DNA of 48,112 bases, from IMG/VR virus record IMGVR_UViG_3300042691_031827, positions 1-48,112 of that record. One strand, given 5' to 3'. This DNA is from a virus. The notes under the pieces are model-generated. The model was given only the letters and a program-made list of their open reading frames with translations. It made no database searches and was not told where the DNA came from. This document shows, one piece after another, positions 1-48,112 of this stretch (position 1 is its first letter; each line of letters begins with the position of its first letter). The translations under genes and the position numbers were made by a program.

Positions 1-2
1 AT

Positions 3-200
3 CCGTATACAATACCTAATTATCCCATTCTTTGGAGATCCAGCATTGACTATAGAGTAATAATTAGGGCGTCACTCACATGCAACGATTGTTTAAATGA
101 CAATACTGTATATAGCGACTATATTATATTAAAATATGCCACCTCCAACCCTAATACAACACCATCTTTGCCTGATGTTGGTTTTAAAATAACGGAATAA
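3..200 (+). CDS. 3' end of a repeat-family surface protein (partial)
   Basis: Only the C-terminal 65 residues of this gene are in the window; it is open from the left edge and stops at TAA 198-200. The fragment carries the CNDCL signature that closes each repeat of the 1594-residue protein downstream, followed by a short tail rich in Asn, Thr and Pro. I therefore infer that it is the end of another member of the same cysteine-repeat family, adding at least one more paralogue upstream. The frame is clean and the next gene starts 68 bases later. Its function is unknown; a virion surface or tail-fibre role is inferred from the family and the neighbours only. Confidence 0.65.
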   Translation, partial: PYTIPNYPILWRSSIDYRVIIRASLTCNDCLNDNTVYSDYIILKYATSNPNTTPSLPDVGFKITE

Positions 201-221
201 TTGATCAAATTTAACAATCTA

Positions 222-251
222 ATATGGTGTATTAATGATTGATTACCATAT
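222..251 (+). other. Weak AT-rich inverted repeat between surface genes
   Basis: ATATGGT at 222-228 is matched by ACCATAT at 245-251, giving a 7-bp stem with a 16-base loop in the 67-base gap between two repeat-family genes. A TTTT run follows directly, so it could be a weak terminator or a processing site. The stem has only two G-C pairs and the loop is long, so chance is a real possibility. Confidence 0.2.
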
Positions 252-267
252 GTTTTGAGGTATTATA

Positions 268-1086
268 ATGCCAAATCCAAAAGACGTTACTGTAACATTG
301 ACCAATTTAACACCAAATGAAAAGTATAACTATACTTTCAAAAGTATAAGTTCTAATTGGCCTATCACTATAACGCCCATTAGCGGGATATTTTCTTCTA
401 CAACTACTAGCGGAACAATATCAGCTTCTGCTTATTTTTGTCCAACTAAAACTAGTTGTGATGAAAATTATGAGGGTTATCTTCCATGCACAGAGCATTT
501 TTGCACCGTAGGTGATGATTATTTTAGTAATATTGTTATTGATTTTAGTCTTGTTAGGGATCCTACAAAAGCTTATCAAAGTTCTGCATTTAAATTAAAT
601 GCTAATTATAGTCTACCAAAAGCACAAATAACAGCATCAAACACGCTATTAGACAGTAACGATGAAACAAATTTAAACGTTAAGTTTGTTAACCTGACTC
701 CGCAAAAAACATACCAATATTCTATATATTCTTTGGATGCTAATTGGCCATTTGTAGTTTCCTCTCCAACCGGGTATTTTCATTCTGGTAGCGGAGGAAC
801 TGCTGTTAATCCGGTCTCATTGAATATAGAAGCCGGATTCTGTCAAAATACTGGAGTTTGTTACAATGGTAGGTATGGTGTTTTAGCATATACAATTAAT
901 AATCATCCAAAATTGCACTGGTATAATCCTGAGGTTACTATTAGGCTATCATATTCTGATACAGAATATCCCGATATTGTACACAACAGTAATATAGCTA
1001 AATTATATTGTTCAGACTGTAACAAGTCCCAACCAACCACAAGAAGCATAGATATATCAGTTACCGCGCCATCAAATTGCACTTAA
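268..1086 (+). CDS. Two-repeat cysteine-module surface protein
   Basis: This 272-residue protein starts at ATG 268 behind a GAGGT ribosome site. It holds two copies of the module that is repeated in the next gene. Copy one has SNWPITITPISG near residue 30 and a C-x5-C-like pair (CPTKTSC). Copy two has DANWP near residue 160, FCQNTGVC near 190, and a closing CSDC near 250. No signal peptide or membrane segment is visible, which fits a virion protein assembled in the cytoplasm. The repeat looks beta-rich and Ig-like in its alternating pattern, but I do not recognise a named domain. Position and family suggest a tail fibre, decoration or adhesion subunit. The real-gene call is strong; the function is inferred. 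Confidence 0.75.
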   Translation: MPNPKDVTVTLTNLTPNEKYNYTFKSISSNWPITITPISGIFSSTTTSGTISASAYFCPTKTSCDENYEGYLPCTEHFCTVGDDYFSNIVIDFSLVRDPTKAYQSSAFKLNANYSLPKAQITASNTLLDSNDETNLNVKFVNLTPQKTYQYSIYSLDANWPFVVSSPTGYFHSGSGGTAVNPVSLNIEAGFCQNTGVCYNGRYGVLAYTINNHPKLHWYNPEVTIRLSYSDTEYPDIVHNSNIAKLYCSDCNKSQPTTRSIDISVTAPSNCT

Positions 1087-1105
1087 TAAAAACAAAGAGG
1101 AAATA

Positions 1106-4100
1106 ATGTCAACCATTCAATCAATAAATGTTCAAGTGAGCGGATTTGATCCTGATACAAGATATAATTTTATTTTCAAGAATACTGGTGGAAACTGGCC
1201 AGTTAGAGTATCTCCATTATCTGGATTATTTTTCCCCCCAAGTGTTAAAACATATGTTTATTTTTGTTCGAATTCGGGAGAGTGTCCGGAATCTGATCCT
1301 AATGTATTTTATAATGTTCCACAAAATAGTCTTACCACACCAGGATTAGATCTTAATAATAAAAGTTTATATACTGTACTAGACTTAGAGATCAGAGATA
1401 ATGCTTCTAATGAGCTTCTGCATACTCATCCTTGTGTAATACAGTGTGATCAGTGTATCCCCTCCTTATCTTTATCTTTTAATAATGGAGATGGCGATCT
1501 ATCACTAACAAGCGATGATGGAAATTCAAAAACATTTAATGTTAAATGCCTTGGTTTAATTCCAAATCAAGAATATACTTATGTACTGAACGGAGGAGGA
1601 GGTAATTGGCCTTTAAAGATTACTCCAAAATCAGGAATAATTACAACCTCATCTTCTGATCATACAATTAATGGACTGTTATCTTTTTGTCCATCCACAG
1701 GAGCTTGTCCAAGCACAGATCCTTCTATCATAAATTATCAGAATATACAAAATAGAAGATTTAGTGAAGACCCATACTCTATTGTAGATGTGTCTTTGAT
1801 CCCAAAAGATAGTACATTTCAAAATAAAGTAGTTGGATCTTTTTCTGCAACTTGCCTGGATTGCATTCCGGCTATACAAATACTTTCGCCTAATTTCGTT
1901 AATATAGGAAGTAATCATTCCGGTAACGAATTTGAAGTAACTATTAATAATCTTGTTGTTGGAGAACAGTATAATTATTCTTTTGCTGGTCTTGATGGGA
2001 ATTGGCCTCTAATATTATCTCCACAATCTGGTAGTGTTGTTGCTACCTCAGATTCGATGAAGCTGCCCGTTGTTGCAACATTTTGTACTGCTACAGGATT
2101 ATGTCCAAGTGGTAGTGCTGGAGTTATGCCATATACAAACCTAAGATCATCAAGTGTTGCACTTAATTCCATCAAAAAACAATCTAGATTCAAGATGTCT
2201 TTGAATCAAGTTGCTTATGCTACTCCTGTTGCTTACAGCAACGACATTGTTGCCGTGTGCAATGATTGCCTACCATTACTCAAGGCTAGATTACCATTGA
2301 GTACAGCATTGTCTTTTGGGGACGGAAACTATGTAGATTTTGACCTTCAAATAGATAATATGGTTCCTGGAATCGAATACCAGTATGTTTTTAAAAATAT
2401 CGATAGCAATTGGCCAGCAGTTATCAATCCTCTTAGTGGCAGCATAATTAGAAATAATACAGGAGGAGCAACCTATACTATACCAGCGTCTGTTACTTTG
2501 TGTCAGTCCACAGGACTTTGTCCAAATGGGTGTGCTAATATCCTGCCGTATACAGCAGCAGCAAACTGCAATAATAAAATTGCAAGATTTAAGGCGGAAA
2601 TCAGTGCTGTGGGATATGATATTCCATCAGTTAACAGTAATGCCTATATCGTTACCTGTAATGATTGTATACCTATGCCATCCGCGGTATTGCCAAATGT
2701 GATAGTAGATAGTGATAACGAAAAACTATTTAATGTTAGAATTGATAATCTTTCACCAACTTCCGAGTACAGATATAAATTTGTTAGCTTAGATAGTAAT
2801 TGGCCAGTAAGTATAAGTCCCATAAGCGGAGTCATTAGTTCAGCTAGCGAACACACACTATCTGTCTCAGCATCTTTCTGCCAAAATACTGGCGTTTGTC
2901 CAAACGGATCTCCAAATATATTGTCATATACAGCAGGATCTAGCAAGCAATTTAACTTTGGTTCTTTGAATAAATTTGCCAAAATTAGATTGGAAATCGA
3001 TCCAGTATTACCATCAAATAATGATTTAGCAACAGTATATAGCAATGAGGCTATGATTAAATGCAGCGAATGTATCCAGACCCCAACTATAACTGTTCCA
3101 AAAGAAGTTGCTATAGGACTCAACAATTTTGCCACTATAAATATAAGTGGGGCTAATCTGTCACCGAATACAGAATACAAATATAAATTATTATCCCTTG
3201 ATAGCAATTGGCCCACTATTGTTAATCCGGCTAGTGGCAGTATAGCAAAAAGCTCCACATGCAACATACCAGTATCGATATCTTTTTGTGCATCTACTGG
3301 CATTTGTCCAGATGGTAATAAAAATATATTATCATATAATATATCAACATCATATAATCAATTTACTTTAAGTTCATTACAAAAATCTAGTAAATTTCAA
3401 GTGCAGTTTGATCCAGTTGATGATGATTTACCAATAGTCTATAGTAATGAGTCACTGATAAGATGCTCAGGCTGTTTACCAGATCCAGAGATCACATTGC
3501 CTGATACTATCGTTATCAGCGATAATAATCCAAAGAAATTTTTCATATCAGGAACAAACCTATTAGACGGAGTGGAATATAGATATAGATTTGTTGGATT
3601 AGATAGTAATTGGCCAACAGTATTGAATCCTATTAGTGGTAATATTATTAGTAGTACAAGTGTACACATACCAATAGAAGCCTCATTCTGCGTATCAACA
3701 GGAGTTTGCTCCAATGGCTCTAAGAATGTTTTGGATTATACACTTGCTAATGAAAATCAATATAAATTTAATTTACTATCCAAAACTAGCAAAGTTAAAT
3801 TAGAATTAATACCAAACACAGCTGGACTACCAACAGTTTATAGTAATGAAACAGCTATTATCTGCTCTGGGTGCTTGCCAGAACCAGAAGTAGTATTACC
3901 GGACACAATCGTCGTTACAGATATTAATCCTGTAAAGTTTTCCATGTCAGGAATAAATCTTTTAGAGGGTGTCGAGTACACATATAAGTTTATTGGGCTA
4001 GACAGTAATTGGCCAACAATGTTAAATCCCATCAGTGGCACCATTATTAGCAGTAAAACTTTTAATCTTCCAGTGGAAACTTCATTTTGTGCATCCACAG

Positions 4101-5890
4101 GCATTTGTCCAAGCAGCTCTAAAAATGTGCTGAATTATACATTGGCTAACAATAACCAATATGCCATTGGATTATTATCCAAAGTTAGTAAAGCAAAACT
4201 AGAATTGACTCCAAATATTGCAGGATTACCAAAAATATATAGTAATGAAACAACAATTTTATGCTCTGGTTGCTTGAATCCTTTGTCAGCTGAATTTAAA
4301 CCATCATTGATTAATAATCCATCAAAGAATAATCAAAATAATAACATTAAACTAAACTTTAATGGTTTAGTACCTGGTGTCGAGTATTCTTATGTGCTTG
4401 AACCAGTTAAGAACAACTGGCCCATGACTGTTAATCCTATAAGCGGAACACTAGTCTCTCCAAACACATCTGGTGAAGCTACTATATATTATGATATTTG
4501 CTATTCAACAGGTTTGTGTCCTAGTGATAGTCTATACGTATTACCATATACATATACTTCTGACAGTGAAAATCGTAAACAATTTAATGTCAGAGCAAAA
4601 GTAAAAGCATTAAATAGTAGTGTACTAGAAGCAGAAACATTTAGTAATATATTTTCAATAAGATGTGATAGTGCAGACTGTCTGCCCAAAATAACAATAA
4701 GCGGAATTCCTGCTACTGGAGGAATAAGTTTCCGAGATTCGTATAGAATAACCTCAGTAATAAAAAATCTACTACCAGATGTTGTTTATTCATATAAGTA
4801 TAAATCTTTGGACGCAAATTGGCCATCTATAGTATATCCCGCTAGTGGAATTATTAGAAACGCTACTGGATATGAAATACCAACATCTATTCAATTCTGT
4901 AAGTCCACAGGATTGTGTCCTAATAATGGTAATAGTAGTGTTCTCTCATATGATTTAGACTCTGTTTGCCAAACAACAAACAACGAATTAGCATTTACTA
5001 AATATGTAAATTTTCTTCTTGAGGTTGAGCCACTAGCAGTTCCTGGATTATCAAAAGTATATAGCAATACGTCGCTATTAACTATGACCAATAATATTGG
5101 AGGATTAGAGATTACATATAATCCTCCTTTAAGCACTGATGGAGGCACAGTTATTGGAAATAATGACGGTATCTCACTAAATAGCACCTCTAAGGGAGTA
5201 TATACCTTAAGAACCAAAGCTACAGGATTATTAGTTGGTGAAAAATATGAATATACTGTTAATTATTTAGATAGTAATTGGCCAGTAGTTGTTAGTCCAC
5301 AAAGTGGGTCTTTTATTGCAACACAAGACAATAAAGTGATCTATACAGATATTGGTTTCTGTTTCCCAAGTGGCGAATGTGCCATGAACACTAAAGATGT
5401 TATCTTAAAATATAGAACAAATAGTTTGTATAATAAGAATCAAACAGAATTTGTTTCAGTAAATCTTAGCGTACAGCAGTCAGGATGCTCACAATCAATA
5501 TCTTATGGAAAAGACTATAAGGTAGAATGTAATAATTGTGTACCCAATAATCCTGTTCAAGTATCCATATCTGGCGGCCCTCTATTGCAACTAGGATCTT
5601 GCTGTTCTGGAACAAGATTAATGCTTGTTAATATTAGAGAAGCATCTTCTAGTGATAGATATAAATATGAATTTTCATCATTAACAAGTAATGTTACTTT
5701 TAATCAGCCATCTAGTGGTTATATGACATTCACAAAAAATGGCTCAGGAGTTATTATGGGTATTGCAAATACATCTTTAGTTAATTACGATGAGGGTGTT
5801 GTTAGATTTAGATTATACAATGAAAATAATGGAATAGAAGCTAATGATTATCTTGGACTAAAATGCGGACCAAATGAATGTGCAACATAA
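1106..5890 (+). CDS. Giant protein of about 12 cysteine-containing repeats
   Basis: This 1594-residue protein starts at ATG 1106 after AGAGGAAA, 19 bases behind its two-repeat paralogue. It is almost entirely made of a ~133-residue module. Each copy has a Y-x-Y-x-F strand, an NWP motif followed by P-x-SG, a C-x5-C pair of the form FCxSTGxCP, and a closing C-x2-C-(L/I)-P. NWP occurs near residues 30, 165, 298, 434, 565, 700, 834, 968, 1103, 1238 and 1390, and a degenerate twelfth copy near 1528 has lost it. Repeat 9 closes with C-x4-C and repeat 10 has lost the closing pair. The four cysteines per repeat could bind metal or form disulphides after release. The length and repetition fit an extended fibre or adhesin arm of the virion. 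I do not recognise a named family. Confidence 0.8.
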   Translation: MSTIQSINVQVSGFDPDTRYNFIFKNTGGNWPVRVSPLSGLFFPPSVKTYVYFCSNSGECPESDPNVFYNVPQNSLTTPGLDLNNKSLYTVLDLEIRDNASNELLHTHPCVIQCDQCIPSLSLSFNNGDGDLSLTSDDGNSKTFNVKCLGLIPNQEYTYVLNGGGGNWPLKITPKSGIITTSSSDHTINGLLSFCPSTGACPSTDPSIINYQNIQNRRFSEDPYSIVDVSLIPKDSTFQNKVVGSFSATCLDCIPAIQILSPNFVNIGSNHSGNEFEVTINNLVVGEQYNYSFAGLDGNWPLILSPQSGSVVATSDSMKLPVVATFCTATGLCPSGSAGVMPYTNLRSSSVALNSIKKQSRFKMSLNQVAYATPVAYSNDIVAVCNDCLPLLKARLPLSTALSFGDGNYVDFDLQIDNMVPGIEYQYVFKNIDSNWPAVINPLSGSIIRNNTGGATYTIPASVTLCQSTGLCPNGCANILPYTAAANCNNKIARFKAEISAVGYDIPSVNSNAYIVTCNDCIPMPSAVLPNVIVDSDNEKLFNVRIDNLSPTSEYRYKFVSLDSNWPVSISPISGVISSASEHTLSVSASFCQNTGVCPNGSPNILSYTAGSSKQFNFGSLNKFAKIRLEIDPVLPSNNDLATVYSNEAMIKCSECIQTPTITVPKEVAIGLNNFATINISGANLSPNTEYKYKLLSLDSNWPTIVNPASGSIAKSSTCNIPVSISFCASTGICPDGNKNILSYNISTSYNQFTLSSLQKSSKFQVQFDPVDDDLPIVYSNESLIRCSGCLPDPEITLPDTIVISDNNPKKFFISGTNLLDGVEYRYRFVGLDSNWPTVLNPISGNIISSTSVHIPIEASFCVSTGVCSNGSKNVLDYTLANENQYKFNLLSKTSKVKLELIPNTAGLPTVYSNETAIICSGCLPEPEVVLPDTIVVTDINPVKFSMSGINLLEGVEYTYKFIGLDSNWPTMLNPISGTIISSKTFNLPVETSFCASTGICPSSSKNVLNYTLANNNQYAIGLLSKVSKAKLELTPNIAGLPKIYSNETTILCSGCLNPLSAEFKPSLINNPSKNNQNNNIKLNFNGLVPGVEYSYVLEPVKNNWPMTVNPISGTLVSPNTSGEATIYYDICYSTGLCPSDSLYVLPYTYTSDSENRKQFNVRAKVKALNSSVLEAETFSNIFSIRCDSADCLPKITISGIPATGGISFRDSYRITSVIKNLLPDVVYSYKYKSLDANWPSIVYPASGIIRNATGYEIPTSIQFCKSTGLCPNNGNSSVLSYDLDSVCQTTNNELAFTKYVNFLLEVEPLAVPGLSKVYSNTSLLTMTNNIGGLEITYNPPLSTDGGTVIGNNDGISLNSTSKGVYTLRTKATGLLVGEKYEYTVNYLDSNWPVVVSPQSGSFIATQDNKVIYTDIGFCFPSGECAMNTKDVILKYRTNSLYNKNQTEFVSVNLSVQQSGCSQSISYGKDYKVECNNCVPNNPVQVSISGGPLLQLGSCCSGTRLMLVNIREASSSDRYKYEFSSLTSNVTFNQPSSGYMTFTKNGSGVIMGIANTSLVNYDEGVVRFRLYNENNGIEANDYLGLKCGPNECAT
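1160..5870 (+). repeat. Tandem ~400-bp coding repeats (NWP / four-Cys module)
   Basis: About twelve tandem coding units of roughly 400 bp lie inside the giant gene. They are similar but not identical at DNA level; for example, variants of GATAGTAATTGGCCA recur at most NWP positions. Divergence is highest at both ends, while repeats 4 to 8 resemble each other most, suggesting expansion from the middle by unequal recombination. The conserved codons also create long open frames on the opposite strand, which are not genes. Confidence 0.75.
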
Positions 5891-5905
5891 TATAAAAGGG
5901 ATTAC

Positions 5906-8530
5906 ATGGCTACTATTTCAGGAATAAATACTGCAAATTATAATAAATGTGTATCGTGGAATAATTTTATTGGAAATGTTAGTAGTGTTGGTCAAAATGG
6001 AGACCCAAGTTTTTGGGGAACCTATGATCAAGGCGGTAATGTTCTAGAATGGACCGAGGAACAAACATACTTGGGAGGATATGACAATTATGTTTTTAGT
6101 AAAATAGCATACGGAGGATCTTGGTCCACAAATGTTTCTGGAATTAGCAGTGATAATTATGGTCAATACACTAGACCAGGATTAAATGATCCTTCTTTAT
6201 ATAATAGCTTAAATGCAACTAATGAAAATGGTTTCAGAGTATTCTCATATACAAATCCACTAAATTTACCAAACTTTGTAACGGTGTCTGGTCAGAATAA
6301 TCAATCTCAAAATATCTCACAAGGTAATATTTATGGTATTGATAAAGACAATAACATATGGAGAATTCAGCCAGACGCTCAACAAATTCTAAAAATTATG
6401 AGCACTGGCCTTTCACTTCCAACAGGGAGTAATGCTATTGCTTATAATAATCAAACAAATCATTTGATATTTATGTATTATGGTACTGGAACCTTGCCAT
6501 TTGGACTTACAGGAAACAATGGATCAGGACTTTACTCTGTAAAAATAAATTATGATATTAATAATACTCCATTATTAACTAGTATTACTGGTATTTCTGG
6601 CTGGAATAATGTTATTGCTAAACCGATATATAATGCTTCATATTGGAATAATGCTAGCGGATCGGGTGGATATTGGTTCATGTCCGAATCTACGGGAGTC
6701 CTTAGTAAAATATCTTTTACTTCACTATCCAATAATGGACTTGCGGTTAGTGGTAATAGTTTGGCTTCTTTTACATTGTCAACTATTCCTATTCTTCCAA
6801 ATCTTTATGATAATCAATTTGGAGATATTTCTATTTCTGGCAGTTCGACCAAAGGATATCTTTACGCAACAACGAAGTTCGGATTCTTGTATTGTTTTGA
6901 TTTGACACCAACTATGTCGGGACAAAATCCTGTTTATATTACCGGTGCTAAAATTACTGGTGATGCCGTTGGCAGAACACTACAAACAACTTTTGACCAT
7001 AGCAATAGTATACTTTATGGTCATAGTTACGACAATCAAACATTGTATAGTATCAATACAGAATTTAACTCTAACTTTGGCCAAACTACTCTAATTAGAG
7101 ACACATATAACAATAATATATTATTGCCACAATTTACAGATATGTGTGGAGGAACAACCTATGCGATTGGAGCCGTTGCTACCGGGTATAGGGCTGGTAC
7201 TTTTCAAATTACAAATAAAGATTATGTAGATTTTTTGAATACTGTTGATCCTTTTGGAGATCAGGTTCAGTTAAGCTCTTATAATAATGGTTATTACCAG
7301 AATGCTACTTCTTCTACAGGAATATTATATACATATTTGATGGCTTCGGACAGAGGAGGTATTTTGTATGCACCTGGTAATGAGCCTGGTCAAAAATATA
7401 CAGTTAAAATATATATGCAAGACAAGCCAGCTGTATTTATTACATGGCCCATGGCAGCAAGATATTGCAATTGGTTACATAATAAGGTTTCTGATAATAA
7501 TTCTTTGATTACAAATATTGGAGCTTATAATTTTACAGCAGCGTCCTATGACGGAGGAATATCTGCCAACAGTGGTCTGATAAGATCATCAAACGCAAAA
7601 TATTTTTTACCTAATATACACGAATGGTATAAAAGCGCTTATTTTAGTTTAAATAAATTTCCAGCAGGACCGGTGTATAGCGGGTATTTTAAATACCCAA
7701 CACAGTCAGATTCACAACCTTCTTGCGCTGATACTGATCAATACGGAGAAGGTCCTAGATTTATTAATCAAATACATAGAATTACTTTTAATGATTTACA
7801 AATTGGAGATTCGTATACTGTTAATCTGTCTATTACTAAGCCAGATAAATATGATGCTTTTTTACCAATTAGCACTATTAATTTTATAGCATCTAATGAA
7901 TCCGAAACAATATTGGTTCCAATTACAAGATATTCTAGTGTTTTGGCGGTAGTATTAAGTTCACAATTGATACAAAATAACGGATCTATAACGGTCGAAG
8001 AAAAGACTCATTTAGTAACGTGTCAGCAATCAAGCAACTCATGTTTTGCTAGATTGCCAAGAACGCCACTTCCTACAAATACCACTACTCCAAGAAGCAC
8101 TGTCACTCCTACTAAAACTCCGTTTAATACTACCACCCCTACCCCAACAAGAACATCAACACCAGCAAACACGCCTACTCCCAGTACAACAACAACTATT
8201 ACCCCAACCTCCACTGTACCAGCCTCTTCTGTTTATGCTTGTAATTTTGTTGATGCTTCTAATAATTTTGATACATTATCAGGACAATATATTAGATCGG
8301 GTAATATATACTATAAATCAGGAGACAATTTAAGTTATAAATTATTTTATAATGGAACATCTTCTAGGTGGGAATTAACAAACAATGCTGGAACCTCAGT
8401 ATTCTATCATTCTACGTCAATATTTGGCTCATGGAGATCAGGACCAATGCTAACTCAATATCCTATAAATTCTCTAGGTTTTTGGGAAATAAGATCGTCA
8501 CAATGCGATAGTCGTGATTCTTTTCTATAA
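5906..8530 (+). CDS. Modular adhesin with a permuted FGE-sulfatase-like fold
   Basis: This 874-residue protein starts at ATG 5906 after AAAGGGAT. Residues 9-114 match the C-terminal half of the formylglycine-generating-enzyme/sulfatase-modifying fold: NTANYN, then YDQGGNVLEWTEE at 40-52, GGSW at 70-73 and GFRVFS at 109-114. Residues 125-415 look like a beta-propeller (repeats such as NIYGIDKDNNIWRI and GYLYATTKFGFLYCFDL). Residues 418-606 match the N-terminal half of the same fold: GTFQITNKDYVDFLN, then PAVFITWPMAARYCNWL, YFLPNIHEWYKSAYF and YPTQSD. The halves are therefore in reversed order. A beta-rich segment (610-710) resembling the upstream repeats, a Thr/Pro linker (about 715-770) and a small C-terminal domain follow. 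In phages this fold usually serves as a C-type-lectin-like receptor binder, so I infer adhesion rather than enzymatic activity. Confidence 0.8.
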   Translation: MATISGINTANYNKCVSWNNFIGNVSSVGQNGDPSFWGTYDQGGNVLEWTEEQTYLGGYDNYVFSKIAYGGSWSTNVSGISSDNYGQYTRPGLNDPSLYNSLNATNENGFRVFSYTNPLNLPNFVTVSGQNNQSQNISQGNIYGIDKDNNIWRIQPDAQQILKIMSTGLSLPTGSNAIAYNNQTNHLIFMYYGTGTLPFGLTGNNGSGLYSVKINYDINNTPLLTSITGISGWNNVIAKPIYNASYWNNASGSGGYWFMSESTGVLSKISFTSLSNNGLAVSGNSLASFTLSTIPILPNLYDNQFGDISISGSSTKGYLYATTKFGFLYCFDLTPTMSGQNPVYITGAKITGDAVGRTLQTTFDHSNSILYGHSYDNQTLYSINTEFNSNFGQTTLIRDTYNNNILLPQFTDMCGGTTYAIGAVATGYRAGTFQITNKDYVDFLNTVDPFGDQVQLSSYNNGYYQNATSSTGILYTYLMASDRGGILYAPGNEPGQKYTVKIYMQDKPAVFITWPMAARYCNWLHNKVSDNNSLITNIGAYNFTAASYDGGISANSGLIRSSNAKYFLPNIHEWYKSAYFSLNKFPAGPVYSGYFKYPTQSDSQPSCADTDQYGEGPRFINQIHRITFNDLQIGDSYTVNLSITKPDKYDAFLPISTINFIASNESETILVPITRYSSVLAVVLSSQLIQNNGSITVEEKTHLVTCQQSSNSCFARLPRTPLPTNTTTPRSTVTPTKTPFNTTTPTPTRTSTPANTPTPSTTTTITPTSTVPASSVYACNFVDASNNFDTLSGQYIRSGNIYYKSGDNLSYKLFYNGTSSRWELTNNAGTSVFYHSTSIFGSWRSGPMLTQYPINSLGFWEIRSSQCDSRDSFL

Positions 8531-8566
8531 TATTATGAACAAGGATATAATACAAGGAGACTATTG

Positions 8567-10096
8567 GTGAGTACCCCGACGCCAACCCCAACTAATACAG
8601 TAACCCCAACAGTTACTACTACGAGATATCTCCTTCCTATTGGACAGATGATATATGATGGAGGTATTTATAATCATAATAATATTTCAATATATTATAA
8701 AGGATATAATTTTACAGGAAAATTGCTATCAAAAAATGCAATACTGTACGAGCCACCGAATTCTACAGTTTTACCAAGATTAACCCGTAATCCTACACCC
8801 ACCCCAACACAAACGCCAACACTTACTCCAACCTCAACCAAAACTCAAACTCCTACGGCCACGACCACAAAAACAGCAACGCCAACAAGAACGCCAACAA
8901 AAACACCTACAAAAACAGTAACACCCACACGAACTATCACCCCAACAGCAACTGAAACGCCAACTGTTACTCCGACATTAACCAAAACACCAACTGTTAC
9001 TCCGACATCAACCGAAACACCAACTGTTACTCCTACAAGTAGTGCTACATCAACACCAACTCCGACTGAAAGTTTGACCCCTACGCCAACTGAAAGCTTA
9101 ACACCCACGCCAACTGAAACTTTAACGCCCACGCCAACCGATACTTTAACGCCAACACCAACCAAAACTTTAACCCCCACACCAACCGAAACTTTAACGC
9201 CCACTCCAACCCCAACTAATATTACCGGATATAAAACCGTAGCAGTATCACTAGGCAATTCGGCAACGGTAAGTGCAAATAATGGACAATCATGGACTGA
9301 TCATACTATGGCTGACAATTTAAATTGGACAAGTATAACATATGGAGCTAATCAATATGTGGCGTGTGCTTATGATAGTAATAAATTAAATAAATCAACT
9401 GACGGAGCATCATGGACCACATCCTATATATCTGCTAATGGAACAAATTCTACTGGACAGTTATTAAGCAATTTTAATAATTTATGTACTAAAATATTTT
9501 TTGGCAATAATAAATATATCATATTGCCACTATCATCATCTGTTGGAGTAATATCCTCTAATGGAACAAATTGGTCTGAAATTACTTTTCCTATAGTTTC
9601 AAATTGGGCCGGTGTAGCCTATGGGAATGGTGTGTATGTTATACTAGCTTCACAATCTGATGTGGCCGCAACCAGTTCTGATGGTGTTAATTGGACTCAG
9701 GTGTCTGTTGGCACCAGCCAAGATTGGCAAAGCTTATCATTTGTAAATAATAAGTTTATTGCCGTAGCATCAGATTCGAGTACAGTTTTAACTTCTTCTA
9801 ATGGAGTTAATTGGACAAGCAGTAATCTTTTGCCCAATTCGAGAGTATGGAAAAAAGCAGTGTATGGCAATGGTAATATTGTTATATTTAGTAACAGTGG
9901 ATATGTTGCTGTTTCAACAAATAATGGAGTATCTTATACTGAATATTCAATATATGGGACTAATTGGAATGATTTAGTTTATAAAAATGGATTTATAATG
10001 ATTGGTGATGAATCGTCAGTTGCTCTTACATCATCAAATGGAATATCTTGGACTCAAAGAACAATATCCCCTGAAATATGGGTGTCAGTAGCTTAA
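8567..10096 (+). CDS. Fibre protein: Thr/Pro stalk with 7-Asp-box propeller
   Basis: The likely start is GTG 8567, about 6 bases behind AGGAGA; an in-frame TTG at 8564 sits too close to it. A short N-terminal domain (about residues 20-75) is followed by roughly 145 residues of Thr/Pro repeats and then a domain of about 290 residues. The last part holds seven Asp-box-like motifs of the form S-(T/S)-(D/N)-G-x-x-(W/Y)-[51 protein letters not shown] and SSNGISWT. Seven boxes fit a seven-bladed BNR/sialidase-type propeller. No sialidase Arg triad or other catalytic signature is evident, so carbohydrate binding is more likely than cleavage. It probably forms a distal receptor-binding arm. The stalk resembles Thr/Pro linkers of bacterial surface proteins. 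Confidence 0.78.
8795..9225 (+). repeat. Thr/Pro-encoding low-complexity tandem repeat
   Basis: This stretch encodes the Thr/Pro stalk. Within it are about six copies of a 24-base unit encoding variants of (E/D/K)-(S/T)-L-T-P-T-P-T at roughly 9065-9210. Upstream lie three copies of a 30-base unit encoding T-P-T-V-T-P-T-x-T-x at about 8955-9040. Both are the kind of array that changes length by slippage or recombination, which would alter stalk length. Confidence 0.8.
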
Positions 10097-10114
10097 AGGG
10101 TCGAAAGGACAAAT

Positions 10115-12058
10115 ATGGTTTATTCTTTGGATATATTAAATAATAAAATTAGTGAAGATAACCAAGTATTTATACAGAGTCCGTCCGCACCAGACGACAG
10201 ATCAGTTATTGTATATTTTAATGGCAGCGGAATACACAAAGCTGCTGGACCAACTCCTATGGTTGAGCTTTCCTCTAACGTTGAAAGAAATGATATTGGG
10301 GAGCCAATGGTTATTAATAATACCATTACAGTTATGGGTAAAGTTGTAAAAAATAGTGGTATTAAAAATGTAATGGAAGGTATAAAACAACTTAAAAATA
10401 TTTTTAAACCAGATTCTTGCGGGCTCTTCAGGATAACCTGTGACAGTTCTGAAATATATAGTGCTAGCGGAGTCAGATTTGTTAGTTTGGATTTTAATCA
10501 AACAAGTGATAATTGGGTAAATACCGCAGAGTATGTAGCAAAACTAGAATATCTTGAACCAGGATATAGCGGATGGTATGTAAAATCGTATAGCGATAAC
10601 TGGAATATTGAACCATTAGAAGACTATGTTTATGCTGATGATAAAATACCTATAACCCATAAGGTTGAATATGATAATCCAAAAATTAAACAGGCAGCTA
10701 CGGCAGGAGGGGGAGGTCCCGCACAACCAAGGGGAGCAACTCCAACAGCTAGTTATGAGCTACCTTATCGCAGCATACCGCAATTTAAAGTGTCTCGCAC
10801 AATTAGTGCCGTTGGTATACCTTCTGGAACAGGATCTTGTAATCCTATTGGGTCCACTATTCCTCTCAATATGTATCCTGCATTAGCCGTTTCTGCTTTC
10901 TACGAGGCCAAAAAATGGGTAGAAGGAAGAGCCAGTTCTGTGTTTTCTTCTCCTAATACTATCTGGACCCCTATGGGAGGTTCAGGATATCTATATAATC
11001 ATTTAAGAGTTGTAAATTTTGATATCCATGCTGGGAAATATGAAATAACAGACACTTGGCTAGGAATGCCAACAGGAATATCATTTATAGAAGATTATAC
11101 TATAGAAACTTCAACTGATGATAAATATATCCATACTGTTAGTGTACAGGGAGAAATTAGAGGATTAAATATTGCTAATCCTAGTATAACTGGAACTCCT
11201 TATGTTAAAGACAGTGGAAATCCGATTAAATTGGATTTGACGGGCATAGGAACAGGACTCTTAACAGATAAGTCCTTCTCTCCCGCTCCAAGTATAGAAT
11301 CTAGTCAAACAGCAAATACCGCTTCTAGTTATGCAAAAATAAAAGCTAGCAAATATGCAAATGCATTGAGTGGATGGATATATGATGTTAAGCCATATTT
11401 ATATCGTAGAGCCTGCATAGGCATGAATTCCAAAGACGATAGAACTAAAGGATATGTTGGAACACCTACCAATCCTCCTCAACCACCAAATAATCCTATT
11501 TATTCTAAACATAATGTATTAAATATCATACCAATATCAACATCTGAAACACATAATGTTAAAAGAGGATCAATATCTTATAACTATCAATTCAATAATA
11601 AATTTACTATTATTAGTGGAGTATTATACGAAAATGTATCAATGGAAGATACTGGGCCAACTGCTGTTATTGGAGAAGCTTTCGTATTAGGAAGAGCCCT
11701 TGGTCCTGTGTTACAGTCTCTAAACACCACAACATCTGCTAGAAAAACAATTACCATAGAGCTTGGGGTTGTTCCTCCAACTAGCATGAATGGTTTTTTT
11801 ATTACTCATTCTGATTGTCCTTTGTATACTGGTGGAACAATATACAAAACCGTGTCAGGAATGATAGAAGGATTCAAACCATTTGGAGATAGAATAGCTA
11901 ATATATTTGGAAGTGCCGCTACCAGAACAAATATGGCGGGCCAAGCTTATCTTTCTCAGGACACTCAACAATGGGAACCAAATAGTGGAAGATACGTTAG
12001 AACAGTTGGTTGGGTTTATCAACAATGTACATCAGCCAAATCTTACCTGGATCATTAA
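10115..12058 (+). CDS. Virion structural protein, tail/baseplate-like (unassigned)
   Basis: This 647-residue protein starts at ATG 10115 behind GAAAGGA. No signal peptide or membrane segment is seen. The first ~170 residues are beta-rich and read as a compact domain (GPTPMVELSSNVERNDIG, then ITVMGKVV). A Gly/Pro-rich spacer near residues 195-210 (AGGGGPAQPRG) separates this from a longer beta-rich C-terminal part. I do not recognise a named family. The layout, a mid-size protein between fibre genes and two giant proteins and only 3 bases ahead of the next start, fits a tail or baseplate component translated together with the 2167-residue protein. Function is inferred from position. Confidence 0.6.
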   Translation: MVYSLDILNNKISEDNQVFIQSPSAPDDRSVIVYFNGSGIHKAAGPTPMVELSSNVERNDIGEPMVINNTITVMGKVVKNSGIKNVMEGIKQLKNIFKPDSCGLFRITCDSSEIYSASGVRFVSLDFNQTSDNWVNTAEYVAKLEYLEPGYSGWYVKSYSDNWNIEPLEDYVYADDKIPITHKVEYDNPKIKQAATAGGGGPAQPRGATPTASYELPYRSIPQFKVSRTISAVGIPSGTGSCNPIGSTIPLNMYPALAVSAFYEAKKWVEGRASSVFSSPNTIWTPMGGSGYLYNHLRVVNFDIHAGKYEITDTWLGMPTGISFIEDYTIETSTDDKYIHTVSVQGEIRGLNIANPSITGTPYVKDSGNPIKLDLTGIGTGLLTDKSFSPAPSIESSQTANTASSYAKIKASKYANALSGWIYDVKPYLYRRACIGMNSKDDRTKGYVGTPTNPPQPPNNPIYSKHNVLNIIPISTSETHNVKRGSISYNYQFNNKFTIISGVLYENVSMEDTGPTAVIGEAFVLGRALGPVLQSLNTTTSARKTITIELGVVPPTSMNGFFITHSDCPLYTGGTIYKTVSGMIEGFKPFGDRIANIFGSAATRTNMAGQAYLSQDTQQWEPNSGRYVRTVGWVYQQCTSAKSYLDH

Positions 12059-12061
12059 TAT

Positions 12062-15000
12062 ATGCCAACAGTACCGTGCTCAGGAACAGATAAACCTATT
12101 GCTCAAACACTATTCTTAGGAGCTAGTGTATCAAGTTTTTCTACAAATATGGGATGGGGAACTCAACCATCTCAATTAACTGTTAATCTTATAGAAGACG
12201 AATTATCATGGCTTTGTGATACTGATAATGTGCCTAGAAAAGATTCAGACGGATCCAACTATATGCAGTTTCACGGTTCTGATGATGCCAGTGTTGGTCA
12301 TTTTGACACTTGTACCGGAATAGGTTGTTTTGTGGATAGATACACTGGACAAAACGCATCAACAAGTACTCCAGTAGATAACAGAATAGTAAAAGGAAAA
12401 GTATATTATCAATTAAGTGATACTGGGTTGCAGTCAAGATATTGGAAAAGACCCGATCCGGGATTCATAGGACACAAAACAAGAATCAAGCCCGACGGAA
12501 CAGTAGACATGCCGGGCCCAACAGATACAGCGCATCCAAATTATAGATATGATATTATTGATGTTCCTGTTTATTTCAAAATGGGTAATTTTACATTTGG
12601 AGGATTTGTTCAGTCGTGGACAAGAGACACTAGTAGCTCAGGAAGACGATTTACTGTTATAGTTAATGGGCCACAGTCAATACTCAATTCCTGTATGATG
12701 GTTTTAAATAATTATGGAGGATCAATTTTTGGGAAAAAGTTACCACCACCAGCTACGGTAGCCTATGGTGCTCCTGGAAATTATTTACTATCTAGAGGAA
12801 TAGACTTTAATCAAACGAAACTATACGAAGGTGCTATGCCAAATATTTTTAATATTTATGGCTTTTTAGAATCTTTTGGATTTAACAGTTTTGGTGGGGC
12901 TTATAGAAATGAATCTGGAATTAGTGTTAATCTTATATTGCAAGCATTAATGGCTTTGACTTCAACAATACATGATAGTGGTTTTAAATTAGATTCTATC
13001 GGAGCCAATCGTGGTGACTATGCTACAAAAAGGGCATTTTCTCCTTTTGGTCGTATCATATCAAAAAGGATGCAACAAGAGTCTCCTATTGCCAATATTT
13101 ATGACGCTACATCCTGTAATACTTTTGGTATAGTTTATGCTCAAGATTTGAGACATATGGTTACTAATAATGATACTAGATGTCAATTCATATTAGATCT
13201 AAGTGATGTTTATTGGACTGATACTAATAGAACAATTAAAAGATTTCCGGATAGTTTCAGAATTAATGAGCCCTCATTAAGTATAACTGAATTTTTAAAT
13301 ATTATAGGAGAACAGTCTGGTCATGATTTTAATGTAGAAATGGATCCTATAATCTATGCTTCTCGGTTGTATAATGTTATTAAAGTTAAAACCATATCAC
13401 GATTAAAACAACCTCATCCATCAGTAATAGAAAATACTATCAAAAGTTTAGAGTGCGACGGATATCAAATATCTTCTCATTCTTTTGGAAAAGAAAAAAA
13501 TGATACTCCTAGTCGATGTTTATTAGTTGGAGGACAACAACAGCGATTGTACCAAGTCAAAAGCTATAGATTAGCATATAGTCAAAATAATTTTGTAATG
13601 AATCCTCGCACCAAAGAGTTTGTTAATTACTTTAGTTTGCAAAATCCTATAACCGAAACAAATGTAAACACCCCACCAGCTGCTCCTCTTGATAAGCAAT
13701 ATGGACATGGTAAAGTTAGATTTCCAAATTTTACATCAACACGCAATAAACTACTAAATGATTATATAGGCACTAGTAATCAATTGGCTCAAAGTTTTGT
13801 TCAGATTATAAATGATCAGAATGAAATGGTAATAACAAATCCATTTAATACGGAAGATACGAATTGGAAAACCAACGAATTAAATAGTACTCTTAGTGTT
13901 AGTAATGGTAATTATCTTAATTCTTTTAAAATTAGTCATAATGTTACTATAGCAAATAGCGGCAGATGGATACCATTATTTTTAGATGCAATATGTCCGT
14001 TCTTTGGTTTTGTTAATGATAATAGAATAGGAGTAAAAATAGGAACCGATAAAGATGCTGTTAATGAAACTAGACAAATAAGACCAGTATGGTTTGATTC
14101 CTGGACAGGACAATTGGCAGTAATAATAAGAACGTCAGAATTGCCAAAATTAAATCTTCCACTCACAAGACTTTATTTAGAAGCCAATTCCCTGCCTAAT
14201 GCTGGTGGCAATTATACTTTTAATATGCCTTATACATTTACTCCCACAGCTCCTACTGCTAATAGTGTTATTGATAATGCTGGGTTCGTGACCGCATACG
14301 ATCCTGTTGAATATTTTGTGTTAACAGAGAGTGAAATTAGAGCAGCGTTAGCCGGATTTGATAATTTTCTTGTATATTCTTTAGCAAAAACGTACAAACC
14401 AGATATTATAGAAATGGTTAGACGAGCATATTATATTAGCACAAGAAATCAACTCAAGATCAATAACTCTACTATTCCTTTAGCAGAGGCTCAAAAAATA
14501 GCATACGAAGAAACAGATTGGTATTGGAAACTTTTAGGATCTAATATTGGAGGAGACGATTTATATCCAACAATATACCATCCTGACAAAACTGATGGTA
14601 GTCAATATATTCAAGAAAAGGCATTACAAGATTTAAAACTAATACATCAATTTATTACACAAGTTGCTAAATATTATGGCAAAAAATATATGGTTTATGC
14701 TGATTCTGTTGGTGGCTATAAAGATTACGAATCTGCAGGAGTAGCATTTCCAACAAGAACTGGTTATGGATATGTGTTTGCTGGAGGTGGCAGATTAAAA
14801 TATAACTACGAACCAACTAATGACGGAGCATGGGAAGAATATGGCAATATTATTGACGATGCTTTTACTGTTGGCGGTTTAGAATGGATGACTTTGTCTG
14901 ATGATCAAGGAAAGATTAAACCCATATTAGGATATAATAACAATTATAACTATGATTATGTTAGACAAGCAAAGTGTTTGGCCGCTAATGCTGATAATAC

Positions 15001-18000
15001 TACAAACGAACTGAAGACCGTAGAAGCTAATCCTTATTTTAGCTATAATAACTGGCTAACATTATTCGAAGCAAAAAATACAAATTGTACAGATAAGTAT
15101 ACATTTCCATCTATAGATTATTCTTCTTTAAATTCAGAAGACTATGTTGTGATAGATCAAAAATACCAAGCGTCTCCAGCTGCTGTTTTGGCAAAAATGT
15201 TTGGAGACGGCGCCATATCTACCAGACTTAATTTGACTACTAATGTTTCATCTTATGATGCTTGGAATAAGGAAATCAAAGATACGGGCGTGGTTTTGCC
15301 AAGATCGAAACTGTTTCTTTCCACCACAGTTGATGAAAATTTTGCATTTTTAAATCCACAAAATATAGTGGGGCAAAATTGGGTTCCACGAGATCCTAGA
15401 ATATTAATTGACTCTCCTGGCGTTAATATCAATATGACTAGCGAAGAAAATGCCAAAGATCCGAATAGAACAGTTATAGCAAATGTTGCTGCAGAGGATC
15501 TGATGATCTATATGAAAAGTACTGCAAAAGCAAGTTGGGACTGGGGTTGGATCGGATTTATGTATAACTATATTAGTCCTGCTGTTATATCTGATACTGA
15601 CAATCCTTATTTTTTGGGATTATATACAGTATCTTCTAATCATACTGCTAATAATGTTGAGCTTGCTCCCAAAGCGGCCCACCCATTTTTTGCTGGCATA
15701 CCGATTAAATCAAATCAATTCACATATGGACCTTGGACAAATTATCCTTTTAGTAAATGTATTCCTGGAACAACCGGACTTTTCCCAACAGGTTTTACAA
15801 TAAAACAAACTTTTGCTGACGGAGCACTTGTTAGTTGTGTCAGAACGAATACAACAGTCATTTCTCCAGATAAAGCTAAACAAGCCTTGGACAATCTGAT
15901 CACATCTGTTGATATTGATTTTAATGAAGAATTTGTTCCATGGAATTATGGCGGAATGCATTACATGGATATTGCAGCATTTAATGAGATAGAAGGACGA
16001 GCTAATTATCAAGCGGTTTTAGAAACTGCTCAATTAGAAATGCCAGGATTGCCATTGTGGGATCTTGGTGGAAATTTTAATATAATCAATGCTAATACTG
16101 GAGTCAAATATCTCCCCGCAGAAATTAAAACTTATGAAGTTACAGGAAAAGATATTAAAGGAGCAGCAACAATTGCACCAGTAAATTTAAATTATATCCC
16201 TGGTGTTCAGTATATATCATATCCTAATAGTGTTGACAATGCTGTTGATTACAAATATAAACTTCTAGACCTAAGACAAAGGCCTAATTTTGTTGAAGGA
16301 CCAATTGTCACATCCATACAAACTAGTGTTGGAGAGCAAGGTATATCATGTACTTATACTTTTAGAACATATACTAGAAAATTAGGAGCTTTTAATAAAA
16401 TAGAAACTGATAGAATAAAGAAAATCAATAGAGCTAATTTATATAGAGGAAAACAAATAGCTAAAGTTCGTCAAGACGTTAGCGATATGATGAATAAAGA
16501 AAGAGAGAATCTACTACAAGAAAGATTAAATCAAACTCAATTTGGTAGCGCTGATTTTGCATCTAAATTATATGGATGGAGTCCCACAACGGTATTAATA
16601 GGTCAAGCCTCGCCATTAATTCATGAGCCCGCTAGAACACCAGACTATATAGAGGATTTCTCTTATGCTAATAGTCCAACCCTTAATACTCTCGCAACAA
16701 GAATAAATACTCCAACAGCATGGAAAATCACAAAATCTAGCGGAGATCCTGGTTTGGATAGTAATGCTGGTAATTTTGCATTGTCTGTTGGTACATCTCC
16801 TCCATTACTAAAGAATATTGGAAGAATAACAACAACTGTTGGATTATTTGAAAGAAAAGAAGTAGAAAATCAGTTACAAAAAGATTATGGAATGCAATCA
16901 GCAATGAGTTTGGATGGATTGTTATCTCCGATATCTTTTTATCCTACATTTAAAAATTCAACCTTCGCTTATTCTTTACACAACACTGGATCGTGTCCAT
17001 TTTGCAAAGGTACTAAGGTTAGAAAATTTAAAATATCTAAATATAATTCCGCTGGTGCGCCAGTTGTGGATAAAAATATAAATGTAGCATGTGATAAATG
17101 TACGGATGCGTCTAATAGACTTAATGCTAAACTTTCTGCTGGAAGCAACGAAGATATTCCTATCAATCTTATTACTCTTAATCCTATAGTGGTTCCTCAT
17201 GGAGAATTTAAAAATGCCAATGTCCAGAATTATAGTGGTGTTCATCCACAAAAAAAACATGATGATTTAACGTCTTCAGTTCCTGGGGGACGAGTATTCA
17301 GAGACAGATTACGACATTCTATAGAAATTGTTGGTAGAGGATCAGTTCCTCCAAACAAACAAGGATATGCTTTAGAAATTAGCAAAAATATTAATAAGGC
17401 TGGTACTTATAATTTAGATTATTATAGTAAAGATACTGGATTATATACTCAAAGACAAAAAAGAGGAGATGCTTCAAATACAATCTTACACGAAAATAAT
17501 CAAAGGTTTTTTGGATTAAGAGGTCCGTTAGTATTACATTCTTGGGGATACGATGCTGATGGATATCCTGTGCCTAATGCTGCTGATGAGCCTGTGGCCG
17601 TTGATCTATACGGCAGACCCAAAAGATTTCAATTAATCAAAGTTAATGGAACAAGCAAAGCTTATAAAGATCTTACTGTTGGTCAGCAATTTACATATAA
17701 TAGTGCTGATTATGTTAAAACTATAAATCAAGAGGAACTAACTTTTTTGCCTTCCACATTTAAAGAAGACACTCAAGTTACTACCTTTGAGATTAAGGAT
17801 AATTATGATGCTGATGGAGGAACCGATCCTGGTGCCGATGGACCATTTGTTGGATATAAAGGCAGTATCATTAGCAAAACTCAAAAATTTAGTGGTGGTA
17901 AATGGTCGGAAAAAGTTAAATTAGATGAATTTTATCTAAATTGGGCTGAAAGACCAGACTTATGGAAGGTCGGTCCTATTGATTTGTTCTGGGATGAAGA

Positions 18001-18565
18001 AAGAGGAGTATGGTCTGGAGGAAAAGGAGGGGCAGAAGAAATTGATCCTCCTTACATTATTACTAATTCTAATGATATTATCACTTTAAATGAATTTATT
18101 TCTAAAAAAACCAATCAAAAATATATATATAGAATGATCTATGCTGTATTAGAAGAGGATCTAATAAAACAACCAGATTTTAATGAAACATATGCCACAA
18201 GAGGATTCTTTGATGATGTAGAATATAGCAGCGAACCTTTACTACAAGGATATAGAAGATTAATATATATTAAAGATAAAACAGGATATTGTGCTCCAAA
18301 AGGAACAAAATTACTATGCAGATACAATTCCAAAACAGGATTTTATGAGCCAGTTAGTAAACCTGTTATCACAACAACTGGGAAAATTATAAGCTCAAGT
18401 CAAGTGTTATTGAATTTGTTGTATACTCCCAGTCGTAGAAGTAATGTTATTCCAACATCCACAGTAAATTATGTCAATCCGCTTGGATTTGCTACGCCAA
18501 TTAATGAAATAGGAGTTTTTTCTTTTATAGACAGTAAATGGACACTAACTTCTATAAAACAATAA
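12062..18565 (+). CDS. Giant baseplate/tail protein with a zinc-knuckle-like segment
   Basis: This 2167-residue protein starts 3 bases after the previous stop without a clear ribosome site, so translational coupling is likely. The N-terminus (FLGASVSSFSTNMGWG, then LTVNLIEDE) resembles the opening of large phage virion proteins near the baseplate. A segment near residues 405-430 (PSLSITEFLNIIGEQSGHDF) is reminiscent of hub-type (gpD/gp27-like) proteins, but this is weak. Residues 1644-1684 contain CPFC and CDKC, two C-x2-C pairs about 35 residues apart, a possible metal site. Residues ~1868-1888 (DLTVGQQFTYNSADYVKT) resemble the 59-residue ORF in the polymerase operon. No membrane segments are seen. 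I infer a structural role in the tail or baseplate. Confidence 0.6.
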   Translation: MPTVPCSGTDKPIAQTLFLGASVSSFSTNMGWGTQPSQLTVNLIEDELSWLCDTDNVPRKDSDGSNYMQFHGSDDASVGHFDTCTGIGCFVDRYTGQNASTSTPVDNRIVKGKVYYQLSDTGLQSRYWKRPDPGFIGHKTRIKPDGTVDMPGPTDTAHPNYRYDIIDVPVYFKMGNFTFGGFVQSWTRDTSSSGRRFTVIVNGPQSILNSCMMVLNNYGGSIFGKKLPPPATVAYGAPGNYLLSRGIDFNQTKLYEGAMPNIFNIYGFLESFGFNSFGGAYRNESGISVNLILQALMALTSTIHDSGFKLDSIGANRGDYATKRAFSPFGRIISKRMQQESPIANIYDATSCNTFGIVYAQDLRHMVTNNDTRCQFILDLSDVYWTDTNRTIKRFPDSFRINEPSLSITEFLNIIGEQSGHDFNVEMDPIIYASRLYNVIKVKTISRLKQPHPSVIENTIKSLECDGYQISSHSFGKEKNDTPSRCLLVGGQQQRLYQVKSYRLAYSQNNFVMNPRTKEFVNYFSLQNPITETNVNTPPAAPLDKQYGHGKVRFPNFTSTRNKLLNDYIGTSNQLAQSFVQIINDQNEMVITNPFNTEDTNWKTNELNSTLSVSNGNYLNSFKISHNVTIANSGRWIPLFLDAICPFFGFVNDNRIGVKIGTDKDAVNETRQIRPVWFDSWTGQLAVIIRTSELPKLNLPLTRLYLEANSLPNAGGNYTFNMPYTFTPTAPTANSVIDNAGFVTAYDPVEYFVLTESEIRAALAGFDNFLVYSLAKTYKPDIIEMVRRAYYISTRNQLKINNSTIPLAEAQKIAYEETDWYWKLLGSNIGGDDLYPTIYHPDKTDGSQYIQEKALQDLKLIHQFITQVAKYYGKKYMVYADSVGGYKDYESAGVAFPTRTGYGYVFAGGGRLKYNYEPTNDGAWEEYGNIIDDAFTVGGLEWMTLSDDQGKIKPILGYNNNYNYDYVRQAKCLAANADNTTNELKTVEANPYFSYNNWLTLFEAKNTNCTDKYTFPSIDYSSLNSEDYVVIDQKYQASPAAVLAKMFGDGAISTRLNLTTNVSSYDAWNKEIKDTGVVLPRSKLFLSTTVDENFAFLNPQNIVGQNWVPRDPRILIDSPGVNINMTSEENAKDPNRTVIANVAAEDLMIYMKSTAKASWDWGWIGFMYNYISPAVISDTDNPYFLGLYTVSSNHTANNVELAPKAAHPFFAGIPIKSNQFTYGPWTNYPFSKCIPGTTGLFPTGFTIKQTFADGALVSCVRTNTTVISPDKAKQALDNLITSVDIDFNEEFVPWNYGGMHYMDIAAFNEIEGRANYQAVLETAQLEMPGLPLWDLGGNFNIINANTGVKYLPAEIKTYEVTGKDIKGAATIAPVNLNYIPGVQYISYPNSVDNAVDYKYKLLDLRQRPNFVEGPIVTSIQTSVGEQGISCTYTFRTYTRKLGAFNKIETDRIKKINRANLYRGKQIAKVRQDVSDMMNKERENLLQERLNQTQFGSADFASKLYGWSPTTVLIGQASPLIHEPARTPDYIEDFSYANSPTLNTLATRINTPTAWKITKSSGDPGLDSNAGNFALSVGTSPPLLKNIGRITTTVGLFERKEVENQLQKDYGMQSAMSLDGLLSPISFYPTFKNSTFAYSLHNTGSCPFCKGTKVRKFKISKYNSAGAPVVDKNINVACDKCTDASNRLNAKLSAGSNEDIPINLITLNPIVVPHGEFKNANVQNYSGVHPQKKHDDLTSSVPGGRVFRDRLRHSIEIVGRGSVPPNKQGYALEISKNINKAGTYNLDYYSKDTGLYTQRQKRGDASNTILHENNQRFFGLRGPLVLHSWGYDADGYPVPNAADEPVAVDLYGRPKRFQLIKVNGTSKAYKDLTVGQQFTYNSADYVKTINQEELTFLPSTFKEDTQVTTFEIKDNYDADGGTDPGADGPFVGYKGSIISKTQKFSGGKWSEKVKLDEFYLNWAERPDLWKVGPIDLFWDEERGVWSGGKGGAEEIDPPYIITNSNDIITLNEFISKKTNQKYIYRMIYAVLEEDLIKQPDFNETYATRGFFDDVEYSSEPLLQGYRRLIYIKDKTGYCAPKGTKLLCRYNSKTGFYEPVSKPVITTTGKIISSSQVLLNLLYTPSRRSNVIPTSTVNYVNPLGFATPINEIGVFSFIDSKWTLTSIKQ

Positions 18566-18591
18566 TAGATTAGGTTAAAAGGACGAATAAA

Positions 18592-21500
18592 ATGTTTAAA
18601 CCTATATGGTTAGATAATAGTAATTACTGTAATGTTCTTAAGCACTCATTGTCAGATGATCTGTTGCCATTCAGCTTGAACTCTGAAAATCAGTTAAATT
18701 ATGATTCTGGTCTTGCTGGCAACTTAACATCAAAATATAGTACATTAAATTCTTTGGCTACTAATAGCACCTTATTAGATGTTTGGCAGCCCATCTTTAT
18801 CAATAATGATACTAATATTAGTACAAAGTTATTATCATCGTATGGAAGTTATCACAACTCTAATCCTAATCTAAAGAGTTGTAGACTGGGGATAGAAAAT
18901 TTTTATAACTTTACTGGTAATTTTAAATCTTTTTCTAATACTGCAAATATGAGTATAGATTGGATAATAAATAATTCTAATATGCCATATTATTTATGTT
19001 ATGGAATTTTATGTTGGTATAGATACAATAATTTCTCAAATAATCCAAATATTATGGATGGTAAAGCGCAAACTATTGATAAATTTCCTAATGGTTCTAG
19101 ACTGACCCCATCAAATGATGCCAATAAAATATATATTAAATTAAATGATACTAAATTGTATGATATTGCTAATCCTAGTAAGATTTTTCAAAATGATGTT
19201 TGGACATTTAACGCAGAAAAAAATACTTCGATAGTGGAAGTATCTTCTTTACCATCGAATGTAACTTTTAAGTTAGCACATAAAGAAAAAGATACAGAAA
19301 CAACTACCAAAGATAATAATTTAAACCCTACCTTTTGGATATCGAATGGAGATTGTTTTTTTTATTATGATAACACAGAAGATGTGGCGCTTTCTTCAAC
19401 CAATAATATACCTCCTAAATCTTACATATCATCTTCATTATACAAAAGCTATAATTTAATATATAGAATTATAACACTAGACGAAGAAAGAAATATCAAA
19501 CCAAAGAATTTAAGAAAATCTAGATTATATCGTTCGCTGGCTCATGTGCTAAGTACTAGTCCGTTTATTACTGAATTCTCTATTAAAGCTCTAGATACTA
19601 CGCCTATAAGAAATCTTATAGCACAATATGTCAACACGACAGCATTCGCTAACGCGGCCGCATCACAGGCCCTATTAAACACATTATTGATAAATATTAG
19701 CACACAATTACAAAAAACTATTTCTACTATTCCTAATGATTCATTATATTTAGATACAAAATTTTCTAAAAATACAATTCATAATAATGTAATTAGAAAT
19801 AAAAATGATCTATTCTATAAATTATTTCAAAAATATGGATCTTATGCTAATATCACTACTGATACTACCTTTACAGTAAAAACCGATAAGTTAAAAGTTG
19901 ATAACCGTGCAATATCCATATTTCAAAATATCGAGTATTATTGTGATAAAGCATTATCTGGTCCAATTGATCCTTTTAATAGTCTAACAGTATATAATAA
20001 TCAGACTATAACATTTGATAATACTGTTATTTCTACAGTATTTGATACACGACAGAATTTAATAAATATCACGAACACTAATGACGCATCATTATTGAAA
20101 GAAATACCTTTATATAATACTGCAAGACCATCTTTTAATGCTGGTAATTTTTCTTCTGTTTTTAAACCATATATTTCATATACAGGATATGTTCAAAGAG
20201 AATATAGAGAAGATAATATGGAGTATCATCCAGAAGTACAAGGCAATATGGCATTAAATAATGAGGATAATATCTATTATGCCCAAGTTGATCTAAATGC
20301 TCAAACAAAACTTTCTGCTGATCCTTATGCTAGTCATATATCTAATTTATATAACGATGGTGAGGATGGGTCTCCTCCTTTACAGAGTCGAGTATTTCAG
20401 GGAATACAAGGAGTCCGCAACTATAACAATAATGATAATGGTATAGAGCTGATAGCTATCATATTGGCCGGTACGGATCGAGCTCTTGGTGCCGATACAG
20501 GTGGTCCACGTAGCGATGTTGTTGGAATGCCAGAATCATATCTGGAGCAGTCTGTTTCTTTTCTTTGGGAACAGGTTGATGGAAGGACGGGGTATTTTGG
20601 AACAAATATGCAAGGCACAGACTACAGAAATGCGACAGGATTTGGACATTTAACTCAGTTTTATCCACAATACACCGGAAAATATACTATCAAATGCACA
20701 GCATCTACACCATTTGGTTCTTTTATCAAATACAAAACATTTTATGTTGTTGATGGCAAAAATTTAAATAATAGTACACAATATGGTAAATACTGGGATC
20801 CAAAATCCAAATCTTGGGTAGATCCTATAGCAATTAATCAATGGTCTACTCCTTTAATCATGGATAAAGATAATATACTCTGTAATACTATTAAATTTAA
20901 TAAAATTGCTATTAATAATGTTGCTGGGGTTTTTCTGCCTATACAAACAAATTGTGCGGTAAGAAGGCCGCTTGGAAATTTGGGTCGAGGCACGACAACA
21001 GTTGCAGTGATAAAAAATATGGGATCAGAATGTATTTTCGACTTCCAGAATTCATTTACGTTACGAAATAGTCCAATATTTAGTATCCAATATAAACCAA
21101 ATAATACTATAGGTAAACTTTATAGTATATATCTTGAAAGAATGAGAACAGATGATCCTAAGTGCTCTCAGTGTTTGAGTATGTATTACCCTAAAATTAC
21201 TGTACAAGCAAGCAATAAATATTTGGATCAAGGATCGATAGAAAAAAATCGTAATGTTACATTAAGACAGAATAAGTATGCTGGTGGAGATGGTGCCGAA
21301 GCTAGTTTTGAGCTAGAAAAATATATATATCGACCAGAATGGAACGGATATAAAAGTGTTGATACTACTAACGAGGGAAAACTTAACTTTTATATTTATC
21401 CTCAAGTGTCTACTAAATTTGCTCCACCAATTAAAAGTTATGGTGGATATAGTAAATCTTTTTTGGATTCTATAGGGATAAATGTTACTGGTCTAACCAA

Positions 21501-24500
21501 ACCATCGGGCAACATAGCTTTGCCTAATGTTCCTAGTCCTCTGGTTAGCAACAATCCTACTATACTACCACATGTTACAGGATATCCTTTAAATCAACCA
21601 AATTTAATTTGTATGCAAAAAGCGATACAATTAGATGGATCTGGTTTAAAAATGCCTTTTATTAAAGGAATATTTCATCCTTCCAGCGGATGGATATATT
21701 CTGCTAATGCGAATAAATCACCTGTGCTAAAATTTAATCCTGGAGGCCGTGACTCTTTCAGTTTCATAGGACCAAAACTAGATAGATTAAAATCTAATCA
21801 ATCAAGTATAGCTACAAATCAGACAATACCCAAAATATTTTCTAGCACAATATCATTATCAATTTCTGATGGGGTTCGTTGGGAGTGCTGCCCAGGAACA
21901 GATTCCGCGAATCAATTACATAAAAACTATGCAGATATCGACTTGCATAATTTTAATAATAATCATGGTTATAGAATATTAGACAAGGGACGGCCAAAAG
22001 ATGTAGAATTAAAAAGTATGAATAATTATTCAGTAGTTAATGATGAATTTGAATATATACCGGAAGTAGATACTTCGTATTATAAATTTGCGGTAACAGG
22101 ACCATTTTCTAGCGCTTATGGATCAAGAAATAAAAGAATCCCAAGAATTAATAATTTAAGTATAAAAGATATTGAAGTCAAATTAAATTTTTTAAATTAT
22201 GTCAATACTAAAAATCTTATAGTGTGGTTAGACGTAGAATATGATCCAAAAGAAAAAGAAATTAGAGAATCTGCTACGGATTCTCCATTAACATTAAGAA
22301 GTAAAAACTTTATTAATCAAACCATAAATCAAAATGTATTTTTTGGAGATTATATATATAATCAGAATAAAATTAATATTTTAGCAAATTCTGGGTTAAA
22401 TGACTATCTAAAAAATTTATTAAGTTTTAATAGTGTATCTGGATTAGATAATAGTAATTTTAAATTAGTTTTATTGAATCAAGAAACCTTATATAATAAT
22501 GGATATAATTTTAGCATTAAATTTTCAGATCATGCCTCGAAGCATACCTCTCCATATGAAGTGCTCAACTCTGACAACTATTATAGTGCCGCATCTGGTT
22601 CTGAGTATTCTTATCTCTTAGATCCCATAAGATCAAAACAAAATATATTACAAAATAACCATGAGGTTTTGCCAACCATAGCAGCTACAGGGTTTTCAGA
22701 TAGACAAGCATGCCAGCATTCTTCAATAATAAAATTAAATAATTTGAATATTAGTAATAATACTTTTAATAAATTTGTTTCAGATTCTTTGTTTAGAAAC
22801 ATTTCCACATCATCGTGTCCTTCGGGTTCGTTAGATGGTGAAACAAGATTTAGATTAAATATAATGGTATTAGATGAAGAAGATGATATGACACCGCTAG
22901 ATAATACAATTAATGCTCAATATTTATCGGAATTTGAAACTGTAAAAAATATACCAAAATCTAGTTTAATATCAAACTCTTTATGTAGTTGGGAGCTGAT
23001 ACTACATACCGAAAAAGAAAGAGACTTTATACCAGAAACTAAACCTAGTTTAACATCCTATGGAAGTAATGACGTTTTGTCATTAATAGATTATAAAAAA
23101 GGTTTAATATACAATGGACATAGTTTTATTGCAGATTTAACTAAATATAAACACTTATTGCCATTGGCTAACTATAATGCCCCGCACTGTTGCATATCGG
23201 ATGAAAATATATGCTCTAGTCCAGACAATGACCCTACTGGATCAATAACTATGCAAAAGCCCCCAGAATTTCCCAGCTGGGCCATTCTTGCTATAATGAC
23301 TTCTCTTGCTGCTGCTGGAGCAATGGGGGGCATGGGCGCCGTTGGTGTCTTAGCAGGCATTGCGGGAATAAATAATGATGCAGCTTACGGGGCGATAATA
23401 TCATTTTTAAGAGAATCATCATATAGTCAAACATTACAAAATGAAGTTAGAGACGTATGGATACCCAGTTATAAAAAATACCCATTCGGGTCTGCCGAAA
23501 AAATTCTACTAAATTTTAAAACACCTACTTCTTTATGGCACACTGCGGAAGCAAGTATTTTTAAATACCATAATACTCCAATATTAAAAAATAATCAATA
23601 TAAATTTATTAGATTATCTAAACATAACGATTTTGGAAAATTTGAATATAAAAAAATTACATCATATAAAGAATTAATAGATCCAAAATTTATTAAAAAT
23701 ATATCGGGGGTTTCTGATGGTACTGCTTTAAATCCCCCTAATTCTTATAATAATACAGTTGTTAATAGTGGAGATATTTTATATGATATAGTTAATAGCG
23801 GTCTATATCTAGCTGGTCAAACCGCTAAACTAATTACAAATGCTAATAATACTAATAATAAATTTGAAAATCTTAATAAAGCTAATTTATATATAAGTCA
23901 AAATGCAGTTTTATCTTTTGGTCTTTCCACAGATCAATTTTGGCATAATAATATTATTGGTGTCGATATAAGTGGCAACAAAATGATAGCCATGTCGGGA
24001 AGAATACCATATGATATTTTTGGTTATAATGATTCTGTTATTCTAATGTCAGGAACAGCGACAGTCTCTAATACAATACTTAAAAAAGCTTTAATATTCC
24101 AGAATAATAGTTATAATTCAGTGTTTGTAATGTCCAGTCCTATACAGCCTGGCTATAATACCATGTGCCCTAACGATAATGATACTATATTTTTTGTTTA
24201 TAAAAATGAAACAACAATTCAAGACAAAGTCAAACGAAAATATAATATATGGGGGTTGAATGATGCTAGTAAAGTGATAAATGATACTGTTGATTTGCAA
24301 TCTACATGTAATTCCATAGGATCATATGGTGATGCTTCAATATTTTTAGAAAAGAATGTATTGTCTAATAATATTCATAATAATAAATTAAAAAATATTT
24401 CAGAAATATTGAATAATCATGAAAATGATAAAATTAAAAATGCTAAAATCACATTATTTCAACCAGTGAATACTGGGACTACTAACGAAAGTTTGAATAA

Positions 24501-26220
24501 TCTCACCCCGTCTCCAACATGGGCTGCAAGCAAAACCTATGGATATTCATATAGTAAAGATGAATTTCTTAATCGTTTGCTTTATCGCACAGAAGAATTA
24601 AATCGAGAAGTTGTAATTATTGCATCAGGAGAAAAAGAACAGGCAATATTTGAAAATCTTAATTTATCATCAGCATATAATGATATGCCTAAAAATATAT
24701 CTATTATTCGTACATACTATAATCAAACCTTGCCCACTGGAGTTCAGAGCGGCGTACTAGAAGTAGAGGGAGATTATTATAATCATATACCAATTCGAAG
24801 CATTACCAGCTCTGAATTAACAACATTAAAAGACAGGTTCAATCTGATTACAAATACTGGTATACAAACATCATTAGATAGTATTGTTGGGAAGCCTGAT
24901 CGAACATCTACTATTTTAGCATCTGATAATCTAAAATATATTGTGCAACATTATAATTCGTTGCCTGATGATTCTGGATCTTGTTATTCTAGAACTGCTA
25001 CATCATTTACAAGCTGTCATAAAAAAAATACTTTTAATAAAATGGAACAGCTATACCAGGAGGAGTACGATATTGCCGATCTCATAAGAAGTCAAACAGT
25101 ATTAATAAATAATATCCCTACTTTAAGATCAAGTTTACCAGATGCTCATCCATTAAAAATTAATACCGATGTTTTACCAAAATATGGACCAGTAATATCT
25201 GGTACTGGACCTATATCTATAGAATATAAAAAATTAAACGAAGATCATTACTGGATTAATTTAGATCCTAATCAAGGATGTTTTCCAGACTATGAAGCCA
25301 ATCCAAAAGTGTTGGTAAAAACTGTCTATAAGTGCACAGTTGCAAATTATGGTTTGTTTCAGGCGAGGAACGCTAATGATAATGTTTGTAATTCTCAAGC
25401 TCCATCGGATATCCGAGGAGAAAATATGACCTTTAAGAATAATGGTCCAACAAATGAGGGCCAGGAGTATACTTATACTGTCGATGAAACATTTGTTAAT
25501 CAGGAAATAAACAGAATACAATCTGAATATGGATCAGCGATTAGTTCTTGGAGAGAGGTGGTAAGAGAAAGAACTTTTAATATTAATGGGGACCAAACTT
25601 TTCATCGTAATGGATTACAAGACGCACTACCAAACGAAGAAATAACCATTATAGCAAAAGAAACGTATAAGATACCAGTACAAACTTATACAACCCCTTT
25701 TGCCGAAACTATTGATACTGTTGACTTACCGGGTATGGCACCTTGTAATGGTAGTAATGGTAGTATTGGAGGACTTGGCCTACTACAAGATAACGCAAGA
25801 ACTGGAAAACCAATTACCATAGCAGCAACTATAAATTTATTTGATGAAAACAATATATCTGTAATGGTAAAAAAAATACCAAGAATATTGCGCAATACAG
25901 ATAGGCTAACAACAATATATCGTGCCGGAATAATGGATAACTATAGACAAGTAGGAAATTCTCCACTTCTACCCAATGAATTCGTTGGTGGAGACGGGCC
26001 GCTAAATAATAGCTTTTATTTATGGCATGCTCTTAGCATAGAGAATAATCAGTTGCAATATGCTCCATTGCCAGACTTTTTCAAATTACAAAATGAAATG
26101 ATTTTTAGATCTTTTTTTGGCAGCGTTGATAGAATAGAAAATAAAACAGATTCTATGGTGCCTGGATTCTCATGGGAATTAATACCCTTTGAATATGATA
26201 GCTCATATGGTACTGTGTAA
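18592..26220 (+). CDS. Giant virion protein with PKD-like domain and hydrophobic segment
   Basis: This 2542-residue protein starts at ATG 18592 behind AAAAGGAC. It is Asn-, Ile- and Tyr-rich and mostly beta-like. Residues ~615-722 look like a PKD/Ig-type domain (SVSFLWEQVDGRTGYFG, then TGKYTIKCTASTPFG). Residues ~1557-1595 are strongly hydrophobic and Gly/Ala-rich (WAILAIMTSLAAAGAMGG, then VGVLAGIAG). This is the only membrane-like stretch in the protein and is flanked by a Cys-containing region (HCCISDENIC). The length could suit a tape-measure protein, but the long alpha-helical pattern expected of one is missing. A large tail, baseplate or fibre protein that may touch the host membrane is the best inference. 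The function is not established. Confidence 0.55.
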   Translation: MFKPIWLDNSNYCNVLKHSLSDDLLPFSLNSENQLNYDSGLAGNLTSKYSTLNSLATNSTLLDVWQPIFINNDTNISTKLLSSYGSYHNSNPNLKSCRLGIENFYNFTGNFKSFSNTANMSIDWIINNSNMPYYLCYGILCWYRYNNFSNNPNIMDGKAQTIDKFPNGSRLTPSNDANKIYIKLNDTKLYDIANPSKIFQNDVWTFNAEKNTSIVEVSSLPSNVTFKLAHKEKDTETTTKDNNLNPTFWISNGDCFFYYDNTEDVALSSTNNIPPKSYISSSLYKSYNLIYRIITLDEERNIKPKNLRKSRLYRSLAHVLSTSPFITEFSIKALDTTPIRNLIAQYVNTTAFANAAASQALLNTLLINISTQLQKTISTIPNDSLYLDTKFSKNTIHNNVIRNKNDLFYKLFQKYGSYANITTDTTFTVKTDKLKVDNRAISIFQNIEYYCDKALSGPIDPFNSLTVYNNQTITFDNTVISTVFDTRQNLINITNTNDASLLKEIPLYNTARPSFNAGNFSSVFKPYISYTGYVQREYREDNMEYHPEVQGNMALNNEDNIYYAQVDLNAQTKLSADPYASHISNLYNDGEDGSPPLQSRVFQGIQGVRNYNNNDNGIELIAIILAGTDRALGADTGGPRSDVVGMPESYLEQSVSFLWEQVDGRTGYFGTNMQGTDYRNATGFGHLTQFYPQYTGKYTIKCTASTPFGSFIKYKTFYVVDGKNLNNSTQYGKYWDPKSKSWVDPIAINQWSTPLIMDKDNILCNTIKFNKIAINNVAGVFLPIQTNCAVRRPLGNLGRGTTTVAVIKNMGSECIFDFQNSFTLRNSPIFSIQYKPNNTIGKLYSIYLERMRTDDPKCSQCLSMYYPKITVQASNKYLDQGSIEKNRNVTLRQNKYAGGDGAEASFELEKYIYRPEWNGYKSVDTTNEGKLNFYIYPQVSTKFAPPIKSYGGYSKSFLDSIGINVTGLTKPSGNIALPNVPSPLVSNNPTILPHVTGYPLNQPNLICMQKAIQLDGSGLKMPFIKGIFHPSSGWIYSANANKSPVLKFNPGGRDSFSFIGPKLDRLKSNQSSIATNQTIPKIFSSTISLSISDGVRWECCPGTDSANQLHKNYADIDLHNFNNNHGYRILDKGRPKDVELKSMNNYSVVNDEFEYIPEVDTSYYKFAVTGPFSSAYGSRNKRIPRINNLSIKDIEVKLNFLNYVNTKNLIVWLDVEYDPKEKEIRESATDSPLTLRSKNFINQTINQNVFFGDYIYNQNKINILANSGLNDYLKNLLSFNSVSGLDNSNFKLVLLNQETLYNNGYNFSIKFSDHASKHTSPYEVLNSDNYYSAASGSEYSYLLDPIRSKQNILQNNHEVLPTIAATGFSDRQACQHSSIIKLNNLNISNNTFNKFVSDSLFRNISTSSCPSGSLDGETRFRLNIMVLDEEDDMTPLDNTINAQYLSEFETVKNIPKSSLISNSLCSWELILHTEKERDFIPETKPSLTSYGSNDVLSLIDYKKGLIYNGHSFIADLTKYKHLLPLANYNAPHCCISDENICSSPDNDPTGSITMQKPPEFPSWAILAIMTSLAAAGAMGGMGAVGVLAGIAGINNDAAYGAIISFLRESSYSQTLQNEVRDVWIPSYKKYPFGSAEKILLNFKTPTSLWHTAEASIFKYHNTPILKNNQYKFIRLSKHNDFGKFEYKKITSYKELIDPKFIKNISGVSDGTALNPPNSYNNTVVNSGDILYDIVNSGLYLAGQTAKLITNANNTNNKFENLNKANLYISQNAVLSFGLSTDQFWHNNIIGVDISGNKMIAMSGRIPYDIFGYNDSVILMSGTATVSNTILKKALIFQNNSYNSVFVMSSPIQPGYNTMCPNDNDTIFFVYKNETTIQDKVKRKYNIWGLNDASKVINDTVDLQSTCNSIGSYGDASIFLEKNVLSNNIHNNKLKNISEILNNHENDKIKNAKITLFQPVNTGTTNESLNNLTPSPTWAASKTYGYSYSKDEFLNRLLYRTEELNREVVIIASGEKEQAIFENLNLSSAYNDMPKNISIIRTYYNQTLPTGVQSGVLEVEGDYYNHIPIRSITSSELTTLKDRFNLITNTGIQTSLDSIVGKPDRTSTILASDNLKYIVQHYNSLPDDSGSCYSRTATSFTSCHKKNTFNKMEQLYQEEYDIADLIRSQTVLINNIPTLRSSLPDAHPLKINTDVLPKYGPVISGTGPISIEYKKLNEDHYWINLDPNQGCFPDYEANPKVLVKTVYKCTVANYGLFQARNANDNVCNSQAPSDIRGENMTFKNNGPTNEGQEYTYTVDETFVNQEINRIQSEYGSAISSWREVVRERTFNINGDQTFHRNGLQDALPNEEITIIAKETYKIPVQTYTTPFAETIDTVDLPGMAPCNGSNGSIGGLGLLQDNARTGKPITIAATINLFDENNISVMVKKIPRILRNTDRLTTIYRAGIMDNYRQVGNSPLLPNEFVGGDGPLNNSFYLWHALSIENNQLQYAPLPDFFKLQNEMIFRSFFGSVDRIENKTDSMVPGFSWELIPFEYDSSYGTV

Positions 26221-26518
26221 TTTTATTAATTTATATAATAATGAGTATCAATGCTCGAATTGTGGATTAAGAATAACCACAGAGGACGGATATCCCCCCG
26301 TATTCCCGTGCATGATTCATAAACCATCTGGGGTGGATAATTTATGCACTAATAATCAGGTAGAAAAAAGATATTCTATATGTAATACTTGCGAGTTTTT
26401 TAATAACAACACATGTACTAAATGCGACTGTATTATTACTCGAAATTTAAATTATATGAATAAACTATTTTTTAAGGATCAAGAATGTCCCGAATTAAAG
26501 TGGACTAAAGAGGACTAA
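26207..26518 (+). CDS. Small Cys-rich zinc-ribbon protein (DUF6171-like)
   Basis: This is about 103 residues from ATG 26207, overlapping the end of the giant gene by 14 bases in another frame. In-frame TTG 26189 and ATG 26195 are alternatives. No ribosome site is evident, so coupling to the upstream gene is likely, and the start was chosen because conserved-looking sequence begins at MVLCNF. Cysteine pairs include CSNC near residue 16 and a C-terminal block ICNTCEFF, CTKCDC and CPELKW. That block matches the general C-x2-C, C-x2-C-x-C, CP-x-x-KW layout of DUF6171-type small proteins. It is probably zinc-binding. Its role is unknown; the position at the end of the structural block suggests late co-expression. 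Confidence 0.6.
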   Translation: MVLCNFINLYNNEYQCSNCGLRITTEDGYPPVFPCMIHKPSGVDNLCTNNQVEKRYSICNTCEFFNNNTCTKCDCIITRNLNYMNKLFFKDQECPELKWTKED

Positions 26519-26835
26519 GCTTTCGCTGTCCACTTGTGCCAACCTTTATTCGGTAAATTATTTCCTTCGTCATCTTTGCGTTTTGGAAATAGTGTTCCGC
26601 CCTTTTTATGTTGGCCAAATGCTAAGATAGCACCACAATCTGCGCAGCGAATTTCATAATAATCATTTCCTTCTACGTTCCTAACAATGAATCGTAAATT
26701 ATGACTTCCACACAATCCACACTTTTCTTCTGCAAAAATTTCCTGTATTAGCGCTAGCTCTTTAAAAATTTCTTTTTGTCCAGAGCCTTCTAGTTCAAAT
26801 GTTAGCTTGTCACTCGCTTTATATAAAACTTTCAT
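26515..26835 (-). CDS. Zinc-ribbon protein paired with a putative annealing protein
   Basis: This 106-residue protein has a four-cysteine ribbon, C39-x2-C42 and C64-x2-C67, around a beta segment (LRFIVRNVEGNDYYEIR). A basic, Gly/Trp-containing tail follows (FGQHKKGGTLFPKR, then KGWHKW), which would suit nucleic-acid binding. The start lies 2 bases after the stop of the upstream gene, with GGAAAT ahead of it. The stop overlaps the opposing gene's stop by 2 bases. Pairing with the next gene suggests a DNA recombination or repair accessory role, by inference only. Confidence 0.6.
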   Translation of the reverse strand: MKVLYKASDKLTFELEGSGQKEIFKELALIQEIFAEEKCGLCGSHNLRFIVRNVEGNDYYEIRCADCGAILAFGQHKKGGTLFPKRKDDEGNNLPNKGWHKWTAKA

Positions 26836-26837
26836 AT

Positions 26838-27566
26838 TTATTTCCAGTCACTAGAGTAACCCATAATATCATCCGAAATCTCTGATATATTCTGTTGATA
26901 TTTAGATAATAATCTAATTATATTAACAGCATCATCATGAGACATAGAATAAACATTATCTGCGGGCAATTGATTATTTTTAAATAGTTTAACCACACTT
27001 ATATTAAGTCTTTGGGCCATAACGTCAATAAAATTAATCTGATTATTACTAATTTTAGAGACACTAGCATTATCTGGATTATCTTCAATATCTTTGGCCA
27101 ATTCTTCAGCAGCCACAACTTTTCTGAGCTTAAGTGCTCTTCGTAAAGATCTTCCTTCTGCTCTTGTTTCTGCCACGGCCACCGGATGGTTCCTATAAAC
27201 CTTATCACAATTACCCCAATAAACGTCCGCTGCGCCATCCACAGTTATCATATTTAAATGAGTGGTCTCAGGAGTCGAATCGTTTAAATAATAACATAGC
27301 GTATGAACCACAGTTGCCCTTTTTTCATTGTTTGGATCAGGAGACTGTACAACATTTGAGGTTGAGGCTACTACTCTGCAATTTAATGCTATTTCAAATA
27401 TTCTTCTTAATCCGTCCGTGGTAGGATTGCCATTAATTTTTTCATCATCAGATAATAAGCTTAGTACATAATCGGTCCATTCCAAATCGGTCGTATTTGG
27501 GATCTTTTTTGTTTCCACAATGTTATTAGTTTCTTCCATTTTCTCTATCTTTTCCTTTTTAGCCAT
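26838..27566 (-). CDS. Possible ssDNA-annealing/recombination protein
   Basis: This 242-residue protein starts at ATG 27566 after GAGGA. The charged N-terminus (~30 residues) is probably disordered. The core has NPTTDGLRRIFE, then ATVVHTL and VDGAADV, and then HPVAVAETRAEGRSLRRAL. The last motif recalls the T-A-E-T-R-A-x-x-R-A-L helix found in phage Rad52/ERF-type and related DNA-binding proteins. The C-terminal part (INFIDVMAQRLNI) resembles the small helical tail often attached to such annealing proteins. This is pattern recall rather than a firm family match. The context, a zinc-ribbon protein downstream and a nuclease upstream, is consistent with recombination. An unrelated phage protein of unknown function remains possible. 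Confidence 0.4.
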   Translation of the reverse strand: MAKKEKIEKMEETNNIVETKKIPNTTDLEWTDYVLSLLSDDEKINGNPTTDGLRRIFEIALNCRVVASTSNVVQSPDPNNEKRATVVHTLCYYLNDSTPETTHLNMITVDGAADVYWGNCDKVYRNHPVAVAETRAEGRSLRRALKLRKVVAAEELAKDIEDNPDNASVSKISNNQINFIDVMAQRLNISVVKLFKNNQLPADNVYSMSHDDAVNIIRLLSKYQQNISEISDDIMGYSSDWK

Positions 27567-27571
27567 AATAA

Positions 27572-28369
27572 TTAATCCTCTATATTAATTTTTTGTGGTA
27601 CAGTTTCCTTTGATAATCTTTCTAAGATCGGAATCAATTTAGCAATAACCTCGGATGCTCTTGTTGGAGAATAATCTTTTAGCTGTTTAATTCTTATTAA
27701 GTGCCATCCTCTGCCGGTGATTAATCCTTCTTTCTTTTGGTCGTACCCTATGTTTCTTGCTAAGCTTTTTTCGCCCCATACTGGTTCAAAATGCGATGGC
27801 CCATCAACTTCGATGGCCGTATTTATAGTAGGTAGAAAAATATCGATTTGCAACTTGGTAGTTACCAAAGATTGTTCTTTATGAAACTGGACCTGATATC
27901 CTAAGCTTAATAGCTTTTTATGTATAAATTTTTCTAATTTGGATCCTGTTTTACTGGTTTCTCTCACCGCTTTTATTGCTGATTGTTGCATATTAATTTT
28001 TACATTATTATCTAATTTTTCCCAATTTAATTTTGCTTTTTCCTTTCTGTTCTCTAATTCTTTATCTGTTAATTCGTCCCACGACTGCATTACTCCAAAA
28101 CCTATTTTTTGTTTTGTAGATTCTGATCTAACCTTCCCTTTTGTTGGATGATTGTGTTTGCCTGTGGTCAAAGCATTTTTTTGAGCTTTAGATTTATCTC
28201 TTATTTCTAGATTAAATTTTTTAGCATCTCTGCGTATTTTATTAGCATATGTATCAAATTTGATGGCGATATCAGCAAAACTAAGTTTATTAACAATATA
28301 CCATTTTTCTATCAGATCTTTTTTTTCTACATCTGATAATTTATTGTATGAATTTTTTGACATTTTCAT
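27572..28369 (-). CDS. Homing-type endonuclease, VSR/DUF559-like with NUMOD3-like motif
   Basis: This is about 265 residues from ATG 28369, which has AAGGA seven bases upstream; an in-frame GTG at 28384 overlaps that site and is less likely. The N-terminus looks like a helix-turn-helix (LSFADIAIKFDTYANKIRRD). A NUMOD3-like basic segment follows (HPTKGKVRSESTKQKIGFG). Residues ~165-245 form a VSR/EDxHD-type nuclease core: KLEKFIHKKLLSLGY, LQIDIFLPTINTAIEVDGPSHF, then D-x2-K and GWHLIRI. The Asp, Glu and Asp of the D-x-F-LP / I-E-V-D-G motif and the downstream lysine are kept, so activity is plausible. A DNA-binding module plus this fold is typical of phage homing endonucleases. Confidence 0.7.
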   Translation of the reverse strand: MKMSKNSYNKLSDVEKKDLIEKWYIVNKLSFADIAIKFDTYANKIRRDAKKFNLEIRDKSKAQKNALTTGKHNHPTKGKVRSESTKQKIGFGVMQSWDELTDKELENRKEKAKLNWEKLDNNVKINMQQSAIKAVRETSKTGSKLEKFIHKKLLSLGYQVQFHKEQSLVTTKLQIDIFLPTINTAIEVDGPSHFEPVWGEKSLARNIGYDQKKEGLITGRGWHLIRIKQLKDYSPTRASEVIAKLIPILERLSKETVPQKINIED

Positions 28370-28799
28370 ATTTAAATCCTTCACAAATACCTAGGGGTGT
28401 TTTCCAGCATATATCGTATATATCATATAATTCTTTTGAAGAAGTTATAATATCTAAATTGTCTTGATTGTATAACGATAGCCATTCTGAATATGTAGTT
28501 TGTGTATTATTTTGCCATGGAATATTGTTGGCAAATAGTATTCTTTTGCTAATATTGGGAAATTTATTAGTAACTATAATACTAGGTAAATCGAATATTA
28601 TCAAAGTTCCCTTTACAAACTGAGATTGACTTAAATGCAATATTGGTAAATTGTATGTGTTTATTTTTTCGGAGTAACTGTTAAAAATTACTATTTGATT
28701 ATTTGGATAGTTATTTTCAAACTCTTTTATTGTCTGTAGAATATCGTCATAAACTTTATCATTATTCATCTTTAATAGAACAAAGCCAATATCTGTCAT
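28341..28799 (-). CDS. Unknown protein at the end of the sugar cassette
   Basis: This 152-residue protein overlaps the upstream gene by 4 bases (ATGA) and its tail overlaps the nuclease start. It has alternating hydrophobic strands (IGFVLLKMN, NQIVIFNSY, GTLIIFDLPSIIVT) and a late SKELYDIYDICWKTP, which give a Rossmann-like impression. No catalytic motif is recognisable. Base composition is as AT-rich as its neighbours. Placement in the operon with GT-B-like genes suggests a part in the same glycan or nucleotide-sugar pathway, but this is context only. Confidence 0.5.
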   Translation of the reverse strand: MTDIGFVLLKMNNDKVYDDILQTIKEFENNYPNNQIVIFNSYSEKINTYNLPILHLSQSQFVKGTLIIFDLPSIIVTNKFPNISKRILFANNIPWQNNTQTTYSEWLSLYNQDNLDIITSSKELYDIYDICWKTPLGICEGFKYENVKKFIQ

Positions 28800-29533
28800 A
28801 CTAGGATTCTTTCTATAATAAATTGTTTGTGATCCATTATCTCAGGATGATCAGTATAAGATACATTATTTAGATCGGAAAGCTGATCTGGTCCTACAAT
28901 TATTGCTCCGCAGGCCTGGGCTTCTATAGAGTAGTCTTTTTCATAATCTAATGACAAGTAATATTTATTAGATTTTAATAATTGTGATTTTTCAATATCA
29001 TTAACTAGTCCTAAGTTCTGATGGTGTGGAGAATTAACAGCATTAAATATTTTAATTGGCAATTTTGTTTTTGGATATAAATAATTATTTAAATTATGTG
29101 GTATAAAATTATAGTTATCTAGAAAACCTATAATACAATTATTACGAATATCGCTTTGTCTATTTTTATTAAATAAATTTGTATTGATTATATATGGATT
29201 AATATTAATAATATTGTATTTATCATTAGTGTAATTGTCATTTACTATATGTGTAATATTAGTATCAGATAAAATATTAGCAGCATCATCAACGAATGTA
29301 TCATGATATAAAAAGACTTTTACAGACTCTGAAAAATCAGAAATAAATTGAATAATCTCTGTGGAGAGAAGGGCCGCAGCGAATATAATATGTGTAAAAT
29401 TATAACGATAATATATTTTATATAAATTATTATCTACATCAGTATTTATTACTGTGGTATCATCTATGTTTGAATAGATTGTATTTTTAATAAATTTTGT
29501 ATTAAAATTTTGAACTAATAATATTTTTTTCAT
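28796..29533 (-). CDS. GT-B glycosyltransferase-like protein
   Basis: This 245-residue protein joins its neighbours by 4-base ATGA overlaps at both ends. Rossmann-like openings (MKKILLVQNFN, THIIFAAALL) are followed by a C-terminal segment, YYLSLDYEKDYSIEAQACGAIIVG. This resembles the E-x7-E/A-x-x-G-x-P-x-(I/V) region of retaining GT-B glycosyltransferases, where the nucleotide-sugar is held. The usual length is 350-400 residues, so this protein is short and diverged. I infer a sugar-transferring or formerly transferring enzyme of the cassette. Whether it is active cannot be judged. Confidence 0.45.
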   Translation of the reverse strand: MKKILLVQNFNTKFIKNTIYSNIDDTTVINTDVDNNLYKIYYRYNFTHIIFAAALLSTEIIQFISDFSESVKVFLYHDTFVDDAANILSDTNITHIVNDNYTNDKYNIININPYIINTNLFNKNRQSDIRNNCIIGFLDNYNFIPHNLNNYLYPKTKLPIKIFNAVNSPHHQNLGLVNDIEKSQLLKSNKYYLSLDYEKDYSIEAQACGAIIVGPDQLSDLNNVSYTDHPEIMDHKQFIIERILV

Positions 29534-30216
29534 ATGTAATATCTGGCCTTAAGTATGTCTTTTGGTGTGTTTACTTTCATAATCATTTTTTTATCAATGT
29601 ATTCTTTTTCTATAGTAATACTATTATCGCTTATTACCTGATTTATAATTTCAAAAAGATACATTTGATTAATTGATGAGTGTTCGATAATTTTTTGTAA
29701 AACCTCTATACTTATTGTGTTTAAATAAATACATTCTGACCAACTTTCTGGTAAATCATAAAAAATATATTCTAATTTTTTAGAAGATGAACAACCTAAT
29801 TTAAATTCTTCTTTTTTTTTATTTAAGATAAATATTTTAGATTCGTTGCCAAGCATTGATTTATTCAAACATTTTTTCTTTAATATAATTCCATTATTTA
29901 GTATTAATATATTATTGGGTTTTTTGTATATGGTATCAAAAAATAATTTTATAGAATATCCTTGGTTAGTATTTTTATATTCTGAGTTATATACATAATT
30001 TACATTATTTGAGTATTTATCATTTAATAAAAACGATATTTTTTCGTGTTCAAATCCAGAACAAACAGTGATTTTAATATTTTTATCTATATCTAGTAGT
30101 GAGTTTATCTGATATTCAAGTACAGAAATTTTTTTTTTAATTTGCAATAAGGCTTTTGATCCTAGTGATTTCATTCCTTTTGTAATTTCTGGTACTAATA
30201 TCAAACCATGAATCAT
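29530..30216 (-). CDS. Sugar/choline-type nucleotidyltransferase-like, degenerate
   Basis: This 228-residue protein opens with LILVPEITKGMKSLGSKALL, which lines up with the L-A-A-G-x-G-S-R-M-x-(4-9)-K-A-L-L signature of sugar-phosphate and choline-phosphate nucleotidyltransferases. LEYQINSLL, then ITVCSGFEHEKI, follow as in those enzymes, and NTPKDILKARYYI at the end matches their usual C-terminus. The Gly-x-Gly-Thr/Ser-Arg loop has been replaced, with only the Met and the K-A-L-L part kept. The fold call is fairly good, while the catalytic state is doubtful. Family members make CDP- or NDP-activated precursors, and here it would feed the adjacent glycosyltransferases. Confidence 0.55.
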   Translation of the reverse strand: MIHGLILVPEITKGMKSLGSKALLQIKKKISVLEYQINSLLDIDKNIKITVCSGFEHEKISFLLNDKYSNNVNYVYNSEYKNTNQGYSIKLFFDTIYKKPNNILILNNGIILKKKCLNKSMLGNESKIFILNKKKEEFKLGCSSSKKLEYIFYDLPESWSECIYLNTISIEVLQKIIEHSSINQMYLFEIINQVISDNSITIEKEYIDKKMIMKVNTPKDILKARYYI

Positions 30217-30221
30217 ATTAA

Positions 30222-30653
30222 TTATATGCCTGTTCTTTCTATAGAAACTAATAAAGAAGAATCAGATGATTCGATTTGAATAATTCTAAAATTCTGATTA
30301 TTGAGTGAAACATAAATATCTTCTTCCGATATTATCGATGTAATATTTTTAATTTTAGACATTAAATCATCACCAGATATTTTCTTTTGTAAAAAATTAT
30401 TCATATATTTTTTAAGATTAATGCATTCAATATTCAACTTGCCGGATGGTTTAATTTTTTCTAGCAACACAGAAATGGTGCTTAAAAATTTAGACTTATC
30501 AATATAATTAAGGCAAGAACAAAAAATAGAATCGGCAGAATGATTAACTATAGTGTCGATTTCATTAATGTCTAAATTTATTCTATTATTACTATTTGCT
30601 ATATAATTTTTATACAATATATTGTAATTTCTACTCATAATAAAATATCTCAT
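30222..30653 (-). CDS. Truncated methyltransferase-like protein
   Basis: This is 143 residues from ATG 30653; an in-frame ATG at 30638 would shorten the overlap with the upstream gene from 23 to 8 bases. The central part, DSIFCSCLNYIDKSKFLSTI followed by LLEKIKPSGKLNIECINL, resembles the second half of class I SAM-dependent methyltransferases (type 11), where a 'LEH' region precedes L-K-P-G-G. The upstream G-x-G SAM-binding strand is missing, and the protein is well under the usual ~200-250 residues. It may be a remnant or a partner of another subunit. The call rests on one motif region. Confidence 0.45.
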   Translation of the reverse strand: MRYFIMSRNYNILYKNYIANSNNRINLDINEIDTIVNHSADSIFCSCLNYIDKSKFLSTISVLLEKIKPSGKLNIECINLKKYMNNFLQKKISGDDLMSKIKNITSIISEEDIYVSLNNQNFRIIQIESSDSSLLVSIERTGI

Positions 30654-31506
30654 TTCTTTTTATTTCAGATAAGGCTTGTACAATTTGTGTTTTAAATTTA
30701 TCATAGTCATAATCATTAATGATTTTTTGTGAGCATGCTTCTGATTCTTCTTCCGGTAATTTATTATTAATAAGTTTGTTGATCATATCCGTGGCTTCTT
30801 GGAAGTTTTCCACTTTAATAATCAAACTATTTGATAAGTGGAAATTTTTAGTTGTTACGCACGGCACTCCTGCGGCCAATGAATATAGTATATTTTCTCT
30901 GTTTCCATAGTCCATGCAAACTTTATATTTAGAAATTAATGAGATTAAATAATTTATGGAAGTATTTGGATCTATTTTTGTAATAATATCTATTCCATTA
31001 ACACTCGATGCCTTAATATTTTTATAAAATAAATCTATCTGAGGATTATTATCTAAATTAAATATTAATAAATTTTTTGTTTGATTCTTTTTTAATTCTG
31101 ATATTCTTGGTATACCATAGTCTACGATGAAAGTTTTTTTTGATTTTTTAAATCCCCAAAAATTCGCTATATCTTGACCTAAAATAATTTTATATATGTC
31201 TTTATACTTATTATGAAAAATTATTACATCTTCTTTTTTAAAAGATGCGGGAGGGGGATCGTGGATTGCTACTACAGTTTTTATATGATTTTTATCGTTG
31301 ATTATTTTTTTATCAGATACTGCTAAAATATTATTAGAAAAATACATATCATAATAATAATTTTGACATATATCGTTAGTAAAAAAACAATTTATGTTAT
31401 CTATGTCATTAATGGCAATATCAAATATTCTTGATCCTGGTTCATATAGAATATTTATTTGTGAATCTAAGACACTGTTAACTATATTTAATACTGGACT
31501 ATTCAT
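30631..31506 (-). CDS. GT-B glycosyltransferase-like protein
   Basis: This 291-residue protein overlaps its upstream neighbour by 4 bases (ATGA). The second half has NLLIFNLDNN, then YLISLISKYKVCMDYGNREN, LYSLAAGVPCVTT and a final helix. The L-x-x-L-A-A-G-V-P-C/V-V pattern is the nucleotide-sugar-binding region of GT4/GT-B enzymes. The first half is poorly conserved and has no obvious acceptor-site motif. A diverged glycosyltransferase is the best fit. The target is unknown: virion glycan, host surface polymer or modified DNA base are all possible. Confidence 0.5.
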   Translation of the reverse strand: MNSPVLNIVNSVLDSQINILYEPGSRIFDIAINDIDNINCFFTNDICQNYYYDMYFSNNILAVSDKKIINDKNHIKTVVAIHDPPPASFKKEDVIIFHNKYKDIYKIILGQDIANFWGFKKSKKTFIVDYGIPRISELKKNQTKNLLIFNLDNNPQIDLFYKNIKASSVNGIDIITKIDPNTSINYLISLISKYKVCMDYGNRENILYSLAAGVPCVTTKNFHLSNSLIIKVENFQEATDMINKLINNKLPEEESEACSQKIINDYDYDKFKTQIVQALSEIKRNEIFYYE

Positions 31507-32504
31507 ATGAGGGCGCTAATGTGTTGTTTTTTAAATGGTTGTGGTTGATCTGTACAGTTGTTATTCAATGCTTTATTTATTTTGGTATCTATAGAACCGC
31601 ATGATACTCCTAAACATTTTTTATCAGTTACTCTATTATTTCGAGTAAATTCAAAAATATAATCAGTATCATTAAAGTTTATTATTTGTTTATTTAACGA
31701 ATTACAAATTTTATAGTTCAAAGAATTAGAATTACTGTCGCCAATGTTAATAAATACCGATCCTGTATTATGAGCCGTTATTATATTTTGTAAATTACAG
31801 TCTATAGGAGCTATTATAATTCTATTGATAGCATATTTAATTTTATAAGATGAATATATTTGATTAATGTTATTAGTAATATTTTGTTTAATACTTGGAT
31901 CTATATTAAATAGATATAATATTAGGCTATACTCATCGCTACAATTAACAGAATGTTTTATAAAAGCGTGACAAAGACTATATATATTATTTATGTTATT
32001 TTGATAGTCTCCAATAAAATATAGTTTTTTAGTTATTCCAAATGGACTGACATCAAATTGAGCAAGTTGGGTGGGAGGTATGACTAAATCATAATCATAT
32101 GTGGTTAGCCTATTAGCTATTTTTGAATAGTATTCTTTATACAAGTTATATATCGTTTTATTATCTACTAATATAGTATCAAATCCAGCTAATTTTTCTA
32201 CATCATCCTCTGATAAAATTTCTTCATTATTTATTGGAATAATTATATTTTTTTTAACAGCGTTTATTTTTACGCACATATCGAGAGTAACATGCTGAAT
32301 TATAACATCATAGCTATCATATTGACCGTGCTCTGCTTTTATAATATCTTGTACTATGTCCTGATTAATTGGGTCTTTATCCAAATATATAGGTCTGGAT
32401 GATACCTTATGTTTTTTGTTTTGCAAAAGGTTCATTAATATAAACAAAGATGTGAGGCCGACCATTGATTTTTGTCTATACGGACCTATATAAAGAATAT
32501 TCAT
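31503..32504 (-). CDS. GT-B glycosyltransferase-like protein
   Basis: This 333-residue protein starts at a TAATG junction with the upstream glycosyltransferase. The start MNILYIGPYRQKSMVG resembles the Rossmann opening of GT4 enzymes (K-I-L-x-I-G-P). The C-terminal half has KLYFIGDYQNN and a helix-strand region around SVFINIGDSNSNSLNYKICN, where the sugar-nucleotide site would be, but the usual G-x-P motif is absent. The length is close to a small GT-B enzyme. It is probably a diverged glycosyltransferase acting with the adjacent enzymes, with medium confidence in the fold and low confidence in activity. Confidence 0.45.
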   Translation of the reverse strand: MNILYIGPYRQKSMVGLTSLFILMNLLQNKKHKVSSRPIYLDKDPINQDIVQDIIKAEHGQYDSYDVIIQHVTLDMCVKINAVKKNIIIPINNEEILSEDDVEKLAGFDTILVDNKTIYNLYKEYYSKIANRLTTYDYDLVIPPTQLAQFDVSPFGITKKLYFIGDYQNNINNIYSLCHAFIKHSVNCSDEYSLILYLFNIDPSIKQNITNNINQIYSSYKIKYAINRIIIAPIDCNLQNIITAHNTGSVFINIGDSNSNSLNYKICNSLNKQIINFNDTDYIFEFTRNNRVTDKKCLGVSCGSIDTKINKALNNNCTDQPQPFKKQHISALI

Positions 32505-34165
32505 TATGAGTTTCTTTTCATGTTAGAATAAGTAATAAAGTCTTCATCGAATGATACATTACTATCCTGTGCCGATTTTGCTTGATTATTATTATCTACA
32601 ATAGTTTTTAAATATTCATATACTTCTTTAAAAGTAAACGGCCCTATATTAGTTGGCCCATTCTGAATAAAGCCATAGTCCGCATTGTTCAATAGCTCCA
32701 ATATTTTTTGACTGCCGATTAGAGAAATATCTCTTAGGTTATTATTAAGCAACATCAATATGTTATCAAAATTATTAGTTATGTTACTATCCGGAATCTT
32801 GTGTATTGGCTCTAGGAAATTTGAATTATTCCAATTTGCTCTATAGCCGGAATTATCTAGTTTATCCAAATAGCTCTCCCACTTCTTTGCAATATTTGTC
32901 CAATCATAATGCTTATGGGTTAATTCGTGTATTTCAAATCTTTTCTTGTTAAGAATGGAATCTGGTTGTTTAATAAAATTAAGTATATATTGAGCCAAAT
33001 CCTCATTATCTGGATATACTCTAATAGCTTTTGTTTCTAGTTCTTTAAATTCTGATTTTATCTTAATAGGATATGCATTTAATTTATTCACAATATCACA
33101 CATCGCACTATAATTAACGGTTGCAATAGGAACACCACAAGCACCAGCCTCAACCTGTGGCATCCCGAATCCCTCACATATAGAATATTGTACATATAAA
33201 TCAAACATATTATATATATCACTTAAAGATTCTGATGTTACTCCGTCAGTAACAGATGGTAAATTACATGTCTTGTTATGACATTTTGTGCAGATTTTGT
33301 TTGGTCCTTGAAACTTGGAACTGGTCACGTCCTTGCATGTTCTGCATAAATATGTAAATAATACCTTATTAGCTAATCCGGATTGTCTTAGTAGTTCTGG
33401 AATGTCCCATCCCATATCGGGATAGCTTGTGTGTAGATAAAGGAATAATTTTTTAGACAGATCGTCTTGATTATTGTCTTTGAGATTATCTAATACTTTT
33501 TTGAACGTAGTTAATAACTCTGGTATTAATTTTCTTTTTTGATTTCTCATCACAGAACCGATAATAATACTGTCCTGTGGTATACCAAAGTTTTCTCTAA
33601 TTTTATTTCTATTTTTGGGTTTAAAAACATCACAGTCAATACCAGGGGATACAGTATCTATATAATTGATTTTTCCAGACGATTGTTTATTTAGAACCTC
33701 GGCACCCCAATCCGAATACGTAAATATTGCATTCGCATTTAAAAAAGTATCAATCCATTCTTCTTGCTGAGGGCACGAGTCTACTGTTGGCATTAAAATC
33801 CAATGAAAGAATTTTCTTAAAGGAGATGTTCTTTGATATGCTGTCATCCAATAGTCTCTTATATCGATAACAACATCTGGTTTGAAATCCAACAATACTT
33901 TCTCAAATCTCCATCGGCCGAATTGATTGTCTCCTCTGGAGGCATATTCTTTATGTCTATAATCATCGTCCCTGACAGCATTGGCATAATATTTCCAATG
34001 TATATTAACATCCCTTGGATCATTAACAAATCCGTAAGATGCAAATTCTGCTATCTCATATTTTTGAGTAGCATGTAATCTTGATAATAGTTCTTTAGTG
34101 TATATACCAAAACCAGAATTAATAAAACTGGCTTCTGAACACATTAGTATTTTTAGTTTTGACAT
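32504..34165 (-). CDS. GT4-type glycosyltransferase with zinc-knuckle insertion
   Basis: This is about 553 residues from ATG 34165 (MSKLKILMCSEAS). A longer open frame starting at 34207 would translate the ssb terminator hairpin and is rejected. SGFGIYTKELLSRL matches the GT4 N-terminal loop, DTVSPGIDCDVFKP the central linker, and CEGFGMPQVEAGACGVPIAT the E-x7-E donor-sugar motif, so this is a convincing retaining GT-B enzyme. An insertion near residues 274-300 holds CRTC, CTKC and another Cys (LCRTCKD, ICTKCHNKTC), probably a zinc knuckle. About 100 extra residues follow the catalytic part. No good ribosome site precedes the start. It heads the sugar cassette and is the best-conserved enzyme in it. 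Confidence 0.78.
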   Translation of the reverse strand: MSKLKILMCSEASFINSGFGIYTKELLSRLHATQKYEIAEFASYGFVNDPRDVNIHWKYYANAVRDDDYRHKEYASRGDNQFGRWRFEKVLLDFKPDVVIDIRDYWMTAYQRTSPLRKFFHWILMPTVDSCPQQEEWIDTFLNANAIFTYSDWGAEVLNKQSSGKINYIDTVSPGIDCDVFKPKNRNKIRENFGIPQDSIIIGSVMRNQKRKLIPELLTTFKKVLDNLKDNNQDDLSKKLFLYLHTSYPDMGWDIPELLRQSGLANKVLFTYLCRTCKDVTSSKFQGPNKICTKCHNKTCNLPSVTDGVTSESLSDIYNMFDLYVQYSICEGFGMPQVEAGACGVPIATVNYSAMCDIVNKLNAYPIKIKSEFKELETKAIRVYPDNEDLAQYILNFIKQPDSILNKKRFEIHELTHKHYDWTNIAKKWESYLDKLDNSGYRANWNNSNFLEPIHKIPDSNITNNFDNILMLLNNNLRDISLIGSQKILELLNNADYGFIQNGPTNIGPFTFKEVYEYLKTIVDNNNQAKSAQDSNVSFDEDFITYSNMKRNS

Positions 34166-34168
34166 AAT

Positions 34169-34199
34169 ATAAAAACGGGGGGTGTTTTTGCCACCCCCC
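34169..34199 (-). terminator. Intrinsic terminator after ssb
   Basis: On the minus strand GGGGGGTG pairs perfectly with CACCCCCC (plus 34192-34199 and 34177-34184), an 8-bp GC-rich stem with a 7-base loop. It is followed at once by GTTTTTAT. The hairpin lies 27 bases beyond the ssb stop and about 10 bases ahead of the glycosyltransferase start codon. It would end the ssb transcript. The opposite direction lacks a T tract, so it is one-way. Confidence 0.85.
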
Positions 34200-34225
34200 A
34201 TCTTCATGGTATAAATAGTTAAAAA

Positions 34226-34597
34226 TTAGAAAGCAACAGGCTCACTGGCTTCTTGTTTAGTGTTTTTACTTAGTCTAGTAATCTTAGAAAAGTTATTTAC
34301 TCTGACCTTCAGACTGCTATGCTTAACTCCATCCTTTTCCCAAGAATCATTTCTTAATGATCCTTCGACCATTACTAAATCTCCCTTTTTAAAGGATTCT
34401 GAAATCATCTCAGCACCACTGTCCCAAGCCTCGCAATTAATAAAAGATGTAATCTTATCCTTTTCACCATTAGCCTTAGTATAATCCCTGGAAACAGCAA
34501 CTGTAAAATTAACTACAGAGGTTTGTTTGCCTCCAGTATTCACTGTTCTTAGTTCTGGATCTCTAGCAAGATTACCTTTTAGCAAAGTTATATTCAT
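34226..34597 (-). CDS. ssb: Single-stranded DNA-binding protein
   Basis: This is 123 residues from ATG 34597, six bases behind a perfect AAGGAG (34604-34609); an in-frame TTG at 34603 touches that site and is rejected. The protein is a single OB fold of the bacterial SSB type: MNITLLKGNLARDPELR, then VNFTVAVSRDY and the SFINCEAWDSGAE segment, then KKGDLVMVEGSLRNDSWE. It coats unwound DNA at the phage fork. The short tail ends in SEPVAF, so the acidic D-D-D-I-P-F tip that recruits partner proteins in bacteria is largely missing. A strong promoter and a terminator make this a separate transcript, suited to high expression. Confidence 0.93.
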   Translation of the reverse strand: MNITLLKGNLARDPELRTVNTGGKQTSVVNFTVAVSRDYTKANGEKDKITSFINCEAWDSGAEMISESFKKGDLVMVEGSLRNDSWEKDGVKHSSLKVRVNNFSKITRLSKNTKQEASEPVAF

Positions 34598-34633
34598 AAT
34601 CAACTCCTTGTTTATAAAAACCTCAATCTAACT

Positions 34634-34662
34634 ATTATATCCTGACCACACGTATATGTCAA
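34634..34662 (-). promoter_or_regulatory. Consensus sigma70-type promoter for ssb
   Basis: On the minus strand TTGACA (plus 34657-34662) and TATAAT (plus 34634-34639) are separated by exactly 17 bases, a perfect consensus. The -35 box overlaps the stop codon of the polymerase C-part gene. Transcription would start near 34627, giving a leader of about 30 bases with the ssb ribosome site. A perfect match in AT-rich phage DNA strongly suggests use of the host housekeeping sigma factor. Confidence 0.88.
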
Positions 34663-36284
34663 GATGACGGAATAAAACATTTTTCAACAATCAAACCATC
34701 TTTGGACTTGCTTTTATTTCCAATAAATACTAAAATATTATCGATAAATAAATGAGTCTTATATTTACTAAATGCTTCTGGAAAAAATACAACAGTATCA
34801 ACACTGCCATATTGATCTTCTATGGTTAGAAATGCCATTTCTAATCCTGGATTTTTACCTGTTTTAGTTTTTGTAATATTTATATTAGCAATTTCACCAA
34901 CAATGATAATATCATCTTTTAATAAGGATGTTTTAAAAGTTTTGCAATTACAGTTTGCTGATCCAACATCGTATATATCTAATTTTGAGCACGTTATATT
35001 TGCTCCTAATAGGCTATTCTCAGAATCTGCAAGCCATTCTATTTTATCTGTTAATGAATATGGAGGATTGCACAATAAGTATATACAATTCTCAATAGTT
35101 TCTCTTCTATTTTTAGTTAGTTTTATATTTTCTAATATATGTTTTAATGCATTAATTATATTGGCTTTGTCATTTGAGTCAATATAGTTGATAAATTCAG
35201 ATAATTCTTTTTTCGTTAATTTACTACATATATCATATTCAAATAGTAATTCTGTTCTATGTTTTTTATAATAATCAAATGCACCACAACTTATTAGAGC
35301 CTTAGTTGCTGTAGAGTTTATATTTAATAATACATGGGATAGGATTTTTAGCCAAGATATGTTATTCACATCTAGATTTTTAGTCAATTCAATTATCTTA
35401 TTATATACTGACTGTCCCACTCCTTTTATATCTGTTAATCCAAAATATATTTTTTTATCCCTAAGAATAAATAAAGGATTTAGATTTCTAAAATCAGGTA
35501 TGCTAATATTAATATCCATTTCCACAGCATTACGCACCAGCTCCTTAATCTCTTGTTGAGGATCTACCTTGTCTTTTGCAAATCTGAGGTAAGAAGCAAA
35601 AAAGATTTTTGGGAAATGAGCTTTTGCATAGGCAGACAGATAAGCGTTCATAGCATAACTAACAGAATGACTGGCATTAAATAAATATCTTTGACTTTTT
35701 TCGACCCATTCAAATATTTGCTCTGCTTCACTTGTATTAATAAGTCCTTTTTTATTGGCACCTTGTATAAATTTTTCTTTTACCTTTGCCATTTTGTCTG
35801 CTTGTTTTTTACCAATAGCCTTTCTAAGATCGTCTGCTTCTTTCAAATTAAAACCAGCCAACTCTTTGGCTATAGACATAGCCTGTTCTTGATATATCAT
35901 TTCTGAATATGTATCTTTAAGAATTGGTTCTAACGCAGGATGGAAGTAGTCTATGGACTCAAGGCCATTTTTTTTATCTATATAGTGGTTAGATACGCTT
36001 TTTCCATCTCTCATAGCTTCCAAGCATCCTGGTCTAAGAATACTAATAAGTCCAGACAATTGCTGTATATTTTGTGGTTTTAGCTTTCTGGCCATGGTTT
36101 GACCAAGTCTTGATTCTAACTGAAAACATCCCTTTGTATTACCGGACGATATTAATTCCCATGTTTTTATACACTCCAAATTAATATTTGAAATTTTTGG
36201 AGAAAACTCTACTTTTGGAAAATTAGAATTGTTTTCAATGATATTGAATCGACAACCACAGTCAAATGCAAATGTCTCTGCCAT
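34659..36284 (-). CDS. dnaE (C-part): DNA polymerase III alpha subunit, C-terminal part
   Basis: This 541-residue protein corresponds to the fingers, HhH and OB portion of DnaE. After a ~45-residue N-terminal piece with no DnaE counterpart (FAFDCGCRFNI), it has TKGCFQLESRLGQTMARKL, LISILRPGCLEAMRDG, YQEQAMSIAKELAGF and ADDLRKAIGKKQADKM. ASHSVSYAMNAYLSAYAKAHFP follows near residue 203. An OB domain lies at about 460-540 (LEMAFLTIEDQYGSVDTVVF). The catalytic aspartates are all in the other half. It must associate with the N-part to work. It follows the exonuclease by 11 bases. No intein motifs are visible at its start, so the halves probably pair non-covalently. Confidence 0.9.
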   Translation of the reverse strand: MAETFAFDCGCRFNIIENNSNFPKVEFSPKISNINLECIKTWELISSGNTKGCFQLESRLGQTMARKLKPQNIQQLSGLISILRPGCLEAMRDGKSVSNHYIDKKNGLESIDYFHPALEPILKDTYSEMIYQEQAMSIAKELAGFNLKEADDLRKAIGKKQADKMAKVKEKFIQGANKKGLINTSEAEQIFEWVEKSQRYLFNASHSVSYAMNAYLSAYAKAHFPKIFFASYLRFAKDKVDPQQEIKELVRNAVEMDINISIPDFRNLNPLFILRDKKIYFGLTDIKGVGQSVYNKIIELTKNLDVNNISWLKILSHVLLNINSTATKALISCGAFDYYKKHRTELLFEYDICSKLTKKELSEFINYIDSNDKANIINALKHILENIKLTKNRRETIENCIYLLCNPPYSLTDKIEWLADSENSLLGANITCSKLDIYDVGSANCNCKTFKTSLLKDDIIIVGEIANINITKTKTGKNPGLEMAFLTIEDQYGSVDTVVFFPEAFSKYKTHLFIDNILVFIGNKSKSKDGLIVEKCFIPSS

Positions 36285-36295
36285 TATAAATACTA

Positions 36296-36991
36296 TTATC
36301 CAATGAATGATGATTTAAACTTAACTTTGTTAGCAATATTTCTATGTAATTTTAAAAATCTGATTAAAATTTGTGCGGTATCTTTAACATCTTTTAGAGC
36401 ATCGTGTGATCCTGTCTTATCTATGCCAAGATAATCTCTTAGGTTATCAAGAGTATAATTTTTAAGCTCATTATTGCCTTCAAACCAATAAAAAACTAAG
36501 TTCATAATATCTATAACATCTCTTGGATAAAATAAAGATGATCGTCCCTCTTTATTAAGATTATTATATTTTGTACTTAATTTTTCTATAATACGCAAAT
36601 CAAATCTGTTAATATTGTATCCAGCAGCAATTGGTGCTGAGAAACATGATTTTTTGCTATGACTGCGAATATGATACATATCCAAATAAGATACGAACAT
36701 TCCCCAACCATGTTCTTGCTTTTGATAAGTTTTCCAAGACTCTAAAACGCTTTCTTTTGTAGAGCCTCTAACCTTTGCATGAAAATCTAATACATCCGAA
36801 TCTTCGTATGAATATTCAGGATTATTCTCTATTGCTAATGGTTTAATGTTAATATTGAATTCTGAATTTTTAATTATTTCCAATTTGAATGGATCGACCA
36901 TAATCGCAGCTATTTGCACAGGGCTGCACAAATCTGGATTAGCACCATCTGTTTCCAAATCGAAAACGCAAATTTTTTGTGTATTAGCCAT
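36296..36991 (-). CDS. DnaQ-type 3'-5' proofreading exonuclease
   Basis: This 231-residue protein of the DEDDh family corresponds to the proofreading (epsilon) subunit. Exo I is FDLETDGANPD near residues 10-20, with Asp and Glu as metal ligands. Exo II is GYNINRFDLRII near 122, with the conserved Asp. Exo III is SHDALKDVKDT near 195, with His and Asp. All four acidic or basic ligands are present, so it should be active. It sits between the two polymerase halves, where it would be made together with the alpha subunit. Its start overlaps the 59-residue ORF by 8 bases. An insertion near residues 75-110 (KTYQKQEHGWGMFVSYLDMY) adds length to the usual fold. Confidence 0.9.
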   Translation of the reverse strand: MANTQKICVFDLETDGANPDLCSPVQIAAIMVDPFKLEIIKNSEFNINIKPLAIENNPEYSYEDSDVLDFHAKVRGSTKESVLESWKTYQKQEHGWGMFVSYLDMYHIRSHSKKSCFSAPIAAGYNINRFDLRIIEKLSTKYNNLNKEGRSSLFYPRDVIDIMNLVFYWFEGNNELKNYTLDNLRDYLGIDKTGSHDALKDVKDTAQILIRFLKLHRNIANKVKFKSSFIG

Positions 36992-37163
36992 TTACCACTA
37001 CTACTGTGTCACCAGAAAAATGTCCCTTTTGTGAAGCGTCAGTAGTTGCATAACAATTCACTGATCTGCAACAGCTGATCCTAACCTCATCCGATTTAAT
37101 ATATTCTGTACCATTAACACTAAATTTTTCACCAACAGCTAAATCTGAAAATTTTTTCTCCAT
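36984..37163 (-). CDS. 59-residue protein inside the split-polymerase operon
   Basis: This is a short gene of 59 residues, starting at ATG 37163 with AAAAGGAG seven bases upstream. It begins 2 bases after the N-part polymerase stop and ends 8 bases inside the exonuclease gene. It opens MEKKFSDLAVGEKFSVNGTE and continues with YIKSDEVRISCCRSVNCYAT. The pattern suggests a small beta barrel with a Cys-Cys-x5-Cys cluster. The tight spacing and perfect ribosome site make it a real gene. I do not recognise the family. Its first part resembles a segment of the 2167-residue virion protein near residue 1868. A polymerase-associated role is inferred from position only. Confidence 0.72.
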   Translation of the reverse strand: MEKKFSDLAVGEKFSVNGTEYIKSDEVRISCCRSVNCYATTDASQKGHFSGDTVVVVNG

Positions 37164-37165
37164 CT

Positions 37166-39037
37166 TTATTCTCCTTTTGATAAAATTTCTGATATTGTCA
37201 TGATTTTGTCTAACATAGCAACTCCCAAAATATCAAATTTGATAAGACCTAAACTTTCTAAGTCTTGCATTTCCATACCCGCGATGGACTGCTTGTTCTT
37301 ATTATCATAAACCATAGGACATACACTGCCAAGGCTTTTGCTACTAATTACTACACCGGCAGCATGTTTAGATTGATTAGATTTCGTTCCTTCTAGTCTA
37401 ATAGCCTGTTCGAATCTTTTTGCCAACGGCCCAGCCAATGAGCCATCACTAGATATATAGCACCATTCTTTGAGTTTGTCAACATTATTTTCTAATGCCC
37501 AACGAATAATTGAAGCTTCTCCGGTATCTTCTTTCATTTCTTGTAATTCGTCTGCAATTTTAGCCTCATCTGGTATAAACTTGGTTATACGGTTCATCTC
37601 TTCGAAAGAAATATTATCATATACTCTCAATACTTCTTTTAAGGCACCACGACCTTTCATGGTATTAAAAGTGATCATTTGACTAACTTTATCTATACCA
37701 TATTTATTTTTGATATATTCTATGATTTGTTCTCTTTTTGTAATAGGAACGTCAACATCAATATCTGGCATAGAGATATGATCTGCAGTGTTACGACCTT
37801 CGTTATAAAATCTCTCAAAAAGTAAATCATATTTGATTGGATCGATTTGAGTAATACCAATTAGATAAGAAACCAGACATCCTGCAGCACTTCCTCTTCC
37901 TGGCCCGGGAAGCCACCCACTATGCTTAACATAGTTTACAATATCTTGAACTATAAGAAAGTAACTAGACAGTCCCGCTTTTTGTAAAATATCTAATTCT
38001 AATTTGACTCTATCTGCATATTTTGTATGTTCAGATTCCGGAATATTATTTATAATCTTTTCTCTCCAACCATCTCTACATAATTGTCTCAGATATTCTT
38101 CTGGACTATAATTGTTTGGACATTCGAAAGCAGGAAGCAGGGGTTTGTTAAGAATAGAGTATTCCTCACACATTGAATCAACATATAGCGTATTTTCAAT
38201 TTCTTCTTGAGTATGCCACTCCATCATTTCTTCTGGATCTGGAATATGATAACTATCCGACTTAAAAAAGCAGCTCATTGGCACGTTCTCATTAGCCAAA
38301 AGTTTCTTATTTATATCTATCAAAGTTGTCTTAAGATTATTGCATAATAAAATTCTTTGATCAATAGCATCTTTTCTTTCACAATAGTGAGCATCTGGCG
38401 TGGCTATTATTTTGGTTTTGGTCTTAATAGATAATTTCCTCATAATATCTGTCATTTCTTTTTGTTTAGGATTCAATTCCTGATCCATAAGCTGAGCTTC
38501 TAAAAAGAAATTATCTTTTCCGAATATTTCCTTCATATAGTCTATAAAAGACAATGCCTGATCGGTATAGTTGTCGGGATTTTCCTCAACCAAGTCTGAT
38601 ATGCTTGATCCTAAATGGCCGCAGAATCCTATAATATTTCCATCCAGCATAGGAGCCAGTCTATCAAAACTGATTCTTGGCTTGTGATAGAAGTTATCTA
38701 TTCTGTTCGTTTCAGATATAATTTTTACAAGAGTATTCCATCCTGCTAGGTTTTTAGCAAGAACTAGAAAGTGACTAAGATTATTATTCTCTTTTTCTTT
38801 GATAAAAGAATCATTTTTGGATATATAAAGCTCACAACCTAATATGGGTTTAATCTTTTTGGCCTTCATTGCCTGATAAAACTGAACGCATCCAGAAATA
38901 GTACCATGATCAGTTATCGTACAGGTTTTAATTCCGGCATTAAAACATCTTTCAGCTATTTGATTAGGCTTACTTAATCCGTCCAATAAACTATAATGAG
39001 AATGTGCATGTAAAACAGAATAAGTTTTTTGTTTCAT
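37166..39037 (-). CDS. dnaE (N-part): DNA polymerase III alpha subunit, N-terminal part
   Basis: This 623-residue protein carries the PHP and palm domains of DnaE. The PHP domain begins LHAHSHYSLLDG near residue 9 and has CTITDHGTISG, so its metal ligands look intact. The palm has GPGRGSAAGCLVSYLIGITQ, then MPDIDVDVP near residue 423 with two catalytic aspartates, and GLIKFDILG near 601 with the third. The frame ends only ~20 residues after that third aspartate, so the gene breaks right behind the active site. The rest of the enzyme is the C-part two genes downstream. Start and stop are tightly packed (ATGA with the nuclease upstream). The polymerase extends the phage DNA at the fork. Confidence 0.93.
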   Translation of the reverse strand: MKQKTYSVLHAHSHYSLLDGLSKPNQIAERCFNAGIKTCTITDHGTISGCVQFYQAMKAKKIKPILGCELYISKNDSFIKEKENNNLSHFLVLAKNLAGWNTLVKIISETNRIDNFYHKPRISFDRLAPMLDGNIIGFCGHLGSSISDLVEENPDNYTDQALSFIDYMKEIFGKDNFFLEAQLMDQELNPKQKEMTDIMRKLSIKTKTKIIATPDAHYCERKDAIDQRILLCNNLKTTLIDINKKLLANENVPMSCFFKSDSYHIPDPEEMMEWHTQEEIENTLYVDSMCEEYSILNKPLLPAFECPNNYSPEEYLRQLCRDGWREKIINNIPESEHTKYADRVKLELDILQKAGLSSYFLIVQDIVNYVKHSGWLPGPGRGSAAGCLVSYLIGITQIDPIKYDLLFERFYNEGRNTADHISMPDIDVDVPITKREQIIEYIKNKYGIDKVSQMITFNTMKGRGALKEVLRVYDNISFEEMNRITKFIPDEAKIADELQEMKEDTGEASIIRWALENNVDKLKEWCYISSDGSLAGPLAKRFEQAIRLEGTKSNQSKHAAGVVISSKSLGSVCPMVYDNKNKQSIAGMEMQDLESLGLIKFDILGVAMLDKIMTISEILSKGE

Positions 39038-40074
39038 ATCGATCCTGGGGCCTTGTAACTTCCAAATGAGTGATTTTTGTTTTTATACAAATCCATTGTA
39101 GTGTCGATACCATAAAGGTCAAGATCGTGTTTTATTTGTTCACACTTCGTCATTGTTTGACCAATTTTGCATACTTGTCCGTCTCTATATTCTTCTATGG
39201 CTTGTATATGAGTTCCTTCAAACGTTGTTTTGCCAAAATGACATAATTTACTGCACATCCAGCTTTTATTGAGGCGTGGCTTCTTGGTGCTCCTAACTGC
39301 TTCAAATTTTTGTCTTAACATATCTTCAGTAGAACTCAGATCAGAATCATGAAAACATATAGAAAATGGACCGCCATCATTAATAAAATATATCGAAAAT
39401 ATTATATTTTTAATATGAGGGTATAAATGTTTAATTGCATAATGATATATTTTTAACTGAGGATCTTTTTCTAGTTTTTCTTGAGTTTTTTCTTCTCCCG
39501 TTGCCCAATCTAGCCTGCGACCAGTTTTCCAGTCTATAATTTCTATTGTAGAATCATTGACTAGTGTTATCAAATCAATAGTACCTTTTAAAGCTAAATT
39601 GCCCTCCAATTTTTCTCCGTTAGTATTGTAACTGTACTTAGCCCAAGATTTATTAATTTCAAAATCAAAGTGCTGCTCTGGACATAGTATGTTTCGATTT
39701 CTTGGATCAAACATTCCATTATTAAATTCTATAGCTTTGTAGACCCAATTTTTACAATCCTTATGATCTTTTGGTGACCACTTGTGGTGTTGCGCATTAG
39801 ATGTGTAATATGAATACACTTGATCTATTATATTATCCAAATCATAGTTATGAACACTGACTTCTCCGATCAAATCATCATTAATAGTATCTTGCTGATC
39901 TTGCTGTGCTTTTTTAATAACAGCCAATATTTCTAATACTTTGTGAGTTATGGTTCCTTTGTCTGCTTTCTGTCCAGATAGACCCCTCCATCCCAATACG
40001 TATTCTCCAAAATACTGTTGTTCACACATGTTATGAGTATTATAAGAACTGCTTCTAAAGTATGTGATAATCAT
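39034..40074 (-). CDS. PD-(D/E)XK nuclease, RecB/Cas4-like, possibly Fe-S
   Basis: This 346-residue protein has the nuclease core of the RecB/Cas4/AddB type: THKVLE near residue 43 (His), GTIDLITL near 165 (Asp), IIDWKTGR near 182 (Asp-x-Lys) and DPQLKIYHYA near 205 (Gln/Tyr motif). Cys17 near the N-terminus and Cys near 272, 276, 300 and 309 resemble the single-plus-three arrangement that holds a 4Fe-4S cluster in Cas4 and AddB. No helicase motifs are present, so this is a stand-alone DNA end-processing nuclease. It is coupled by ATGA overlaps to the polymerase N-part and the dNMP kinase, which points to replication or recombination. Confidence 0.82.
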   Translation of the reverse strand: MIITYFRSSSYNTHNMCEQQYFGEYVLGWRGLSGQKADKGTITHKVLEILAVIKKAQQDQQDTINDDLIGEVSVHNYDLDNIIDQVYSYYTSNAQHHKWSPKDHKDCKNWVYKAIEFNNGMFDPRNRNILCPEQHFDFEINKSWAKYSYNTNGEKLEGNLALKGTIDLITLVNDSTIEIIDWKTGRRLDWATGEEKTQEKLEKDPQLKIYHYAIKHLYPHIKNIIFSIYFINDGGPFSICFHDSDLSSTEDMLRQKFEAVRSTKKPRLNKSWMCSKLCHFGKTTFEGTHIQAIEEYRDGQVCKIGQTMTKCEQIKHDLDLYGIDTTMDLYKNKNHSFGSYKAPGSI

Positions 40075-40820
40075 AGATTTAATAATTTTTCTAAAATTGT
40101 TTTAAGCTCAGAAAATTGATCATATAAATTATAATTATTATTATCAATAATATAATCAAAATTATTCCAATCATAGTTTTCTTTATCTAATGCTGTTTCA
40201 CTAATATGATCAGATAAAAATGGATTCCTAGTTAATCTCAATACTTTACCACCAATATTTTTAATTGCTTCTACTTCATTTGGGAACCTACAGTCTGTAA
40301 TAATTGCTAACTCAGGACTTTCTTTAATTATTTTATTAATAGTTGACTTTACCCAAACATTAGTATCCATCTTTCTAAAGATATCCGTTCCAACATATTG
40401 CATCACTTCTCTCGCTGTCATAAAGTTACCATTGTTCGACTCTGACGGCCACCTAACAGATGTTAATTCATTTTTGTTTTCATCTGATCCGTAACACTGG
40501 TCATAAGTCAAACCTAGTATATTCATGCATATATCTGTTTTTAATATATCTGCAAAATTATAAATTTTTATTTCGTTATGTAATTTTTCTAAAAATAGTA
40601 AAATATCATTAGAAATTATTTCTCTTGATAATATAGATGATATAGAAAAAATACCTTCATATGATTTGTCTCCACATAAATCTGATATTAATATATTGCC
40701 ATCATCATCTAGATAAAGTTTTTCACTAGCATTTAGTTTAGCAAGATATAGGGATAGGAAAAAATTTCCTGCTGTGGTCTTGCCTGATTGTTTTTTTCCA
40801 GATATGCCTAAAACTAACAT
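40071..40820 (-). CDS. Deoxynucleoside monophosphate kinase (T4 gp1-like)
   Basis: This 249-residue protein has a P-loop at residues 5-16 (GISGKKQSGKTT). A lid and substrate region includes MTAREVMQYVGTDIFRK, VWVKSTINKI and IITDCRFPNEVEAIKNIGG. The last two segments are characteristic of phage dNMP kinases such as T4 gene 1, which phosphorylate dGMP, dTMP and modified dCMP. It would supply dNTPs for the replication genes around it. An AT-rich insertion (about 35-75) enlarges the usual fold. It overlaps the primase by 7 bases and the nuclease by 4. Confidence 0.85.
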   Translation of the reverse strand: MLVLGISGKKQSGKTTAGNFFLSLYLAKLNASEKLYLDDDGNILISDLCGDKSYEGIFSISSILSREIISNDILLFLEKLHNEIKIYNFADILKTDICMNILGLTYDQCYGSDENKNELTSVRWPSESNNGNFMTAREVMQYVGTDIFRKMDTNVWVKSTINKIIKESPELAIITDCRFPNEVEAIKNIGGKVLRLTRNPFLSDHISETALDKENYDWNNFDYIIDNNNYNLYDQFSELKTILEKLLNL

Positions 40821-41995
40821 AATTCATATTCCTTTATCTGTGGAGATATTATTTTGACTATGTCCTCAACACTCATTTCTGCAATATCATTAACATCAAT
40901 TTCTATATGTTTAATATTATATATTCTTCCGCATTTATCTTCAATTTGTTTGGCCGCATCTTTGCCGGCCTTATCATTATCCATTATTGTTATTATATTC
41001 ATAGCTCCGGATATATCTAATAAAGCCTTTTGCTTATATCCAAGTGAAGAACCGAACATTGCCACACTATTATGTATGCCAGCTTCTTCTAATCTCCAAA
41101 CATTACCTGGGCTTTCTACTATAACTACGGTTTTTGATGCTAAAATATATTGTTTAGCAAACCAATAATTATATAGGTGTTCTTGGGTCTTAAAATTTTT
41201 ACTGTGCCTCCACTTGGAACTAAGCCATTTCTCATTGTCATTAGGGCATTTTTCTTTAATGCCGTGAAAAGAATTACAAGCTGCACATTTATCATATATA
41301 CTTCTGCCAGTACAACCTATCATTCCTCTCATGTTTTGATCATACACAGGTACAACCGCTCTGTTATTCATTTCTTTTGATGAATTGAGACAGTCTCCCA
41401 CATCGTACTTTATTAATACTTCTTTAGAAAATCCTCTATTTAAAAAATATTGTGACGGTATATCTAGTGCCTTGATAACCAAATTTCGTGGAACAATAAC
41501 GTCATCGTTTACCTTATTGCTAACGTCTATAGAAATATTTTTTACAGTGTTAACAAATGTATTTTTTTCTTTTACTTTTCTTGTTTGTTTATCATTTACT
41601 GGGTCGTGATTAGAAAATTGAATAGCAAAATTTATAGCATCTTTAAAAGACACCATGTCATCGCCTTCTTTGTTCCATCCGTTATCTTTAGACAAGCATC
41701 CTCTTATAAAACCAATAATTGATGATTTAAAAATATTCTCACACTGGTGAGTTCTGCATTTCCAATTTCCTCTATACGAATCTCCCTTATAGTATAAATT
41801 CAGTGCAGAATCATTATCTCCACCATGAATTGGGCAACTCATAGTGACCATTTTATCAAATACTTTGTATGATTCTATGCCTAAAGAATTTAATAAATTC
41901 TCTATATCATCACACACTAAGTCTGATAAATTCTTAAGCTGATATTGATCATACGAATGGTATGTCTTGTTCTTCTTCATCTTCATTGTTGTCAT
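40814..41995 (-). CDS. DnaG-type primase
   Basis: This 393-residue protein starts inside the helicase 3' end (47-base overlap), where ATG codons at 41995, 41986 and 41980 are alternatives. The N-terminal zinc finger is C54-PIH57 and WKC80-RTHQC85, like the CHC2 finger. A TOPRIM domain holds VVIVESPGNVWRLEEAG near residue 285 (conserved Glu) and IMDNDKAGKDAA near 335 (D-x-D). A second C-x2-C pair (KCAACNSF, then KCPN near 250) may form another metal site. It makes RNA primers for the fork, with DnaB and the split polymerase. It is shorter than bacterial DnaG (~580) and lacks the C-terminal helicase-binding domain, as in several phages. Confidence 0.88.
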   Translation of the reverse strand: MTTMKMKKNKTYHSYDQYQLKNLSDLVCDDIENLLNSLGIESYKVFDKMVTMSCPIHGGDNDSALNLYYKGDSYRGNWKCRTHQCENIFKSSIIGFIRGCLSKDNGWNKEGDDMVSFKDAINFAIQFSNHDPVNDKQTRKVKEKNTFVNTVKNISIDVSNKVNDDVIVPRNLVIKALDIPSQYFLNRGFSKEVLIKYDVGDCLNSSKEMNNRAVVPVYDQNMRGMIGCTGRSIYDKCAACNSFHGIKEKCPNDNEKWLSSKWRHSKNFKTQEHLYNYWFAKQYILASKTVVIVESPGNVWRLEEAGIHNSVAMFGSSLGYKQKALLDISGAMNIITIMDNDKAGKDAAKQIEDKCGRIYNIKHIEIDVNDIAEMSVEDIVKIISPQIKEYELC

Positions 41996-43421
41996 TGATT
42001 ATAAATCCGCCTTTTTTCTTTTTTGATCCATGTAATAGTTCTAATCTGGTTTGCCCCTCTGTTATTTTAGCACACCAGCCCTTCATATGACAATTAATGT
42101 AATCATTATCGTCTAATCCTCCTCCGTGACGGCTGATTAATGGAACCAGTTTTCTATTACCAGCATCTTGCCCATCCTCAGCAATTTCTTCGTCGCTTTT
42201 TCTTTTGAATATTGTAAAATTACTACATAGCCAAATAATTCTATCTGATCCACTTGCAGTATCGGTGCTTTCTTTTGTAATACCGTCTCTATTTAATTGT
42301 ATAAAGGATAATATTGGAACTTTATATTGTATGGCAAAATTATGTAAACTTGTCATCATAAAACCAAGAACCTGATATTCTTTCATATCTTGATTGATTC
42401 CTGTGCTATCCATTAGTTTTAAATAGTCATAGATAATAACACAATCTTTTGCTGTGCCGTCGTCATTAAGTCCAACTTCTTTAGATATCCATCTTCGCAT
42501 AATAGACAGCTGTTCCTCAAATGGTTTTCCTGCTATGCTTTTATGATATAACTTACTATTTTTGAGTTCGTCTATAGCCTGTTTTATTTTTGTTGCCGAA
42601 TTTGGCGTGTCCGTGAACTTGCCTGTTTCAATCTTTGATATTTCTATTTCTGATGACATGGCTAAAATTCTATGGATATGATCTTCTTTGGTCATTTCTG
42701 TATCCATATTTAATACAGGAATTTGTAACTTGCTCGCAATATGATATCCAATGTTATCAGATAACAGTGTTTTTCCTACTTTTGGTCGTGCTGCTATAAC
42801 ATTGACCGTTCCCTTTCTTAGACCTCCGCCTATAGCCTGATCATATGCTGGAAATCCAGTAGGTATTCCTATTTGATCTACTTTATTACTTTGTAAAAAC
42901 TCTATGTAATTGTCTATACTCTCTGCTATAAACTTAGGAGCAGAATCGCTTTCTGCAGAAAGTGAGTTTGTAAAATTAAATATCTTTTCTTCAGCAATGC
43001 CCAATATGGCAGATATTGACTCTGACCCGGTAACATCCAATAGCTTTTCTTGCACATCGTCCATTTCCTTGTGTAAGAGCCTAGCTATCTCTAGTTTTTT
43101 AATCTTGGATGCAAATTTTCTGATATTTTCTAAATGTACAGGAAAATCAAAAATAGCTTTTAAGTGTTGTGTTTCTTCTTTTTTAGACAATATATGCGAT
43201 AAATTAAGTTCTTGCGCAGAAGAGTACACCGACGCAAGATCGATATTTGGCTTTGATTCTTTTTCGCAAATATTTTTTAAACACTTAAATATTATTTGAT
43301 TACTATCAATTGTAAAAGAAGATTCCTGGATAATATCCGCGATATCCAAATAGGCATCCTCTCCGTATTTCAAAATTCCACTTAATATTGCGCGTTCTGC
43401 GGACGGGTCACATAAAATCAT
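41949..43421 (-). CDS. DnaB-type replicative helicase with acidic tail
   Basis: This 490-residue protein has an N-terminal helical DnaB domain (DPSAERAILSGIL at the start) and a RecA-like motor. Walker A is ARPKVGKTLL near residue 215, Walker B VIIYDYL near 327, and VPILSFIQLNRDG is the conserved sensor strand. It would unwind DNA as a hexamer ahead of the polymerase. The C-terminus ends NEDEEEQDIPFV, very like the acidic D-D-I-P-F tip of bacterial SSB, while the phage SSB lacks it. It sits directly upstream of primase and 3 bases after the zinc-binding unknown. The family call is firm; the tail meaning is inferred. Confidence 0.9.
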   Translation of the reverse strand: MILCDPSAERAILSGILKYGEDAYLDIADIIQESSFTIDSNQIIFKCLKNICEKESKPNIDLASVYSSAQELNLSHILSKKEETQHLKAIFDFPVHLENIRKFASKIKKLEIARLLHKEMDDVQEKLLDVTGSESISAILGIAEEKIFNFTNSLSAESDSAPKFIAESIDNYIEFLQSNKVDQIGIPTGFPAYDQAIGGGLRKGTVNVIAARPKVGKTLLSDNIGYHIASKLQIPVLNMDTEMTKEDHIHRILAMSSEIEISKIETGKFTDTPNSATKIKQAIDELKNSKLYHKSIAGKPFEEQLSIMRRWISKEVGLNDDGTAKDCVIIYDYLKLMDSTGINQDMKEYQVLGFMMTSLHNFAIQYKVPILSFIQLNRDGITKESTDTASGSDRIIWLCSNFTIFKRKSDEEIAEDGQDAGNRKLVPLISRHGGGLDDNDYINCHMKGWCAKITEGQTRLELLHGSKKKKGGFIINDNNEDEEEQDIPFV

Positions 43422-43424
43422 ATT

Positions 43425-43862
43425 TTATCCAGAGTGTGTTGAGCAATTATTACACTTATACCTAGAAGGAGCATCAAACAGCAGAGTTGGTGGAACAGTT
43501 TCTTTCCTGCCGCAAACTCTACATATCACATCAACAAATTCAAAGTCTCTCATTCGTGCTACAGGAGGGTGTTTCGATAGTTTTTTATCAACCGTACAAT
43601 CGTCCTTATGCATTCTAAATTCAGACATTTTATCAAATTTATTGATATTATCTATTGTTATTTTTTTAGTTCGTTTGTTTTTTATTGAATTATTAGTTCC
43701 TGCCTTTTGGCGACCCTTCGTCTTTATAGTAGGAGACTCCTTTGTTGGTGCCACGTCTTGTTTTTGTTTGGGTTCTTGAGGAATGTTGTCAACAAGACTT
43801 TGTAAAACAGATATCAAAGCTTTGAGTTGTTCTGGATCTTTTAATAATTCATTTGGGTCCAT
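43425..43862 (-). CDS. Unknown zinc-ribbon protein next to the helicase
   Basis: This 145-residue protein has a Lys/Pro/Thr-rich, probably unstructured stretch (about 30-75) and a C-terminal four-Cys ribbon: C114-x2-C117 and C137-x2-C140. A leading Asp-Pro-rich helix opens it (DPNELLKDPEQLKALISVL). The ribbon with basic flanks would suit DNA or protein binding. It overlaps the next upstream gene by 14 bases and precedes the helicase. A helicase loader or accessory is possible by position, but I see no loader motif (no P-loop) and do not recognise the family. Confidence 0.55.
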   Translation of the reverse strand: MDPNELLKDPEQLKALISVLQSLVDNIPQEPKQKQDVAPTKESPTIKTKGRQKAGTNNSIKNKRTKKITIDNINKFDKMSEFRMHKDDCTVDKKLSKHPPVARMRDFEFVDVICRVCGRKETVPPTLLFDAPSRYKCNNCSTHSG

Positions 43863-44346
43863 GTTGCACCTTAGTTTTTTGAATTGCCATCATTATATCC
43901 GACAGATTTTTAATACTATTGGCTAAATAACTTAACCTGTCTATTCTCTGTTTAGCGTATTTTCTAATTTGATTTAAGCTATTCGCTTTTTCATTATGTT
44001 TTATTGCCTGTAAAGACTTTTCTATAAAACCATAGCCTTTATAATTATTTATTTCGTCTGCTATCGCTTCTTTAATGCTCTCTTCTGACCAATTATGTCT
44101 AGCAATTTCCCTATTAATAGTTCGTTGTATATGGAATGCAAATTGTGCCAATCTGAAAGAGATTTGGGCACAATCTTCTGGAGAGATTTTTTCTATTTCA
44201 TCTCTACTCATTGTTAGGTATTGATTAATTTCTTGTTCAGATACTCCGTACTGCGCCGCGTATTTAGGCAAAGCCAGGGAGGACTCATATTCGTCAAGAA
44301 TAGTATCCCAATATTGTATATCTTCTTTTGATGATCTAGTTGTCAT
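43849..44346 (-). CDS. Unknown helical protein of the replication operon
   Basis: This 165-residue protein is almost entirely helix-like and charged. It has a possible DNA-binding segment in the first third (YAAQYGVSEQEINQYLTMS), which reads like a helix-turn-helix or small specificity domain. A longer coiled-coil-like stretch follows (LAQFAFHIQRTINREIARHN, then LNQIRKYAKQRIDRLSYLAN). No catalytic motif is visible. It overlaps the nuclease by 11 bases and the zinc protein by 14, so it is made with them. The role is unknown; a regulator or assembly partner is conceivable. Confidence 0.5.
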   Translation of the reverse strand: MTTRSSKEDIQYWDTILDEYESSLALPKYAAQYGVSEQEINQYLTMSRDEIEKISPEDCAQISFRLAQFAFHIQRTINREIARHNWSEESIKEAIADEINNYKGYGFIEKSLQAIKHNEKANSLNQIRKYAKQRIDRLSYLANSIKNLSDIMMAIQKTKVQHGPK

Positions 44347-44746
44347 ATAATATCATTGCCTTCCATTTTTCACTATTTTCAAAATAAGGTAAAATAATAT
44401 GTTTTATTCCATTTTTTTCACACCATTCTTTTTTTTCATTATCTCTTTTTTGTGCTTTTAAAAAATTAATTCTATTGGAATGATAAAATGGTATAAATTT
44501 ATAATGCTGTTCTCCATGAACCTCTATAGCTCTTTTAATTAGGGGTAAGTAAAAATCTAAATATAGTGTTTCAGATTTTCTTAGTGGTATCGGTACTTCT
44601 TCTAAAATTTGTAAAGTTGGAAATATTTCTGTTAATATTTTTCTTGCAGACAAATGGGGGGACGATTTTTCCAGTATTCTGCCTTTTGCAATATGCCCTG
44701 TCAAATGCCAATTTACATTATTATTATCTAAATCTTTAACGATCAT
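44336..44746 (-). CDS. Small VSR-fold-like nuclease next to recA
   Basis: This 136-residue protein begins with an ATGA overlap with the recA stop. Its core, SETLYLDFYLPLIKRAIEVHG followed by EQHYKFIPF, then KRDNEKKEWCEKNGIKHIILP, follows the VSR/MutH-like pattern D-F-Y-L-P, I-E-x-x-G-x-Q-H, D-x2-K and a final hydrophobic strand. The IEV-x-G-E-Q-H motif normally carries an Asp in the third position (IEVDG); here it is His, which may tune or weaken metal binding. A nuclease acting on recombination or replication intermediates is the best inference. It is the second protein in the window with this type of fold. Confidence 0.65.
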   Translation of the reverse strand: MIVKDLDNNNVNWHLTGHIAKGRILEKSSPHLSARKILTEIFPTLQILEEVPIPLRKSETLYLDFYLPLIKRAIEVHGEQHYKFIPFYHSNRINFLKAQKRDNEKKEWCEKNGIKHIILPYFENSEKWKAMILYDN

Positions 44747-45768
44747 TTAGAAATACCTAAGACCTCTTTTACAGATTTTTCGATAGCGTCATATGCTTTG
44801 GGATTTTCTAGTAAAAATGCTCTCACCTTTTCTGTTCCTTGAAATTTAGGCTTATCATCGAGAATTGTTATTGTATACCAAGCGCCCCCTTTGCTAATAA
44901 TTCCAAGATCAGATGCTAAATTGACCAATTCAGTACATCTGTCTATTCCTTGGCCATAGCGTATATAACTGGTGGTCACTGCGCCAGGAGGCCCAAGTGC
45001 CGAACAGACCACCTGCCATTCGATTTCCTGCCCGATCTGAGTATTGTCAGTTCCAACTACCCACGGTTTAAATGTTTTGGCCCTGAGCTTAATATCGGTT
45101 TGATAAGCGATAGCTTGACCGCTTTTTTCTTTGAATTCTGCTCCATACCCAGTTGGATTTCCCATAAGATGTGTTATTCCGATAACTATATTTTTGTTAA
45201 CAGGAATTACGTTGGCAACTTTACGACAAAATTTTGCTAGCAGCTTTGCTCCGTCTGCTCGTTGCATTTTATCCATATCGCTAGTAATTTCTGCTTCTGT
45301 ACACAGAGCCGAGTAAGAGTCTATAATCAAAACGCATCCTGGAATTTCATTAATTATTCTTTCTGCTATTTGTAAATATTCTTCTCCGTGTAAAATTTTA
45401 CCTTGCTGACTTCCTATTACATGAAATCTACTAAGATCTAATCCAGGTATTCCTTCCAAATCTCTTTTTTTCAATCTACCTTCTATATTTAGGTAGTACA
45501 CTTGGCGACCGTCTTTGAAAGAACCATGAGCATATTCCATTTTTTGAGCAGTTGCTGCGAAATCCAGCGAGGATGTAGTTTTACCACATTTTGGTTGTCC
45601 GGTTAATACAACAAAACTACCTTCGGGAATTCCACCGTTTAAAGCAATATCTAATGATGGACTTACTGGTATGGTTAGTACTTTTTTATCCACTAACGCA
45701 TTTCCAGATAAAATAATCTGATCTCCAAATGTTTTTATTACATCTTCTTTAAATGTTGTTGCCATCAT
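44743..45768 (-). CDS. RecA-family recombinase
   Basis: This 341-residue protein is close to the standard RecA length. Walker A GQPKCGKTT is at 57-65, followed by the helix SLDFAATAQ. Walker B is CVLIIDSYSAL near 145-155. The DNA-binding L1/L2 region holds NIVIGITHLMGNPTG near 195-210 and KSGQAIAYQTDIKL. The C-terminal part carries a winged-helix-like end (AYDAIEKSVKEVLGISK). It pairs homologous strands and would drive recombination-dependent replication and repair. It is coupled to the nuclease (ATGA) and overlaps the upstream unknown by 20 bases. The family is clear; whether it is closer to host RecA or UvsX I cannot say. Confidence 0.9.
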   Translation of the reverse strand: MMATTFKEDVIKTFGDQIILSGNALVDKKVLTIPVSPSLDIALNGGIPEGSFVVLTGQPKCGKTTSSLDFAATAQKMEYAHGSFKDGRQVYYLNIEGRLKKRDLEGIPGLDLSRFHVIGSQQGKILHGEEYLQIAERIINEIPGCVLIIDSYSALCTEAEITSDMDKMQRADGAKLLAKFCRKVANVIPVNKNIVIGITHLMGNPTGYGAEFKEKSGQAIAYQTDIKLRAKTFKPWVVGTDNTQIGQEIEWQVVCSALGPPGAVTTSYIRYGQGIDRCTELVNLASDLGIISKGGAWYTITILDDKPKFQGTEKVRAFLLENPKAYDAIEKSVKEVLGISK

Positions 45769-46171
45769 CTAATTCCTTTAGTTTGGAAAGTATATTTTTG
45801 TTCTGTTGGTTTTTATTTCTAAAGCTCTTGTTTTTTGATCTATTTATATCTATTTCGAGAGAATTAGATTCATTTTTTAAGGCTGCTTCATGTTTTTCTA
45901 TTATAGGTATAAGATGTGGGGCTCGCAAAGAATAGATTTTTGAAGCCTTGGTATCATTTAGAGCTCTAATAATAGATTTAGCATCATATTTTTTTAATAG
46001 CTTGTTAGCTGTAGCAATTTGATCTCTATAATATTTTGACCATTCTTTATTAATCCAAAATTTATAATGAAGATCTAGCTTATCACATAATGCTTTATGT
46101 TCACATATGAGTTCAGTTATGTACTGAGCTGCCGTAACCTCTTTACCATTAGAATACCTTGATGGATACAT
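45749..46171 (-). CDS. Unknown helical, Lys/Asn-rich protein upstream of recA
   Basis: This 140-residue protein has helical segments throughout (TAAQYITELICEHKALCDKL, IATANKLLKKYDAKSIIRAL) and a basic, low-complexity tail (RSKNKSFRNKNQQNKN). No domain is recognised. Such small helical proteins are often DNA-binding or structural accessories in phage early regions, but nothing in the sequence shows this. The start follows an A-rich leader with no strong ribosome site, and the stop overlaps recA by 20 bases, so it is co-translated with recA. Confidence 0.5.
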   Translation of the reverse strand: MYPSRYSNGKEVTAAQYITELICEHKALCDKLDLHYKFWINKEWSKYYRDQIATANKLLKKYDAKSIIRALNDTKASKIYSLRAPHLIPIIEKHEAALKNESNSLEIDINRSKNKSFRNKNQQNKNILSKLKELDDGNNI

Positions 46172-46174
46172 ATT

Positions 46175-46504
46175 TTATTTTTTGGGCCTAAAAATCCCTT
46201 TTTCGGTATCTCTGCCTTTTGCTGCTGGAGCTCGCTTTTTTGCTTCATCAGCTATCTCAGAAGCTTCTTTTGTCATTATAGCTACAGAATTTATTTTTTT
46301 TCCAGATGTATGCGTGATCATCAAATCTTTTGTTTTTGCGGGCTGAGGGGCTATATTTGTTGATACTGATTGAGTATTAGCAGAAATAATGGTGTTTATT
46401 TGTGACTGTTTAATATCAAGTTCTTTAGATATTTCTTCCACACTTTTTCCGGAATGGTTTAGCCACTGTATTGCGTATTTTTGAACTTTGGTAATTCTTG
46501 ACAT
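46175..46504 (-). CDS. Small HTH-like DNA-binding protein
   Basis: This is 109 residues from ATG 46504, which shares an A with the upstream stop (TAATG) and has GAGAG ahead of it. A longer frame from 46537 would overlap the neighbour by 34 bases and is less likely. The first ~45 residues look like a helix-turn-helix (VQKYAIQWLNHSGKSVEEIS, then KELDIKQSQINTII). A Pro/Thr linker and a basic C-terminus follow (KKRAPAAKG, GIFRPKK). A transcription regulator of the phage early genes is the natural inference. No target site can be read from the sequence. Confidence 0.6.
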   Translation of the reverse strand: MSRITKVQKYAIQWLNHSGKSVEEISKELDIKQSQINTIISANTQSVSTNIAPQPAKTKDLMITHTSGKKINSVAIMTKEASEIADEAKKRAPAAKGRDTEKGIFRPKK

Positions 46505-46881
46505 TATATGATCTCTCTTTCTGCTTGATTTAACCACGATATGTTTTTGGAAGACAGGAACTGCAAATACATATTAAATACCTTTTCATTGACTGTTCTG
46601 AACTTATCAGATGGTCTGCAAACATTATCGACAATACTATAAGACTTGTCATCTAGTCCAGACTTCAAAGGATTGAATAATTTATTTGCATTGGATATCT
46701 TAATAAAGTATTGAGTAGGATTATCTGTTTTTTGTATTCTTTTAGCAAGAACGTCTTTGGAATCTATTTTTTTACGAGGGTAATTATTACCATCAATAAA
46801 ATCTTCTGAGCCTATCATACAATAATATTCTGTTATAAGTTTATCTTTTTTTTCTTTCGGAGAAAATATAAAGTCATCCAT
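46504..46881 (-). CDS. Unknown protein, paralogue of the one at 47596-48006
   Basis: This is about 125 residues from ATG 46881 (MDDFIFSPKEKKDK), nine bases behind AGGAG. A longer frame from 46926 extends into the neighbour and is rejected. It shares several blocks with the protein two genes upstream: YYCMIGSEDFIDG, YFIKISNANKLFNP, SIVDNVC and YLQFLSSKNISWLNQAER. No known domain is recognised. The conserved Cys in YYC and DNVC and the Trp in ISWL would be useful for a family search. It has a TAATG link to the HTH-like gene downstream. Confidence 0.6.
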   Translation of the reverse strand: MDDFIFSPKEKKDKLITEYYCMIGSEDFIDGNNYPRKKIDSKDVLAKRIQKTDNPTQYFIKISNANKLFNPLKSGLDDKSYSIVDNVCRPSDKFRTVNEKVFNMYLQFLSSKNISWLNQAEREII

Positions 46882-47245
46882 TGTTTTGTTCTCCTGAATC
46901 TGGCGTAATTTCGTCCGTTTGGGCACTTGAGTTAGACATGCACTTCTCTAGAAAATCAAAAAATCCTCTTGTATATTCATTATAGTCCTTAGTTGGAGGT
47001 ACTGGAATATGGTAATTGTTTTTTGCCACCTCTTTGATTCCAACAGTTTTTCCTTCATCATCTTGTTCATAGATACTGGCTATAACGTTAATAACAATTT
47101 CATGTCTACAGTCTATGAGTTTAGTAGTATCTTCTGTAATTATTTGAGCTAAACTTTCTGTGGTATTACCAGAATATTGTTTGTTAATTTGTTCTATAGA
47201 TTCTAATATTTTATTTTTTTGTTCTTCTGTTAATTGTTCTATCAT
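46874..47245 (-). CDS. Unknown acidic helical protein
   Basis: This 123-residue protein begins with a helical, charged N-terminus (EEQKNKILESIEQINKQYSG). A mixed central part (CRHEIVINVIASIYEQDDEG) and a Pro-containing segment (HIPVPPTKDYNEYTRGFFDF) follow, then an acidic, Gln/Asn-rich tail. The start lies one base after the FmdB-type gene's stop (TGA-C-ATG). No domain is recognised. It lies between the two paralogues and may act with them, by position only. Confidence 0.5.
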   Translation of the reverse strand: MIEQLTEEQKNKILESIEQINKQYSGNTTESLAQIITEDTTKLIDCRHEIVINVIASIYEQDDEGKTVGIKEVAKNNYHIPVPPTKDYNEYTRGFFDFLEKCMSNSSAQTDEITPDSGEQNNG

Positions 47246-47246
47246 G

Positions 47247-47591
47247 TCATGTCCATTTTGTTTTTGGTTGTTTTTTAAGCCGTGTCATTCCTTTGGGGAG
47301 TGGTTTGTTTGGAATTTCTTCTTTATATGAGTTATGTTTATTATTTAGTGCTATTTTTTCATCTTCACTCATTTTGTCTCGATTCCTATTGGCTAAATCA
47401 CCAATAGTTTTGAGTTCGGAATCCATCTTTTTTACAGATGCATTCTGTGTAATTACATCTTTTATATACAATCTTTGAGTATTTTTGCTCTCGCACTTAA
47501 TACAATTTGGATGTTCTTGATAATCCCTAATATAAAAGAATAATTCAAATTCTGAATTACATTTTTCACATACATATGAATAAGTTGGCAT
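47247..47591 (-). CDS. FmdB-type zinc-ribbon protein
   Basis: This 114-residue protein begins MPTYSYVCEKC, the signature start of the FmdB/CxxC-CxxC-SSSS zinc-ribbon family, with C8-x2-C11 and C30-x2-C33 as the ribbon. RLYIKDVI after it also fits. The family is common in bacteria and phages as a small regulator or nucleic-acid-associated protein of uncertain role. The second half is basic and linker-like (about 55-114), longer than usual. It lies between the two paralogous unknown genes and would be expressed with them. Confidence 0.75.
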   Translation of the reverse strand: MPTYSYVCEKCNSEFELFFYIRDYQEHPNCIKCESKNTQRLYIKDVITQNASVKKMDSELKTIGDLANRNRDKMSEDEKIALNNKHNSYKEEIPNKPLPKGMTRLKKQPKTKWT

Positions 47592-47595
47592 TATA

Positions 47596-48006
47596 CTACT
47601 TCAGATCCCTAATAGCTTCTTTTAGCCATGATATATTTTTGGTAGTTAAAAATTTTATATATTTATCGAATGTTCCTTTATTAACTTCTATAAATGACCA
47701 TTCATTTTTACAAACATTATCTATAAAATTATATTGTCTTTTATTCTTAATTGGAGACAACAAATTTATAGGATTATATAAATCAGAGTTTGGACTACTC
47801 CTGATGAAATAAGAAAATTTAGTTTTATTATTTTGTGAAATAACTTTAGTCTTTTTATTTTGTATACATTTTGCCGCAACATTCGATGACGATCCATTAT
47901 TTACCCTTGGACTCCCATCTCCATCTACAAAATCTTCTGTTCCCATTAGACAATAATACATTTCGTCAGCAAAATTATCATTTTGTTTAAAAATACAATT
48001 ATTCAT
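47596..48006 (-). CDS. Unknown protein, paralogue of the one at 46504-46881
   Basis: This is about 136 residues from ATG 48006 (MNNCIFKQNDNF), which lies 5 bases after the stop of the partial upstream gene. An upstream GTG at 48042 would overlap that gene by 31 bases. Shared blocks with its paralogue are YYCLMGTEDFVDG, YFIRSSPNSDLYNP, NFIDNVC and YIKFLTTKNISWLKEA, plus a Trp-containing WSFIEV where the paralogue has FRTV. An insertion rich in Ser, Asn and Lys (SSSNVAA, NKKTKV) distinguishes it. No named domain. No clear ribosome site, so coupling is likely. Confidence 0.55.
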   Translation of the reverse strand: MNNCIFKQNDNFADEMYYCLMGTEDFVDGDGSPRVNNGSSSNVAAKCIQNKKTKVISQNNKTKFSYFIRSSPNSDLYNPINLLSPIKNKRQYNFIDNVCKNEWSFIEVNKGTFDKYIKFLTTKNISWLKEAIRDLK

Positions 48007-48011
48007 ATAAG

Positions 48012-48110
48012 TTAGTAATTTTGAGCTAAAAATTGTTTCCACTGACTGTAATATGCACTATCTATAGTAGTCAATTCCTGATACCAAGGCAAGTACTCGA
48101 CAGAATAATT
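48012..48110 (-). CDS. 3' end of an unknown protein (partial)
   Basis: A minus-strand frame is open from the right edge for 32 codons and ends in TAA at 48012-48014. The piece is rich in Tyr, Trp and Gln and includes PWYQELTTIDSAYYSQWKQF, which looks like genuine coding sequence. It ends 5 bases ahead of the next gene, as the other genes of this operon do. Too little is present to name a family. Confidence 0.55.
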   Translation of the reverse strand, partial: NYSVEYLPWYQELTTIDSAYYSQWKQFLAQNY

Positions 48111-48112
48111 AG

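Follow-up and report, generated by a model that had tools for sequence, protein, structure and literature searches.

The window analysed here, a 48,112-base virus fragment from IMG/VR, encodes an 874-aa protein in which the two halves of an FGE-type fold occur in swapped order, with the C-terminal half placed ahead of the N-terminal half. We hold it to be very probable that this arrangement represents a single circularly permuted FGE-type C-type-lectin domain, which would have arisen by duplication and loss, spread among phages and taken on a ligand-binding role in the virion. The gene is laid out as follows:

5906..8530, + strand: coding sequence, from ATG to stop codon, of the 874-aa protein that carries the permuted FGE-type domain (ORF list; orthologues L003, L004 and L005 share both ends).
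5915..6241, + strand: C-terminal half of the FGE fold (residues 4–112), placed first; half-profile match of 95 bits, with PF03781 profile positions 150–225 on 5933–6133.
6242..6304, + strand: joint after GFRVFS (residues 113–133, NPLNLPNFVTVSGQNNQ...), which corresponds to the native N-terminal strand in members with ordinary order (alignments A4/A5; bacterial native N-termini and tandem linkers).
6305..7165, + strand: beta-rich insert of ∼290 aa (residues ∼134–420) within the joint (blastp; low-confidence model).
7166..7711, + strand: N-terminal half of the FGE fold (residues 421–602), placed second, its last motif being YPTQSD; half-profile match of 154 bits, with PF03781 profile positions 36–122 on 7184–7639.
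7712..8044, + strand: region (residues 603–713) that close relatives retain alongside the FGE domain, Ig/Fn3-like by eye (alignment with L018, L027, L031 and L038).
8054..8227, + strand: Thr/Pro-rich linker of the TPTPT type (sequence; match to PHROG 15511).
8231..8527, + strand: C-terminal domain (VYACNFVDASNN...), conserved in orthologues (alignment A1).

The initial annotation had described FGE-like halves in swapped order, and the motifs lie at the places and in the order that it gave. Those of the C half come first: NTANYN (from residue 8), YDQGGNVLEWTEE (residues 40–52), GGSW (70–73) and GFRVFS (109–114). Those of the N half follow: ITNKDYVDFLN (435–445), PAVFITWPMAARYCNWL (508–524), HEWYKSAYF (572–580) and YPTQSD (597–602). 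Two stretches of the protein match the Pfam FGE-sulfatase family PF03781; the whole-protein match has E = 3.7e-7 and a score of 30.5 bits, above the gathering score of 23.3. In a DNA-level profile search, the stretch corresponding to profile positions 150–225 (E = 8.4e-5) precedes that corresponding to positions 36–122 (E = 1.2e-5), so that the order of PF03781 is reversed in the window. Because the two parts are complementary as well as reversed, the relationship is more than a resemblance of motifs. Each segment spans about half of the profile, and neither forms a complete independent fold. The gene had been placed at 5906–7750; its start is correct, but the reading frame continues to 8530. 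The upstream ORF, which ends at 5890, contains no FGE half.

The swapped order, first noted as a feature of one odd protein, is widespread among viruses. A degenerate pattern for W..AxRYCNWL identified 52 loci in a viral collection; nearly all of their units consist of a C half followed by an N half, and half-by-half profiles were built from them. Two more degenerate patterns, one for each half, added 115 further viral loci with both orders present. Full viral units comprise 110 in C–N and 25 in N–C order (79 and 18 after dereplication), numbers that are not a census, as the search patterns were derived from the family itself. A genome-collection scan using the permuted alignment supplied the bacterial set, in which all 71 full units are N–C. 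Sixty-three complete ORFs, some near-identical loci included, contain exactly one C half and then one N half. Among permuted units in general, the gap between the two half-profile matches is usually 24–40 residues, and small ORFs of 329–383 aa are among the proteins with such a joint. Almost all of the 63 lack another same-strand FGE half within 1 kb. The few FGE neighbours at this distance are complete units themselves, and we therefore rejected pairing in trans between halves from adjacent genes. Forty-five non-redundant permuted units can be aligned end to end, and all 45 match PF03781. Viral scans seeded from alignments (A2, A3) returned only the known orthologues, the chosen words being too specific. 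The complete gene, its two halves taken separately, three units from relatives and the full-length L150 protein served as seven tblastn queries against 50,697 phage records and gave no match; a helicase control found 450 of these records.

Structure prediction for a compact relative yields one closed domain. The 290-aa unit L017, from a related contig, was modelled by AlphaFold2 with the 45-unit alignment as a single domain (pLDDT 93.6, pTM 0.93), in which the joint of the old ends has a pLDDT of about 95–98. Foldseek comparison of this model with the PDB returned TvpA (2y3c, probability 0.91) and CarF (5aoh, probability 0.82) over 91–103 columns and with low TM-scores; such half-length matches are expected, because a sequence-ordered search should catch only half of a permuted domain. 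When searched against PDB sequences, the 45-unit profile matched SUMF1, SUMF2, FGE, TvpA and PorK chains with its pieces in crossed order. This is clearest in 5aoh, where profile positions 186–270 correspond to chain residues 78–163 and positions 38–101 to residues 200–263. A single-sequence PDB search with the window protein (P0001) produced chance matches only, a BFVD fold search gave no significant match, and no solved structure has this half order. The model of the window protein is weaker overall (mean pLDDT 58.7, pTM 0.61), as its insert is held by only three aligned sequences; both FGE halves are mostly at 85–97. A fold search with this model was uninformative owing to the poorly modelled insert, and the fold of the window domain thus rests partly on its relatives.

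It had been suggested that the two halves join either within one chain or across the subunits of a trimer. The monomer model of the compact relative, which closes well, favours the first option. Phage fibres are commonly trimeric, and the halves might instead pair between subunits by domain swapping, so that no single chain would hold a complete permuted fold. We regard this as improbable, both because the L017 unit closes as a monomer with a well modelled joint and because the short joint typical of the units turns up in many unrelated proteins, small ORFs among them.

Alignments A4 and A5 and a comparison of joints indicate that the old termini have been joined and that one new break has been opened at a constant site. 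The single break that the initial annotation located between YPTQSD and NTANYN recurs in unrelated phage proteins, where the cut falls between YxTQS[DN] and [NT]xAN[YFW]. After GFR, the phage units read like NP..L.NFV.VGD.NN..D..GYGSV.Y.Y.I.KY.VTN. Ordinary bacterial proteins open their N half with a similar stretch, VTVGNPGNAAD...G.GAV.Y, and in bacterial tandem (NCNC) proteins (e.g. L107, L081, L070 and L093) the domains are linked by 28–37 residues of similar kind.

The joint resembles both a native N-terminus and a bacterial tandem linker, which suggests duplication and subsequent loss of the outer halves. Most likely, an ordinary FGE domain gave rise to a tandem pair whose outer halves disappeared, leaving an arrangement of C half, linker and N half. 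The old N and C ends would thereby have been joined, and the chain would have been broken in the loop that links YPTQSD to NTANYN. The permuted form would then have spread among large phages as a virion-protein module. When the halves are concatenated in one order for tree building, permuted units cluster strongly. The trees require at least 3–4 order changes, of which starred branches force 2–3, and L023 and L148, despite their ordinary order, group with permuted units. Since the trees need several order changes, the permuted form may have had one origin or several. We think it likely that the permuted FGE/CLec domain is a widespread and undescribed standard virion module of large uncultivated phages, probably with few origins, that its joint is a site of domain insertion, and that a phage genome carries up to about ten copies of the unit.

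In the window phage, the joint between the old ends has probably also acquired a beta-rich domain. This insert is absent from the close relatives L027, L031, L038 and L049, which align on both sides of it, and blastp indicates that the insert region is common to the window, L018, L016 and L056. It is beta-rich in a poor model and has weak propeller matches; our guess from this model is that it may be a beta-propeller. The L018 ORF also carries a second insert of about 100 aa (residues ∼660–768) within the N half of its permuted domain.

The gene is conserved in three orthologues (L003, L004 and L005, on virus contigs of 175, 88 and 71 kb), which are 83–85% identical to it over the whole gene and share its layout, start, stop and upstream neighbour. 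Both FGE halves are under purifying selection (dN/dS about 0.08–0.12 by a simple Nei-Gojobori count). This bears on the proposal that a tandem deletion left two partial, independent FGE-derived domains, each half a decayed remnant. Bacterial NCNC proteins with the same linker do exist, but we give this proposal very little weight, as the halves are complementary, conserved and selectively maintained, the position of the cut is shared by unrelated phages, and the L017 unit is modelled as one domain. Although every sequence is a metagenome contig, the chance of an assembly or gene-calling artefact is negligible, because the whole gene, with its half order, start codon and ends, agrees across four independent contigs and the swapped order occurs in dozens more. 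Neither orthologues nor relatives combine such an artefact with a full FGE domain on one side, an outcome that the initial annotation had envisaged.

FGE enzymes need a cysteine pair in the GGS...GFR segment. There is no Cys in this segment of the window protein and fewer than two in 44 of the 45 units; judged by its residues, the window domain is not a catalytic formylglycine-generating enzyme. The units retain the GNVxEW and AN[YFW] motifs, which in FGE contribute to calcium sites. With the cysteine pair absent, a ligand-binding role in the virion appears most likely, and domain context suggests both the ligand binding and the virion location. A phage context is supported by weak terminase matches in some of the contigs, including both longer orthologue contigs, and by long ORFs rich in repeats and T/P linkers; L019 has tail-fibre PHROG matches outside its FGE part. 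Within a tail or fibre protein, the domain would probably bind a ligand on the host surface rather than act as an enzyme, and the label of adhesin given to the window protein is plausible. Hypervariation by a diversity-generating retroelement (DGR) was also considered and is not supported: no reverse transcriptase (RVT_1) match was found in the window or in 22 other contigs, all of them fragments.

Comparison with known systems places the phage units within a familiar fold class. Like the PF03781 family (SUMF1/FGE-type), they match in both halves and contain GNVxEW, GGSW-like and GFR motifs and a W..AxxYCNWL helix. Unlike that family, they have swapped halves, lack the catalytic cysteine pair and often occur in multiple copies in virion-type proteins with T/P-rich linkers. 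The closest cellular sequences are single and tandem FGE proteins of Planctomycetota and Verrucomicrobiota, at most about 60% identical to the L017 unit (best segment). These have an N-terminal VxVGNPGNxxD...GxGxVxY stretch in common with the phage units, but all 86 with paired halves, single or tandem, are in the ordinary N–C order. By eye, several have a PEP-CTERM-like anchor at their end. The FGE subclass of DGR variable proteins (Mtd, TvpA 2y3c and AvpA) belongs to the same fold class, TvpA being a top PDB fold match. These proteins had already established the fold class and its employment by phages, with Mtd serving in phage receptor binding (PMC5006420). In them the variable region lies at the C-terminus or close to it, and none is described as permuted (PMC5006420).

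The fold is thus known, and the permuted form is apparently undescribed. Our literature search, which covered open-licence papers, turned up no description of an FGE or CLec fold in permuted form; an earlier notice elsewhere is possible. The permuted form is absent from PDB and BFVD fold matches and from the 50,697 phage records. The FGE-type C-type-lectin fold is a favoured scaffold for ligand binding in phages and bacteria and for DGR hypervariation. Together, the permuted phage form, its ordinary bacterial relatives and the intermediate-like bacterial tandems make a clear natural case of permutation via duplication and loss. Searches by profile or fold that take chain order for granted catch half of the domain at a time, which may leave adhesins of this kind under-annotated. 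At 290 aa, the compact units have a size suited to expression and structure solution.

Several viral ORFs depart from the simple C–N unit. In L028 (ORF of 3063 aa, residues ∼952–1399), an ordinary-order FGE domain (N half 1040–1187, C half 1200–1292) lies inside the N half of a permuted one, one FGE domain apparently being nested in the other. The L148 ORF (1764 aa) contains a C half, an N half and another C half within residues 9–549, the second C half lying 21 residues from the N half; this arrangement is possibly an intermediate or a reversal. The L035 contig (151,782 bases) contains about ten FGE units over several ORFs, one of them 3754 aa long.

Elsewhere in the window, two ORFs built of repeated domains occupy positions 268–5890; their motifs resemble SLDSNWPxxxxPxSG and FCxxTGxCP, and they match Pur_ac_phosph_N/fn3-type profiles. 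Within 12062–26220, a 2167-aa and a 2542-aa ORF, both very large, have no Pfam match. On the − strand, DNA polymerase III alpha is apparently split into two ORFs (34659–39037), with the PHP and polymerase part at 37166–39037 and the finger, HHH and OB part at 34659–36284; an RNase_T exonuclease ORF (36296–36991) lies between them.
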